A stretch of 64,000 bases of DNA from Tomocerus qinae. Lineage: Eukaryota; Arthropoda; Collembola; Entomobryomorpha; Tomoceridae. A model generated the notes under the pieces. That model did no database searches, was not told the DNA's origin, and was given only the letters and a program-made list of their open reading frames with translations. The DNA is taken from contig CM034547.1 of the NCBI GenBank assembly GCA_020055645.1, positions 48,238,909 through 48,302,908 of the forward strand, written 5' to 3'. A program made the translations under genes and the position numbers. Below are positions 1-64,000 of this stretch, one piece after another; position 1 is the stretch's first letter, and every line of letters starts with the position of its first letter.

Positions 1-38
1 GAAGCCTTACTCGACGATGCTTCGTCCACCGAAGCCAT
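1..38 (-). CDS. Possible first codons of a gene leaving the window on the left
   Basis: Read on the minus strand, an ATG at 38 with A at -3 opens a frame of twelve complete codons (Met-Ala-Ser-Val-Asp-Glu-Ala-Ser-Ser-Ser-Lys-Ala) that reaches the window edge without a stop. Codon choice and context look like a real start, but 38 bases cannot establish a gene. No product can be assigned. Confidence 0.25.
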   Translation of the reverse strand, partial: MASVDEASSSKA

Positions 39-1477
39 ATTCTTTTTGTGACTCGGCAGAAACCAAAGGTCCAAAATTCTACAAAAATGAAAATTTATTA
101 ACAGCGTAACTACGAACTGCTACAACTTAACCACACTGTAAAGTTTTAATTTACGACTACCAATGGCAGACTGAAGACAGCAGCCGACGTGGGGTAAAAA
201 GTGATAAAAAAACAAATCTTTAATTTTAAGTTTGAATTTACCCCCAAACCATGGATTTAATTAATGATAATTAAATGCTTATGCATTCACTAATCCATAT
301 AATGGCTACTTTCAAAGATGCAACAAAAATAATGTCTCGGAGTTCAGGTGTTCATTTGGCACTATGGAGCTGAAAAACGATTTAACTATATTAAATAGAA
401 ACACAGGGATTGAGAATTGATTATAGACCGTAACTTTACTACTGTGTAATATTCTATAGAAGGTAGAATAATAAGCATATAATAAGAGTAGGATGATATG
501 ATATGGCATTCTGCATTCTAAATTCTAGGCGATTATACTGTACTATAGATTTTCTATGATAAAAAGTTATATACACCGATATGGTAGTATTCTTGGAAAA
601 ATATCGGAATTAAGTGGTGCAAATGTAGTGATAACAATTTTTTGACTGTTTCTTAAGTTCCCAAGAAGGGGGAAGCAAATGAGAGATCAGAATAGAAGTT
701 CGGCAAAATGACTATATACCCAGTTAAAAAGTATGAAGTATGATACTTACTTGTTACTTGTATTCGGAGGTAATCAATTATATCGGTGTCAGAACTCAAG
801 TAAGTTGAAAACTAAATACACGTATGTATTGATTTTTAAAAACTAGTATAGATAGTTAGGATATATTGAAATTAAGGAACTCAAACAGGAAAATAAGTAT
901 AGACCTCATTCAATATGCATTGATAGGGTCAACATGCGGCTCGACAGTTTCAATCAACATAAAGGCAAGGAGAATATCAGTTTCGTAATCCGATCAGTTT
1001 CAAGTTTCATGAATTACAGAAGTACGTAAGCATCCGCTTATGCGTGCTTTTTGTCTCATGAATTACAAAAGTACACAAGCCAAGCAACCCGCTTGCCTGC
1101 TCTTAGTCTTATACATGTGCTTATATTATATTTTGTATATTTTGTGCTGTATATTTTGTTTCTTTTAATCAGCTCACGTAGTTGTAATTGTAATGATACC
1201 ACTTGACTGTCCAGAACTAAATGAAAGCGGTAAGGACTCTGCACAACTAAATGATTTTCATACCCTGGTCCTGACTTTTAGCCATACAGATTAGGATTTA
1301 GATATTTTTTATCGTATGATGCATCGTTTGATCAATGATAACAATTGCAATAGTTCATAGATAAGATTCATTAGAATGTAGAAGATTGGTAGAATGCTAG
1401 CCTTATCGATCAAGAATTTAATCCAACATATTATACAAATTGTACATTTTATTAATATATACTTCTACTATTAACTT
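39..1477. other. Noncoding stretch, nothing recognised
   Basis: AT-rich sequence with only short chance frames. It would hold the 5' flank of the possible gene at the left edge and the 3' flank of the minus-strand gene ending at 1478. I see no repeat, RNA gene or clear promoter in it. Confidence 0.5.
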
Positions 1478-2734
1478 TCATATTTCTTTGTCGCTATCAC
1501 CATACTTAACTCTGAAATCTTTAATAGCATTCTGTACATTTGCTTCCATTTTACTAAGATAAGAATCAATGAGAGAATTTGCTTGAGGAGAGTTGAAGCT
1601 TCTGCCAAAAAGTATTCCGAGTAGCGAAGGATTTACAGGTATCGTTTGTGTCACTAGAGGAAACAACGGAGCTGTAGACGAGGCGGCAAATACTTGGTAC
1701 ACCAGCATGCATATGTATCCTCCGAAAGCCAAAAATGCTAGAATTCCTAAGGAGATTTCAAAAATCTTCTCTGCTACTGAGCGATCACCTTTGTAGAAAT
1801 AAGACTTGGCTCTACTCCATAGTCCTTGGTAGTGGTGCTCTCCTCCTGAAACATCATTCCAACCATGAAAACTATTGAAATGAGATGGACTGATTCCGTT
1901 ATCTTGGTAGTGGTAGGCATTGTTGGTGTTTGTTGTGGTCGAGTAGCCTCCTGGATTCTGAAAAGCCGAAGCCATAAACGGTTTCATTGTATAGTAGCTG
2001 GATGGAGATGGGTATCCATGATATTTTCCCTGATTTGAATTTTCGTTCATACTTTGCTGATTACTTAGGACGAAAAAACTTTGAGCTTCTTGATTCTTAT
2101 TATTTCCAGCACCCATAGAATAATCGAAGTTCTCATGTAGATCCTGTTTCTCATAGTCAACATGTCCCCGATTTGAGTTGAAACTATTCATAGGAGTGTC
2201 AAATGAATTTTTAGTTGGAGAGTTGACATGGGAAATTGTCCAACCGTATTCAGAAGACATTGCAGGATGATGCGGGAGTAATAGTGTTGGATTTCCGTTA
2301 TTGTTGTCATTTCCTGTCATATGCTCACCTTGTTGGTTTCCTCCCTGTCTTGAAGCTCCATAGTAGTTATCCAGCAATGCTGGTTTTTGTTTGGAGATAT
2401 TATTGACTGGATGCAAAATAGTAGGCTTATAATGGTAACTTGGACTTTTGATAAAAGCAGGAGAAGTTGGCGTCGGATTCCTAATTGGCTTTTGTAGCGA
2501 TGGGTAATTTTCTGTAGTACTTAATGAGTGTTGATCGGAATGTTTTGGATAAACCACCTCATGGACAATGTAAGTCACTGTTGATGTATTTTCATGCTGA
2601 GGAGACGGAGTTGCAGTAACAGGGATCCATTTTGATTGAGATTGTCCTCTTTGCATTTCATCTTGTGGAGAATTTTCTGCTTTATTTTGTCGAAACTTAT
2701 AATCCGAGAGGAATCTTGAATTTGAATAGGGATC
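1478..2734 (-). CDS. Exon 2 of an unrecognised membrane protein (Asn/Gln/Ser/Tyr-rich)
   Basis: An open frame of about 420 codons. Most of it is low-complexity sequence rich in Asn, Gln, Ser, Pro, Tyr and His. The last ~110 residues look folded: a single hydrophobic segment (ISLGILAFLAFGGYICMLVY) followed by a conserved-looking tail ending at the stop. The frame can start at its own ATG (2746). However, CCACAG just after that ATG is a good splice acceptor, which would make this exon 2 from 2734, joined in phase 0 to the minus-strand frame ending near 2867 across a 132-bp intron. Joined, the protein would be about 584 residues with a signal peptide, a long flexible ectodomain and a C-terminal membrane helix. 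I do not recognise the family. Alternative: two separate genes. Confidence 0.65.
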   Translation of the reverse strand, partial: DPYSNSRFLSDYKFRQNKAENSPQDEMQRGQSQSKWIPVTATPSPQHENTSTVTYIVHEVVYPKHSDQHSLSTTENYPSLQKPIRNPTPTSPAFIKSPSYHYKPTILHPVNNISKQKPALLDNYYGASRQGGNQQGEHMTGNDNNNGNPTLLLPHHPAMSSEYGWTISHVNSPTKNSFDTPMNSFNSNRGHVDYEKQDLHENFDYSMGAGNNKNQEAQSFFVLSNQQSMNENSNQGKYHGYPSPSSYYTMKPFMASAFQNPGGYSTTTNTNNAYHYQDNGISPSHFNSFHGWNDVSGGEHHYQGLWSRAKSYFYKGDRSVAEKIFEISLGILAFLAFGGYICMLVYQVFAASSTAPLFPLVTQTIPVNPSLLGILFGRSFNSPQANSLIDSYLSKMEANVQNAIKDFRVKYGDSDKEI

Positions 2735-2860
2735 CTGTGGATTCATGAAAATTTGTTCATGATAATAACCTCAAATATTGCATAATATAATACCTAAATA
2801 ATAATATTATGTACATACATCTGAATATACATCCAAAACTAGTTTTTAATTAGATTTGTG

Positions 2861-3364
2861 TCAAACCTTATTGTTCAGCAATGCTGTATTATTTAAAATA
2901 AAAGATCTGGAAAAATTCCTGGAAGAAATCAACGGTTTAGCTTCTGAGTCTAAGCTCTCAATGTGCTCCAAGTTTTCAAATCTTCCTTTTCGTTTTCTTT
3001 CTCTGGCCAGTTTGATCAAAAAATTTTGGGCACTTTCTATATCCCTGCTCGCTAAAGTCCGTAATTTTCTTAGCATTTCAATGGGCAGAGTCCTTAGAAA
3101 TCCTTTCAATTCTTTATCTTTCAGGAGATACACAACATTTTTCGTGGAAGATTCAGGATTCGTCTTATCAACTAAACTCATTTTTAATTTATGGTCCATG
3201 ATATTTTCTTCTGAATCTTTCTCCATTTCTCTAATTTGTACCGCACTAACAAAATTCGTTTTCACATCACCATTATGCTCTGGTAACAAACTGACAGGGG
3301 GAACAAATGGACACAAAAACAGCGTTATTGTCACCAAATGAGAAAACCCATTTAGGAGTTTCAT
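2861..3364 (-). CDS. Exon 1: signal-peptide-bearing N-terminus of the same unrecognised protein
   Basis: I chose the ATG at 3364 because it sits in a CACC-ATG context and opens directly into a signal peptide: MKLLNG, then a hydrophobic run ending near VPPVS. The frame continues upstream to 3412 only through a GTG. The mature part (~140 residues) is rich in charged residues and resembles a Leu/Arg/Lys helical segment (residues ~80-130). The frame ends in Asn-Lys-Val-stop. The bases AAG|GTTTGA at that point may be a weak splice donor after 2867, leading in frame to the acceptor at 2734. If the splice is not used, this is a separate 167-residue secreted protein. Function unknown. Confidence 0.6.
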   Translation of the reverse strand: MKLLNGFSHLVTITLFLCPFVPPVSLLPEHNGDVKTNFVSAVQIREMEKDSEENIMDHKLKMSLVDKTNPESSTKNVVYLLKDKELKGFLRTLPIEMLRKLRTLASRDIESAQNFLIKLARERKRKGRFENLEHIESLDSEAKPLISSRNFSRSFILNNTALLNNKV

Positions 3365-5097
3365 GGTGAGACAGCTGATTGAACAAACTAAACTAAGTTT
3401 ATGAACGATCACATCTTACAACGTTTCAATTCAAATTATGTAATGAAGGTAACAGTTTGAATCCGCAACAAAATGTATATACATAACCGATAAACTAAAT
3501 TATGGATAGAAATGACAACATTTTGGCAAGATACAAATACAACTTAGTACTCAACTTACTTAACAAAATACGGGACATGCTGGGAATAGCCGCACATTTT
3601 TCTGCAAGCCACGACGAATTTGTCTTCATGTTTTCATGCTCTGTACATACCCATGATCATGAGTAATTATGACGGTCTTGATTTGTAAGAAGGCACACAC
3701 TAATTGAATGCTGTTGTCAATTTACAGATATTATACTCATGCTTATTTACTGAGAGGCAATCCCATTTCTATAAAAGTTACATGCAAAAATGTCAAATTA
3801 CATGCATGTACCCATCTGTATGACGCAATGCGTAATTATCTCATATCTGGTCAGTATAGATGTGAAACTGTGCAAAACTTAGTACTAAAGAAGGACTAAT
3901 TTCATGCTAGATAGTACAAAATATATGCACGTGTTTTCAGAACTGGTAAATACATACTTGGAAACTCACAGAACTGTATAACCTTACATTGGAATGAGGA
4001 ATTGTTGGTATGAAACTGTTTTCGTTTTATGGAAGGGAGAGCATTATGGGTTTAGACTTTAGACGATACAGCATTTAAATTGTATGATTTGGTTTTACAC
4101 ACTACATACATTGTATTGAATGATTATGTGGAGATTTCCAAACGATACATTTCTCATGTATAGGGTCCTTTGATCAATTTGCGAATTTTACTGCAAGTAA
4201 TTTAATTGACAATAGTTATAATGCCTCTTTTTACCTGGAGGTATTAGCAATACCAGAATTCTGAATCTGCGGGACCATAATTATTTCAATCATTCACTTT
4301 TATTGTGTGCCATACATATAAATATCATTATTCACTATATTATTGAATTCTGAGCCTTGTAAACCGGCATGCATTTATTTTCACTAAGCGTTAAGATCGT
4401 GTCGTAGGCCTAATCAATTAATTGATATAAAATAAATGCTTGTTGTAACAATTTACAATGTAGACATTACAACGGTAATGGGAATAAAAAATTACAAATG
4501 GTTTTGCTTACCAATCTCAAGTTCATGTTCTTATTTTAAAGGTTAAAATGAATAAGAACAATTTTATTCCCTTATAATGAATTCAAAGGAGAACTCATAA
4601 TTACTGCATTATTGCGCTGTACTAACCAAAACCAATCCAGTGCTACGTAAATCCAACTTGCAAACGTTTGATAATATTCAGTAGATAGTGACGTAAAGTA
4701 ACGTTGTGTTTACATGCTATCTTTCTGCTGCGTGGAAAACCTGCTTAATTATTCAAGGACCTTTCCTACGTAGCAAACTACATGATGAAGTACAATTTTC
4801 AACGTTACTTGCAGCTCTATTGTATTACAATGAGTAAAACGTTAGCACTAATGGCACATGGCATTGTACAGTACAGTTCATAACTAAAAACAGCTGTAGT
4901 CTGCATGCATTCCCAGGATCATCGTTGAATTGGCAAGTTTCTTATTGTATTCTGGATCAGCAAATTCTCAATATTGAATTTTAGTAATTTCAATTTAAGA
5001 AAACAAGTTTGTTGTATTTTTACCAGGCTAATTTTTCTGAGTTGTTCTGTCGATAAGTATTCTAATATCGTAAATCATAGAGAAACAAGCAAATAAC
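3365..5097. other. Intergenic region between divergent genes
   Basis: About 1.7 kb of AT-rich sequence between the minus-strand gene starting at 3364 and the helicase starting at 5152. It should contain both promoters. A stretch near 4645-4680 resembles one near 15025-15060 upstream of the minus-strand gene at 14690. No gene is seen. Confidence 0.5.
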
Positions 5098-5105
5098 TAT
5101 ATAAA
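5098..5105 (+). promoter_or_regulatory. TATA-like box upstream of the helicase gene
   Basis: TATATAAA lies 47 bases before the ATG at 5152, a plausible core-promoter position if the 5' UTR is very short. In such AT-rich sequence the match could be chance. Confidence 0.35.
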
Positions 5106-5151
5106 CTGAATAAAATAAGATCACATCGCACTCCTTTGTACACACGGAGAT

Positions 5152-8133
5152 ATGGATCTGGAAAATTGCGGTCAAGGAAAAATCCATAGGAGAAGAAGAA
5201 ATGCTCTTAAATCAAGAGTTCCATCTCGGCGGCCGAGGTCTAGGTCATCCAATTCCAGGTCTCGGTCCAGGAGCCAGGAAAAGAGCCATGAAATTGTCAA
5301 CTATCAAAAAGAAAGGGCGTCTCGTCATGAAAACTGTAAAGAGGAAATGCGAACAGACAGTTTGAAAACAGATTCACTTTCAGGACAATGTCTCAATCGA
5401 CGAGATTGGGACAGAAAGAATCGCGACGAAAAGGTTAGAGAAATTATTGATAAAGATAAATTGAACATAATAGTAACTGAGTCTGGGTTTGATAGTAAAC
5501 TGGATAAGGACACATTTCAAAAGAAATTGGAAATGCAGAAAAGGAGAGAACGATTAGAAAAATGGAAAGCTGTTCATCGTAAGGCTGAAAATGAGATGAA
5601 AGCTGGGTACAAATTGTCTAAAATGGCATTGCAGGATGAGAAGGAATGGACGAATATGGACTGTGATGAAGACGATGGTGTGGTAGACAAAAAAGCAGGA
5701 ATTCTGGGTAAATCAGATAAAGAATTGCCAAAAAACACTGAAATCAATTTTGAGGATAACAATAATATTCAAGATGTTAGTTCAACTAGTACCTTACGTG
5801 TACAGGGGTTGGATGAAAATGACGAAGAAGACTCTTTAGATGTCTTTATGCTTGGATTACTAGAGGAAATCAAAAATGTTAATCACAGAGAAGAAAGCCA
5901 AACCGACTCCAAAACGGGCGTATCCAACAAATTGGAGAAAAGAGGGGAAATAGTAGAACAAGATATGGATGGTCTTGAATATTCATCAGAGGAGGAGGAG
6001 GAGGATTATTTTGCATCTCTGTCCAATATGAGGTGCAGCAATGCAGGAAAGAAGAACCTTGTCAAAATTGATCACACTGCAGTAGCATATGCTCCTTTTC
6101 GAAAAAACTTTTACATAGAAGTGCCAGAATTGGCCCGGATGAGCCAAGAATTAGTAGCAGGCTTGAGATGTGAGCTTGAGGGAATTCGAGTCAAAGGCCC
6201 CGGTTGCCCTAAACCAATAAACGTATGGGCTCACGCTGGCATTTCGAAAAGGGAATTGGAAGTTCTGAAAAAACTTGGATGTGAGAAACCAACACCTATA
6301 CAATGTCAAGCTATTCCAGCAATTATGTCCGGACGCGACTTGATTGGAATTGCCAAAACGGGTTCTGGAAAAACATTAGCATTTTTGTTACCAATGTTCC
6401 GACACATTTTAGATCAGCCTCAATTAGAAGAGGGAGATGGCCCAATTGCAGTTTTATTGGCTCCCACAAGAGAGTTGTGTATGCAAATCGGCAAAGACGC
6501 GAAAAGGTTTTGCAAATATCTGAATCTAAGAGTTGTTTGTGTGTATGGAGGAACTGGAATTTCGGAACAAATTGGAGAGTTGAAGAGAGGAGCAGAAATT
6601 GTTGTTTGCACCCCAGGAAGAATGATTGATATGCTGGCTGCCAATTCCGGGAGAGTTACTAATTTGCGTCGTTGCACATACATTGTGCTTGATGAAGCGG
6701 ATAGAATGTTCGATATGGGATTCGAACCCCAGGTGATGAGAATTGTTGACAACATAAGACCCGACAGACAAACCGTGATGTTTTCTGCTACATTTCCTAG
6801 ACAAATGGAAGCCTTGGCTCGGAGAATACTGAATATGCCAATTGAAGTTCAAGTGGGAGGGCGGTCGGTAGTTTGCAAAGAAGTGGCGCAACATGTTATA
6901 GTTCTTGAAGAGGAAACAAAATTCTTTAAGTTGCTAGAATTATTAGGAATTTATCAAGGACAAGGGAGTATAATAGTATTTGTGGACAAGCAAGAAAATG
7001 CCGATCTACTTTTAAAAAACTTGATGAAAGCTGGATACCCTTGTTTGTCTCTTCATGGGGGTATTGATCAGTATGATAGAGATTCTACTATTACCGATTT
7101 TAAATCGGGGAAGACCAAATTACTTGTAGCAACAAGTGTCGCTGCGAGAGGACTCGATATCAAGCATTTGATTCTCGTTGTTAACTATGATTGCCCTAAT
7201 CATTACGAAGATTATGTCCATCGTTGTGGACGAACTGGAAGAGCTGGTAACAAAGGCTTTGCTTATACTTTTATCACCCAGGAGCAAGACAAATATTCTA
7301 GAGATATTAAAAAAGCATTGGAGCTTTCTGGAACCAAGGTCCCTGAAGAACTCACCCAGTTATGTGATTTGTACCGAGCAAAGCAAGAGTCGAATGGCAA
7401 GAAAGTTAAATCAGGCGGAGGATTTAGTGGAAAAGGCTATAAATTCACTGATGCAGAAGCAGAGTTGGCAAACGAGAAGAAAAAATTCCAAAAAAATGCC
7501 TTAGGGCTACAGGATTCTGATGACGAAAATATCGAAAACAATATGGAACAGCTAATTGATAAAATGATTGCTGAAAAAACAGTTAGTTGCTCGGAGGTCC
7601 CTGCTGTCGTTCGTACTAAACGCTCTTCCGCAGGTGAATCAGCTAAAAATAATCTTTTGCCCCATTTTATGGTGAAAGGGAATCTAATGAAAACAACTAA
7701 CACAAATGCTGCAGAGGCTGTACTGGAAGGAGATATTATGACATCAAAACCTTGGATTGCTGCGAAGAAAGTCGCTGAGCAGGTTGCTGCAAAATTGAAT
7801 AGGAGGTTAAATCACAAACCCTCGGGAACTAAAAAGGTAACTTTCTCGACTTGCAATCCAACTTGGCATCAAAAATACCAAGAAGAGTTAGAAATCAACG
7901 ATTTTCCACAACAAGCAAGGTGGAGAATAATATCTAAAGGAACCATAGTCGAAATTGCTGATTATTCAGAAGCAGACATCCGAGTTAGAGGAACTTATGG
8001 AGGGGTGGGGACTTTCAGCGTATATTACTCAGAGCAATGGACTAAACGTACAGGCATGCGGTTTTCTATTTCAGAATTTACAAAGATTTTTAAGACGAGC
8101 ATGAAAGCCCAATTTTCAAAAATCATTTTTTAA
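5152..8133 (+). CDS. DDX46: DDX46/Prp5-type DEAD-box RNA helicase, C-terminus replaced by transposon sequence
   Basis: Prp5/DDX46 is an ATP-dependent helicase that remodels the U2 snRNP during branch-site recognition in the nucleus. The ORF shows an RS-rich N-terminus (residues ~14-45), a DPLD-like motif with Ser at the second position (DSLD, 227-230), an acidic EEEEED run, and a full helicase core. The core has a Q motif (EKPTPIQCQAIP), Walker A AKTGSGKT (401-408), PTREL, TPGR, DEAD (514-517), SAT (545-547), RGLDI and HRCGRTGR (from 690). Homology to DDX46 holds to about residue 949 (7998). There a 4.3 kb transposon interrupts the codon run, so the ORF ends with 44 transposon-derived residues. 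The missing C-terminal ~63 codons lie intact at 12303-12495. The coding part has no introns, although the family is usually multi-exon, so this may be a retrocopy. The helicase core itself is unbroken. Confidence 0.9.
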   Translation: MDLENCGQGKIHRRRRNALKSRVPSRRPRSRSSNSRSRSRSQEKSHEIVNYQKERASRHENCKEEMRTDSLKTDSLSGQCLNRRDWDRKNRDEKVREIIDKDKLNIIVTESGFDSKLDKDTFQKKLEMQKRRERLEKWKAVHRKAENEMKAGYKLSKMALQDEKEWTNMDCDEDDGVVDKKAGILGKSDKELPKNTEINFEDNNNIQDVSSTSTLRVQGLDENDEEDSLDVFMLGLLEEIKNVNHREESQTDSKTGVSNKLEKRGEIVEQDMDGLEYSSEEEEEDYFASLSNMRCSNAGKKNLVKIDHTAVAYAPFRKNFYIEVPELARMSQELVAGLRCELEGIRVKGPGCPKPINVWAHAGISKRELEVLKKLGCEKPTPIQCQAIPAIMSGRDLIGIAKTGSGKTLAFLLPMFRHILDQPQLEEGDGPIAVLLAPTRELCMQIGKDAKRFCKYLNLRVVCVYGGTGISEQIGELKRGAEIVVCTPGRMIDMLAANSGRVTNLRRCTYIVLDEADRMFDMGFEPQVMRIVDNIRPDRQTVMFSATFPRQMEALARRILNMPIEVQVGGRSVVCKEVAQHVIVLEEETKFFKLLELLGIYQGQGSIIVFVDKQENADLLLKNLMKAGYPCLSLHGGIDQYDRDSTITDFKSGKTKLLVATSVAARGLDIKHLILVVNYDCPNHYEDYVHRCGRTGRAGNKGFAYTFITQEQDKYSRDIKKALELSGTKVPEELTQLCDLYRAKQESNGKKVKSGGGFSGKGYKFTDAEAELANEKKKFQKNALGLQDSDDENIENNMEQLIDKMIAEKTVSCSEVPAVVRTKRSSAGESAKNNLLPHFMVKGNLMKTTNTNAAEAVLEGDIMTSKPWIAAKKVAEQVAAKLNRRLNHKPSGTKKVTFSTCNPTWHQKYQEELEINDFPQQARWRIISKGTIVEIADYSEADIRVRGTYGGVGTFSVYYSEQWTKRTGMRFSISEFTKIFKTSMKAQFSKIIF

Positions 8134-8659
8134 GTCATCGAAAATTCAATTTGAAAATTTTGATTTTGAGTGGGGAAATACATGTAAGAAATATATTTTG
8201 AATTTTTGTTCACATTTGCAGACACAAATTCAAAAAAAGGTGCCTCATGCTCTCCCTCATTTTTTCCCCTCTTTTTTATGGCATTTTTGTTATATTTTTA
8301 CGTTTTTCCAAAATCTTGAAATCATTTTTTAAAGATTTTACATGCAAAATTTTGCCTAAGAACTGCGACAAAAATTGCGGGAGGACAGCACGGAGTATTC
8401 ATAAATAATGGTGGAAATACAACCAACAAACACAATTGTACAATTGTTGATTGTGCATTCCTTTAGAATTACGAAATGTTATTTCTGACAGTTTCCTATC
8501 AGTTTTAATTTTTTAATCATTTAACCCTAAAATTCTTGACCTCGCCCCTCATCAAACTCTACATCTGAAAAGGATAAATTGAGGTGGTAAGTATAAGAGA
8601 ACTAATTCGAGGTGACATATTAATTATATAAATTACTAGCAGCATCAAATTTTGCAATT

Positions 8660-9190
8660 ATATTTTCATGTTTCAGCAGTAACTATCACCGTGGTCAACC
8701 AGATTTAGAAGCCAGACTCGACTAGGAGTCCAAACCTTCGAAAATATCATTCTGTTTGATCTTGAAATCCTCGTCAGCTGATACGGGTAAAAAATTGCGA
8801 ATTAAGATTAATTTCTTATTGCAAATTAGTAGTTTCGAAATCATCATTTTTATAAACTACATCTTGGAGTATTATAACTAGTTTTTTTGTATTTCAACAG
8901 TAATTGTCACCGACTGTGTTTAGTTGCATGAATTGACTGGGAATCCAATAAGATCATTGTTTGCAATCCTCAAAACGTCGTAGAGCATACATAGCAATTC
9001 GGGTAAACAGAATAGTTTATTATTGCATATTACTAGATACGATATTCCTATTTTTAAAACGTGAAGCATGAATAGTGTAACTTATTATTCATATTTCAGC
9101 AGTGTCACCGTGGTCAACTAGAGTAAGAAGCCAGACTCGACAAGACATCAACGTATAGATCAAAATATACAATCCTCATTTAATTGGCAA
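8660..9190 (+). repeat. Three tandem exon-like cassettes within the transposon
   Basis: Three diverged copies begin at about 8671, 8892 and 9094. Each starts with a TTTCAGCAG or TTTCAACAG acceptor-like sequence followed by a TCACCG block. Copies 1 and 3 share GTGGTCAAC and AGCCAGACTCGAC. The first two end in GGGTAAA-type donors roughly 105 bases later. They carry stops in the frames I read, so they look like duplicated noncoding leader exons of the transposase transcript. Confidence 0.5.
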
Positions 9191-9295
9191 TATTATTGTA
9201 TACAAGACAGTCAGACAAGAAGTATTGTGATACTCGTACAAACGTTTGAGTGGGATACCCAAACGGCTACACCCCGGTAGACGATTTTTTGCACG

Positions 9296-10204
9296 ATGGG
9301 TGAAAAATGCGGACATAGACCAATCAAGACTAGAATTAAAAACTTTAAGCCAAAAAAGCTTATTCCTGTTGTGCTAGAAAATCAAAGCAAAAAAGAGAAC
9401 GAAATTTGGGACATTAATGGAAGAAGAATGGTTTCAGTCGAATCATTACAAATACTAATCCAAGAAACACAAAAGAATGTGAAATTTTGCCTCAAAAGTG
9501 ATTAAAATTTTTTTTAAAGAGATGGATTGGACTGCGTCGCAGATTTCACATTGCATGTGGCCACTGCGGTCGGCAGTTTACAGTCTTGATGGACTCTCAA
9601 AACAATTCCTTACCAATCAATACTGCCGCAGTTTGGGGAACAATGGAATCTGGTGGGGGCTATGATTCTCTTTTCGATTTACTAAAAATAATGGATATCC
9701 CTCCAATTAATTTTAAATTATACAAATCAAATGAATATAAAATACATGAATACCAAGAACTATCTTTGATTCAAAATTTAAAAGAAAATGGCAAGGAAGA
9801 ACTACGATTAGCCCTAGAAGATGAAAAAACTTTACTATGATGGTATTCCATGTATAGCAATAAGTTGTGACGGTAGTTAGGGAAAGCTATCGTACGGAGA
9901 CTCATACAAATCTCTTTCTGGTTGTGCGGTTATCATCGGAGTACGAACTGGTAAACTGTTGCACATCGACATTCGAAATAAATGCTGCTACACTTGTTTA
10001 GTTCATCCTGATTCTCCGCACAAATGTTTTAAAAACTATAACGGAACAAGCACTTCAATAGAAACAGATGTAATTGTCGAAGGATTTCTCAAAAGTGAAG
10101 AAATGCATGGGATGTATTACTCACAAATGATAGCAGACCAAGATTCGAGTCTTTTTGTTAATGTACAAGAATCCATGAAAACTAAATTTGGATTAAATGA
10201 ATGA
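9296..10204 (+). pseudogene. Decayed Mutator-like transposase
   Basis: Three broken frames (9296-9505, ~9520-9840, ~9845-10204) together resemble the arthropod Mutator-like transposase domain family (recognised from memory). The order seen is an N-terminal NGRRMVSVESLQ segment, a Cys-rich ACGHCGRQF, INTAAVWGTMESGGGYDSLFD and IPCIAISCDG. Then come VIIGVRTGKLLHIDIRNK, a Cys cluster (CCYTC...HKCF), TSIETDVIVEGF and MHGMYYSQMIADQDSSLF. Breaks: a frame change near the T-run at 9513-9520, another just after 9837, and an in-frame TAG right after CDGS. The C-terminal end after 10204 is not found. The element should therefore not mobilise itself. Confidence 0.8.
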
Positions 10205-10837
10205 CTGAATGACAATTTAATTAATGGAAAAATTATATGGTAAATTGCAATAATGTGTAATGTTATTTGGATGTAGAAATGAATGCAATTACTTTATAGA
10301 CTATATAATTTTTTGAGTGTAGGATAGAAATTCAAAAATTTTACAGCTCACGAGTGGGATTTGTAATGGTAATTACCCCGGAGTGACAATTTAATTGATT
10401 CAAAATTTATAATTACTACATTTTTACATTATTTCAAAGTGCATGATAATAATATGTAATGTTATTGGGTAGCAATCCTAATATGGTGTAAATAATCAAT
10501 TCATTTTAATTATAATATAATGTTTTATTGTTTAATCATGTGTCATCCAATAGCCAATGTTATCATAAAAATACTTACTCCCACTCGTCATCATTTACAT
10601 TACTTTGAGTCGCTGATCCCCCAAAGTCCCACTTATCATCATCAAAAAGTTTTGAATTTGCATTACCAAAAATACCCTAATGCTCTAGCAGATGAGAACG
10701 ATATTTTTTTCGGCTTTGCATACCCACAGGTACATTTTTCCCATTTTAGATGTTCCTTTTTCTTTTTCATCGGCAGATCGCTCTTCGTCAAATTCAGGAC
10801 AGCGAAAACTTTGTAGACTTGGGTGGATTTTCAAAAA
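10205..10837. other. Transposon interior between the convergent pseudogenes, no gene assigned
   Basis: AT-rich sequence between the end of the plus-strand transposase remnant and the 3' end of the minus-strand exonuclease remnant. A 98-codon frame at 10520-10816 has no recognisable motif and is treated as chance. Confidence 0.5.
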
Positions 10838-11992
10838 TCATTTCATCCGGTGATAGCACAGCATAGTCAGTCGGGCATCAATAATTTCCGAATGATGACC
10901 ATTTATGTTTTGCCGGTCGACCCCAAAAAAATGCTTGCTTAAATACGACATTCCAACTTTCTGTTTTTTCATATCAACGTAAAAATCTTGAATGTCGATT
11001 AGTTGACTAGCTTCAACGGTGTTAGCATTCAAATCCAATGACTCCAAATATTTTTGTATTTCAGTTGCAACGACCACTTTTCCTTTTAGACACGACTTTA
11101 TATAAGGCAATGTCTGTTAAAATTAATTTGTATTTAATTTCGTGGAAATTTCATGAGTGAGTAGTAGCATAAAATAAGTAATTGTAATCCCAGTAGATCA
11201 TTAAATAAAAAAAGATAATCACAAACCTCCTCTAATGTTTTTCCATTAGCTACCATTTCCTTGGTTATCCCTGTTAGGTTAGTAAAATATTTGCATATTT
11301 TCGGATAATTTATAATTGCCCACAGTAAAAGTTTGCCTTTTCATTGACCACGGCAATTGATGACGCTGCTTGCTTATGACTTCCCTGGAGTTCTAATTTC
11401 TCTACGTCAAAAGAAACCTCCTTAGCTTCAGCGATCAAATTACCTCTGTAAATAAACGGCACCTATTTCCAATTATAATAGTGTAATTAAAATCTTGCCA
11501 ACTCATTAAATATTTTTAAACATCCTCAATTAAACTGACTTACGGTAGGGAAATGAGGTAAGCCACAATTTAAAATTTTGGGGCCAGGAACTGGTGCTGC
11601 ACCGAGGTCAATCGGGTTGGAGGGCCTACTCACAGACGTCTCCTGACCCTCATTAGGAGGCATAGCAGCTTTTGGCTTCTTGTTAATCTCCACGATAAGA
11701 TTTTTAGCAGAGTTCATTTGGATGCGGCAGCACGGACTACGCTTGACAATTTCAGAAGTCAGGCAGTGGTAAGCATCTGGTGTCAAATGTTTTGACATTT
11801 CCAAAATGTCTTCCTGTTAATTTAAAATAATAAGTATACTATTCTTACTGAATTAACTTTAAGTGATGATTGATGCCTAAAAGTAATAAATGACTCGGAG
11901 AGAAATGAAGTACTTACCACCTCTTTTGGAATATAATATATTGCCTTTTTTGTGGAGGCAAAGATGCACATGTTTTGTGACTCATTGTTGTA
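10838..11992 (-). pseudogene. Spliced DEDDh 3'-5' exonuclease pseudogene (REXO4/ISG20-like) carried by the transposon
   Basis: Four exons can be read with GT-AG borders: 11918-11992, 11544-11813, 11227-11462 and 10838-11113, all joining in phase 0. Exon 3 has the Exo I motif (SFDVEKLELQ) followed by IAVVNE and, after a frame break near 11325-11340, TNLTGITKEMV, typical of the RNase T/DEDDh fold. Exon 4 has a helical stretch and the Exo III signature HHSEIIDARL (His plus Asp-Ala). The Exo II Asp expected in the VVVATEIQKYLESL region appears to be lost. Upstream of exon 1, another donor-like GTAAGTAC near 12085 follows a frame containing TGA, so the N-terminus is missing or broken. The family would act on RNA or DNA 3' ends; this copy looks dead. 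Confidence 0.68.
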
Positions 11993-12302
11993 CTGCAAAT
12001 TAAATGGTATATTAGGTACAGTATCGCAATATTTTTAAGATATAAAAAACGTTATCTGATACAAGTCGTTAGTACGGTAGTAATGTACTTACCCAGATAT
12101 TTATGATTCAGGTCAGATTATCACCAAACAAAATTGAAGTGAGGACAGTTTTTGGCTTGTTTGAAAAGTAAACTAATAATAAGCAATACCCTCATTGCGT
12201 TTGTTTACGATATTGAGCTAATAATATTGTATCGCAATTTATGCACACCTCGCAAAGTGTCACAGTATTTATCCTTCTTGCTCTGAAAGTTACCACCCCT
12301 CC

Positions 12303-12495
12303 TTATGTTGCTCCTGGTGAAAATGCTTCTGAAGGACAGAGAAAATTGCATCTTGTAATTCAGTCGACATCCGAGTTAGCCATTAGTAAAGCGAAAAATG
12401 AGATTCGAAGAATTCTTAAAGAAGAAATGCTAAAGAATCAGATATCTTCTCTCTTTTTGTTGAGAGGAAGTAACAGGCGGTACAAAGTTTTGTAA
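12303..12495 (+). pseudogene. DDX46: Severed C-terminal coding end of DDX46
   Basis: From 12304 the frame reads Tyr-Val-Ala-Pro-Gly-Glu-Asn and continues through SEGQRKLHLVIQSTSELAIS to RRYKVL-stop, the conserved C-terminal end of DDX46. It directly continues residue 949 of the upstream ORF once the transposon and its TTAT duplication are removed. The frame extends upstream to 12241 only through transposon sequence. I found no donor/acceptor pair that would splice the transposon out and keep this frame. Confidence 0.88.
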
Positions 12496-12554
12496 CTGAT
12501 ATCAATATGCATTGACATGAATATTAAAATATTATATGCTTAAAATTTTAGGTC

Positions 12555-12560
12555 AATAAA
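12555..12560 (+). terminator. Poly(A) signal of the DDX46 locus
   Basis: AATAAA occurs 60 bases after the original DDX46 stop, in GGTCAATAAAATATATC. It fits the ancestral gene's cleavage signal, now 4.3 kb from the interrupted ORF. Confidence 0.5.
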
Positions 12561-13400
12561 ATATATCTTGTTTTTCTTTCCATCCATTCTAAATACCAAA
12601 GCAAAAGTCATTACACATACAAGCACATACTTTTATACCCTTACCACATGCGTAATGTATTTTGGCATTAGTTGTATTGTAAATGATACGGAATATTATC
12701 CGAAGTTGTCAACTGCAGCCCGTGATGTATTATTTTAATTGAACTACTCTATGAGATTAACTTATTGTGTATCAAAACTTAGCACGAGAACTTCGTTGAA
12801 CGTAGATGTACGTATTTACTTACAAATTGCTAATTAAATATTGGTAATGTTTGTTCTCTACCTATGCTTCTGTATTTCTTGCACAATTGTAATGGCAAAG
12901 CAGTTACATAGCATTTCTAATTTTATGATAATATTATTAACTTTGAAGGAAGATTAAAACCTTCAGTGCACCTATGCAATAAGTTTTTGTTATGTAAGTG
13001 GTATGATTTATAGGAGAAAATGAGTAATTATTCAGTGTACATAAAATTGGCCGGATTAATTGATTTATTGAATTAAAAATTGTGTCGAATTGAGGTTTAC
13101 AACCTTCATTTAAAATTGCGTTGAAGCATTAACTATGTGTAACCATTTACATCAAGCTAGGTTTTACATAATATTTAGGAAGTATTACTATAAAATATCA
13201 CACAGTCAGTCTTCCCAAAAGACTAGTAAATACCACATTAAGTGTCATGTAGTTACAATTACAATAATACTAAAGATGCATAGTATAGTTCAACAGACCG
13301 AAATATCGTAATGGTAAATTATAAAACAAATACAGAGTGAGACAATCAAAGTTCAAACATCGAGGTATTTTTAAATAGCATAAATAACGAGGAACACAAA
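12561..13400. other. Intergenic, nothing recognised
   Basis: About 840 bp between the converging helicase and minus-strand gene 3' ends. AT-rich; no gene or repeat seen. Confidence 0.5.
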
Positions 13401-14690
13401 TTAGGACAATAGGTCAGCCTTGACATGTTTCAAAATTTCTTGCTTGTTCTTATGCTTCATCTCCAGATGATCGAGTTTGAACTGGCGTCTCTTGGTATTC
13501 TGGCTTTTTCCAAGATCACATGAAATTGAAAACTGCCTTCGGAAATACATTTTCATGAGTTTTTCTTCCCTCAAATTGGCGTCGACAAAGTAAGAGAAAT
13601 TTGCCACTAAAGATTTCGGGTTGGCTTTAGATTTAAAAGAACCGGATTTGGTTTCGAGAGCGTATGTAGTAATACTGCACTGTTGAGCGGAGTCTGGGTA
13701 GAGGCTGTAAACTGATATCAATGATTTGATAATGTGGACTTGGTTTGGTTTTAGTCGAAATGCGAAAACAAGGCCGTAATGCTGAGGAGCTTGGGTTAGG
13801 GCCAATTGTAATTGGAAACAATGTTCGTACTTCACCTTCTCGTTACCAACAGGGACCATGAACTTGGCAGAATACGGGAAAATGTAGCGTTTCTCTGTAT
13901 CTGTATCCAGGCCACTTTTGTTACTGGAAGGAACTAATAAGAATTTGTGCTCTTCGTCATCGTAGAATTCTCCAACCGTTGTGATCCAAGCCTCTTCGTC
14001 TTCGCTGTAGTAAGGAGATGAGGATTGGTAAACCAATCCTGAATCTCGATTCTGTCCTTTCTGAGAATTTTTCGAGTTCCCAATTTCTATTTCCCCGTGG
14101 CAGTTGTTTCCATTTAAGACCACAACGTCATTGTCGGGGAAGAATTCGCTGCTGATTTCTTTTAAGACATTCTTCTCGAATTTTGTTTTAGAGCCGAACT
14201 CAAAAGTGGAGGTTGTGGTGGGGTTGGCTTCTCTGGTAACATTACGGAAGTTCTTTCCAGTGGTTTGCTTCACAGTCACCCCATTCTTCCAACGGAGATT
14301 AACGGCGAACACTTTTGGTTGACCTTTCTTTCCTGACTCGTCTGTGTGAATTTCTTTGATGAGATCCTGGCATTGATTCCTTTGAAAATCGAAACTACTA
14401 TCTAACGGAGATGAGAAATGGACTGAAATCTTGTCTTCTGTGCAGTTAATCTCTTTCTGTACTAAGCCCTTAGGTTGAAATTGAGTTATGGTTTGGAGGA
14501 GTTTGCTGTTGTTTGCGACTGATTTAACGAATTTCGTCTCTTCTTCTTGATAAGACTGAAATTGACGGCGGTTATGGAATTTTGTGTCAGCGCTTGGCAT
14601 ACGCTTGCAGTCTACGCCTAAAAGACTCTCCGAAGTCTCCCTATCCCTACTACTATTTTTATTTTTAGATTGAGCCTTATTTAACGCCAT
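13401..14690 (-). CDS. Unrecognised 429-residue soluble protein
   Basis: A single uninterrupted ORF with a good start context (ATC-ATGG). I do not recognise the family. The N-terminal half (to ~residue 240) is polar and low-complexity with many Lys, Asn, Ser and Gln. A more ordered region follows from ~260 (EKRYIFPYSAKFMVPVGNEK) to ~400, with alternating hydrophobic and polar runs suggesting a beta-rich domain. It ends in a Lys-rich, probably helical tail (LDHLEMKHKNKQEILKHVKA). There is no signal peptide, membrane helix or Cys motif, so it is likely cytoplasmic or nuclear. Like the neighbouring helicase it is intronless. Length and composition argue that it is real rather than chance. Confidence 0.72.
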   Translation of the reverse strand: MALNKAQSKNKNSSRDRETSESLLGVDCKRMPSADTKFHNRRQFQSYQEEETKFVKSVANNSKLLQTITQFQPKGLVQKEINCTEDKISVHFSSPLDSSFDFQRNQCQDLIKEIHTDESGKKGQPKVFAVNLRWKNGVTVKQTTGKNFRNVTREANPTTTSTFEFGSKTKFEKNVLKEISSEFFPDNDVVVLNGNNCHGEIEIGNSKNSQKGQNRDSGLVYQSSSPYYSEDEEAWITTVGEFYDDEEHKFLLVPSSNKSGLDTDTEKRYIFPYSAKFMVPVGNEKVKYEHCFQLQLALTQAPQHYGLVFAFRLKPNQVHIIKSLISVYSLYPDSAQQCSITTYALETKSGSFKSKANPKSLVANFSYFVDANLREEKLMKMYFRRQFSISCDLGKSQNTKRRQFKLDHLEMKHKNKQEILKHVKADLLS

Positions 14691-15609
14691 GATTTGTACT
14701 GTAAAAGATACTTTGTACTTTTCAAAGTTTTATATAAGTTAAAGGCGACTTGAACTAGCTTTACTAGCTGATTTGTCCTACAAGGACTAAAGTGTAAAAT
14801 GTGAATGATATTTCGGCTTCACGGACATCTCTTTTATATAGGATGAGAAATTGCAATTGCAACGTTTGTGTGAAGTTGTGTTAACGTCAGCATACGTACT
14901 ACGAACTACTACGGACTACTACGTACCTGAGCTGAAATACAGATAAACAACAATGAGTCATGCATGTATGTGGGCAAAACAACTTCCACTCTACTACTCT
15001 ACATCTGTATACTATACGTTTTACGTTTACGTACATCGAACTTGCAAACGTAAGATAATGATCATAGATAGGTACTAAAACGTTTCTGTTTGGCTATATA
15101 TTTGCACGGGAAGTTTGTGTACTCAGAATTTTCCTAGTATAATGATCTTAGAGCCAATTTCAGACATGCATTCACACGAACGTATTTCCCATGAATAGAA
15201 ATGACAGGTCTTGAATACCGGTTGTTTGCAGCCAAGAAGATATTTATGCGAAATAGTTCATGATAATATTATTTAGGTTCATGTTCTTACATAAAACAAC
15301 AAACTACACAAAATTACTGAAAAAAGTATTACCTAAATAGGTTTTGCAGTTATGATGATACAATTTTAAATGTCATTTTATCAGAATCAGAATTGGAAGA
15401 TGGATTTTCATATTTACATAACAGATTACTACGTATTTTGCACTTCTTCGCCATTTATTTTCTTCTCGCCGGGTAATTTCTTTTTCAAATTATAACAAAA
15501 AACTGGCTAACAAGAGAAGATACCACTAAACCTGTAAATTGATGTAAAGAAATAGTGGGCTATAAGCGTAGATGTGAGGTGGTATGATAAAAAAAGTACA
15601 AAAATTGAA
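14691..15609. other. Promoter-side flank between the 14690 gene and tRNA-Trp
   Basis: AT-rich. The block at 15025-15060 (TACGT...AACTTGCAAACGT...GATAATG) resembles the block near 4645-4680 upstream of the helicase. No gene is seen. Confidence 0.45.
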
Positions 15610-15681
15610 TGACCCCGACGTGATTCGAACACGCAGCCTTCTGATCTGGAGTCAGACGCGCTACCGTTGCGCCACGGAGTC
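15610..15681 (-). tRNA. tRNA-Trp (anticodon CCA)
   Basis: The minus strand folds as a complete 72-nt cloverleaf. The acceptor GACTCCG pairs with CGGGGTC, and the D arm carries the A box TGGCGCAACGG. The anticodon loop CTCCAGA gives CCA, and the T arm carries the B box GTTCGAATC. The discriminator is A. There is no intron and no encoded CCA. The sequence matches the universal eukaryotic nuclear tRNA-Trp pattern, so it is probably functional. Confidence 0.96.
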
Positions 15682-18600
15682 CTTCTTGTAGATTGCCTGT
15701 GGTTAACCCACTCCATAATGAAACTGTAGCCCGACTCCGTTTGAGCGGTAGTCTTCTTTTGCTCGTTGCCATTAGCTATCCATAGCCAGGGCCAGACCAA
15801 GAAGACATGCATTAACCGTAACCTCCTCTTCTCGTGTAAATTGCACTCATGCCAAACATCAATAATCCTGTCTCTAGTCCATGTCTGTCTTTGTGTGCTT
15901 CAATGTATTCTGGGCATTCACTTTATGTATTTAAGTAATGCAGCCTTTTAAATGCTTAAACTTGATATACTTGTTTTTCTACAAACAGATACTATATACA
16001 TTCAAAGAGACTAGACAGATTGATACACATAAAATGGTCATGGATGACAAAAGAACCTTCTTATACAGCTATAACTCTCCATTTTTGCAGAGTACACAGT
16101 AGCAGTAACTCTAGAAGTCTGAAGACCTTGTAAGTAGTTCTTCAATTCACCCGAACTACTTACCTTCATATTTATTTGACAACCCGAAACTCAAACGTAT
16201 GATAAATTATACACTTATGTATCTAGTATAGGTATAACTTATTACATTACTACCCGAATGCCGTACCCGTCGGTGTCTGTTGCTAAATTGATACCATTTA
16301 TATAGAATTACTACATTGAACAAGGTACTTTTGCATAGTATATAGCTAAAATAACCATAACCATAGAATTTTGAACATACCACTACATACAACTCTGGTT
16401 CAATTTATTTAACTAGAACATACACCAAACACATCTAATCGATCCATTTAGATGGTCCTATAGTTATATTCATTCTTCTTAATACTTTTAAAGATTTCCG
16501 ATGAGATTAATCTTAACACAATTCGCGAATTTGGTGCATTTGTGCATTGCTATTGCTAATCTTGCATAGTGGTTATAACTCTAATGCAGAATGGGATGGA
16601 AGAATAGAAGAAGCGTATCTGGTTATAACAACTAATAATAGATGCTTCAATCATTGTAATTTGGTTCGAGTTCATCTACATTCTATGCTCACGAACATGA
16701 ATCATGGACACAAAACAACCATTCAAACATTTTGTTAAGGGGTATTAGGGGATATTCAGCTTTATTATTTAAATGACATGCTTTTATGCATTTTTAGCTC
16801 CTAAACTTAATCAGAAACCACTTTTGATGCAATGTATGTGACATATACTTAACTATCTCCAATGAATAAAGGGATATCTAACTTATTCTATGTTCCAATA
16901 TTACATGTAGAAGTTGAAGAAACCGGAAGTTTTGTTTACGTTGTGTTAAAGGACATTCATAAGTGTCTGCTATGTACTTATTCCTCAGCAATAAAACAAT
17001 ACCAAAGTACTAAGTGTGAAACTGATGCGATAAACCAAACGATATGATGTATTAGACAGTGTGGATGCAAGTAGAGAGAAGCAAATTGATAAGGAAGGGA
17101 GAGACGGGGAGAGTAGGAACACCGAAGACATGAAGGAATGAAATAGTATGATGTAGATGGGTAAACCTTTGACTCCGCACCGTGGATATCCAATAAATTT
17201 TCACTATGATAAACATGTGTCTTGTGGACCCCCTGAGGGGGGAGCTGGACCTCCTACAGTCAAAAAAGTGTGAGTTATTACAATCTCCCTAGCAGATGGT
17301 AACAAGCCTAACTATTTTTATTGATTCTTGAACTCATCTTTCATCTGTAATTTATTATAAACAATCTTTCTCTTTCGTTACATTACATTACATTAAAATG
17401 ACTTACATTACACTTTACACTACTACATACATATTATTACATATACAAAAGCACATAGCCTCACTTAAACTTAGCTATGTTAATTATATGCATCTATTAC
17501 TATCTGATTTTCTACGGAAAGATATATAGAGTAAGTGTGTACTTTGAATGAGGTGAGTTGAATTTGGTTAGTATAAACATTTCCTTTCTTTGCTATTTAC
17601 CATCACAGTAATAATATTGTATCCCAATTCTGTCCAACCTATGTACTGTAATGCATTTGGTAATATAATTATCGATAATAAGTTTATGCACTATTCAAGC
17701 GCGATTGCATGTAATTTGATGTAGCTGTTATCTATATGTTAGGAGGAAGGAGTAGGGCATGAAAGGACTACTTAGTATTTATTTATTCTAAGAATTAATA
17801 TGTATACAGACGAATCTTTAAGTGCACTAATTTACCTGATTGTATCATGATGTAAACGTACCCTGCTTCTACAGACTACATAGATCTAACCCTGTATAGG
17901 TATTATTTCACCTATTAACATCCTCTACTTATAACTTTCCATTTTTTAGACCGTATTTTATGTAATGTTGTGATGGGAAGGGATTCATTATAAACATTAA
18001 GCTATTGAAAATCAAATCTCCATAGTACAAGTGTGAAAAATGAATGGGTGAGTTACAGAAATGTGGTGTATGTTTTGAGTAATTCTTTTTATTCCACTGT
18101 AAATCTTTCTTGTAAAGGATGAATAACAAAACCATATGAGACTTATCTCGCCCGGCGACATTTCAACAACCGTGACCAAATTGCAGCCACAGCATAATAC
18201 ACATACAATGAAACATGGATAAATACCATAAAATCTACTCAACTCTTTTTGTATTGTTAGCGTTTCTGTTCCTCGGTCTAAGTAGACATACATAATATTA
18301 CTACTTATTTACATGTTTCAATGGTTTATATCACACCATAAGTTTATGAGCTAAAGTCTATAATGTGTACTTATTTATGTTTATCTGAAGTGAAGAGCGA
18401 TGTAATTTTTGATAGGTGCTATCCGAGCAGCATGACAAGAAATGATTTGCGATGTTTGTGTCCACTATAAATACCATAAACGGTTCATGTTGCAATCACA
18501 ATACATACCTAATTTAATTTATACACTCATATGTAATACACTAATACATGCAACATATTTGTTAATAATACTAACAGTCAAAATAGGTACTAAATGTAGT

Positions 18601-20742
18601 ACATATAATAAAGATATAATGTAAAGGTATCATAGCTAAAGTAATTTCATCAAAAATGCTATAGGCAAAGTAAGACAGCTTCAAATAAAACAGATACAAA
18701 TCAAAAATTAATTCCAAAGACACAAATAGGTATACAATGAGGGTGTCTACTTCAAAGGTAAAAATTAATATTAGTAAATAATACATGATGTTATCATTTA
18801 GAAACCAACTTTTGAGGGTGATGGAATCATATACATGTAATGATGTAATTATCCACCACTTTTGACCTTTTGAACATCATAAAAACTCTAATTCCCAAAT
18901 ACTCAAATAAACTGTAACCCAAATCTTTTAGCAAAAGCATTTTCCATCTTAAAGTATACGTTATTTAAATACAGATGGTCCTATATTTATTGCAGTAATA
19001 CGCTCGTTTGAAAAACAATCTACTTCGGTGTAAGTATATTTTAAGATGGAAAATGAAATTTAATGTTATCTAAGAATGACTAAAATTAGGTACAACATTT
19101 TGTGTGTTGTGATTAACAGTTCTTTGTCTTACTTGCTGCAATAAATTCAAAATTACATATAAAATGGGCTGAATAGGCACAATTTTGTTTTTTGCCTGTT
19201 TACGCCCTAAATGTGTGCACTACAGCGGCAACCGTAGTGCATTGCATAATTTTTTTATTTCGGGGACACAGTGATATTGACTATGTGAATACTTATTGTT
19301 TCAAGTCATAATGTGATTTTTGTTTTGCTTCGTTATAATAACTGCTTATGATTTATGTTTCCTTTACAAGTAGAAATGGCATTATTTGTAGCTATATATA
19401 AACTTAAAATAGGCATATGTACTCTTTATCAATGCACTTTGGTACACATGAAATTAAAACCTCATTCGTGATTTTATAATGCACGACTTTGCAGTTTCTT
19501 TGCCAATTGACGGCGAAGAAGCTTCTTAGGACAACAGCTTACGTGCGAGATAACATAAGCTTTGTTTGTCGCGATATCCGATTTCAACTTATGTCACACT
19601 TACAATTGCACCGACGTCAGTTGAACTTGCTGAAACTTACAACAATACGATCATTAATATACTAACAGGAGACATTAGTACATCTGAAAATGTTTTCGAT
19701 AGTATCGAATTATTGTGAATATCACAAAGTTTCTGTACTGAGGTGGCCATGACATATGATCCGTTTATTTACGCGTGCTATAAACTCTAACATACATATA
19801 TATGTATTAAAAACATCAAATTTAACTACCTAGTCTGCCTATTCAGACATCAACAACACTATAACATGACAAGGTGCTACATAAAATTCATTAGTCACCA
19901 AGCTATTATTCACGATCACGATTTCGGTTATTTAAACAAAGCAGACACAAAATTTAATTCAGACTTTGAACACCAAAGTCATCATTTTACAACAATATGA
20001 TAGCAACTTGCGAAAGAAGAAAAACAGTTATAATATTATCTGGAACTACATTATATCGAATGTTGGTCATCATATGATTGTGATGTATAGGTACTAGGTA
20101 TATACTAACTTTAAGCTAAGTAATCAATTTTACAGTCTTCAGGGTCAGCTAAAGTAATCTGCTCACACAACTCCGCTATTATTTTTGTTTTTCATTAGTT
20201 TCTTGCGTGACAATCCAAATAATATGTAACTGAACACATATTTACAATCATCGCGATCAAAATTACAAACTATAGTGTAAAGTGTAAAGCTAAGTAACAA
20301 TAAGGCTATATATTACACAAGCTTCGTATATATAGTAACAAAATCTGTCAGGTATATTGAATAGGAAGTAGTAAAGACGTCTAAAGTAAATTGTAAATTA
20401 AAATAAACGAAATATATTTGCTGTACAATGTTATATACTTCACGGATGCTACAGATTTTCATTCCCTGTAAGTTTAACGGCTAACATTTATGAATGCTTA
20501 ATAAATATTAGTTGATATACTGTGAAATCCTATTTTTCTATATTTAGGTACATTCTATTTGACTATCATAATATGCTTATACATAAGTTTTAGTGGTCAA
20601 TTCATTGAATGTTTTCTATGACTGGTAAATAGTAATTAATTCATTGTTATTATCATTGAATAGGTCTGTTTGTTTGTAAGCGTGTGAGCTCAAAATATGG
20701 CATTATGTTATTTATGTATAAGTAGTACATAATTTTTATATG
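15682..20742. other. 5 kb noncoding stretch
   Basis: No convincing gene; open frames are short and AT-driven. Small items: a TTACA-type microsatellite near 17380-17400, a CCCCCTGAGGGGGG palindrome near 17229-17242, and an imperfect inverted repeat (CATTTTCCATCTTAAAGTATA near 18940-18960 against its complement near 19035-19056) that may bound a ~120-bp MITE. Confidence 0.5.
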
Positions 20743-20987
20743 TATATGTTGTAGGCGGAGAGGGAAAGGTTACTGGGAGGGATATAATGTCCCTCTCCGA
20801 CTAGGCAGGGAGAGATAGCTCTGTACCGCTAGCGGTACCGAGCCATGAGGTTTCCGACTGGGAGGGATATGTCGTAAAGGATTGATATGAATGATTCTAT
20901 GTGTATAAGTGCCACAAATGTCGCAGATTTTAGGTTACTCTTATATTTATTCATTGTAATCATTATTTTCTATAATATTCATAAATA

Positions 20988-21560
20988 TTAAGTATATTGC
21001 ACTTTTTGAATCAGTCATAATAAAATCATAAATTATTAAGTCAAGATTGACAGTCAAATAGTTAAGTATGTTACGCTGCTTAAGTGTTAAGTTTGTTGGC
21101 AGTAGTCTCAGTTTAACAGCTTGTCCGAGTATCACTTTTAGTAAGGTTTACATTTACTATATGAAGAGCCATAGCGGTTGCTGTTATGTGGGAAGTCAGG
21201 GAAGTGAGTTCCATTCAAAGCTTTTTCAATTAAGACAAAATGGAATTTCCACATTATTTTTTAGATTTTTTGGAAACAAATAAACGAACTGACCAATTCC
21301 CAAGTGACACCAATTACGATATATTAGTAAATATTATAAAGTTATGTCCATGTAAAAAGAATGATATACACTGTGGTACTAAATGCCACAACGGCAGCAG
21401 CCGTTCTTGCAAAAATTTAAATAATTGAACTCCTGGCTTTGGAAAAATATCAATTATTAATAATTATAGCAGCGTAACATACTTAACTATTTGACTGTCA
21501 ATCTTGACTTAATAATTTATGATTTTATTATGACTGATTCAAAAAGTGCAATATACTTAA
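20988..21560. mobile_element. Nested 573-bp TIR element with perfect 92-bp inverted repeats
   Basis: Arms 20988-21079 and 21469-21560 are identical over 92 bases when one is reverse-complemented, beginning TTAAGTATATTGC and ending TTACGCTGC. TA flanks both sides, giving a probable TA duplication. Perfect arms suggest recent movement or self-correction. Between the arms is one small Cys-rich frame. It starts two bases inside the outer element's left TIR boundary. Confidence 0.78.
21240..21428 (+). CDS. Small Cys-rich ORF inside the nested TIR element
   Basis: The ATG opens a 62-residue frame starting MEFPHYFLDFLE. Its C-terminal half carries a possible zinc-binding cluster, LCPCKKNDIHCGTKCHNGSS, followed by another Cys. 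I do not recognise it. It may be a relic of a transposase DNA-binding end or a chance frame; the regular Cys spacing favours the former. Confidence 0.35.
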   Translation: MEFPHYFLDFLETNKRTDQFPSDTNYDILVNIIKLCPCKKNDIHCGTKCHNGSSRSCKNLNN

Positions 21561-22640
21561 TACGAGCCCGTTCACGACCCGTGACTTCGTCACGGTAGCA
21601 ATTGTTCGAAAATCTTTATTCACAAAAATAGAAATTAAGATTAAAGTTAACAGGAAACCAAAAAATTAATATTATCCATTTACTTCTAACCAACATATCT
21701 ACCTAACCAATTATAAATATCTTTGATGTAGTCTCCTACTTCCCAACCTATCCGCCACCCCAACAAAATAGTTTTTATAAGCTCCACTTAATCTCCACCT
21801 TCCAACGCATTGACTTCCCTAACAAAAAGTAAATTCTATTTAGTAAATAATGTCTCCACTTCCTCACACAATGCCCTCCCCCAGACCAAAGTTCTGTGTA
21901 TGCTCGATTTCCTACTAAGTCCTCCAATCTACAAAATACTTGGTATGAGCTCCATGCTATCTCCTCATCCATTTACCAAAGCTACTGCCAGCTACCAATG
22001 AATCAGTTTCATGTAGGCCCCAACTTACACCCAATTGTCACAAAGGAAATTTTTATTAGTTCGGTAAACGTGTCAGATCAACGAATTTTTTAGCTCTCCG
22101 CTCCATTCCCTCCCCACAAATAAAAAAATTTAACCAGCCTCATATATTTTCCATGTGATATCTGCCCTCCTATTCTCCACTGAAAACAAAAAATTATATT
22201 ACAGATCCGTTTCGCTCTCCCCAATCACTTCGCACGCACGCTTCCCATAAAAGTTTTTCAATCTTAAATTGCTTTTACTTTGGCCCAAGAACAGGATTAA
22301 TGTGGATCCAAAAACTACATATTGTATGTCTTTTCCATTGTTCGACTAAATGAATAAGCAATTGTCTTACAACAAAACATAAGTTTCATTTAGCCTCCAA
22401 TTTTCACCAATTTTTCCCCATTAAAATATCTCTGCTTCACTATTCATTCCACTTCTACTAAAACTTAGGCCCAAATCTTAAACTCACATTTCTTTTCCCT
22501 AAACAAAAATATTATCAAATTCAGGTTAATGTCTCCACCCTATCCCACCTCTAATTTTATCAGCTCCCTGCTATCTTCACCTTCCCACCAATAATTCTTC
22601 ACTCTAAATAATTATCCCCATTTTTCTACACATTCCTTTC
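21561..22640. repeat. Degenerate minisatellite-like region inside the outer transposon
   Basis: C-rich and A-rich blocks that look like strongly diverged relatives of the 64-bp unit downstream (recurring TTATTAG, CTCC and CCCCA pieces). It begins just after a GTGACTTCGTCAC hairpin near 21580. No gene. Confidence 0.45.
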
Positions 22641-23760
22641 CATGACCAAAATATATTTTTATTAGCTCCACACGCTTGCCACTCCTCTAAACAAAAAATA
22701 TAAACTTCCCGTAGTTCCATTTACCTCCCAAATCCCTCCCACAACCCAAAAAATATGTTTATTAGCTCCACGTAGTCTCCACTTCCCCACCCATTCTCCT
22801 CCCACAAAGCAAAAAAAATTTTTTATTAGCTCCACGTAATCTGCACTTCCCAACCCATCCCCCTCCCACAAAGCAAAAAAGGTTTTTTATTAGATCCATG
22901 TAGTCTCCACTTCCCCACCCATCCCCCTCCCATAAAGGAAAAATAGGTTTTTTATTAGCTCAACATAGTCTCCACCTCACAACCCATTCCCCTCTCACAA
23001 AGCTAAAAAAGTTTTTTGTTAGCTCCACGTAGTCTCTTCTTCCCTACGCATCCTCCTCCCACAAAGCAAAAAAAGTTTTTTATTAGCTCCACGTAGTCTC
23101 CACTTCCCCACCCATCCCCCTCCCTCAAAGCAAAAAAAGTTTTTTATTAGCTCCACGTAGTCTCCACTTTCTCACCCATTCTCCTCCCACAAAGCAAAAA
23201 GAGTTTTTTTATTAGCTCCGCGTAGTCTCCACTTCCCCACCTATTCTCCTCCCACAAAGCAAAAAAAGTATTTTATTAGCTCCACGTAGTCTCCACTTCC
23301 CCACCCACCCCCTACCATAAAGGAAAAATAGGTTTTTTATTAGGTCCACGTAGTCTCCACTTCCCCACCCATCCCCCTCCCACAAAGCAAAAAAAGTTTT
23401 TTATTAGCTCCACGTAGTCTCCACTTCCCCACCCATTCTCCTCCCACAAAGCAAAAAAGTTTTTTATTAGCTTCACGTAGTCTCCACTTCCCCACCCACC
23501 AACCCTCCCACAAAGCAAAAAAAGTTTTTTATTAGCTCCACGTAGTCTCCACTTCCCCACCCACCCCCCTCCCACAAAGCAAAAAAAGTTTTTTATTAGC
23601 TCCACGTAATCTCCACTTCCCCACCCACCCCCCTCCCACAAAGTAAAAAAAGTTTTTTATTAGCTCCATATAATATCCACTTCCCCACCCACCCCCCTCC
23701 CACAAAGTAAAAAAAGTTTTTTATTAGCTCCACGTAGTCTCCACTTCCCCACCCATAACC
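22640..23760. repeat. 64-bp minisatellite, about 17 units, C-rich
   Basis: The unit reads roughly AAAGCAAAAAAAGTTTTTTA then TTAGCTCCACGTAGTCTCC then ACTTCCCCACCCACCCCCCT. Starts of the AGCTCCACGTAGTC block are spaced 64-65 bp through 23082-23728. Units near the centre and right are most alike. The complementary strand carries four G-tracts per unit separated by single bases, a G-quadruplex-type motif. The unit length is not a multiple of three, so the antisense Gly/Trp-rich frames over it are not genes. Confidence 0.85.
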
Positions 23761-24430
23761 CGCCCCATAACAAAAATAATTTTTTCATCAACCCAGTTGT
23801 ACAACATATAGAGCTTACACCTCTAACTGAGGCCTTAAGTGCACATTTCTCATGTTGTAGGAGAATATGAGATATGATACAGCTGCCATCTCTTGTTCTG
23901 TTCTGTTATTTACTCGCTCGGCTCGGTGTATTCACTGCATTGCATTTCTTCCAATCCCAATAGCCTGCATCTCCCAACCTACAACCTTCCTTACTACGTA
24001 CACATTGCCTGCTATATCATCGTCCCTCTCTCCTCCTCCAACTCGCGCATGATCAGAAGGCAAAAGTCTACGGCATTCCGTAAATTATAAATGTGGATTT
24101 ATGAATATTATAGAAAATAATGATTACAATGAATAAATATAAGAGTAACCTAAAATCTGCGACATTTGTGGCACTTATACACATAGAATCATTCATATCA
24201 ATCCTTTACGACATATCCCTCCCAGTCGGAAACCTCATGGCTCGGTACCGCTAGCGGTACAGAGCTATCTCTCCCTGCCTAGTCGGAGAGGGACATTATA
24301 TCCCTCCCAGTAACCTTTCCCTCCCCGCCTACAACATATATATTGGTAACTGGATCACTTTCCAATAAATTCGATACAGAATAACTTCACCATAATGCTA
24401 GTAGAAGGTAGATAGACTTAAACTACCATT

Positions 24431-25487
24431 TTATTTTGTGTTATTGGTACTTTCATATGAAGATGTTACTCCTTGGCTTGGATTCAATTCACTCTTTTCA
24501 TTAGGAGACACAGGTGACGGCGGGCGAAGTGCTATTGGACTGCTTCCAGACTTTCCTGGAGAAGGTGGCCCGAGTGCAATTGGACTATTTCCTCCTTTAG
24601 GCTGTGTATTTACTACTGAGGAATAAGGTGGCGGAGGCCCCAAACCAATTGGAGTATTTTCATTTTTAGGTGACCGAGACGGAGATGACGAACCATTTGC
24701 AAACGGAGATGGAGATCGCGGTGTCGCTCTTCCCTCTTCGTTTTCCAAATCTGCAGCTAAGTCCGCAGCATCTGGAATCTACAGAAATTATCAAGAATTT
24801 AAAAATCATGAACCACGCAATACATTGTAATCTTATATCAATTATTTTAATAAAGTTCTTACATCTTCGTCCTCCGGTTGCGGCCCACATTTTCCACAAC
24901 AACAATTGCAACAACATAAACAACAACAGCAGAAATAACAACCAGTAATTATGCAACAGACCCCGCACAACGCTTTACACCACCATGACGTTAGTAAAAA
25001 GTAGTACTTCACATTTTCTTCTCCAAAATTCTCGGCTATATGCAACCCTAAGGATCCGTATTGATCGTATATTGCTTTCTTTGTAGGATCAGACAGAATT
25101 CTATTGGCTCTGTTCAATTCCTTAAACTGAAAATAGAACACAAAATAAACATTACCGAATTATAGGAGGTAGGTCAATCCAAATTATTTTTTATGTTGTT
25201 AACACCTTTTCTGCTGCACTATTATCTCCTGGATTTTTGTCTGGATGGTATCTAAGAGCCAGTCTTCTGTACGACTTCTTTATGGCATCGGGAGTGGCTC
25301 CTTTCTCCAGTTCTAATTCGGCATACAAACTAGCGCCTGCATCCCTGTGGACATCACAAAATATTATAAGTATTTACCTTATATAATCCTCTAATAGCAT
25401 CTTAAAACAATTCGCCAAAAAAAAGTTATGTTTGAATAAGTAATTTCAAACTTACGAAAATCTCCTCCTCCCCATGTTTGAGTCCAT
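24431..25487 (-). CDS. DNAJC5: Cysteine string protein (DnaJ homolog subfamily C member 5)
   Basis: CSP is the palmitoylated synaptic-vesicle co-chaperone that works with Hsc70 on SNARE proteins. Four minus-strand exons with GT-AG borders join in frame: 25456-25487, 25206-25344, 24863-25126 and 24431-24778, giving 260 residues. The J domain spans ~15-80 with HPD at 44-46. The linker then gives [20 protein letters not shown]. The cysteine string at 107-137 has 16 Cys and would be palmitoylated. The C-terminus is longer than the usual ~200-residue CSP. It carries imperfect Pro-rich repeats built on [18 protein letters not shown] and PIALRPPSP, instead of the usual tail. The start is the first ATG of the short exon 1; a second ATG follows four codons later. 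A transposon ends ~90 bp past the stop. Confidence 0.95.
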
Positions 25488-28400
25488 GTTTTTCACTTGT
25501 TATTTTCACAACGATAAAAATAAAGAGATAATCCTCCTCCAGTTCCTAGTACAAATTCCAGTCTCGTGAACCCGTGATGCTATTCTTTTCGATCGCTGTA
25601 TTGTAATATTACAATGAAACCAGAAGTTAGAATCAGAATGTTTTATCTTATCTTTAACACAGAAGATAACACTAAATAAGATAAAATGTGTATAAAAATA
25701 GTATAATCCTATAACATAGTGGTATGTGTTGACTGTAGTTTTATCTGTCTGCACTCACTATACTAACTGATTTGTACACTAAAGTGCTGTTAGATTGTAA
25801 TTGCATAGACTAAGTTGGCACTTGTTAGCACAACAGGTACTACAACAGATTAGAGCGGGCGGTGTGTTCATATTGTAAAGGGAGGACGCATTGAGTGATG
25901 GAGACGAAAGACAAAATGAGTCAAATGTCAAATACAAGTAAAAAAGGTAGATTAGCCTCAGTCAATTTTTTTATTATTTTAGTCCCTTATTGTCACAAAT
26001 TCTTTCCAAGTTTTCCCGATGCGTGTCTGCTTAAAGAAGCTTAATTCGTGTCTGTAATATTTTGTAATATCTGTACGACAATCATTCTTCGCTCGTAACC
26101 CCGCTACCTACGATTAGACTAACGATTTCTTTACGACGATCATTCAATAAGTGTATCTAATGCAACGCGAATTAAAATTAATAAGTTCTAAACTAGGCTG
26201 AGGAACTAATTTTTTTACATTCTACAAGTAAGCATTAGTTGTTTGATGCATTAGTACAGTACAAGTGCAAATGTCCAATAAACGGAAACTGGAAATGAAA
26301 ATCTTATAAGTTAATTATTGGTAGGTGAATCGTTCTGAAAAATGTGGCCAATGCCAATGACCATGTCATTTGGATAATAAATATTGGTAGTGCTTTTTAA
26401 GCTTTCAAAGATTCAATATGGGCTGACTGATTGTGATTGTGAGTAATAATCATGCTTAAGAGGTGACATTACGAACAAATGATGCAGTCAAAACTCGACA
26501 GATCTTGAGAGATAAATAGAATACCCACATAAATATCTTTGTTTATGTGCATCTTGGTGGAAGGCAAGCATTATTTGGTTTACGCTGTGTATTGTGTTTG
26601 TAATGTAACACTGTCTCCGATAAAATCACGGTCACCGCCTTTAAAACAATTGTGTGATGGATACCAAACAATGATATCAATGACTGCATCATGGATTTAG
26701 CTGCTGAAGTTGACTACTTGTGTTCAGCTATGGCTCTGCCTCAATGAGATGAGCAGATGAGATGAAAATGAGACTCAATAAGACTTCAGAGAGACAGGAT
26801 TTATTTATTATATCCCCTTTTCACAGTACCTTATACATCGGTAATCTGTGTTGGGATTTTATTTAAATTTGACCCGTCCAAACTTCCATATCCCAATTCA
26901 ATAACAATATTGAATTTGTTCAATAAGATGTGTACTAATATTAACTACAAAAAAATGATATAGATGAACTAAGTACCGAAGCTTGCAACTTATGCTATTA
27001 GTATTTTAAGCTTTTTGATATAGGATTGTCAAGTCTAAGGTGTGGTTCACTTTTCACTATATTTTTTTCTATACTGCTAAAGATGCATCTGTGGGTATGT
27101 CTTCAGCCAAAGCTGATAGTTGTGTATGATTGTACTGACTGTAATCGTAGATAGATATTCTAAATGATTATTTGTAACATTCGTAAGTAATGTGTATATT
27201 GATGAATTATTATTGATGTAATCTGTCTGAGTTCATGTAGATTTATGGTAGGGCTACTTTCGTTATGCATAAACGAAAGTAATGATGAACTAAACAAAAC
27301 GTATTATTTAACCACTCAATCCCATCAAATCTACCCCTACTACCCTACCTAATTTGTCACAATTGGCTGCAGGAAAAGAGCTAAGATTATAAATTACGTG
27401 TATGACCGTATGAATCTCAATACCCGTAATTTTACACTGATGTTGCATAAATTTATAGATAACAATATAATATGAACTACTTAAATAACTGTGGGTAGCT
27501 TAATCGCTATTACAATGCAATGTAAATGTCGATTACAAAGAACAGTGCCACTCTTGATTCATCAGCTTCACTAATGTAACTATTAGAATTACTACTAAAT
27601 ATTATGACTATAGTATAGACTTCAAACATAAACATGAGCCATATCTATCTATTTTATACAATATTATGTTGGCATTTGTAGATTATCCGTTTTTATATGC
27701 AAATAGCGTAAATACTATCTTTCGAAATATCGAAAAACTAAAACTATGTGCACTTGGCCAGTTGACCACATAAGTTATAAATATGTGCTCACTTTGATAA
27801 AATTTTGAAATAAATCTACAGCGACAGCGTGCAAACAGAGTTCATCACAATATTCATAAATGCTAGATGATCTCATGAATCCTCCACTGCCTTCAGGCAG
27901 TGAAGTACGATATAAATTGCTAGCTAATTGTAGTTCTAATATGATTACCCTGATACTGATCATCTCTTAGTTTCCTTCTAGCATTGTAATTTTTCTTTGG
28001 AAAGTGAAAACAAGTTTTCGTCGTTTCTACAAGAGTACCTTAAAAAACTATTCCAAGTACTGATAGACTGTTTACTCCTTAGTGTATTTGTACGTAAATG
28101 TTATACAGTATGCGTAATAGATTGTAAAATTTTCGCAAAAAGATCATCCTATCTTAGCTTGTGAAATTGACTTTTTCAAAACCCTTAATAAAGCTTACAT
28201 CAATTTACTATGTACAGTTTACTTAATGAATGCTATTTGGTGACATTAGAAGGGCCAGCTGATTTTTGAAATGCTTATAAACTCCATAGACTCCTGATAT
28301 TCTAAAAGTTATAGGTATTATGCATACTTAATGGTTGTACACTTACATAAAATCAAAAATGACATACCTTAGCCTGTGAATTGTGAACGAGATGCGTAAA

Positions 28401-31400
28401 GGCGACAATTATAAAGCAGCCAAAATTATGGACTATTATATTAAATCTGATCTCACAGGACCAGGAGCTGAATTAATTAAAGTTTGGATTTGTAATTAGG
28501 GCATGAAGAGGAGAGAAAGTTAATTGATTTACTATCAAAACTAATGTAATATGATGATAGATATAAACTGTAAGTTTTGTTAGTTTAGTTTGTTGTATTT
28601 ATTTCTTTCCGAACAAATTGTAAAGGATTATTTATCTGCACCTTCGTAAAATTATAAAATTACGGCGATAACTAATACTAAGACGAAAGGCAATTTGGTC
28701 TGTGTTTTTGTGAAAACATTGTGTAAAGTTGGGAATTGCAACTTCTATAGCTAAAATGAGAAGTGCAGCATTGAAGGAAAGTAAATGATATTGCAGTAAA
28801 TATTAATACAAAACTATAAGTATCACTACTAATATAGACTTAACACAATATTACAAATTAAAAATTGAAACAAAGTAGCTCTTTCCCAAATTCGTACACA
28901 AGAGGAGAAATTCTATAAAATTCCGTAACATTTGGAACTTGAACTATCACATTTCAAAGGGAATAAACAACGCGGTTCAACTGATCTATTTCTTTCAAGT
29001 TGAGCGCAGAATTTACCTTGCTTTTAGTCTGCAAAGTCTGCATTATGGCAATTGAGAATTACTAGCGAATTTATGCTTAGGTAGGTCATTTTACTATGTC
29101 TACATTGGCTTTGGCTATAAAAGTGTCTGAGTGTCCAAAGTCTAATCTAAGTAAAGTTAGAGTGTGTTTTTCTATTGTATATGTAAGTCGTAACGAGTAA
29201 CAGCTTGTAAGTGAGTAAGTGTACATATAAAAATGTTTGTATAGCATTCACTCAATTCACTGTTGTGCTGTGAATCATGCTCAGGCGATAAGTGTATAAT
29301 GATCGAGGTATTTTATGTTTTGGTCATGTTGCATGCTTCCACATTTATGTTACCTAAAAGCTGTCACAATCTATCTACACTATTGCACTCCTTTGCTCTG
29401 TACCTGTACTGTAAGTACATACCTGTACGTACATAATACTTGAGTACCATAATACATGCAAATCTACAAGGCGGTTGGTAGTACTTGTTGGTTCTACCTT
29501 ATTCAACTGGATCAAACTGCTATTCCTCACACACTACTTCTGACTCCACTTAATGGCACTTCACCATACGTAAAAATAGTAAATTAGGGAAGTGAAACTT
29601 GAGATGCAAGTTGATTTACACTCCATTACTCACACCATTAACTTACCTTACAATTTACAATTGAAATGCACAAGTAAAACTATAGCACCAGATCACTTCA
29701 ATGTGCAAGGTATATAGTGAGGTCTCTATTCACGATTCCCAACTGAATATATATTTTTAATTGTATTAATCACATGATTGGCAGTCGTAGACTTAGCAAA
29801 CACTATCTACTGCTGTGGTTTTCACTAATAGATGAGATCCATTTTTGGACGAGGCCACAAGCTGCAAATATTGCTACACTAGAAATAGTAAAATTACACT
29901 TACATCTCTAATATGCACGCGATAAGGTAATAATGGTATACTCTATGCGGTACAAGCTAAAGCGAAGATAATGAATTGTAAAGGAAGCCACAAGGAACAA
30001 TAATTTTGATAATGTACGTAGATTTACTAGAGCATCTTACGTCACCATACTTTTGTATCAACCCGATGGACTCAGAATTGATAACAAACATTAGGAGTTA
30101 TCTAATATCCTGCTGATATTGATAACTAAACTCATCATTCTCAGGAAAACTTATACTAAACAGTGCACATAATCAGTCAGTCATTTGACCGGAAATAGAT
30201 AACATGCTCGAAACTCTCCAAAATCCAACAGTGAGTTAGCAAACTCCAGTATTTCAACATTTAAGAAAAATCATCAGTAAGTCATCATCAACAGTGCAAT
30301 AATTATGGTACTTAAAATAGATTTGATGAGATGGTTACAACGGTAGAAAGGGAGTAAAATTAGAATTAAAAAATTTTGCAACTAATCTCATTAACACGCA
30401 TTAACAATATTACTAAAAACAACTGTATCTACAATTCTTTTATATACCCGAAAATAAGAGACTCATTATATTTAACCAGTTGGAATCTTATTAGCATTGA
30501 CTTGACATCTTCACATCTAATGAATATCAATAAATTTAACCATTGAAAACGTTACTATTTGCTATAATTTTCCGATAGTTCACAACTTGTGTTTGGAACT
30601 ATTAAGAGTGTGAAGTGGGGCAAGAATTGCAAACGAACTTTGTATGCGTACCTAGCTCCGTTTCGTGATTAAATGATAGACCTGAATCAGAAGTGGTGTT
30701 CTGTGTGAACTGTTACTTACTCATTATCTTATTGTTACATTTACTAGTATAAAGGGTGTAATTTGATCTGAAGATATATCTTTGCATGCATACACACTGT
30801 AACTACGCATATAAAGGAGAATGCAGTTGTCGGGGTCGGGATTGCAGATGGTGAAAGCAAAATAGAAAATTCTCTGTGCATCTGTATTGCCCAATTTTAT
30901 TTACCCTCATAGTTAAGTAAAAACGAAAATCTCCTTTAGTTGAACCCATAGATCAAATAGGTATCAATTTACGTTTTCACTTATGTAATGTATCCCAACG
31001 CATACCTTTATGCACTAACTTACGAAGGTATGCTTTGGGGTACATAAGTGAAAACATTAATTCGGCTCTTGATACTGATTCCCATTACACAGCACTCTAA
31101 CTAATATTATAACAATTAAAAACAGTTCATTATGGTTCAAGTACAATAAATAGTGTACTATAGATACATTTTATGCCTAGTTACATTAAACAGAAAAATT
31201 ACTATTGTATAGCTAGGTGATTTTTTAATTCCTTCTACGAGAGTTGCCATTTATAAAACTGATAGTATACAAAGTGAGCCTACCATGTTTTTTGCAACTA
31301 CTTTTCCTAGTTTGAATTTTGCTGGACTAGTAACTAATTTGTAGGTAAGATCTATGTTTTTAAATCATGCTTTCAGGTTTGACCATTTTTCTACCATTTC

Positions 31401-34400
31401 TACAAAACCTCAATCATTGCAATGCATCTTAAAGCAATAATTTATAGCTTTAATACATCATCGTCATTATAGTTATGCTGTTTGGTCATTTGATGATAGT
31501 CAATTTACTTTGTGTATGTATTGCAGTACGCATCGCAAATGTTTTTGATGTATCGCTAAGTGGTTTATGATTGAATTAAATGGTGAATTAAATAGTACTA
31601 CAGAAATATGTATGGGTACTTAATGTACTGTTTCAATGTGAGTTTATGGAACTTTTCTAACGAATAAAATTTATTACTGTGAATATAGAGAACACACGCT
31701 TGTTTAAAGTTTATTGTTAGCCAATTAGTAATAGAGGCACGTAAGAATGCGAAGAGGAATAAATCAAATTTTCTTTGGGAGACAAACATTAAGACAAGGC
31801 TTTTGTGTGTGTACAAATGACTATTGGTGTGGGTACAGCAGTTTAATAAAGGTAATGTAACGAATCGTATATGGAGATGGAGGAAGGATTAGAGGAATGA
31901 TAATGCAAAGCAAGTGGATATGAATATGAGGAATAATGATACGTTATTAATGCAATGCATGTCATATTCTAACACTTTTCTTTGGCAATTTGTGCTTGTA
32001 ACTGATATCACTGCTAGCGCTATAATATTTCATTAAATATTATATCCAATATATTGGACTCGGCTGAAAAGAATGAAGAATTACGCGAGGGGAGAGAAAT
32101 TATTTTAATGTGATAATATATTAGGATGTATGAATGTGATCCGGGTTCAGAAAGAAGTGTGGCATGGTGTGTAGATTATAAATGGTAAAGAGGAGCTTCA
32201 GGGGCCAACTGAGATCTAATTAATTATCCACTACCAACACACACACTCAGCTATAACTTATAATACAGTTACACGGAGCACTGCATTGTTACATTGTTTA
32301 CCTATCTCCTACAAAAAACAATTTATTATTTACCCGTACAATGATTCGGTTCAAATTAATGTTCTCACAGCTATAGATATACCTAGTCTACATTAAGTGT
32401 TATATCATTTGCTATCGTGAGTGAACTCCGTGTGTGTATCTAAGTATCAGAGCACGTAATTTTTCTACGTTGTGCTGATGCATGTTGATGAATTGACTGT
32501 TAGATTACACAGGACTTCGGTCATCATATTCCTACAATTTAATATGGATTTGATACTCATGCGCTATTTACAATACTGTATTGCTTGTTATTTTATGCTA
32601 TGTAATATATTTTTCTGGCATTCAGTCCAGTGAGGTGACTAAAAATAATTAACACTAGAAATATACTACTTGCATAAAATATATTTGTAATTTGTAAATT
32701 GAAATAATTAAAATTTGATATAATTTTTAGTAGTGAAACCCTTATAAAAATTATAACGGTCTCGTTTCAATTATACTATAATTCAAAAATATAGATAACA
32801 CCCCCTGCTGCATTAAAGTGATAAAATATCTTCTAATTTCTAATTAAATCTATACATACTATAGCCTGCCCTCGTATGTAAGATTGCTTTGTTTTTAAAT
32901 CAAGTTTTGTGTATAATTCTATGACATTAAATTATAATATTGCATTGATCGTAGCATTTTACCGGAAAGGGATTAGTTTGGAATGATCACTTACAATATT
33001 GGCAGACAAAATAAACGCAAATGGATGTATTAAATCATGTGTTAGTACATAGATATTTTGTCTAATGGAATTCCTAATGGGCCGTAATAAAATAAAATAA
33101 ATAACATGGAATGAGGTGGGAAAAGGGCTGTTGGGTTAGAAGGAATTATTCTTTACAATTGTAATTGGTAATGTAACTTTCTTTAGGTATAGATTATTAT
33201 GATAATATGTATAATGCACTAGCCCTAGAATGTTTATGGATGTTGTGAACTATTTAACTCGTCATGCATGCTTAGTAGAAGTGTAGAGGTAGAAAAAGGT
33301 AATTCTATGACTTGGTTATGGTGGTTATGACATTTTAAATGGCAAGACAATGGTATAGGTGATAGGTCGGTAAGGATATGTATGATAGTAGTAGTAGTAG
33401 TATTATAGAAGAGACAATCCATCGCATAAAACAAGGTAGTATGTGGACCCCGCACTGTGTTATGGACTCTTTTACATTCCTGACAACAGGTCATCAAAAA
33501 TATGTTGGTGATCATCTGGCTCTTTTCTTGGAGGGAGGTCGTCATCCATAAAACAAATAGTCCTCTCCACTATGTCATTTCTTTCATAGTTGTCTTCGTA
33601 TTTTATAAGTATTTTAATGCGCAATGCTCATCCCTAAATAGGTTTTCATCTGCAATAAAGAACTCAAATCCCAAAAGCTAAGAAATCACATCAACAGTAC
33701 TTTACTTATCACCACCCCTTGGCTTATAGTGCTTAGCATCTATTCAGGTGTCTAAACTTGGTATCATAATAGTGTTTTATGTACATATGTAAAGGGATTA
33801 ATAAATTTAAGAAAATATACATAATGCATAGAGAACTAATGGAGAAAAGTTGACTTATATAAGCATAATATATTTTATTTTATATCCCATTCAATCGTCA
33901 ACTGAAACCATTACGATAGATATTGCCAACAGGTAATGACATTTCTTTTCTTCAAGTCAGCACAAATATATTCATAATATTGTAATTGACTTGGCCATCC
34001 GCACCTGCTCGCTCTATTAGGTCTCAATATCACAAGCAGCATGCCATTTGCTTAGTGATTTTACTGGCCATTTGACAGAAATAAATACTGCAGAGTCAAC
34101 GTGTTGATGTTCATATTCTCAAAACAATTTGCAACTCATTAAATAAGCAATAAAAAACCCTGCCAAAGGTTATTACGGGCTTCTTGTCCACCTTATACAT
34201 TACGATAGTGGTTTTACGAACATTACAAATGTAAATAAGCCCTTTTCAAATGAAGGTGAAAGTACAGCAATGATTTCTTATTACATCCATTATTCATGCC
34301 TTTATTTCTAATTTGAATAACTGTTGTGCACACATATTTGGACTTGTAAATACCTAAATGTCATACCCATATTCAACAGTTGTAAAAATCTCATTATAGA

Positions 34401-37219
34401 ATCTGCAATATCAACACCGCCGATAAGCTGTGAAAGTTGATCAGTAGCTGATAATAAATAATTATACAGTTCTCTAAAGGTTTTTTATGTCAGAGTGTGT
34501 GCGTTGGGTGGGATTCTATAAGCCAGTAGTATAAGTATGTGCTTATTCTATTACCGTACAAAGTACTGTGTGAGAATTTCCTACCCTTTAGTGTATCACT
34601 TTTAAACTGGTTCGAATCCTCACTGGTTGAGTTACGATTACAAGCTTTTATGTTACGATCTTATTACAAATGGTGAATTACTCCTTGACAGACAAAGGTA
34701 ATTAATTGTCTCAAGAGTGGAAAAGAGAGTGACTTGATGAATGGATGTAATTAGGCGCAATGAGTTCAATTATGGCTCTCCATGAATAAAACATGTCATA
34801 AAAGTGTTAACAGGGGAGGAAACACTTTAGTGAACTAAATTATTGCGCACCTACTTGCAGGAAATTCTCTTTTGACTATCTCCCTATATTAAAGAATGTA
34901 TTAATGTGGACATTGAGATTATATTCTAATGGGAGGCAAGCGGCGGAGCAACAAACATAATCTAGCTAATATGTACACATGATGCACTACACACTCAGAT
35001 GCTGATCCATTTAGCCGTAAATTATTATTCTAGTACTACGAAAACAGGGAGACGTCTTGAATTTATTTATTACTTACCCTTCCTGTTATGTGGGCATTCC
35101 TAAAAATGTACTCCGGTGTAAACAGTGGGACATGAAGTACTTGTTGAACTATATAGAACAATCCCTAGGAAATAGAATACTCATCCTGTAGGCTATTCGA
35201 TATAAAAGAAAGGCTATCATCACAGATGACTTTAAGAACTACGATTAATACATTTTTTAATTATCATTCTACAACTTTATGCTACTATTGTGGGAAATTT
35301 CCTAATCAAAAGCATTAAAAATACCAATTTTGTGTATAGTGTACAGTTGTATAATACTCTACATCAAATTGTAGACAAAAGAGGATGATTAATTTTGTGT
35401 ATTAGTCCTCCAACTGAAATCCTCATGCTTAAAGATCGTAATAAATGTATCAAGTTAATAAACGAGATTCTTCAACACTCTAATACCTAACAATTTGTGT
35501 GGAGGAGATGGGTAAACAGTTAATGTTTTGAGTGTTACTGACTGAGAGGTCAATAAGACCTGTCTGTATTTTTTTCTGCACAACAAGTTGATTTTGATGA
35601 ATGGGTTCATATCTCCTATCGTGAAGTAGTCGCTTTTGCGTAGAGCGTATGGTTAGTTATTATCGAAATCTGGGGGTAATTGAATCAGGGAGTTCCTCAA
35701 CAGGGGTCCCACACTATATCACAGTTGGTGTGGTATCACAATCTCTGCGTGTTTTCTCTGACTTTTTGTAGGCTTACCTTTAAAGTGTCCCTTGCCTGAT
35801 ATCTAATTACAAGACAACCGTACTAAAACCGGAAGGAAAAGCATTGTCAACATTAACTAATCGGAAAAATATGATCACTGTTACGTAATTTCCTTTGTGC
35901 TGAATTGAATGAATCTTATTATTAGATCCGCTCTGTGAATAATAAATGTCAGAAGTAAACAACAATGATGTTTACTAAAAGTGTCATATCAGTAGACGTG
36001 AATAAGTACCCATGAATGATATTCAAGACCTTTGTTAACTGTTTCTGCCTTGTGGATTAAATTATTACAATGCTATACAGATGCCTTTAGTACTTGGATA
36101 GCAGATAAGGCGGAATATTAAGTAGAGCTAGAAGATTGGTATAAGAATTGTAAATTTTATTGTTCTATTGAGGGTACTAAAGTACTAATGAATGTCAAAC
36201 ACAATGAATATTGAAATTCAATGAAGAATAATAAAGCTCTAAGGCTTACAAGTAAATCGTAAGGGTACTTATATAGTATTATTATTGTATTTTGGTCTAG
36301 GCAGGTCATGTCATTTGTATAGAAAAGAGATTGAAGGAAAGATGAGATTGATATGGTCTTGACTGGGAGTCTGGTTGGAAGAGAGTAGTAAGGTGAGGTA
36401 GAAAACCATATAAGACGCCAAAAGGGAGTTTTGTTTTAACAAAGTGTCGTGTGTAGTGTGGAGTCGAGAGAATGAAGATTAATTGAGATCTGGGATTTCT
36501 CATTGGGTGTGAAAACGTGTGGTCCGCAACTCCGCCCTCATCTTTATTTTATAGCTCTTCCTTCACCTTATCCTCATCATCCTTTCCTAATCCTCTCCAT
36601 CCTTTTCATTTACTTTTCATCTGGCTGACTTTTCTTGCTCAGACCTCAGACTGTTTGTACTATGTGAGTGTGTGAGATACGAATACAATGAGACAGGGCA
36701 AGGCAAGGCGTATGCCATAAAGGATTCTCGTCTCATCTCATAATATCAGTATGAGTATCAGACGTTTACATAATATAACATTACACGGCATAGAGAAGTG
36801 GATGAAGTCAGTACAGTCGAATACAATAATGCACAGAAATAATTTCTTATTCTTAAACACAAGACTGTAGCGAGAGTGTACTTTTGTAACCAAACAAATC
36901 TTTTCTAGCAGACTCTTTAAGTCGTTCGCACCCTTCTTGACTACTTGCATTTGTTATTCAGTTCAGATGCAGATTCTCTGTAGGTACACGGATAGTTTAC
37001 CTTCTCCTTCTCCCAGAAGTTATCTCCTCAATAAATCAATCATACGAGTCAAAGTGTACTAAAGATTTTAAATTACAATAAGAAAATATTTTCCACACTT
37101 GTTCAAGCATCTCTGTCAGGAGTGAACCTTTTGGCCAAGTGCAATATACCTGCAGAAATTACAATTGTAAATAGAAATACTATTAAGTACTCAGTAGTAA
37201 TAACGGTGAAGTGTTTCAA
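25488..37219. other. 11.7 kb gene desert between DNAJC5 and H2.0
   Basis: No coding region I can support: all frames are short and lack motifs. It probably holds the DNAJC5 promoter at the left and cis-regulatory DNA of the H2.0 homeobox gene at the right. Local structures: a hairpin ACTTTCGTT...AACGAAAGT near 27256-27280, an imperfect ~35-bp inverted repeat at 30974-31055, and a GTA trinucleotide run near 33387-33400. Confidence 0.55.
30974..31055. repeat. Imperfect inverted repeat, potential hairpin
   Basis: The left arm, GTTTTCACTTATGTAATGTA then TCCCAACGCATACCTT, pairs imperfectly with the right arm, AAGGTATGCTTTGGGGTACA then TAAGTGAAAAC, across a ~15-base loop. It may be a short MITE or a transcribed hairpin; no target duplication was identified. 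Confidence 0.5.
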
Positions 37220-40200
37220 ATGGCCCCAGATAAAATATCCGAAGAATCTTCAGACACTAGTAGTAGTGATTCAAGTAGTATTGATTTAGAAATGAATAGT
37301 TGCTGCAGTCCAACAAGACAAGATCCTAGAGATCTGTCTCTTACATCTTCACCCTCATCATCCCCGTCATCTTATACACACGACCCGGATTATGAACAAC
37401 AAGTTATATCTTTAGTAAACAATAATCTCATCAATTACCATTCAATATCAACAGGAAATCCTGTTGTTCATGATACAAATCAAGTCTCCTTCGCTTCACA
37501 ATGCCCCTGTCCCTCTAGTAATCCTAGTGCTAGTGTCAGCAATTCCAATTCTTGCTCTTCCACTAATGTCACACCTGAACCCGATTTCCCCCAATCTAGA
37601 CCAACTGACAGTATACGAGAGCCACAAGAAAAAATTAGTCTATTTACTAATAAACCTAATTCTTTCCCCAAAACTATTGTCAATTTGAGCTCAATCAAAG
37701 CTGAGAGTGTTCCAAGAACTGTGCCCTGTATCGTGCTTTCACCACCCGTTTTGTTTAGTCCTACTATGTACACAACTGTCTCTTCACCGAATTCTGCATC
37801 TACTATCCCCCTACAATTGACTAAAAAACAATCTTTTGCAACCAGAGATTTGATCGATGATAAAAAAGATACTTGTGCAAATAAAATTGATCTTAACAAA
37901 AAGAAAAGTGATGTCAGTAAGAAACCTTTAGCTTTTGGAATTGACCGCATACTCTCAGAGGAAAAGACATCAAAGGAGCGTAAAGGTAAAATGGAGACAT
38001 TTTATTAGGGCATCTTACTTACATTTACATACCTATTTACATTTATTGTCAAATCTCATCAGTATCTAATGAATGACTTTTTGTTTAGAACTGTTATTTG
38101 AGTTTTGATTGCTTTTGAATTTTCCCTTTTTTGAATAAACAGAATTTTAATGTAGTGATAAGAATTGATAGAGTGATCAAAGAGATGTAGTTTAAACATA
38201 ATACACATTATCAGCCTATTGAATATTGTACTATGCTTGTAAAACTGGCTACATTGATTCTTCATGGAAAGGTCTTTAATAGTTATCTATTACAATTGGT
38301 TAGAATAAATATGAAATATACTATTCAGAACGAAAGGCACTACATATATTGTACAAATGTGTAAATGAAAATACACTATAATACAAATATACAGTTAATA
38401 CATACAGTTTAAACATTTAATACATTATCTTTGAAGTGTTAGTGCAAATGCATATAGAGTAGATATAGGCATCCGACATCAATTGACAGGTAGATTTATC
38501 GATTCGTGTAATAAAAGCGAATAAAAGTTATGAGGAAGATATTCTTTAGTATAATCTTTCAGTGCGATGTACTCATGAAGATTTATGAAGAGAAGGAATC
38601 TATTTTGAAATGAGGAGAGAATGTAAATAAAAAGTTGTTTATCTGTATGATGAAGAGTTTTGAGGAAAAGTGTGCTTTTTGTTAATGTCACATCACACCT
38701 CATTCATAGCTTTCATTATCTTTGCATGTTTAAACGATGCCTCATCTTCCAGCCTTGGGAATCCATCCAGCTAAGTATACATACTTCCATACAGCTCCGT
38801 ACTGCCCATTTTATGAAGGAAAAGCAAGGCTTTTCAATGAGAATTCGTTTATGAGAATGTACAATAAACACAAGTATAAATATCCTCCTATCCAATTCCC
38901 GTTTAAACAGCATAATAAATATCTTTTGTAGTTCGAATCTGTATGAGGTTAGTGTAAGTCCCCTTGCTCAGGTTTAGAAAGGACTCATTCATCGATTCTC
39001 ATTTCATTCATTACAAGTTGCAATTGTTTATATGTAGAGCCCTGATAGGAATGTAAAGCATCACCATGCAAAACTTGAAAAATAAGCATCTTTTCATTGA
39101 TTGCCTGTTACGAAATCCCATTTGGGTAATGTCTTTATTTATTATGTCATCTCATATTCATGTGGTAGGATAAACGAAGAGGTTGAAATCAAATATTTAT
39201 CGTGGACACGTTCTTCGCATTAAGTCCGTACTTTGGCCACTGTTTTATTATCTTGTTAGTTCTCATGCTTTTATTCACTCATGTCGCCAACTTTACCATA
39301 CGCGCTTTCGTATTCTGAAGTATGAAATAATTGTATCTAACTTCAATTAGTGCTGATTTTTTGATAATAGCGCACACTAAGCAAGGATAATTTAGATACA
39401 CTGAGAAATAAGTCGATCATGTACAATTCATTTGATGTGCCGGATAGTTTCTTTGTTTTCCTTTCTCTTCTGATTCCTGATTTTAACTGAGTATCGTAAT
39501 TAAACGATTTTGGGAGGGAGAACAAATTTTTCAATTGCTTAAATGCAAATCCATGATGTACCCACAATATTGAACATGGTTCTTCATCATGTCTTCTAAA
39601 AAAATGACAAATCTAGTGGGACCAGCTGTATATTTTAAGTAGCTACTTAAAAATTAGTACAAATTGCTTCATGCTGTAAAGGATAGCTGATAAATGAAAT
39701 GGAAAAGTGTTACAGATCAATATGATGGTTATTATGAGCATGTTCCTTTAATTGAACTGTGCGGGATATCTATTTCTTGCCAATAATGCTTATGCAAGTC
39801 AGTCCTTGCATATCTCAAGTAATAAAATACATACAGAGACAAGCCAAGGGATTTGAGAAGTGTAATAATAAACTAAAAAATCTTTAATGCTGCATCGCCT
39901 TCTATATTTGTTGATGAGATGAGATTCTCGTCGAAGTATAATATCAGTTTATTATTGTTTGTGAAGCAAGACAAGATTTTCAACAGATAATATGTTAACC
40001 GTTCGCCAGGCTCTAATATTGAAATCATCAGATCTGCCGATTTATAAATATTTACTTAATTTACAGACGTGATAAGTTACTCCTTGCCATTAGCAGAGGA
40101 AGAGTTGTCGAGAAGTCATCGTCAGCATACACACCAACATGGAAATTACCTCAACTTGAGTCAATGCTCAGAATGCTTTTATCTGTCACGCTATTGTCGA

Positions 40201-43200
40201 AGTGTACAGTTTCCCGTGGCCACACCTGCAGCCGCAGCCTCCGCCTCTTACTCTTGGGTGACGACTCCTTCCGGCTACGAATCCACTTTGATGTCTCCCA
40301 CAGGTAAATCATCACATCATTAAATTGGGCATGTGAAATCCATTGTAATTGCATTAACAGCCCATTCTTGTTGACTGCGTTAAAGTTCATTTTAATCTTG
40401 TGCACAACCCACCGTTTTTTACGAATAGTAGGTGATTAAACTTTGTAAAGAGATTTTCTGATTATGAATTTGATAGTACTTTTTGTAGTTTTAAGACTGT
40501 GACTATATATCATCAAAAAATAAATACTTGCAACCGCCACAAACAGCAGAACTTAGAAATAATTTATAGTAAGTACGTGCAATGATTTGGAAGACGGATC
40601 TCACATTGTGTGTGTATAGTAGGTGTTTGTTTACATTTAGGTATTGTAAACTAGAAAAGTAATGTTGAGACTGCGAATAACTGTAACTTTTTATTTAGGT
40701 TGAGTTAGTTCTAAGAAGCGATAATAGTGTTTTAAGTCAGGATGATGATGAGTTAAGAGGGATGTGGAATGAGCAGAGAGCTATTATAGATAAACGCTGC
40801 ATATTAGAAGATGAAGTTAAATTTAATGTATTATTGATACGTTTTATGACCGGGACGTGGTTGGAGTAGGGAGATCTTGCCATGTCAGGGCTTTTGAAAG
40901 ATAATCTCGGCCACACTGCATTGGATATATATGAAGTGCGTTACGTTGGTGGCTCCTGCTCATACTCATTCATTAGGTTACAAATAGTCATCCAATGTGG
41001 ATGGGTGATGAATTATGGTAAGCTGGTTACCGACTGGTGCTCCAACTTTTGCTGTATAGTGTAAAAGCAATAAAGTGATGAAAGTAATTTGATCTGAACG
41101 AGCTACAATACAACTTAATGTTCTTGCTAACATAAATAGTAATGAGACGAAGGGTTAGATAAGAATAACATTCTGCAGTCCAGAAATCATAACAATAATC
41201 ATAATAAAGCATAGAAATCTCTAGTGCTCTTCATTCCAGAGAATTCTCTTGTTTTCTCTAGCCCAAATATTAATGATTCGACTTGTCAGTCTACAATGTA
41301 CATTTCACGCATATCTTTTTGTTATTGCTTCTGTTCTCATGTTTATTACTTGATTTAGATGTAAACTCTCTAATGCACGAATGTTCTTATTAATCATCCT
41401 ACATAAAATCAAAACTGAATCATGTTACACTTTTAACCGTGAACAATGTCAAGACATCAGATACACTCTTTACATAAGAATATTACAGAAAATACACACG
41501 AAAAACTCCAGGCTCGATCTTTCTCCTACTTTTATTGATAAAGCGAACAAAAGGGCAAACAACCAAAGTAATTCTCCTATTAAATTACAAACTATTGCTC
41601 TAGAGCAGATTGTCTTTGACAATCTACTGTGCTGCATGGCGCATTCTAATTATATAATCTACTCTTCACAATTTTATACAAGTTCGTCCGACAGAACTAA
41701 CTCCTGTATAAAGTAACAGAAGTACATGTCAAGAGACATACTTACTTACGGGTTAATGATTTTGTGGCTGTAAAAGAAGTAACTCTGGCAGTAAAATAAA
41801 GTCTTTGGGGCAAGGGTACTATAGGCAGTACGTCTAAGTTTTCGGGGCAGTAAAATAAAGTACAAAAGGCAGTAATACGAGTACTAGTGGCTGTAACAAA
41901 AATGATTTTTATTTAGTCAAAATTAAATCACAATTAGTTCAAAATTAAATCAAAATTAGTTCAAAATTAAATCAAAATTAGTTCAAAATTAAATCAAAAT
42001 TAAGTCTTCTGGCAAATCAGTGTCATATTTCCTAGGGCTTTAGATACACCTCGAGGTCTTCCCGCTTTGCTTTTTATAGCGATTGGTACCTGTTTAGCGC
42101 TGGGGAGAATTGTTGGCAATTTATTCATGCTGGCTATACCTATGATATATATGCTTACACATGTAGTTTTTTTGGTAAATTGGGCAAGTACATGATGAGG
42201 TTTTATAGTTTTCTTGGGAGTAGATGACGTGGCACATTGTGGTCTCTGAGGTCAAAAAATCGCTTACATGGTCACTTTTTATTGTCTTTGGAAAAATAAT
42301 ATATCACTTAGCTATCTTGATTGTGGTTTTTGTATTGAATATACCAGTCATTTTTAATGTCATCAGAGGCTTCTTCTTGAGTATTATATTTTTTACAAGT
42401 TTCCAGTTGATTTTAGTATTTTTCGTGGTATTATTGGTTCTATTTTCAATTTCTGAATCTGTGTCAGAATTGGAAGAATAAAGTTGGGAAGCCATTTTTT
42501 ACTAAAACCGAGTCTTCTAAATAAAAGAATCGAGTCCACGTCTGTGTCTATTCTGACCTTCTGACCACAACTCCAACGAAATAATTACCTTAAATTTCTT
42601 ATCTGATGTAAAGTAGATAGCAAGTTATCGCTGCATCGAACTACATCATGTTGAATTGTATTCATTTGTATGCTCAAGGAGTATGCAAAGCCTTAAGTCT
42701 TCTAATTAATGCTTTTCAATGAGACATACAATAATTTTTGTGCTACAGCCACTTATACCCGTCGTATAATTTTGAACTAATTTTGATTTAATTTTGAACT
42801 AATTGTGATTTAATTTTGACTAAATAAAAATCATTTTTGTTACAGCCACTAGTACTCGTATTACTGCCTTTTGTACTTTATTTTACTGCCCCGAAAACTT
42901 AGACGTACTGCCTATAGTACCCTTGCCCCAAAGACTTTATTTTACTGCCAAAGTTACTTCTTTTACAGCCCCATAAATCCCTACCCCTTACTTACTACCC
43001 TTCTAAAGTATTATTACACTTTAAATGCCATGTATCCTCAGATCATCAATTCTTATGTATGCTTTCGTAAGCATTTTCAGCCAAACAAAATAACGACAAA
43101 CCTCATTGACCTCATAGCGTGAGGAATGTTGCCTCAGATTTTCGGGTGGTCTTCAGTCCCAACTTACAAAGATATACAAAATCTCCAACCTCGTCATATT

Positions 43201-44143
43201 ATTAACTCAATGGGTTGACTCATTATTATTTGGATAGATAAACACTTTTCCTCATAAAACTATTTGTTTGTACAAATTATAAGATAGGAACATGTTTACA
43301 ATCACTAGCGAAAGGACCATTCTCCGCTTACATATATATAAGTGTATTTAAGTAAAAAAATTCTACTATGAAATCTGTAGAACCATTGTTCATGGAATTT
43401 GTACAAAATCAATTTATATTACCAGAAGATATTCAACTTTAAATGTAAGACATAATTTTTTGAAGATTTTAAAACTGGGTGAATTGAATTACTAGTGAGT
43501 GTTGTCTACAGCGTTTTGTACGTTATCCGAAGCTACATATAGCAATAAGAGACAGAAGAGAGGAAATAATGGATTTATTTCAATATCTATAAAAATGAAC
43601 TTTTGTGTCACAGGATACCCTCATCAACATACATCTATATCTGCATCTTACAATATGAGTGGGAATAATAATTTTACGGCTATGCCTTCGATGGTGTCCT
43701 GCAATACAACTGGTGGGGGACGAAGAAAAAGGTCTTGGTCTCGGGCTGTCTTTTCCAATTTACAACGCAAAGGTCTGGAGAAACGTTTTCAGATCCAGAA
43801 ATATATCACCAAGCCAGATCGACGTCAACTGGCAGCTACTCTCGGACTCACCGATGCCCAAGTAATAAAAATTACTTTCTTTGTAGGATACCTACTATTA
43901 CTCACACACTTCTACTATTTCTTTTTTCAATCAAATATATCTAGAATCGAAATTATTATTACTTGCAAATGCTCACAAATTTTGAATCTGTAGGTTAAAG
44001 TTTGGTTTCAAAACAGAAGAATGAAGTGGAGACACAGTAAAGAAGGTAAAAACTGCGGCGGAGTCGGTGAAGATGTTATGACATCCTCTTCTGCAAATGC
44101 AAGTGCTCCATCTTTGGCTCTTTACTCATCGGACAAAAAATAA
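37220..44143 (+). CDS. H2.0: H2.0/HLX-type homeobox transcription factor
   Basis: Four exons join in frame: 37220-37985, 40067-40303, 43614-43861 and 43994-44143, giving 466 residues. The homeodomain (~374-433) reads KRSWSRAVFSNLQRKGLEKR through the WFQNRRMKWRHSKE recognition helix, a near-perfect HLX/H2.0 match. An intron falls between homeodomain residues 44 and 45, a position common in homeobox genes. Residues 239-245, FGIDRIL, are the eh1-like Groucho-binding motif typical of this family, so a repressor role is likely. The N-terminus is a Ser-rich, acidic low-complexity region. I chose ATG 37220 because the upstream in-frame GTG at 37211 is not a normal start. The C-terminal tail after the homeodomain is short (~33 residues). 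Intron 2 hosts a foldback transposon. In other animals the family acts in visceral muscle and gut mesoderm. Confidence 0.94.
41750..42986. mobile_element. 1.24 kb foldback/MULE-like non-autonomous element in H2.0 intron 2
   Basis: 220-bp inverted arms at 41750-41969 and 42767-42986 (GGGT...ACCC ends) are nearly identical apart from their outermost bases. The 9-bp sequence CTTACTTAC flanks both ends (41741-41749 and 42987-42995), a target duplication length typical of Mutator-like elements. The left side continues into extra 22-bp tandem units (TTAGTTCAAAATTAAATCAAAA) to about 42003. One minus-strand frame (42304-42495, starting MASQLYSSNSDTDSE) could be the remnant of a transposase N-terminus but is not recognised. 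Confidence 0.82.
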
Positions 44144-45118
44144 ACACTTTCCACACTAAACTGCCATATGTGCCTAACATTCTTTCCAATGCCCACCTAT
44201 AGGCACATGTAAATCTCCAATGCTCATGGAATCAATGTTTGTTAGAAATCATCTCAAATGTCTCCTTTTAAAACATTTTACATTTTATTACATTTGTAAA
44301 GAAAATCAACTAAAGTTAGTCCTAGTTTTAGAGGCATCTTACTAAGCTTTAAAAAGTAACAGTCTCTTTATAACTACGCTTTGGCAATTTAATTTCTAAG
44401 TAAATGGTTACGTCTGCCTTGGCCTTACCACAAATCTTATCGTCATTCGTATGTATCAATAGAATTATTATAGGTGCAACGGTGCAAAGTAAAATTCAAT
44501 AGTAGTTCTGTCAACAAAAATGCATTAAAAGAAATGCATTTTTTGTTTCATTCTGGAAATTGCATCGTTTATTTTCTAGGGAGTTAAGCGTACGTTATAA
44601 CAACAAAGTAATATTCGAATTTTCCCCTTTCGTTAACAGTTTTAGTGACTATATAATTTTCTGTAGATAATCTATTGCCAGATTAATAATTAGTAATATA
44701 TTTAAAACATTGTAATGACCAGGAGAGCAGATTTTGAATGTTATTAGTCAAGTGCAATATGGATGAGCATAATAAGAGGTGAAAGTATTAATGAATACTT
44801 ACGTGTATGTGAATTACCAATTAATTCTAAGTGTAGGTTATAATCTTAGACACAATTTATTTCAGGTATTCTTGACACATCTTGTGTCCAATGCTAACAA
44901 ATGCTATAAGTTTTTGACACTCTCTGTAATTGCATCGATTCATTAGTTTGGTAAGTTTAATTTAAATAACGTCACCTTTGGTTTGTATGTACATAAAGGG
45001 GTACTGTGCCCGACTCAATGGTTACTATATTTAATTAATAAAAGACAATATTATGAGTGTTTTGTTCAATCACCTACATACATCATAGGTACTTCCATGG
45101 ATATGATCGTCTTAATAC
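44144..45118. other. 3' flank of H2.0 up to the LTR element
   Basis: Probable H2.0 3' UTR and downstream sequence. AATAAA overlaps the stop, and another lies near 45036. A hairpin (ACAAAAATGCATT...AAATGCATTTTTTGT) occurs at 44513-44545. No gene is seen. Confidence 0.5.
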
Positions 45119-45538
45119 TGTGATGACCATGGGCTACTTGTAATACTTGTAATAACTGTAATAAAGCACAACCACTATAACACAATATTACACACATCCG
45201 GACGCAGTAACTGAGAGAGCCACTGGAAGATAACGGAGAGCCACAAGAGATTGCGGAGAGCCATCGACCCAAAATGAGATACCTGATATAAGGGAACGAC
45301 AAGGAGAATAACAGTCAGTCGGTCGGGAGCGGAGCCAGAGGAATCAAGTTGGGACTACGAAACGCACAACACAAACAATCACATTCTAAACTCTAAAAGC
45401 AATAAAGATTAAAACTCCACAAAATAACATCCAAAATTCATTCTCATTAAAAACACATAGACACCGAACAGAAGAGGCAGAATCTACCTTCGGTCAAAAA
45501 GAATATATTTTAAAGGCCAATTAAGACCGACCCTCACA
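45119..45538 (+). repeat. 5' LTR
   Basis: Begins TGTGATGACC and ends CCCTCACA; 420 bp. It holds a TATA-like TATAAGG (45287-45293), a poly(A)-type AATAAA (45401-45406) and three GAGAGCCA repeats ~20 bp apart near 45211-45263. The copy at 56786-57205 appears identical. Confidence 0.95.
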
Positions 45539-45556
45539 TGGCGCGGACTCGGAGCC
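45539..45556 (+). other. Primer-binding site
   Basis: TGGCGCGGACTCGGAGCC starts at the first base after the LTR and begins with TGG, the complement of a tRNA CCA end. I could not match it to a specific tRNA; it does not fit the tRNA-Trp gene in this window. Confidence 0.7.
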
Positions 45557-45674
45557 TTTTCTTCGGTTGACCGTGTTTCTTTTCTTCCCTAGTAGGGAGG
45601 GGGACACCTTAGTGTCGCAAATTCCCCCGGACAATTTCGAACATTTTCAGTGACTAAGTGAACAACCATGCAAC

Positions 45675-46070
45675 ATGGAAGTGACTGTTATAAACTTGGA
45701 CAACTCACTAGTCGGTGAGATCACAACCGAGAGCAACGTAATCCACATCGGTTTTAATTTCCCAATTACCATAGCACCAGGAGAGTTAACTTCTAAACCG
45801 ACGGGAATTACACTAAAACTACCACCCCGAGCACGGCTCATTCTCGAAAAAGGCGATATACACGACACCTTCCCCGGAATTAACGTTTTCAAAGAAGTCT
45901 TGACAGAATTGGCCGGCAGAGAAATCTTCGTTATTCTAGAGAACAAGACCAACCATAGGATAACAATCCCCGCTTTTTACTACATAGTGCAAGTTAGAGA
46001 GATTAACGATAAAGTGCTAAAAGTGATACCGATGAGAGCAGAAGACTGTGACGAAGATAGTGATGACTGA
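45675..46070 (+). CDS. dUTPase-like ORF 1 (catalytically degenerate)
   Basis: 131 residues. The strand order looks like a trimeric dUTPase beta-barrel: a PITIAPGELTSKPTGITLKL segment (the V-pTG-i-l-iP part of dUTPase), a middle corresponding to the motif 2-3 region, then EIFVILENKTNHRITIPAFY and IVQV in the place of IAQL. The motif 2 RSG, the motif 3 Asp/Tyr and the glycine-rich motif 5 are absent, so no dUTP hydrolysis is expected. A scaffold or binding role is an inference. An out-of-frame ATG at 45668 overlaps the start. It is clearly paralogous to ORF 3. The acidic tail ends in DEDSDD. Confidence 0.75.
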   Translation: MEVTVINLDNSLVGEITTESNVIHIGFNFPITIAPGELTSKPTGITLKLPPRARLILEKGDIHDTFPGINVFKEVLTELAGREIFVILENKTNHRITIPAFYYIVQVREINDKVLKVIPMRAEDCDEDSDD

Positions 46071-46090
46071 GTGACACTAACATTACAGAC

Positions 46091-46507
46091 ATGGCTTCAG
46101 TGATACACAATATACATATCCACCTACAAAGACCTCAACCACATCAAGTGCACAATCTACGGGAAACCAAATCTTTAGAACTAACTATCAGTGAACCCAC
46201 AACAATTGCCCCTAAATCTATCCAAATATTCTTCACGGGATTCATTCTCAAGAAAGTAGGCAGAGCAGTACTGGCCGTTATTCCTCACGAGGACGTTCTA
46301 CGATCTTCACACCTAACAGTACCTGGTGAACTAATTCTCCCAAATAGAGACACTGAAATCGCTATATCCATAAAGAACAAGAGCACAGTCCCAGTAACAT
46401 TAGCAAAAGGATTTGGTATAGCGAAATTGTCAGCTTTCGACAACAACAAACTGAACGTGAAATTCCACCACGATTATCTCCTCTGCGAAGAAGATAACAC
46501 CAAATGA
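46091..46507 (+). CDS. dUTPase-like ORF 2 (catalytically degenerate)
   Basis: 138 residues, starting 20 bp after ORF 1 stops. It shows the same pattern: a TTIAPKSIQIFFTGFILKKV segment, a variable middle, TEIAISIKNKSTVPVTLAKG and GFGIAKLSAF, the last closely recalling the GD-r-IAQL motif 4 of dUTPases. Active-site motifs 1, 3 and 5 are not visible. It is the most diverged from ORFs 1 and 3. The function is unknown; the fold assignment is by motif pattern only. Confidence 0.7.
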   Translation: MASVIHNIHIHLQRPQPHQVHNLRETKSLELTISEPTTIAPKSIQIFFTGFILKKVGRAVLAVIPHEDVLRSSHLTVPGELILPNRDTEIAISIKNKSTVPVTLAKGFGIAKLSAFDNNKLNVKFHHDYLLCEEDNTK

Positions 46508-46546
46508 GAACACCGATTAAACACCAATTCTGCGAACTATACAACA

Positions 46547-46924
46547 ATGGAAGTACGGGTAATCAACTTAGATACAACTCCCATTAACGAGAACACAGGT
46601 ATGTGCACGAGTATGTACTTAAACTTTAAAGAACCCATCATTCTAGCACCCCGGAGCGTAGTCGCAAAATCGACTAGAATCACGTTAGGACTCCCACCTC
46701 AAGCGAAACTTATACTCGAAAAATGTGACGTGTTTAACCAGTTCCCCAACGTAAAGGTATACACAGAACTCCTACAAAATCTCGCAAATAGAGAAATCTT
46801 CGTTACCCTTGAGAATTTAGCACCATTCCCAATCACTATACCAGCCGCACACTACATCGTGAAAATTAGAGAACTTAACAACAACCCACTTAGGGTCATC
46901 CCTGTCAACGCGCACGGGTTGTAA
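46547..46924 (+). CDS. dUTPase-like ORF 3 (paralogue of ORF 1)
   Basis: 125 residues. It shares the start MEV-VINLD, the block LAPRSVVAKSTRITLGLPPQ, KLILEK, NREIFVTLEN and PITIPAAHYIVKIREL with ORF 1 at roughly 45 percent identity by eye, so the two arose by duplication. The same active-site motifs are missing. It has no signal peptide or membrane segment. It is separated from ORF 2 by 39 bp and from ORF 4 by 26 bp, a compact polycistron-like packing that is unusual for a eukaryotic mRNA. Confidence 0.74.
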   Translation: MEVRVINLDTTPINENTGMCTSMYLNFKEPIILAPRSVVAKSTRITLGLPPQAKLILEKCDVFNQFPNVKVYTELLQNLANREIFVTLENLAPFPITIPAAHYIVKIRELNNNPLRVIPVNAHGL

Positions 46925-46950
46925 AGCCTGTTTCATAAATCGATCAAGAA

Positions 46951-47352
46951 ATGACTGAAGATATCTGGAAGATACAACTGACCTCCGACAGAACTAATGT
47001 ACTCAATACAGGGACACTCATCTGTAGTGGGATAGCAATCACCGTCACGGAGAATCTGTACTTCCCACCAAACTCAGCGGTCACGGTGAACGCAGGAATG
47101 AGAGTTAAAGTGCCCTATAAAGCGCAAATAATACCCGACACCGACTTTATCTCAAAATACCCCGCAGTGATAGACTGTTTTATGTTTGGCTCCAACTACA
47201 AGCGTAAAATTAAAGTAGTAGTGAAAAACGTTTCATCCAGGTCATTCACGACATCTCCCCATGAGACAATCTTCCACATAGCACTCAATCCACAGAGACC
47301 AGCAAGGCTACAATTCGTCAGCACAATTTGGGATGGCCACACAAACACTTAA
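46951..47352 (+). CDS. dUTPase-like ORF 4
   Basis: 133 residues. The pattern is FPPNSAVTVNAGMRVKVPYK, then a segment around VIDCFMFGSNYKRKIKVVVK whose VID...Y.rkIkV layout echoes dUTPase motif 3 (GxID-x2-YRGEI) with substitutions, then TSPHETIFHIAL in the motif 4 position. This is the array member with the most motif 3 resemblance. The C-terminal P-loop-like motif 5 is absent. Its stop overlaps ORF 5 by 20 bp. Confidence 0.72.
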   Translation: MTEDIWKIQLTSDRTNVLNTGTLICSGIAITVTENLYFPPNSAVTVNAGMRVKVPYKAQIIPDTDFISKYPAVIDCFMFGSNYKRKIKVVVKNVSSRSFTTSPHETIFHIALNPQRPARLQFVSTIWDGHTNT

Positions 47353-47773
47353 AGTTCAACTTACCCATCCCGGGGCACTTCTACCTCAATACACGAGCAT
47401 ATTTTCTCATAACTTACAAATACATACAGTGCACGACATTACAGTGGACCCGAGAAAGACAATTTGTGCCTTTACAGGAGTAGTAGTGAAAATCCCCGAA
47501 GGACACATAGGAATATTGAGCGAACCAGACAGTTTACACATCGATTTACTCGTACGAAACGACACCATCTCAGCCAACCAAGCCCGTATGGTCGACGTCG
47601 TAATTACCAATCTAGGAGAGACACCACTACAAATACCAGCCACCACACCAATTGCGTACCTGACCCTGAATCCTTCATGCCGATTGACACTGGAGATCGT
47701 CGACTCCATCTACATTCCGCCAGTTTATCCATCAGACGAAGACACTAGCGACGTCTCATCACTGTCACCATAA
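47333..47773 (+). CDS. dUTPase-like ORF 5
   Basis: 146 residues, starting inside the end of ORF 4 (ATGA-style overlap of 20 bp). It reads DPRKTICAFTGVVVKIPEGH, IGILSEPDSL where dUTPases have the g-i-RSGLA motif 2, and MVDVVITNLGETPLQIPATT followed by PIAYLTL (motif 4 position). It is the member closest in layout to a dUTPase, and also to the linker preceding the RT in this element's pol. Catalytic residues are lacking. The acidic tail contains DEDTSD. Confidence 0.74.
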   Translation: MATQTLKVQLTHPGALLPQYTSIFSHNLQIHTVHDITVDPRKTICAFTGVVVKIPEGHIGILSEPDSLHIDLLVRNDTISANQARMVDVVITNLGETPLQIPATTPIAYLTLNPSCRLTLEIVDSIYIPPVYPSDEDTSDVSSLSP

Positions 47774-47933
47774 GGCTAAGCAGTTTTTATTCTTTTCTTT
47801 ACATAGTAGCATAACACTGTAGAACTAAGCTTATACGACCACCTTCAACAGATAAGGCTTAAATAGTACGAGCATAATTATAATTATCGATAGTCTAATC
47901 CCCTATAACCCACTAACACTGACCGGGTTCTAT
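47774..47933 (+). other. Short leader before the retropepsin ORF with a splice-acceptor-like site
   Basis: TTTTTATTCTTTTCTTTACATAG (ending near 47807) is a strong pyrimidine-tract plus AG, about 125 bp before the ATG at 47934. It could be the 3' splice site of a subgenomic mRNA for the downstream ORFs. This is inference only. Confidence 0.35.
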
Positions 47934-48359
47934 ATGAGCGAACCCGAGGCGATAACCGTCCAGGTAGTGGGCCTGCAAGTAGCAACCCCGCTGCTAGACC
48001 CGGAGTACTATCACTCGAGCCTAGCGATATGTAACAATAAGGTAACCAAGATTTTTATAGACACGGGTTTAAGTCTCACGATAGCTCATATAGATCTAGT
48101 AGACCCAGAGGAAGTAAGGGAAACGTCTCTTAAAGTGGTGATCTCCACGGGAGAGAACTTAAATATTCTGGGCCAGGCCAACATTAGGTTAAACATTGGT
48201 GGTAAAGACATTTTCCACAAGGCCATCCTAGTGAGCAATTTACCCCAGAGTAGCGTGATAGTAGGGAGCGATTTTCTGGAAAAAGCAGGAGCTCGATTAG
48301 ACTATCACCATAAGACCTTCTCTATAGCTGGAGGAGAAGCTATCGCTTGGTATCGATAG
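47934..48359 (+). CDS. Free-standing retropepsin-like aspartic protease
   Basis: 141 residues with a complete retropepsin layout. There is a catalytic DTG in KIFIDTGLSLTIAHIDL, the flap-like STGENLNILGQANI, the hydrophobic-Gly VIVGSDFLEKAGARLDY and a terminal strand. It is homologous to the protease in the element's main pol frame, which has DSG and the matching IIGNDILDKLKARIDY. Retropepsins act as dimers to cleave retroelement polyproteins. The ORF has its own ATG and stop, is upstream of gag, and is not fused to anything, which is abnormal for this class. The catalytic triad looks intact, so it may be active. It could act alone or heterodimerise with the pol protease. Confidence 0.85.
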   Translation: MSEPEAITVQVVGLQVATPLLDPEYYHSSLAICNNKVTKIFIDTGLSLTIAHIDLVDPEEVRETSLKVVISTGENLNILGQANIRLNIGGKDIFHKAILVSNLPQSSVIVGSDFLEKAGARLDYHHKTFSIAGGEAIAWYR

Positions 48360-48398
48360 AGCCGACCCATACTCACATATAGTAACGGGATAAGCATT

Positions 48399-48590
48399 AT
48401 GCACCCTGTAATTAGGACAGCATTGACTATAGCCTTTCTGCTGGCAGTGACTGCTGTCTATCAGGGGTGTAGGAAACAATACTCTGACAGGCTGTGTCGA
48501 TATTACACGATAGCTTACATCTTTCAAACGTCCTTACTATTCTTCACCATCATCTTCGTGTATACCCTCATCCTATACTCTTTAGAATAA
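48399..48590 (+). CDS. Small two-helix membrane ORF
   Basis: 63 residues. It has a first hydrophobic segment (ALTIAFLLAVTAVYQG), a short basic Cys-containing loop (CRKQYSDRLC), and a second hydrophobic segment (AYIFQTSLLFFTIIFVYTLI) near the C-terminus. The ATG follows the protease-like stop by 39 bp. I do not recognise it. The size and layout recall small viral membrane proteins, but that is analogy only. It could be a chance frame; it is retained because hydrophobicity is confined to two well-formed segments. Confidence 0.45.
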   Translation: MHPVIRTALTIAFLLAVTAVYQGCRKQYSDRLCRYYTIAYIFQTSLLFFTIIFVYTLILYSLE

Positions 48591-48779
48591 CTCTAGAATG
48601 GACAGACAAAACCCTCTAGACAGTTCCACACCAATAGCCCCTGGCGACCGACAACCTCTCCGTCCCTCAACTTCGGGACTACCGAACACAGTCCAAAGCA
48701 GGGAGTCAACCTAAATCCCCGTAGGGTTTGGAACTTTGGAGACCCCATCCCGCCAGAGGACGGAGCTTCCACCAATTCA

Positions 48780-50711
48780 ATGGACAATTGGGGAGTGGAA
48801 CCACCCGTCTCGCAGGCGGCCCCTTCCGGAGTCACAACAACCAGCGCTCCGGTCACCTCAGTAAGCAACCCCGTCCCAATCAGTAGCTCCATATTTCCCA
48901 ATTTCTATCCCCTCCTGACCCCAGTGGGGAATTATCGGTCGGACACCGTGTTTCATACTTTAGGACCTCAGAATAGAGAACCACCTCCACCCACGGGTCC
49001 GCCACACCTCCTACGAGCGGAGGCGGCTATGCGAGCTTATCAAGCTTACTATAATAACCTCGCCCGACAGGAGGATAGAGACAGGGAGTTATTTCAGGAC
49101 GAGGAGGGAGATGCCGACCAACGTCAGGTCGCCGCTGATCAGAATGTACCGAGAAACATAGCCAATAAGGATAACACAGGCCGCGGAAACGACAATGGTC
49201 GGGGAGACACATCAGTCGGTACCACCGCCGAACGAACTTTCGCTCAACTACGAAGAGACCTAGAAGATGTTCCTGGGAATCCACCCCAATTGATTAGAAA
49301 TAGGTTCCTCCTAGACCAGTTAAATGCCCCACAAGGTCCAACTTTCCGGCCGGGACAGCGGCCCAGCCGAAATTCACCACCACCACATAGAGCCCCCAGG
49401 AGATCGTTCGGAATACGACCCAAGCCTATTAGGCCAACCACATTACCCCCAGTAGAGGAGGAACCCCAGAACATAACTTTCGTCCCTAACACAACCCCAG
49501 GTGGAGCACCCATAGCAGTCCCTATTCCTACACTAACCATCAGCCAGATACAACCTGGAACCATTGCCGCATACAGAGGAGATGTTGACGATGCAGAAGA
49601 AGCAAGAAATTTCATTGAAAGGTACGAGGGCATCACCTCGGGCATGACTTCCAAAGACAGGGTCCGGCATATTGTTCGATTCCTAGAAGGGACAGCATAT
49701 AGATGGTTAACCTTGTGGCAAGTAGAGCTCACACAGGAATTGGATAGAGATACTACCGGAGCCATCAAAACGAGATGGGAACTACTCCGGTGGCCAGAGC
49801 TGAAAGCTCGATTCCTAAAGGTTTTTGCGAAAGGTTCTGACTGTGCATATATGACATGTAAACAGCTTGATAGCGAGACTGGTAAAACGTTCTACTTCAG
49901 GATGTTGAAAGCCCATGAGGACGCAGGCAAGCCATTAACGGAAGACCAACTGGTCAAACTCATGATAAGCAACCTTAACGAAACTTTTAGGGATAAAGTA
50001 GACTCAAGCCGCTATGAGGAGCTTGAGAAACTCTCTTTACGCTTGCAGGAGTTAGATAACAAGCGGAGTGTTCGACTCAAAGAAATAAGAGAAAACAAGT
50101 ATAAGAGACAGATAGCTGTATTGACTGACGACCGTCTCAAAGGTTACCACCAGCCTAGCCGTTTTAAGGAAGGCTCCTTTTCGGGAGCCGAGTCCTCTGA
50201 CTCGGAGCATGACTCCAGATCTAGGGCACGCGTTAGGTACTCAGGTAGACACAGACCCAGAGTCAGCGTCTCCCCTGTAACCATGCGAGATGGGAGTGAC
50301 CGTCAGGTCAGTAGTAGCCTCAGGAACACCCAATGCTATACCTGTAAAGGCTGGGGACACACCTCGAGGGATTGCCCCTCGGATACGTACTATGACTCCG
50401 ATAGCAAATCTCGCGTCAGGTTTAGTAGCCGGAGAGACCATAGCAGATCCCCACAGCGAGCCAACAGGTACAGCGACGGTAGGGACACTCCTCCGTGGGG
50501 AGGAAGGCGAAGTTCGCGATCACCGAAGGGTAGGGAAAACCCAGGTTACACCTCAGACCGGAGGAGGTATCAACAATCCCCCGAAAGACATCGCACAGAA
50601 GGGGTGTCCCCAATTCCCACGGCAAGGCATAGGAACATGTCTCCAGCAAGGAACAATGTAAAAACTGAACCTAAGCTGGAAAGTAAAATGAAACAGGAAA
50701 ACAACGATTAG
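48780..50711 (+). CDS. gag: Gag polyprotein
   Basis: 643 residues. A Pro-rich, disordered N-terminus (~1-250) is followed by a Retrotrans_gag-type capsid region (~265-440; ARNFIERYEGITSGM, then RFLEGTAYRWLTLW, WPELKARFLKVF and LMISNLNETFRDKV). One CCHC zinc knuckle lies at 519-532 (C519, C522, H527, C532). A strongly Arg/Ser-rich C-terminus should bind RNA. I took the first ATG; the frame is open upstream to 48597, and a separate 38-codon frame starts at 48598. The stop at 50709-50711 is overlapped by the -1 protease frame, which opens at 50687. Confidence 0.93.
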   Translation: MDNWGVEPPVSQAAPSGVTTTSAPVTSVSNPVPISSSIFPNFYPLLTPVGNYRSDTVFHTLGPQNREPPPPTGPPHLLRAEAAMRAYQAYYNNLARQEDRDRELFQDEEGDADQRQVAADQNVPRNIANKDNTGRGNDNGRGDTSVGTTAERTFAQLRRDLEDVPGNPPQLIRNRFLLDQLNAPQGPTFRPGQRPSRNSPPPHRAPRRSFGIRPKPIRPTTLPPVEEEPQNITFVPNTTPGGAPIAVPIPTLTISQIQPGTIAAYRGDVDDAEEARNFIERYEGITSGMTSKDRVRHIVRFLEGTAYRWLTLWQVELTQELDRDTTGAIKTRWELLRWPELKARFLKVFAKGSDCAYMTCKQLDSETGKTFYFRMLKAHEDAGKPLTEDQLVKLMISNLNETFRDKVDSSRYEELEKLSLRLQELDNKRSVRLKEIRENKYKRQIAVLTDDRLKGYHQPSRFKEGSFSGAESSDSEHDSRSRARVRYSGRHRPRVSVSPVTMRDGSDRQVSSSLRNTQCYTCKGWGHTSRDCPSDTYYDSDSKSRVRFSSRRDHSRSPQRANRYSDGRDTPPWGGRRSSRSPKGRENPGYTSDRRRYQQSPERHRTEGVSPIPTARHRNMSPARNNVKTEPKLESKMKQENND

Positions 50712-52153
50712 CAGGCGATAATGGAGACCATCCCTGCACAATCCTAGGTAAACGGTCTCCAGACAAAACCACTCTCACTGCACCACACACAACACTTAAA
50801 AAGAGAAAAGCTACCGAAGTAGCCACCATAGGTAAAGGAAAGCAATTGTTTTGCAACATAAGTTTAAACGGCCACCCAACCAAAGCACTTATCGATTCAG
50901 GCGCGGGCCTTAGCGTGGCTCACGTCAGCACTCTAAGAGATAGGCAATTAAGGAGAACCAAATATAAGGTAGTGACAGCAAGTGGAGAACCCTTAGACAT
51001 TTTAGGAGAAGCCGTATTTAGTGTTAAGATAGGTAGAATAGTTATTAGACATAGCACAATTATCATAGGTAACCTCCCAGTAGGGACCTTTATAATAGGT
51101 AACGACATCCTGGACAAACTTAAAGCTAGAATCGACTATAGTAAAAGAACAATTAGATTGAGTAACGGAGAGACTATCAACTGGGAATATTCCCAGATGG
51201 GAAAGATTGTACAACCAGAACTAGGGGAGCCCGAGCGAAGGGTGACTAGCCACCTCTACACTTCGACTAAGACGTGCACCGTCAATAAAGATTGCGAAGA
51301 CCAGGGCAACCGCTCTGTGACTCCGACTAAGACGTGCACCGTCAATAAAGATTGCGAAGACCAGGGCAACCGCTCTGTGACTCCGACTAAGACGTGCACC
51401 GTCAATAAAGATTGCGAAGACCAGGGCAACCGCTCTGTGACTCCGACTAAGACGTGCACCGTCAATAAAGATTGCGAAGACCAGGGCAACCGCTCTGTGA
51501 CTCCGACTAAGACGTGCACCGTCAATAAAGATTGCGAAGACCAGGGCAACCGCTCTGTGACTCCGACTAAGACGTGCACCGTCAATAAAGATTGCGAAGA
51601 CCAGGGCAACCGCTCTGTGACTCCGACTAAGACGTGCACCGTCAATAAAGATTGCGAAGACCAGGGCAACCGCTCTGTGACTCCGACTAAGACGTGCACC
51701 GTCAATAAAGATTGCGAAGACCAGGGCAACCGCTCTGTGACTCCGACTAAGACGTGCACCGTCAATAAAGATTGCGAAGACCAGGGCAACCGCTCTGTGA
51801 CTCCGACTAAGACGTGCACCGTCAATAAAGATTGCGAAGACCAGAGCAGCCGCTCTGTGAATTCGGCGATAAGCCAAAATAATTCAATGATTGAAACTAA
51901 TAGCTATACATTAAACAAATCTAACTTATTGCATAATGCTAATCATCCGCTTCACAGCTTGCGCACCCCACCTGACATCGCTGCACAATTACCATACCAC
52001 CACCTCAATAACGAACAATACGTTAACGCTATCACTTTCACTGCACCCCTTCTGTACATAACGCCAGCACCATTTGCTTGCCCGCTAACAGCATATCAAT
52101 GGTTAATATTAATTTACCTGCTTCTATTTCGGCCGACAAGACATTTTACATAA
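50687..52153 (+). CDS. pro: Pol-frame protease with ten 20-residue repeats
   Basis: This frame lies at -1 relative to gag and overlaps its last 25 bases, the usual gag-pro frameshift arrangement; it has no ATG of its own near the start. The retropepsin domain carries ALIDSGAGLSVAHV (catalytic DSG), a flap region (VTASGEPLDILGEAV) and IIGNDILDKLKARIDY. It is followed by ten copies of a 60-bp unit (51264-51863) encoding TKTCTVNKDCEDQGNRSVTP, and then by a tail that closes at a stop in the protease-RT linker region. The remaining linker lies in another frame (52027-52206), so protease and RT are not in one open frame in this copy. Confidence 0.88.
   Translation, partial: NETGKQRLAGDNGDHPCTILGKRSPDKTTLTAPHTTLKKRKATEVATIGKGKQLFCNISLNGHPTKALIDSGAGLSVAHVSTLRDRQLRRTKYKVVTASGEPLDILGEAVFSVKIGRIVIRHSTIIIGNLPVGTFIIGNDILDKLKARIDYSKRTIRLSNGETINWEYSQMGKIVQPELGEPERRVTSHLYTSTKTCTVNKDCEDQGNRSVTPTKTCTVNKDCEDQGNRSVTPTKTCTVNKDCEDQGNRSVTPTKTCTVNKDCEDQGNRSVTPTKTCTVNKDCEDQGNRSVTPTKTCTVNKDCEDQGNRSVTPTKTCTVNKDCEDQGNRSVTPTKTCTVNKDCEDQGNRSVTPTKTCTVNKDCEDQGNRSVTPTKTCTVNKDCEDQSSRSVNSAISQNNSMIETNSYTLNKSNLLHNANHPLHSLRTPPDIAAQLPYHHLNNEQYVNAITFTAPLLYITPAPFACPLTAYQWLILIYLLLFRPTRHFT
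50696..50702 (+). promoter_or_regulatory. Candidate -1 frameshift heptamer at the gag end
   Basis: G-GAA-AAC is in the right phase for slippage from the gag frame into the protease frame, inside the only 25-bp overlap window and 7 bp before the gag stop. It departs from the XXXYYYZ rule in its first triplet, so it is a weak candidate. Confidence 0.3.
51264..51863 (+). repeat. Perfect 60-bp tandem repeat, ten units, in frame
   Basis: Nine consecutive 60-base units are identical in every base, and the tenth differs only at its end (GGGCAAC to GAGCAGC, then ATTCG). The 60-bp period is 20 codons, so the reading frame is kept. Each unit has two Cys (CTVNKDC). Near-perfect identity implies recent unequal exchange or slippage during replication. 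Confidence 0.95.
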
Positions 52154-52192
52154 CACCTAACGTAAAGACAGAAGTAGAGTACGGACTAATGA

Positions 52193-55100
52193 TTATCCTC
52201 TATAGTTGACAAACAGAGTCATGGGCTGACTATCATTAATCTCAATAATCAACCTACTACTATATACCACAACCAAAATCTAGGTACCCTAACAGATTTA
52301 ATAGAATATAATCAAACGGAACAAGACGAGGCACGAATAGCCTCCCTTAGAGAATACAAACGACCGGCATTCGATATCAAACATTTTAATGTAAACCCGA
52401 AAGCCAAACATCAGGATGTGCAAAGATTAGCAAGAGTTCTGAAGAAATATTACGATGTGTTTGCATTCAACACATCCGAATTAACAGGGACAGATGTAGT
52501 CACACATAGTATAGACACAGGAAACTCTAAACCCATACGACAGAGGTTATGGAACAGATACTCCAAAGCGGAGAATGACATTATCAAGGCACAGATAGCT
52601 GAGATGTTGGCTGCAGGAGTGATCACACGTTGCACTAGTCCCTACAGCGCTAATGTAGTTTTGGCTAAGAAGTCAGACGGCACCTATAGATTTTGTGTCG
52701 ATTATAGAGCATTAAATAAGATCACTACCTTCCAGAGTTACCCATTACCTAACATACAGGACATACTAGATTCCCTATCGGGGAGTAGTAGCTTTACTAT
52801 TCTAGATGCCATGACGGGATTCTGGCAAATTCTCATGAATCAGGAAGACGGTTCTCATTTAAAGACCGCTTTCATCACTAAATTCGGAACATTCGCTTAC
52901 GCATCTATGCCTTTCGGACTCATGGGAGCCCCGGCAACATTTTGCATGGCTATCGACCAGATATTAGGAGACATCAGAGACCAAGTGTCTTGGTATATGG
53001 ACGATGTGATTTCCCACGGGAAAACTCACGAGGAGAACACAAGCAAATTAGAGAAAATTCTAGAACGGTTTAAGACCCATAAGATGAAACTTAAAATTTC
53101 TAAATGCAAATTTCTTTACGAGGAGGTAAAGCTATTGGGCTCTATAGTAGATGGCAAAGGAGTCCGTCCGGATACGGAAAAAGTAGAAGCATTAATTAAG
53201 ATGCCTTTGCCAGATACCCTTAAGAAATTACGCTCATTTTTGGGCGCTGTCAACTTCTACAGAAAACATATCCCTAAATTGGCATACGAAGCAAAAGTAC
53301 TGTATGACATGATAAAAGGCACAGATAGGCTGAGCAAATTACGTCCATGGACGGATGTTGGTAGGAAAGCATTTAAGAAAATTATCAAAATGTTAGCGGA
53401 TGCTACATTGCTCCATCACTATGACCCAAGCTTGAAAATAGAAATACATACGGATGCATGTGATTACGCTGTGGCCGCAGTACTCATACAAATAAGAAAG
53501 TTAAAACCAACTAGCGATAATAGAAAAGCCAAGCGAATCGAAGAACCTTTGCAATACATGAGCCGAGTACTGACAGGAAACCAACTTAAGTGGTCAATTC
53601 CTGAGAAGGAGTGTCTAGCACTGATGTTGAGCTTAGACGCATTTCGCCCATACATAGCCTTAAAACATTTTACAGTACGTACTGATCATCTAGCCCTTTC
53701 TTACCTACAGACAGTAAAAGACCCCATGAAATCGAGAATAGGCAGATGGGCATTGAAACTAAACATTTTTAAATGTGACATAATTCATAAGTCAGGAATA
53801 ACCAACAATGTCCCGGATGCACTTTCGAGAAATCCATTTGATAAACCCCTCGACATCAACAAGACTCTACACATAGAAACTTATTCCTTGAAGACAATAG
53901 AAGGGAACCAAACAGATAAAGACACTTGCCTGACAGAGGATGCACAACAACTAGAAGGATTACTAGGAATAGACATAGGACAATCACAGTTACTCGACGA
54001 ACAGTGTAAGGATATCCTTTTAGATATCGACAAACACCCCAATTATTCTTTCGAGGAAAATATTCTATACCATAATTCTAGCAAAGGCGACAAGAAAATT
54101 CTTGTCCCAATGGCGTTAAGAGGAATCATTATCGAACTCTTCCACGACTCAGCCTGGGCAGGTCACCTTGGCCACTTAAAAACAATTTTCCGTATTAAAG
54201 ATAGATTATTCTGGCCTGGTATGACCAAAGATATTAAAACATACATTAATAAATGCCTAACGTGTCGAAAACACAAGTTACCTCTGAGGAAACGACCAGG
54301 ACTACTAAAACCCATAGAAGTTAGCTCATCGACCAAGTTTGTTAGTCCTGGAGAATTTTACTGCATAGATATTTTGGGACCATTTCCCGAGTCACGTAGA
54401 GGTTACAAACACATTGTCATTGCGACGGACTACGTGACTAGGTTTGCTATAGCTGCACCAACCAAGACAGCAAACGCAGTCAAGGTCGTCGACTTTCTGT
54501 TCGAACGAATCGTGAGCACATTCGGTGGTTTCAAGACACTGTTATCAGACTGTAATCCTTGTTTCCATTCTTGGCTGCTTTTCGCTTTAGCTGAGAAACT
54601 GAGATTCAAGCACAACATCGCTAATCCCTACTGCCACAACATAGTGGGACTGGTCGAACGTTTTAATAAAACAATAGCCAGCATATTAGCCAAAATTATT
54701 CCACAGGAAGAAGGATTTGATAGTTGGTGTACTTACATAGGATATGCGTTATTCGCTTACAATACTTCTCTCCATCCGAGTTTGATGGAGAAACCGTCAT
54801 ATCTATTTTTAGGACGGGATGTGATACATCCTGTTTACCAAGGCTTAGATTTACCCACAAACTCTTTAACAGCGGACGTCATACTGGCCCGATATAAGAA
54901 TGCACTCGCCTCCGCTAGAGATCATTTAATAATCGCACAGGCTAGAAATAAGAAATACTTCGATAAAGATAGAGGAGACATCCAACTCCGAATAGGCGAC
55001 CTAGTCCTTTACGAAGTCGCTACCCGTAGGAAAGGAGAGCCTGACAAACTCCAACCTAAACTTAAAGGTCCATACAAAATCATCAGTAAGTTAGGCGATT

Positions 55101-55372
55101 TAACATTCGCAATTACTCCAGTAGACAAACCTGGCAAAATATACATAGTCGGAGGCAGACTGTTACACCTATATATCCCAGGGAACCTCCTTGAAGAAAC
55201 TCCTCCACATAGTCTCGTCGGAGACACCTCAGACCCAGTAACCGGAGATCCGACACCCATACACGACGAGTCACCCACTACAACCTCATCCTCCAACAGA
55301 CCCCCTCTTCGTCGCTCACCCCGGTTAGCAGGGAAACATGTGGACGATTCTCGTAACTCTGATGGCAAGTAG
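52193..55372 (+). CDS. pol: Pol: reverse transcriptase, RNase H, integrase
   Basis: The open frame starts after a stop at 52190-52192; the RT part is clear from about 52418. Residue numbers count from 52418. RT: catalytic Asp in ILDAMTGFWQI (~130) and YMDD (193-196). RNase H: HTDACDYA (from 344) to VPDALSR. Integrase: a His/Cys zinc finger (HLGHLKT...CLTCRKHK) and the DD35E triad, Asp 651 (CIDILGPF), Asp 711 (LLSDCNP) and Glu 747 (GLVERFN) with 35 residues between the last two. A GPY/F-type module follows (KLKGPYKI). There is no chromodomain. All catalytic residues are present. The first ~75 codons form a dUTPase-like linker (LTIINLNNQPTTIYHNQNLG). The last 35 bases overlap the env-like ORF. 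Confidence 0.94.
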   Translation, partial: LSSIVDKQSHGLTIINLNNQPTTIYHNQNLGTLTDLIEYNQTEQDEARIASLREYKRPAFDIKHFNVNPKAKHQDVQRLARVLKKYYDVFAFNTSELTGTDVVTHSIDTGNSKPIRQRLWNRYSKAENDIIKAQIAEMLAAGVITRCTSPYSANVVLAKKSDGTYRFCVDYRALNKITTFQSYPLPNIQDILDSLSGSSSFTILDAMTGFWQILMNQEDGSHLKTAFITKFGTFAYASMPFGLMGAPATFCMAIDQILGDIRDQVSWYMDDVISHGKTHEENTSKLEKILERFKTHKMKLKISKCKFLYEEVKLLGSIVDGKGVRPDTEKVEALIKMPLPDTLKKLRSFLGAVNFYRKHIPKLAYEAKVLYDMIKGTDRLSKLRPWTDVGRKAFKKIIKMLADATLLHHYDPSLKIEIHTDACDYAVAAVLIQIRKLKPTSDNRKAKRIEEPLQYMSRVLTGNQLKWSIPEKECLALMLSLDAFRPYIALKHFTVRTDHLALSYLQTVKDPMKSRIGRWALKLNIFKCDIIHKSGITNNVPDALSRNPFDKPLDINKTLHIETYSLKTIEGNQTDKDTCLTEDAQQLEGLLGIDIGQSQLLDEQCKDILLDIDKHPNYSFEENILYHNSSKGDKKILVPMALRGIIIELFHDSAWAGHLGHLKTIFRIKDRLFWPGMTKDIKTYINKCLTCRKHKLPLRKRPGLLKPIEVSSSTKFVSPGEFYCIDILGPFPESRRGYKHIVIATDYVTRFAIAAPTKTANAVKVVDFLFERIVSTFGGFKTLLSDCNPCFHSWLLFALAEKLRFKHNIANPYCHNIVGLVERFNKTIASILAKIIPQEEGFDSWCTYIGYALFAYNTSLHPSLMEKPSYLFLGRDVIHPVYQGLDLPTNSLTADVILARYKNALASARDHLIIAQARNKKYFDKDRGDIQLRIGDLVLYEVATRRKGEPDKLQPKLKGPYKIISKLGDLTFAITPVDKPGKIYIVGGRLLHLYIPGNLLEETPPHSLVGDTSDPVTGDPTPIHDESPTTTSSSNRPPLRRSPRLAGKHVDDSRNSDGK

Positions 55373-55982
55373 CCTTCTCCCAGTCCCGTGCTCAGGAGCC
55401 GAGATTGCTGACAATCATTTCCCGTTCCGCGAAAGGGAACGTACCCCTATTCACCCCTCATCTCGGGACATCACGGAGACATCAACGGTCTCACCCTCCG
55501 AATCCCCGAAACAACAGCCTACCCAACCGGTAGAACGGGAAAAGGTACCTCGAACGCCCGAAGCCCAAGTGCCACCGATCCACTTCGCCAACATAACCTA
55601 CCCGGTATTATCAAACCTTAGTTATGGATCTTGCAGTGGAACCCCTATCCCCTACAGGACCCACTCCGTTTCGTGGACCCTGGTCGTCACCGGAATTGGC
55701 GGTGTCGCTCTGGGAGTCATGTTCGCCACATGCAACTCCTACTTTGTGTTTAAACAATTTTACCTCTTCGCCAATGGGATTGCCTTAACTAGTTTTCCAC
55801 CACCGGTGGATGCCTTGGCGGATGCCAACGTTCAGGTAGGTCCCTCCAGAGTCTTACCTACTATCGAGGACGTCAACGCCCTCAATACTGGACCCTTAGT
55901 TATCGTTAGCCTCACCTTACTAGCCGCTATCGCGATCATCATAGTGTTGATTTGTTACCTATTTAAGAAAATGTGTCAATAG
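55338..55982 (+). CDS. Env-like signal-peptide membrane glycoprotein
   Basis: 214 residues, starting inside the end of pol. A clear signal peptide (MWTILVTLMASSLLPVPCSG) is followed by a Pro/Ser/Glu-rich ectodomain with NIT and NLS N-glycosylation sequons. One hydrophobic segment lies around VVTGIGGVALGVMFATC and a strong C-terminal transmembrane helix around IVSLTLLAAIAIIIVLICYL, with a short KKMC tail. The position after integrase is that of env in envelope-bearing gypsy elements, but the protein is about a third of normal Env size and shows no furin site or fusion-peptide pattern I recognise. It may be a reduced envelope or an unrelated membrane protein. Confidence 0.72.
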   Translation: MWTILVTLMASSLLPVPCSGAEIADNHFPFRERERTPIHPSSRDITETSTVSPSESPKQQPTQPVEREKVPRTPEAQVPPIHFANITYPVLSNLSYGSCSGTPIPYRTHSVSWTLVVTGIGGVALGVMFATCNSYFVFKQFYLFANGIALTSFPPPVDALADANVQVGPSRVLPTIEDVNALNTGPLVIVSLTLLAAIAIIIVLICYLFKKMCQ

Positions 55983-56768
55983 TCAGCCAGTCAGTCACTT
56001 ACATGGTAAGAGTACAGCAGTTTACTCTCCTCCTTCCTTATCTTGATTTCTTGTACAGCTCTGGTTTTATTATTTTAGCCAGTACATCCGCTAGCTTAAG
56101 ATAAACTTACTAACATTCTACGCCTTTAAATTTAATGTGCCCTTTACATCCTGTGTAATTATCAGCCCCATTAGCATAAACATCCATTAATGCACTGTAC
56201 GTTCTGTTTCTAGAAAGACCAGGAACTACTGGAGAACATGGCCTACCTCGTCTGCTACAAGCTGGGTGGACACGCTCTCCAGCGCTTCCTACGACGTACT
56301 AGAAGACGTCTTATTAAATCACAATTTTAATTTATGTTGTTTTCATTTTATGCCTTATGGTTAATATACATAGACTAAGACGCCCCGTTCATTGTCACAT
56401 CCCTTGTTTAGGTTATCATTTATTGTACCCCCTTTTCACTCGTTACAAAATACTAATTTTCTTTTGTTAATCTCATTGTATGATGTTACATCACATTACT
56501 ATGTTTAGTTATTCCCGAGCCGTCATAATTCACACGTATGGACGCCTGGCCAGGTTTTTGCCCTTCAAACGTCATCATGCTAGGACAAGGTTTTCCCTGG
56601 ACCCATAGCCAGAATTGGAGGTTGTCCATGTCCCGACGGCACTTCACTCCTTTCGTTTCTGTGCAAATATATATCATTTATTCTTAACAGCAGTTATTGT
56701 CAATAGCCGTTTCCTTAGCCTCGCCCATGGTTAATCTATTTTAATTTTCTCCTCTTAGTTGAAAATTT
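55983..56768 (+). other. 3' untranslated part of the LTR element with a possible spliced mini-ORF
   Basis: The region has a strong donor (ATG|GTAAGAG after 56005) and a strong acceptor (TTCTGTTTCTAG ending 56213). Splicing them fuses an ATG in frame to a 38-codon frame ending at 56330, with an Arg-rich C-terminus (FLRRTRRRLIK). Without splicing, the frame can start at ATG 56238 (30 residues). The rest appears noncoding; a 63-codon antisense frame (56486-56677) has no support. Confidence 0.4.
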
Positions 56769-56785
56769 AGAAAAAGTAGGGGTAG
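56769..56785 (+). other. Polypurine tract
   Basis: AGAAAAAGTAGGGGTAG ends at the base before the 3' LTR, the expected site of plus-strand DNA priming. Confidence 0.8.
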
Positions 56786-57205
56786 TGTGATGACCATGGG
56801 CTACTTGTAATACTTGTAATAACTGTAATAAAGCACAACCACTATAACACAATATTACACACATCCGGACGCAGTAACTGAGAGAGCCACTGGAAGATAA
56901 CGGAGAGCCACAAGAGATTGCGGAGAGCCATCGACCCAAAATGAGATACCTGATATAAGGGAACGACAAGGAGAATAACAGTCAGTCGGTCGGGAGCGGA
57001 GCCAGAGGAATCAAGTTGGGACTACGAAACGCACAACACAAACAATCACATTCTAAACTCTAAAAGCAATAAAGATTAAAACTCCACAAAATAACATCCA
57101 AAATTCATTCTCATTAAAAACACATAGACACCGAACAGAAGAGGCAGAATCTACCTTCGGTCAAAAAGAATATATTTTAAAGGCCAATTAAGACCGACCC
57201 TCACA
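56786..57205 (+). repeat. 3' LTR
   Basis: 420 bp, no difference seen from 45119-45538. It is followed directly by ATACC, whose first four bases repeat those before the 5' LTR. Confidence 0.95.
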
Positions 57206-58311
57206 ATACCATAAGTCCCTAGCTCACAACGCCACAGCAGGTACAGGTACAGAGGCAAATTTAGCTTCAGCAAATCAAGCTTCTTTCAATTTGGCATTCC
57301 GTTAACTAGCATTTTCTCAAAGTACACACTTGATTTTTACTCAAGTCGAAGACACCGAAATGAGTACATTTGGATACAGAAAAGGGTTTTCAGGCAATTA
57401 AAACTGATGTGGATTTGGTATCTCTATAACCATCTTAATTAATTAGAACTGGAACTGCAAATAATGCTTGAAGTAATGAATGCCAGACTTATTTCAGACT
57501 TAACATAGCTAAAAGCTATTTGGAATAGATACCGAAATGGAATAGACCATTTTTAGATCATACGAGTAGATCAAGTAAATGTTTGGATAAATTCGGACAC
57601 ATAAACACGCGATCTAGTTACACAATAGGTGGGTACTTTTCTCAGAACTAATGGCAGTTCATAGACAGTTCTAATTAAGCACACTTTACTTAAGAAAATA
57701 AGGAATTTATCATTAGTACAATAAAGGCTGCTTTTGGTATACACTTTGGTATCGCTCTAGTCGACTGTTTTAATGCAATAAGGATACGGGTTATAGAAAC
57801 GATTGTGTCTCATTGCTGATGTATGATATAATATTTATAAGTACATGTCATACATTTGTTTTACATATGCATTTGACTAATGATCAATTCTTGAAATAGA
57901 AAATTAGCAAACAATGTTCTGCCTACAAGATGATCTATTTCAAATGAAAATGACAAAAATACTAATAAGTAATATTTACAATGGATGGGTAACAGCACCT
58001 GTAAGAATAAGAACTGAATCAATTTTAACTAAATTTACAATCTATTTGTCTTGTGCAGCAGGTAGAAGTAAAGTTCATACCACCAATTCGAATAATTAAG
58101 ATTTTAAGATCAGATAACCTTAATAGTGATCTCTTCGTTTCATCTTCAAAGTTCAGTGCAATGAAGGAAACACACTGAATGTGAATAAACACTCCATAGC
58201 CAGCGTCCTAGGAATACACACAAATTGCTCGTACAATTGACCCGACAAATAGATAATCCATCCATATCATATTCACACAATTGTTTGAGGTTGCAAGAAT
58301 AATCCCACAAT
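57206..58311. other. Upstream flank of IR copy 1
   Basis: Noncoding. A block near 57433-57462 (CCATCTTAATTA...AGAACTGGAACT) matches one near 62252-62280 at about the same distance from the second IR gene, so this flank belongs to the tandem duplication. Confidence 0.55.
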
Positions 58312-60259
58312 ATGCTTGCAGTAATAATTATTCTTTTCATATTTTTACAGCCATCCAAGACCATAAACGATCAAAAATTCTCCAAATTAATTTCCAATAT
58401 GATACACCAACACTTCTGGGATTGTACAATGTTCTATATTGATGGAGCAACAAGATTAAAAGACTACAGCTATTTCTGTTTCGGATTACCCCTCTCTGTT
58501 AGTGCATCATACTGAGAAAGCAATATACTCCGTTGATCTTGCATCTAACATATCTATGAGAACTAACACCATTCGACATTCTTCTCACTGCTCAATCGTA
58601 GTTACCCAGATTTTTGAGTTTAATAGTAATTTTCAGAAACTTTTCATCAAAAACCTTATTCCCGATCGCTTTGAAATAACTCGGAAGGACGAGGATCATT
58701 ACTTATTTATCAGCAACAGTGAGAAAATCGAAAGGGAGTTGTTACTCTCCCCATTATCGCTTCTTATTCGGTATAAACTAATGATTCGTTCGAAAGGAGA
58801 CACAATACTAGGTCATATGTTGTGTTTCTATTGTGCAGAGGGAGGTTCTCCCAAAATATTGACTGTTGATTTAAAAAAGGATAAAATTAGAAAACTTTTT
58901 CCAGACCTTACAAAACAGTTCAACGGCCATGTTATCCGATTGTCCGCTAACACAGGAATTGATGCAATTTATGTTTCCGAGAAAGTAAGAAATCAATGGA
59001 AAAATAAACGGGGTATTCATGTTGAAGTATTTTCTATCATCATGAAACAATTTAATTTTACTTATACTACTCGTCCGTCAACAGGATTTGAAAAGTTTCC
59101 CTCTGGAGGTTCGGGATTAAAATTACCCAATGGGACATGGATTGGCTGTGTCGGAGATGTTTATTATGGAAAAGCAGATTTAGCAATGAATGTATCACCA
59201 AACACAGGAAGATTGGGAATTGTTACTTTCACCTCATCTTTGGTATACATTTCCATCTCTTTTGTAACAGCAAAACCTAAAGCATTACATCCATGGCAAA
59301 ATATTTTCAAAGCATTTGACCTTATGACATGGGCTACCATTGCTTCATTAGCCATTTTTACAGGCTCTATTATTTTATTATTCGAAGCATTTCAAATGAA
59401 GTCGAAGAAAAATAACTCAACTAAACCTTGGACAGTAGGAAAAGCTATTTTTTCAATTTATGGAACTTTCACTGGACATTCTACTTCTGACCCGTCATCA
59501 ACAGCAGCAAAAGTTAACTATGCATTTTGGCTATGTTTTACTTTAATTATTTCTGCAGCTTATGCATCTAAACTTACATCGTTCATAATGCTACCTGGCT
59601 TTGAAATTCTTCCGAAAACGTTCCAAGACCTCATAGATGACAACTATAATTTCAAGTGGGGAGCTTCTGCCGGATTTCGAGGAGGACTTGGAGAAATGGT
59701 TTTCAAACTTTCTTCGAATCCAGCGATGAGGAAAATTTACCACAAGATGATGCTCCAAGCAGATCGTGGGATCTGCGCTAAGAATTGCCTAGTTTCAAGA
59801 CAAGCGTGCATTGATTGGGACCGAGTTATTGAATACTCTTTGAAGTTGAATTTCTCCAGCAGCGACGGTAGTCATCCATTTTCGCTGGCGAAACAGTCTA
59901 CTTATTTCGTCCCAAATAGCTGGATTACAAGGAAGAGGGAGATTTTCTTTCCTAATTTCAATAAGGTCATTATCTATGCATACGACAGCGGATTACTGGA
60001 AAGAATGTTGCAAAATGATTGGTCAAAACAAAGAGCTGCCAAAATTCAGAGCAAAAAAGGCCAAAATACTGTAAATACAATGCCTTCTCTACATATCACA
60101 GAAGGTCCTAAACCGTTTACGCTTCATAACATAAAAGGGTGCTTTTGTGTCCTATTGGCAGGATTAACTTGCAGCATTTTATGCTTTGTTGTAGAATTTA
60201 CTAAACATTACTTTAAATCGATTCATTCGAAGACTCATTCTGAAGTAATGATGATTTAG
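58312..60259 (+). pseudogene. Ionotropic receptor copy 1, frameshifted near its N-terminus
   Basis: IRs are ligand-gated cation channels of chemosensory neurons derived from ionotropic glutamate receptors. ATG 58312 opens a signal peptide (LAVIIILFIFLQPSKT) and ~50 residues. The homologous frame then continues only in the +1 register from about 58460 to the stop at 60257-60259. Aligned to copy 2, this copy lacks 2 bp around 58450-58475. Downstream everything is intact: the S1 region with an Arg in NTGRLGIVTFTSS, M1 (TWATIASLAIFTGSIILLF), a pore loop (SIYGTFTGHSTSDP), M3 (ISAAYASKLTSFI, counterpart of SYTANLAAF), S2, and M4 (LLAGLTCSILCFVVEF). It may be a pseudogene, a sequence error, or a gene using an unseen upstream exon. 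Confidence 0.85.
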
Positions 60260-60457
60260 TGTGTAAACTTTAAGTTAGAATTTCAAATACAATACAGTCA
60301 TATCAAAAGCAGTGCTAATGACAGAATTTGTATTATGGAATACCAATTGTCTCCTATATCTAGCATACTGTAGTCTGGACTTTTACAAAATATTGAAGCG
60401 TAAAACCAACCATTTAAAGAGCAAAACCTTTGCTAGTGCATCTACGTAGTGGTGATA
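60260..60457. other. 3' flank of IR copy 1
   Basis: Short AT-rich flank; no recognised signal. Confidence 0.4.
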
Positions 60458-60459
60458 TA

Positions 60460-61904
60460 CAATTGAGTCTTAACTTGAAAAAACCCGACACCTGGATATC
60501 TGAAATCACTAATTAATTAATTTTCAAGTAGTCATGGAAAGTTACTTAGAATCCAGTGTTTCGTATTTGGTAAAATTTAAAGGGGGGAAATGTCTCCAGT
60601 AAGACAAGGTCGTAATACCTGGTTACGTCTGACACGTAAGACTAAAAGGGTAGGGCCTGCCGCATCCTTTTATTGGGTCAATCCAAGGAGCATGGATGTT
60701 GTCATGGTATAGTACCGTCCAAGCTTCTTGGGTCAATCTGTGATAACTTAGTTTTGATTTCTAACATGATGCACCCGAGCTCCCCACCACCCATTCTAAA
60801 ATGGGGCTTTTTAGTCAGGCCGAGTCTAACATCGTTCTGGCTGATGTCTGATGCCAAAAAGCGACATTATATCCAGGGTTTGTTCAACTCAAGCACCTTT
60901 ATCATACCATTCCCATTTAGAACAACGTTTACGCCCGTAGGATCTACCGACTTTTTTAGAACAAACTAACGAAAATGTCCAAATTAACGATAGCAACCAT
61001 AACCACTTTGGGTTGCATAAATACAAATAAATATACAAGGTCCCCAGTCCTGCTGTACAGATATAGAAATGAATTTCGGGATTATTCCATAAAGACATTT
61101 TCAGTACAAATACATTTGCGCAAAGCTCGAAATGTGGATTGTTTGAAGAAAATGAGTTAAAAGTAGCCTTTTAGAAATGGCATATAATCGGGCGACTATT
61201 TAAGTTGAAGCCTGAAGCCCCTGAAAGAGCCCTAAAGTATTTTGTGGGCAAGGCAAATCACAAATATAAATACTTTGGTTAGGCTACGAGCAAAACATGG
61301 ACAAGGCCGAGTATATAAGGGTATATAGTTATTGCTAAATTCAAGAAAAAGAAGTTTTTTCTAAAAAATAGCTAATCATTGTATTTTATGCAAGTTTTGA
61401 GTCTTCCCCCTCTGAAATCGTCTTTTAAATTTTAAATACCGGTTCCTCTGAAGGATGCCCTATTTTTTTCGCACGAAAATATAGGTTTACAGGTTGGTGA
61501 ATGAGATGGAGTTATTGTGACATTTAACAAAGGAGGTAACACAAATAGAATTCTGTTTACGTATAAGCCAGTGATTGTGAATGCAGCCACTGATTACCCT
61601 AGGCTCGCCTGCACCCAGTTTTGATAAGTTAGGTTGAAATTGGCAGCTAAAAGAGAAAACTGCTAATGTCGTCACCTGAAGTGGAAGCAGCTGCCATAGT
61701 AACATTTAAAGCATCTTGACTCTACCCTTTTACTGAATTGAGTTACAGCACTAATTCTTTTTTAAGTTTCTTCCCCATGGGAAATATATAAATAATAAAA
61801 ATAATCGTCCCCCTGGGGAAACCCTGTTCAAACTCTATGACTACAATAATAATTTTGAAATTGGAAATTCAGTTGTCGGGTTTTTCCAAGTTAAGACTCA
61901 ATTA
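60460..61904. mobile_element. 1.4 kb TIR element with TA target duplication
   Basis: The left end (CAATTGAGTCTTAACTTG, then AAAAACCCGACA) and the reverse complement of the right end (TAATTGAGTCTTAACTTGGA, then AAAACCCGACA) match over ~31 bases with two differences. TA lies on both sides (60458-60459, 61905-61906), as in Tc1/mariner-type insertions. I see no transposase; a 98-codon plus frame inside (60673-60969) has no motif. The element lies between the two IR copies. Confidence 0.6.
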
Positions 61905-61906
61905 TA

Positions 61907-63120
61907 TTTATTTAGGACAATTAGTATTATATTCCCTCACCTCTTCGTAATACTCCACCATTAGCTATCATTAGAGCCACTCAAAATAGGTACGCTCATA
62001 TGAAATCATTTATGAGAACTTAGCTTTCAATACGGCATCCCATATACTACAAATTTAATATTTTCTTAACCCAATTGATTTTCATACAAGTCGCATTGGA
62101 GTCATTTAAGTAGAGATGTTTATTTAATGTAAGGTAGAATTATGAGTATCTATACTTCCATTGTCTCTTCACCTTGAAAATGATTTACTGAAATAAAAAT
62201 CTATAAACCTTTTTACCCATCAATTAGAACTGGAGTGGATTGACTATCTTTTATGACCATCTTAATTAGAACTGGAACTAAAACCGTGGACGAATGCAAA
62301 AATTAATTTCAATGAGTAACACACATATATATATAACAAGCAATCTGAAAGCACGTAATTAAATAAGGAGTACTATCCAGTACCAGCAGTATTTCACTTT
62401 GTAGGTAGCTCTAATTAAGTGAAAGTTTTCCTCCCAGTTACAGCTTAGGAGCAGGGACTCTAAAAGCATTTTATCATTACTACTTTTAGTATTAACTTTG
62501 TATCTCCATCCAACTCCAGTCAACCGTTTTAATGAAATGAGCATACGGCCACCGTACGGGTACTAGAATAATTGAAGATTCATTGGTTAATGCATGTTGT
62601 GAAGTACTTGCATGTATCACAAAAGTGGACAACTGTAGAAACTTTCCACACAAATAATTTCTTTTAATTTACCATCTGTCTCAACTGATAATGATAAAAA
62701 CGTTATTTTTACATCATTTCCTTTGGGTAGCAATATGTATACTAAGAAAAGATATTATGTTAAACTTATTATGTCGAGTAAAAGTTACAAGAAATGCTTC
62801 GATTCACATAACTCTTCCATAACTTACCAAATCCACCAAGCAGTAATTTGGCAGCTGTCCATAATAGTGCATTCAATCACATCACATCTGAAGATTCCAA
62901 AGCCCATCCTAATTTTCAGTTGAAAGTTGTAACTACAAACAATAGTAATTAAATAAACTGGGAAAAATGCTACAGTGTATACTCTACAAACGAATTCGTT
63001 TTTCAAAACGTATACAAACATAAATAGAGGTAATCCAAAATTTAACAGGAAATTATGGATAGAATATATTCGGAATTTCGAAACCCATGCCGAAGAAGAT
63101 ACAAATACGATTTCCGGAGA
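61907..63120. other. Upstream flank of IR copy 2
   Basis: Noncoding flank with blocks shared with the region before copy 1, in the same order (the CCATCTTAATTAGAACTGGAACT block; TTTTAATG-AAT-AG-ATACGG near 57769 and 62529). No gene is seen. Confidence 0.5.
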
Positions 63121-64000
63121 ATGGTTAAAGCATTTCTTTTCTTATTTTTGGTACAATCAACCACAACAATATCCCCAAACGATGAAAAATTCATTAAACT
63201 TTCAACTATGATTAAGCAACATTTCTCGGATTGTACAATGTTTTATATTGAAGAATTAACATTAACAAAAAATGACACAACTACTTCTGCTTCGCATTAC
63301 GCCTCTCTATTAGTGCATCATACTGGGAAAGCAATGTACTCCTTTGTTCTTGGATCTAATAATACCCAAACTAAAAGAATTGACACCATTCGACATTCTT
63401 CTCACTGCTCAATCGTAGTTACCCAGATTTTTGAGTTTAATAGTGATTTTCAGAAACTTTTCATCAAAAAACTAATTCCCGATCGCTTTGAAATAACTCG
63501 GAAGGACGAAGATCATTACTTATTTATCAGCAACAGTGAGAAAATCGAAAGGGAGTTGTTACTCTCCCCACTATCGCTTCTTATTCGGTATAAACTAATG
63601 ATTCGTTGGAAAGGAGACACAATATTAGGTCACACGTTGTGTTTCTATTGTGCAGAGAGAGGTTCTTCCCAAATAGTACCTATAGATTTAAAAAACGAGA
63701 AAGCTGGAGAACTTGAAGAACTTTTTCCCGATTTTACAAAACAGTTCAACGGTCATGTTATCCGATTGTCCGCTAACACAGCCATTGATGCGATCTATGT
63801 CACCAAGAAAGTAAGAAATGAATGGAGAAATAAACGGGGCCTACATGTTGAAGTGTTTTCTATCATCATGAAACAATTTAATTTTACTTACACTACACGT
63901 CCATCAACAGGATTTGGAAATTTTCCCTCAGGAGGCTCGGGCCTAAAATTACCCAATGGGACATGGATCGGCTGTGTCGGAGATGTCTATTATGGAAAAG
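63121..64000 (+). CDS. Ionotropic receptor copy 2, truncated by the window end
   Basis: ATG 63121 starts a signal peptide (MVKAFLFLFLVQSTTTIS), and the frame stays open for 293 codons to the window edge. It is strikingly similar to copy 1 through the extracellular N-terminal domain and S1 start (shared SHCSIVVTQIFEFNS, DRFEITRKDEDHYLFISNSE, NGHVIRLSANT, LHVEVFSIIMKQFNFTYTTR). The last bases encode GCVGDVYYGK, just before the S1 segment that leads to M1. Unlike copy 1 it has no frameshift. A 6-codon-scale length difference occurs around 63690-63720 relative to copy 1. The channel part lies outside the window. Confidence 0.92.
   Translation, partial: MVKAFLFLFLVQSTTTISPNDEKFIKLSTMIKQHFSDCTMFYIEELTLTKNDTTTSASHYASLLVHHTGKAMYSFVLGSNNTQTKRIDTIRHSSHCSIVVTQIFEFNSDFQKLFIKKLIPDRFEITRKDEDHYLFISNSEKIERELLLSPLSLLIRYKLMIRWKGDTILGHTLCFYCAERGSSQIVPIDLKNEKAGELEELFPDFTKQFNGHVIRLSANTAIDAIYVTKKVRNEWRNKRGLHVEVFSIIMKQFNFTYTTRPSTGFGNFPSGGSGLKLPNGTWIGCVGDVYYGK

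Follow-up and report, generated by a model that had tools for sequence, protein, structure and literature searches.

In herpesviruses, several paralogous dUTPase-related proteins occur in one genome; some, such as UL82 and the betaherpesvirus dUTPase homologues, have lost the activity, and non-enzymatic roles are described (available part of PMC11599850, citing Davison and Stow 2005). Betaretroviruses and non-primate lentiviruses encode dUTPases of trimeric fold that are part of Gag-Pro or Pol polyproteins and are as a rule enzymatic, and enzymatically inactive dUTPases are said to retain regulatory functions (available part of PMC4531489). Ty3/gypsy elements of fungi, bdelloid rotifers and planarians have a dUTPase or dUTPase-like part, which in the available text of the sources is one domain within pol, at the N- or C-terminus of Pol or between protease (PR) and reverse transcriptase (RT) (PMC2864245, PMC5408684, PMC6431247). 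Small ORFs ahead of gag, sORF1 and sORF2, are found in the Drosophila MDG1-group elements, where they are spanned by RNA without evidence of splicing (available part of PMC11952523).

Here, we describe an LTR element in which five dUTPase-like ORFs (ORF1-ORF5) precede gag. Like the herpesvirus proteins, these are several dUTPase-derived paralogues in one mobile genome, with enzyme activity lost in at least some; as far as the available text goes, the herpesvirus proteins have three domains and belong to large DNA viruses, whereas our ORFs are single-domain, lie in an LTR element and have a catalytic counterpart in sister elements. No ORF of the element matched herpesvirus Pfam families at E<=1, and one sister enzyme had two such matches below the cut-off (0.046 and 0.064). 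With the retroviral dUTPases, as these are described in the available text, our case shares the trimeric dUTPase fold and a reverse-transcribing host element, but the retroviral proteins are parts of polyproteins and as a rule enzymatic. In contrast to the pol-embedded domains, the ORFs described here are free-standing and lie before gag, one and catalytic in the sister elements, five and dead in our element. The MDG1 group resembles our element in its small accessory ORFs ahead of gag, the last of which encodes a membrane peptide of ~60-70 aa. According to the part of PMC11952523 available, sORF1 (~110 aa) is predicted to be helix-turn-helix and thus differs, by description, from the dUTPase fold; the MDG1 membrane peptide is a FAST-like, single-TM peptide of ~70 aa, whereas the 63-aa ORF of our element shows two hydrophobic segments and lacks an MGxxxS/T start (N-myristoylation motif).

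Our main reading, to which we assign a probability of about 0.5, is that dead dUTPase-fold ORFs occupy a former enzyme slot and now serve as trimeric, host-engaging accessory proteins, with ORF2 tied to a chromosomal gene cluster. The turn from dUTPase to non-enzymatic effector, known from herpesviruses, would then be found in an LTR retroelement. The intact single-gene state persists in the sister elements, and a related dead cluster is found in the host chromosome. Both ends of the path are thus present in one genome, so that the change from an enzyme fold to an accessory-protein family, and gene exchange between host and transposon, become testable.

Layout of the element and its five ORFs

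The window, i.e. the whole stretch of 64,000 nt that was analysed, lies on contig C2 of the searched genome (334 Mb, 115 contigs). It contains a complete LTR element of 12,087 nt (45119-57205; Table 1), which is of the Ty3/gypsy type (Metaviridae) by its LTRs, target repeat, gag and the order PR - RT - RNase H - integrase. The two LTRs are identical, and the direct repeat ATAC is found on both flanks. Directly after the 5' LTR, TGGCGCGGACTCGG is primer-binding-site-like by its position and TGG start; no tRNA match was assigned to this stretch. The closest Pol proteins are 43-48% identical and are followed by named gypsy/Ty3 Pol proteins, mostly of arthropods (best 120 of 1210), and no match to pol was found in viral contigs. 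At 52090-52418, a stretch like the PR-RT linker of related Pol proteins lies in a frame other than that of PR and RT, and the PR/RT frame has stops. The pol of this copy would be either broken or decoded unusually.

Table 1. Features of the LTR element, in window coordinates.
Feature	Position	Strand	Remarks
5' LTR	45119..45538	+	420 nt, ATAC target repeat just before; identical to 3' LTR over 420/420 nt
Primer-binding-site-like stretch, starts TGGCGCGGAC	45539..45556	+	Abuts 5' LTR, TGG start
ORF1, 131 aa, predicted dead dUTPase-fold protein	45675..46070	+	
ORF2, 138 aa, dead dUTPase relative, kin of chromosomal cluster	46091..46507	+	
ORF3, 125 aa, ORF1 paralogue (49% identity)	46547..46924	+	pN 0.336 vs pS 0.787
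ORF4, 133 aa, dead dUTPase relative	46951..47352	+	Alone matches PDB dUTPase at 6e-4
ORF5, 146 aa, dead dUTPase relative, 20-nt overlap with ORF4	47333..47773	+	Alone matches PDB dUTPase at 1.5e-4; model and fold search
Second aspartic-protease-like ORF, 141 aa, IDTG	47934..48359	+	40.6% identity over 106 aa to the element's PR, E 1e-25; Pfam below cut-off
63-aa membrane ORF, two hydrophobic segments	48399..48590	+	~59-aa two-segment ORF at same place in sister elements
gag, 643 aa, CCHC knuckle	48780..50711	+	Pfam zf-CCHC 0.0014, slightly under cut-off; 25-27% identity to three sister gags, E 2e-31 to 3e-29
Protease ORF, then ten 60-nt tandem repeats (51260-51860)	50846..52153	+	Pfam gag-asp_proteas 9.5e-8
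RT - RNase H - integrase ORF, 984 aa, tool-given start GTG	52418..55372	+	Pfam RVT_1, RNase H and integrase zinc domain above cut-off; rve below
214-aa ORF past pol, two hydrophobic segments	55338..55982	+	No Pfam match
3' LTR	56786..57205	+	ATAC target repeat right after

Downstream of the 5' LTR and ahead of gag, ORF1-ORF5 are packed into 2.1 kb, all on the + strand, each starting with ATG and encoding 125-146 aa. The gaps from ORF1 to ORF4 are 20, 39 and 26 nt, and the starts of ORF2, ORF3 and ORF4 are the first ATG past the preceding stop. The sizes, gaps, overlap and separate ATGs given in an earlier note on this DNA agree with the coordinates. That note had placed the ORFs upstream of gag in an LTR retrotransposon; the element is indeed complete, but a protease-like ORF and the 63-aa membrane ORF intervene between ORF5 and gag. 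The protease-like ORF is whole and identical only in four copies of the element. Chance ORFs can be ruled out: when the region was shuffled 1000 times with dinucleotides preserved, a + strand ORF of >=125 aa was absent from 977 shuffles, 23 contained a single one and none contained two or more. ORF1 and ORF3 are 49% identical, whereas identity is 16-25% in the six other pairs shown.

The short gaps, first-ATG starts and single overlap would fit reinitiation along one RNA, or splicing. A scan of the sequence found no clear splice or reinitiation signal for ORF1-ORF5. With splice matrices, no strong donor was found before ORF1 (the best has 4.4 bits, at 45592); stronger donors are predicted within ORF1 (8.0 bits) and ORF3 (10.7 bits), and acceptors in the leader (13.3 bits at 45596), in ORF5 (11.1 bits) and past ORF5 (10.8 bits at 47807). 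The two AATAAA are both confined to the LTR, and ATTAAA is also present at 46516 and 47209.

Descent from trimeric dUTPases

A profile of the five ORFs matched solved dUTPases at E 1.3e-7, and against 5.8 billion proteins it found one dUTPase at 0.018. Single ORFs stay below the Pfam cut-off for the trimeric dUTPase family (PF00692), and ORF4 and ORF5 each match a dUTPase in the PDB (Table 1). ORF1 and ORF5 were modelled, and dUTPases were the top fold-search match of both predicted models. An unrelated fold, which the earlier note had named as a possible refutation, is thus ruled out by the fold searches with these two models. The dUTPase descent that the note proposed is borne out by profile, single-sequence and predicted-fold evidence, which agree; the strand pattern that it saw in each ORF has its counterpart in the two predicted models. 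We conclude that the five ORFs are diverged relatives of trimeric dUTPases without the active site, and that ORF1 and ORF5 are predicted to have the fold.

The PR-RT linker of the closest Pol relatives (P0002-P0005 and P0007; 43-48% identity, metagenome sources) is weakly dUTPase-like. Cut out by a pattern that worked for five of the six proteins tried, it was compared within a set of 29 sequences and scored best against a sister dUTPase (22.1 bits). Its best score to the five ORFs was 5.4 bits (ORF4), and an origin of the ORFs from this linker was rejected.

The slot before gag in sister elements

A Pfam search of the genome for dUTPase yielded at least 48 matches. We compared the element to a sister set of ten other elements with 52-55% RT identity (87 of 615 candidates were scored). 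In nine of the ten, a dUTPase match precedes the RT match by 4.1-5.1 kb and shares its strand; for the tenth (C1:75.57 Mb) there is no dUTPase among the matches listed. Nine dUTPase loci were read, seven in these nine elements and two (C1:59.23 and C1:37.18 Mb) where gag sequence adjoins and no RT is among the matches listed. Each locus has a single free-standing dUTPase ORF of 141-150 aa ahead of gag or a gag fragment, and in eight of the nine an ORF of ~59 aa with two hydrophobic segments lies between dUTPase and gag (L024 was missed by the pattern). The two sister dUTPases tested in Pfam scored 129-130 bits. The loci read are a subset of the genome's dUTPase matches and do not include, e.g., a C9 match with two stops and a match at C3:51.14 Mb; two more loci, C1:57.62 Mb (L066) and C4:13.39 Mb (L019), were excluded since they do not belong to the family studied here.

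The kinship extends to other parts of the elements. The gag of our element matches three of four tested sister gags at 25-27% identity (Table 1) and the fourth, L025, at the zinc knuckle only; its PR matches four of four sisters at ~30-34%, and tandem repeats after PR are also present in three sisters (L017, L025 and L027). Among the matches listed, no dUTPase is near five elements with 49% RT identity, and the 5' parts of the two that were examined contain no dUTPase-like ORF. In one of these two (C3:51.297 Mb; L068, 2309-2692, - strand), two single-TM ORFs of ~60 aa lie before gag; in at least one of them, the TM segment is followed by a basic stretch, a feature described for sORF2/FAST-like peptides.

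The dUTPase slot is hence common to the sister elements, with the catalytic residues kept in the seven read, and our element has an expanded, dead version of this slot as well as a second protease-like ORF. The earlier note had considered the arrangement unusual. As the sisters usually have a single catalytic, free-standing dUTPase ahead of gag, the place is not unique; what sets our element apart is the presence of five dead copies there.

Loss of the catalytic residues

The motif-1 Asp, motif-2 Arg and Ser, motif-3 Asp and motif-5 Phe are catalytic residues in the dUTPase family. For the motif-3 Asp, this is also stated in the available part of PMC4531489. We aligned ORF1-ORF5 with nine sister enzymes and inspected 19 positions, with motif positions taken from the family's known motifs and read off the sisters. 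One dUTPase-bearing locus (L026), in which the C-terminal end continues into other sequence, was therefore excluded here and from the trees and dN/dS estimates. All nine sister enzymes have the motif-1 Asp, motif-2 Arg and Ser and motif-3 Asp, eight have the motif-5 Phe, and in six all 19 positions are intact. None of these five residues occurs in any of the five ORFs, which confirms residue by residue the earlier observation that catalytic motifs are absent. All five do have two of the inspected residues, the Asn preceding motif 4 and the motif-4 Ile. ORF1-ORF5 should therefore not work as dUTPases, as judged from these residues.

Since sister elements have a working dUTPase at the same place, the ORFs could still be enzymes, if mixed trimers of them restored a site for nucleotide binding and so prevented uracil from entering the element's cDNA. 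With the five key residues missing from all five ORFs, no mixture can supply them, and we give this explanation almost no chance.

Selection and copies of the element

Of the synonymous sites, 79% differ between ORF1 and ORF3, against 34% of the non-synonymous ones (pS 0.787, pN 0.336; Fisher p 5e-14). ORF1 and ORF3 have thus stayed under purifying selection since their split, which supports the suggestion of a neofunctionalised family. For ORF2, ORF4 and ORF5, the element contains no comparable partner, and its copies are 98.5-100% identical where aligned; between ORF2 and the chromosomal cluster genes described below, pN is lower than pS, with pS saturated.

Five copies include the ORF1-ORF5 region. 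All five frames are open in the window and at C1:38.28 Mb; the copy at C1:20.33 Mb has ORF1-ORF3 and no match for ORF4 or ORF5, the copy at C4:2.32 Mb lacks the end of ORF3 and the start of ORF4, and the copy at C2:11.99 Mb has frame breaks in the region. The region is gone from one further copy, at C1:58.00 Mb. The earlier note had named frequent stops in other copies as a possible refutation. This refutation did not materialise, as a second copy has all five frames open, although three of the five have lost or broken some ORFs.

These three defective copies, together with the loss of catalysis in all five ORFs, are what would be expected of decaying passengers, i.e. functionless dead copies carried by a young, successful element. 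The excess of synonymous change between ORF1 and ORF3 argues against this, as do five long open frames that were never seen in the shuffles and the same dead form being kept under selection in the chromosomal cluster. We consider passengers a poor explanation, with a small chance of being correct.

ORF2 and a chromosomal cluster of dead dUTPase genes

At C1:46.03-47.03 Mb, we found a tandem cluster of 24 stop-free dead-dUTPase genes over 1 Mb (L023, L052, L053 and L059-L064); the reading covered 14 of these genes in full and a fifteenth partially. The genes belong to at least three classes and often form A-B pairs; one more gene of this kind is located at C1:136.5 Mb (L065). No gag or pol was found beside the cluster genes in the 25 kb read. 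With dN/dS of 0.22-0.47, the cluster is a tandem family of dead dUTPases under purifying selection.

ORF2 is far closer to the 24 cluster genes than to its neighbouring ORFs. In a larger tree, ORF1 and ORF3 also join ORF2 and the cluster, without resolution and where long branches meet; the tie between ORF2 and the cluster thus rests on two further comparisons, one of them a tree built without ORF1 and ORF3. In this tree, 16 chromosomal rows form one clade with a support of 66/42. A profile of ORF2 and the cluster found no protein at E<=0.1 and nothing in viral contigs. The earlier note had treated the ORFs as five copies of one family. All five are dUTPase relatives, but they are unequally related, and because ORF2 groups with the cluster instead of its neighbours, to regard them as copies of a single element gene is probably an oversimplification. 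Exchange of dead-dUTPase genes between element and host is likely on these comparisons.

The presence of catalytic elements and dead cluster genes in one genome, and the close kinship of ORF2 and the cluster, would also suit a host-element conflict. Dead cluster subunits would join or cap the sisters' trimeric dUTPases and block them, and the window ORFs would be the answer to this, or the element's own weapon against rival elements. The active sites of cellular dUTPases are built at the subunit interfaces of the trimer (available part of PMC11599850), which favours such interference. We regard this conflict as unlikely, albeit the strongest of the rivals. A broader scenario, which strikes us as rather unlikely, is that the dead-dUTPase family moves between element and host, that the host's roughly two dozen genes cap or join the elements' trimeric enzyme, and that the window element escaped this by giving up its enzyme in favour of five dead paralogues, of which one is common to it and the host clan.

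A proposed host-directed accessory role

Under our main reading, the membrane ORF and gag would have been present first, and a catalytic free-standing dUTPase would then have been added ahead of them in the ancestor of the element lineage. On the branch leading to the window element, duplicated and perhaps host-derived dUTPase-fold genes may have filled the slot, with catalysis given up; on the same branch, the protease may have been duplicated (the 47934-48359 copy). ORF1-ORF5 would now be non-enzymatic accessory proteins, most likely binding scaffolds in the form of homo- or hetero-trimers. A dUTPase that loses its active site would still have the trimer surface, and binding through this surface would be the simplest use. 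By analogy to the herpesvirus dUTPase-related proteins, such scaffolds may engage host proteins. The chromosomal cluster could be the source of ORF2 or its domesticated descendant.

Alternatively, the ORF1-ORF5 proteins could have a structural role in the element's particle and be produced in large amounts from the 5' portion of the RNA. The ORFs take up 2.1 of 12.1 kb ahead of gag, and UL82 (pp71), a herpesvirus relative of the fold, is a tegument protein according to a reference title in PMC11599850. However, sister elements manage with one enzyme at the same place, and there is no link between the ORFs and Gag; a role as particle parts therefore seems improbable. Overall, a host-directed accessory role appears to be the first choice, with particle parts and mixed-trimer conflict as the main rivals.

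We file the case as a redeployed dUTPase and not as a dUTPase; redeployment itself is already known. Searches of the open-licence literature turned up neither a free-standing catalytic dUTPase ahead of gag nor five dead paralogues at this place, and no chromosomal cluster of the same dead family was among the results.

Further observations

Four near-identical loci at C1:21.53, 67.16 and 82.32 Mb and C3:51.05 Mb (L044-L047, L054-L058) have a two-piece dUTPase. A BIR-domain ORF lies near one of them, and near one there is an ORF of 332 aa that we take for a piece of DNA polymerase B, without Pfam support. These loci are perhaps Maverick- or adintovirus-like elements.

Elsewhere in the window, tandem ligand-gated-channel (Lig_chan) genes lie downstream of the element (58502-60259 and 63200-64000), 4.8 kb apart; together with the arthropod names among the Pol relatives, they point to a probable arthropod host. 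The stretch 22001-24000 has a strong GC skew of -0.56, unlike the remaining window. At 41760-42976, there is a 210-nt inverted repeat that is 99% complementary, with arms 797 nt apart and 11/22-nt tandem units inside the arms.
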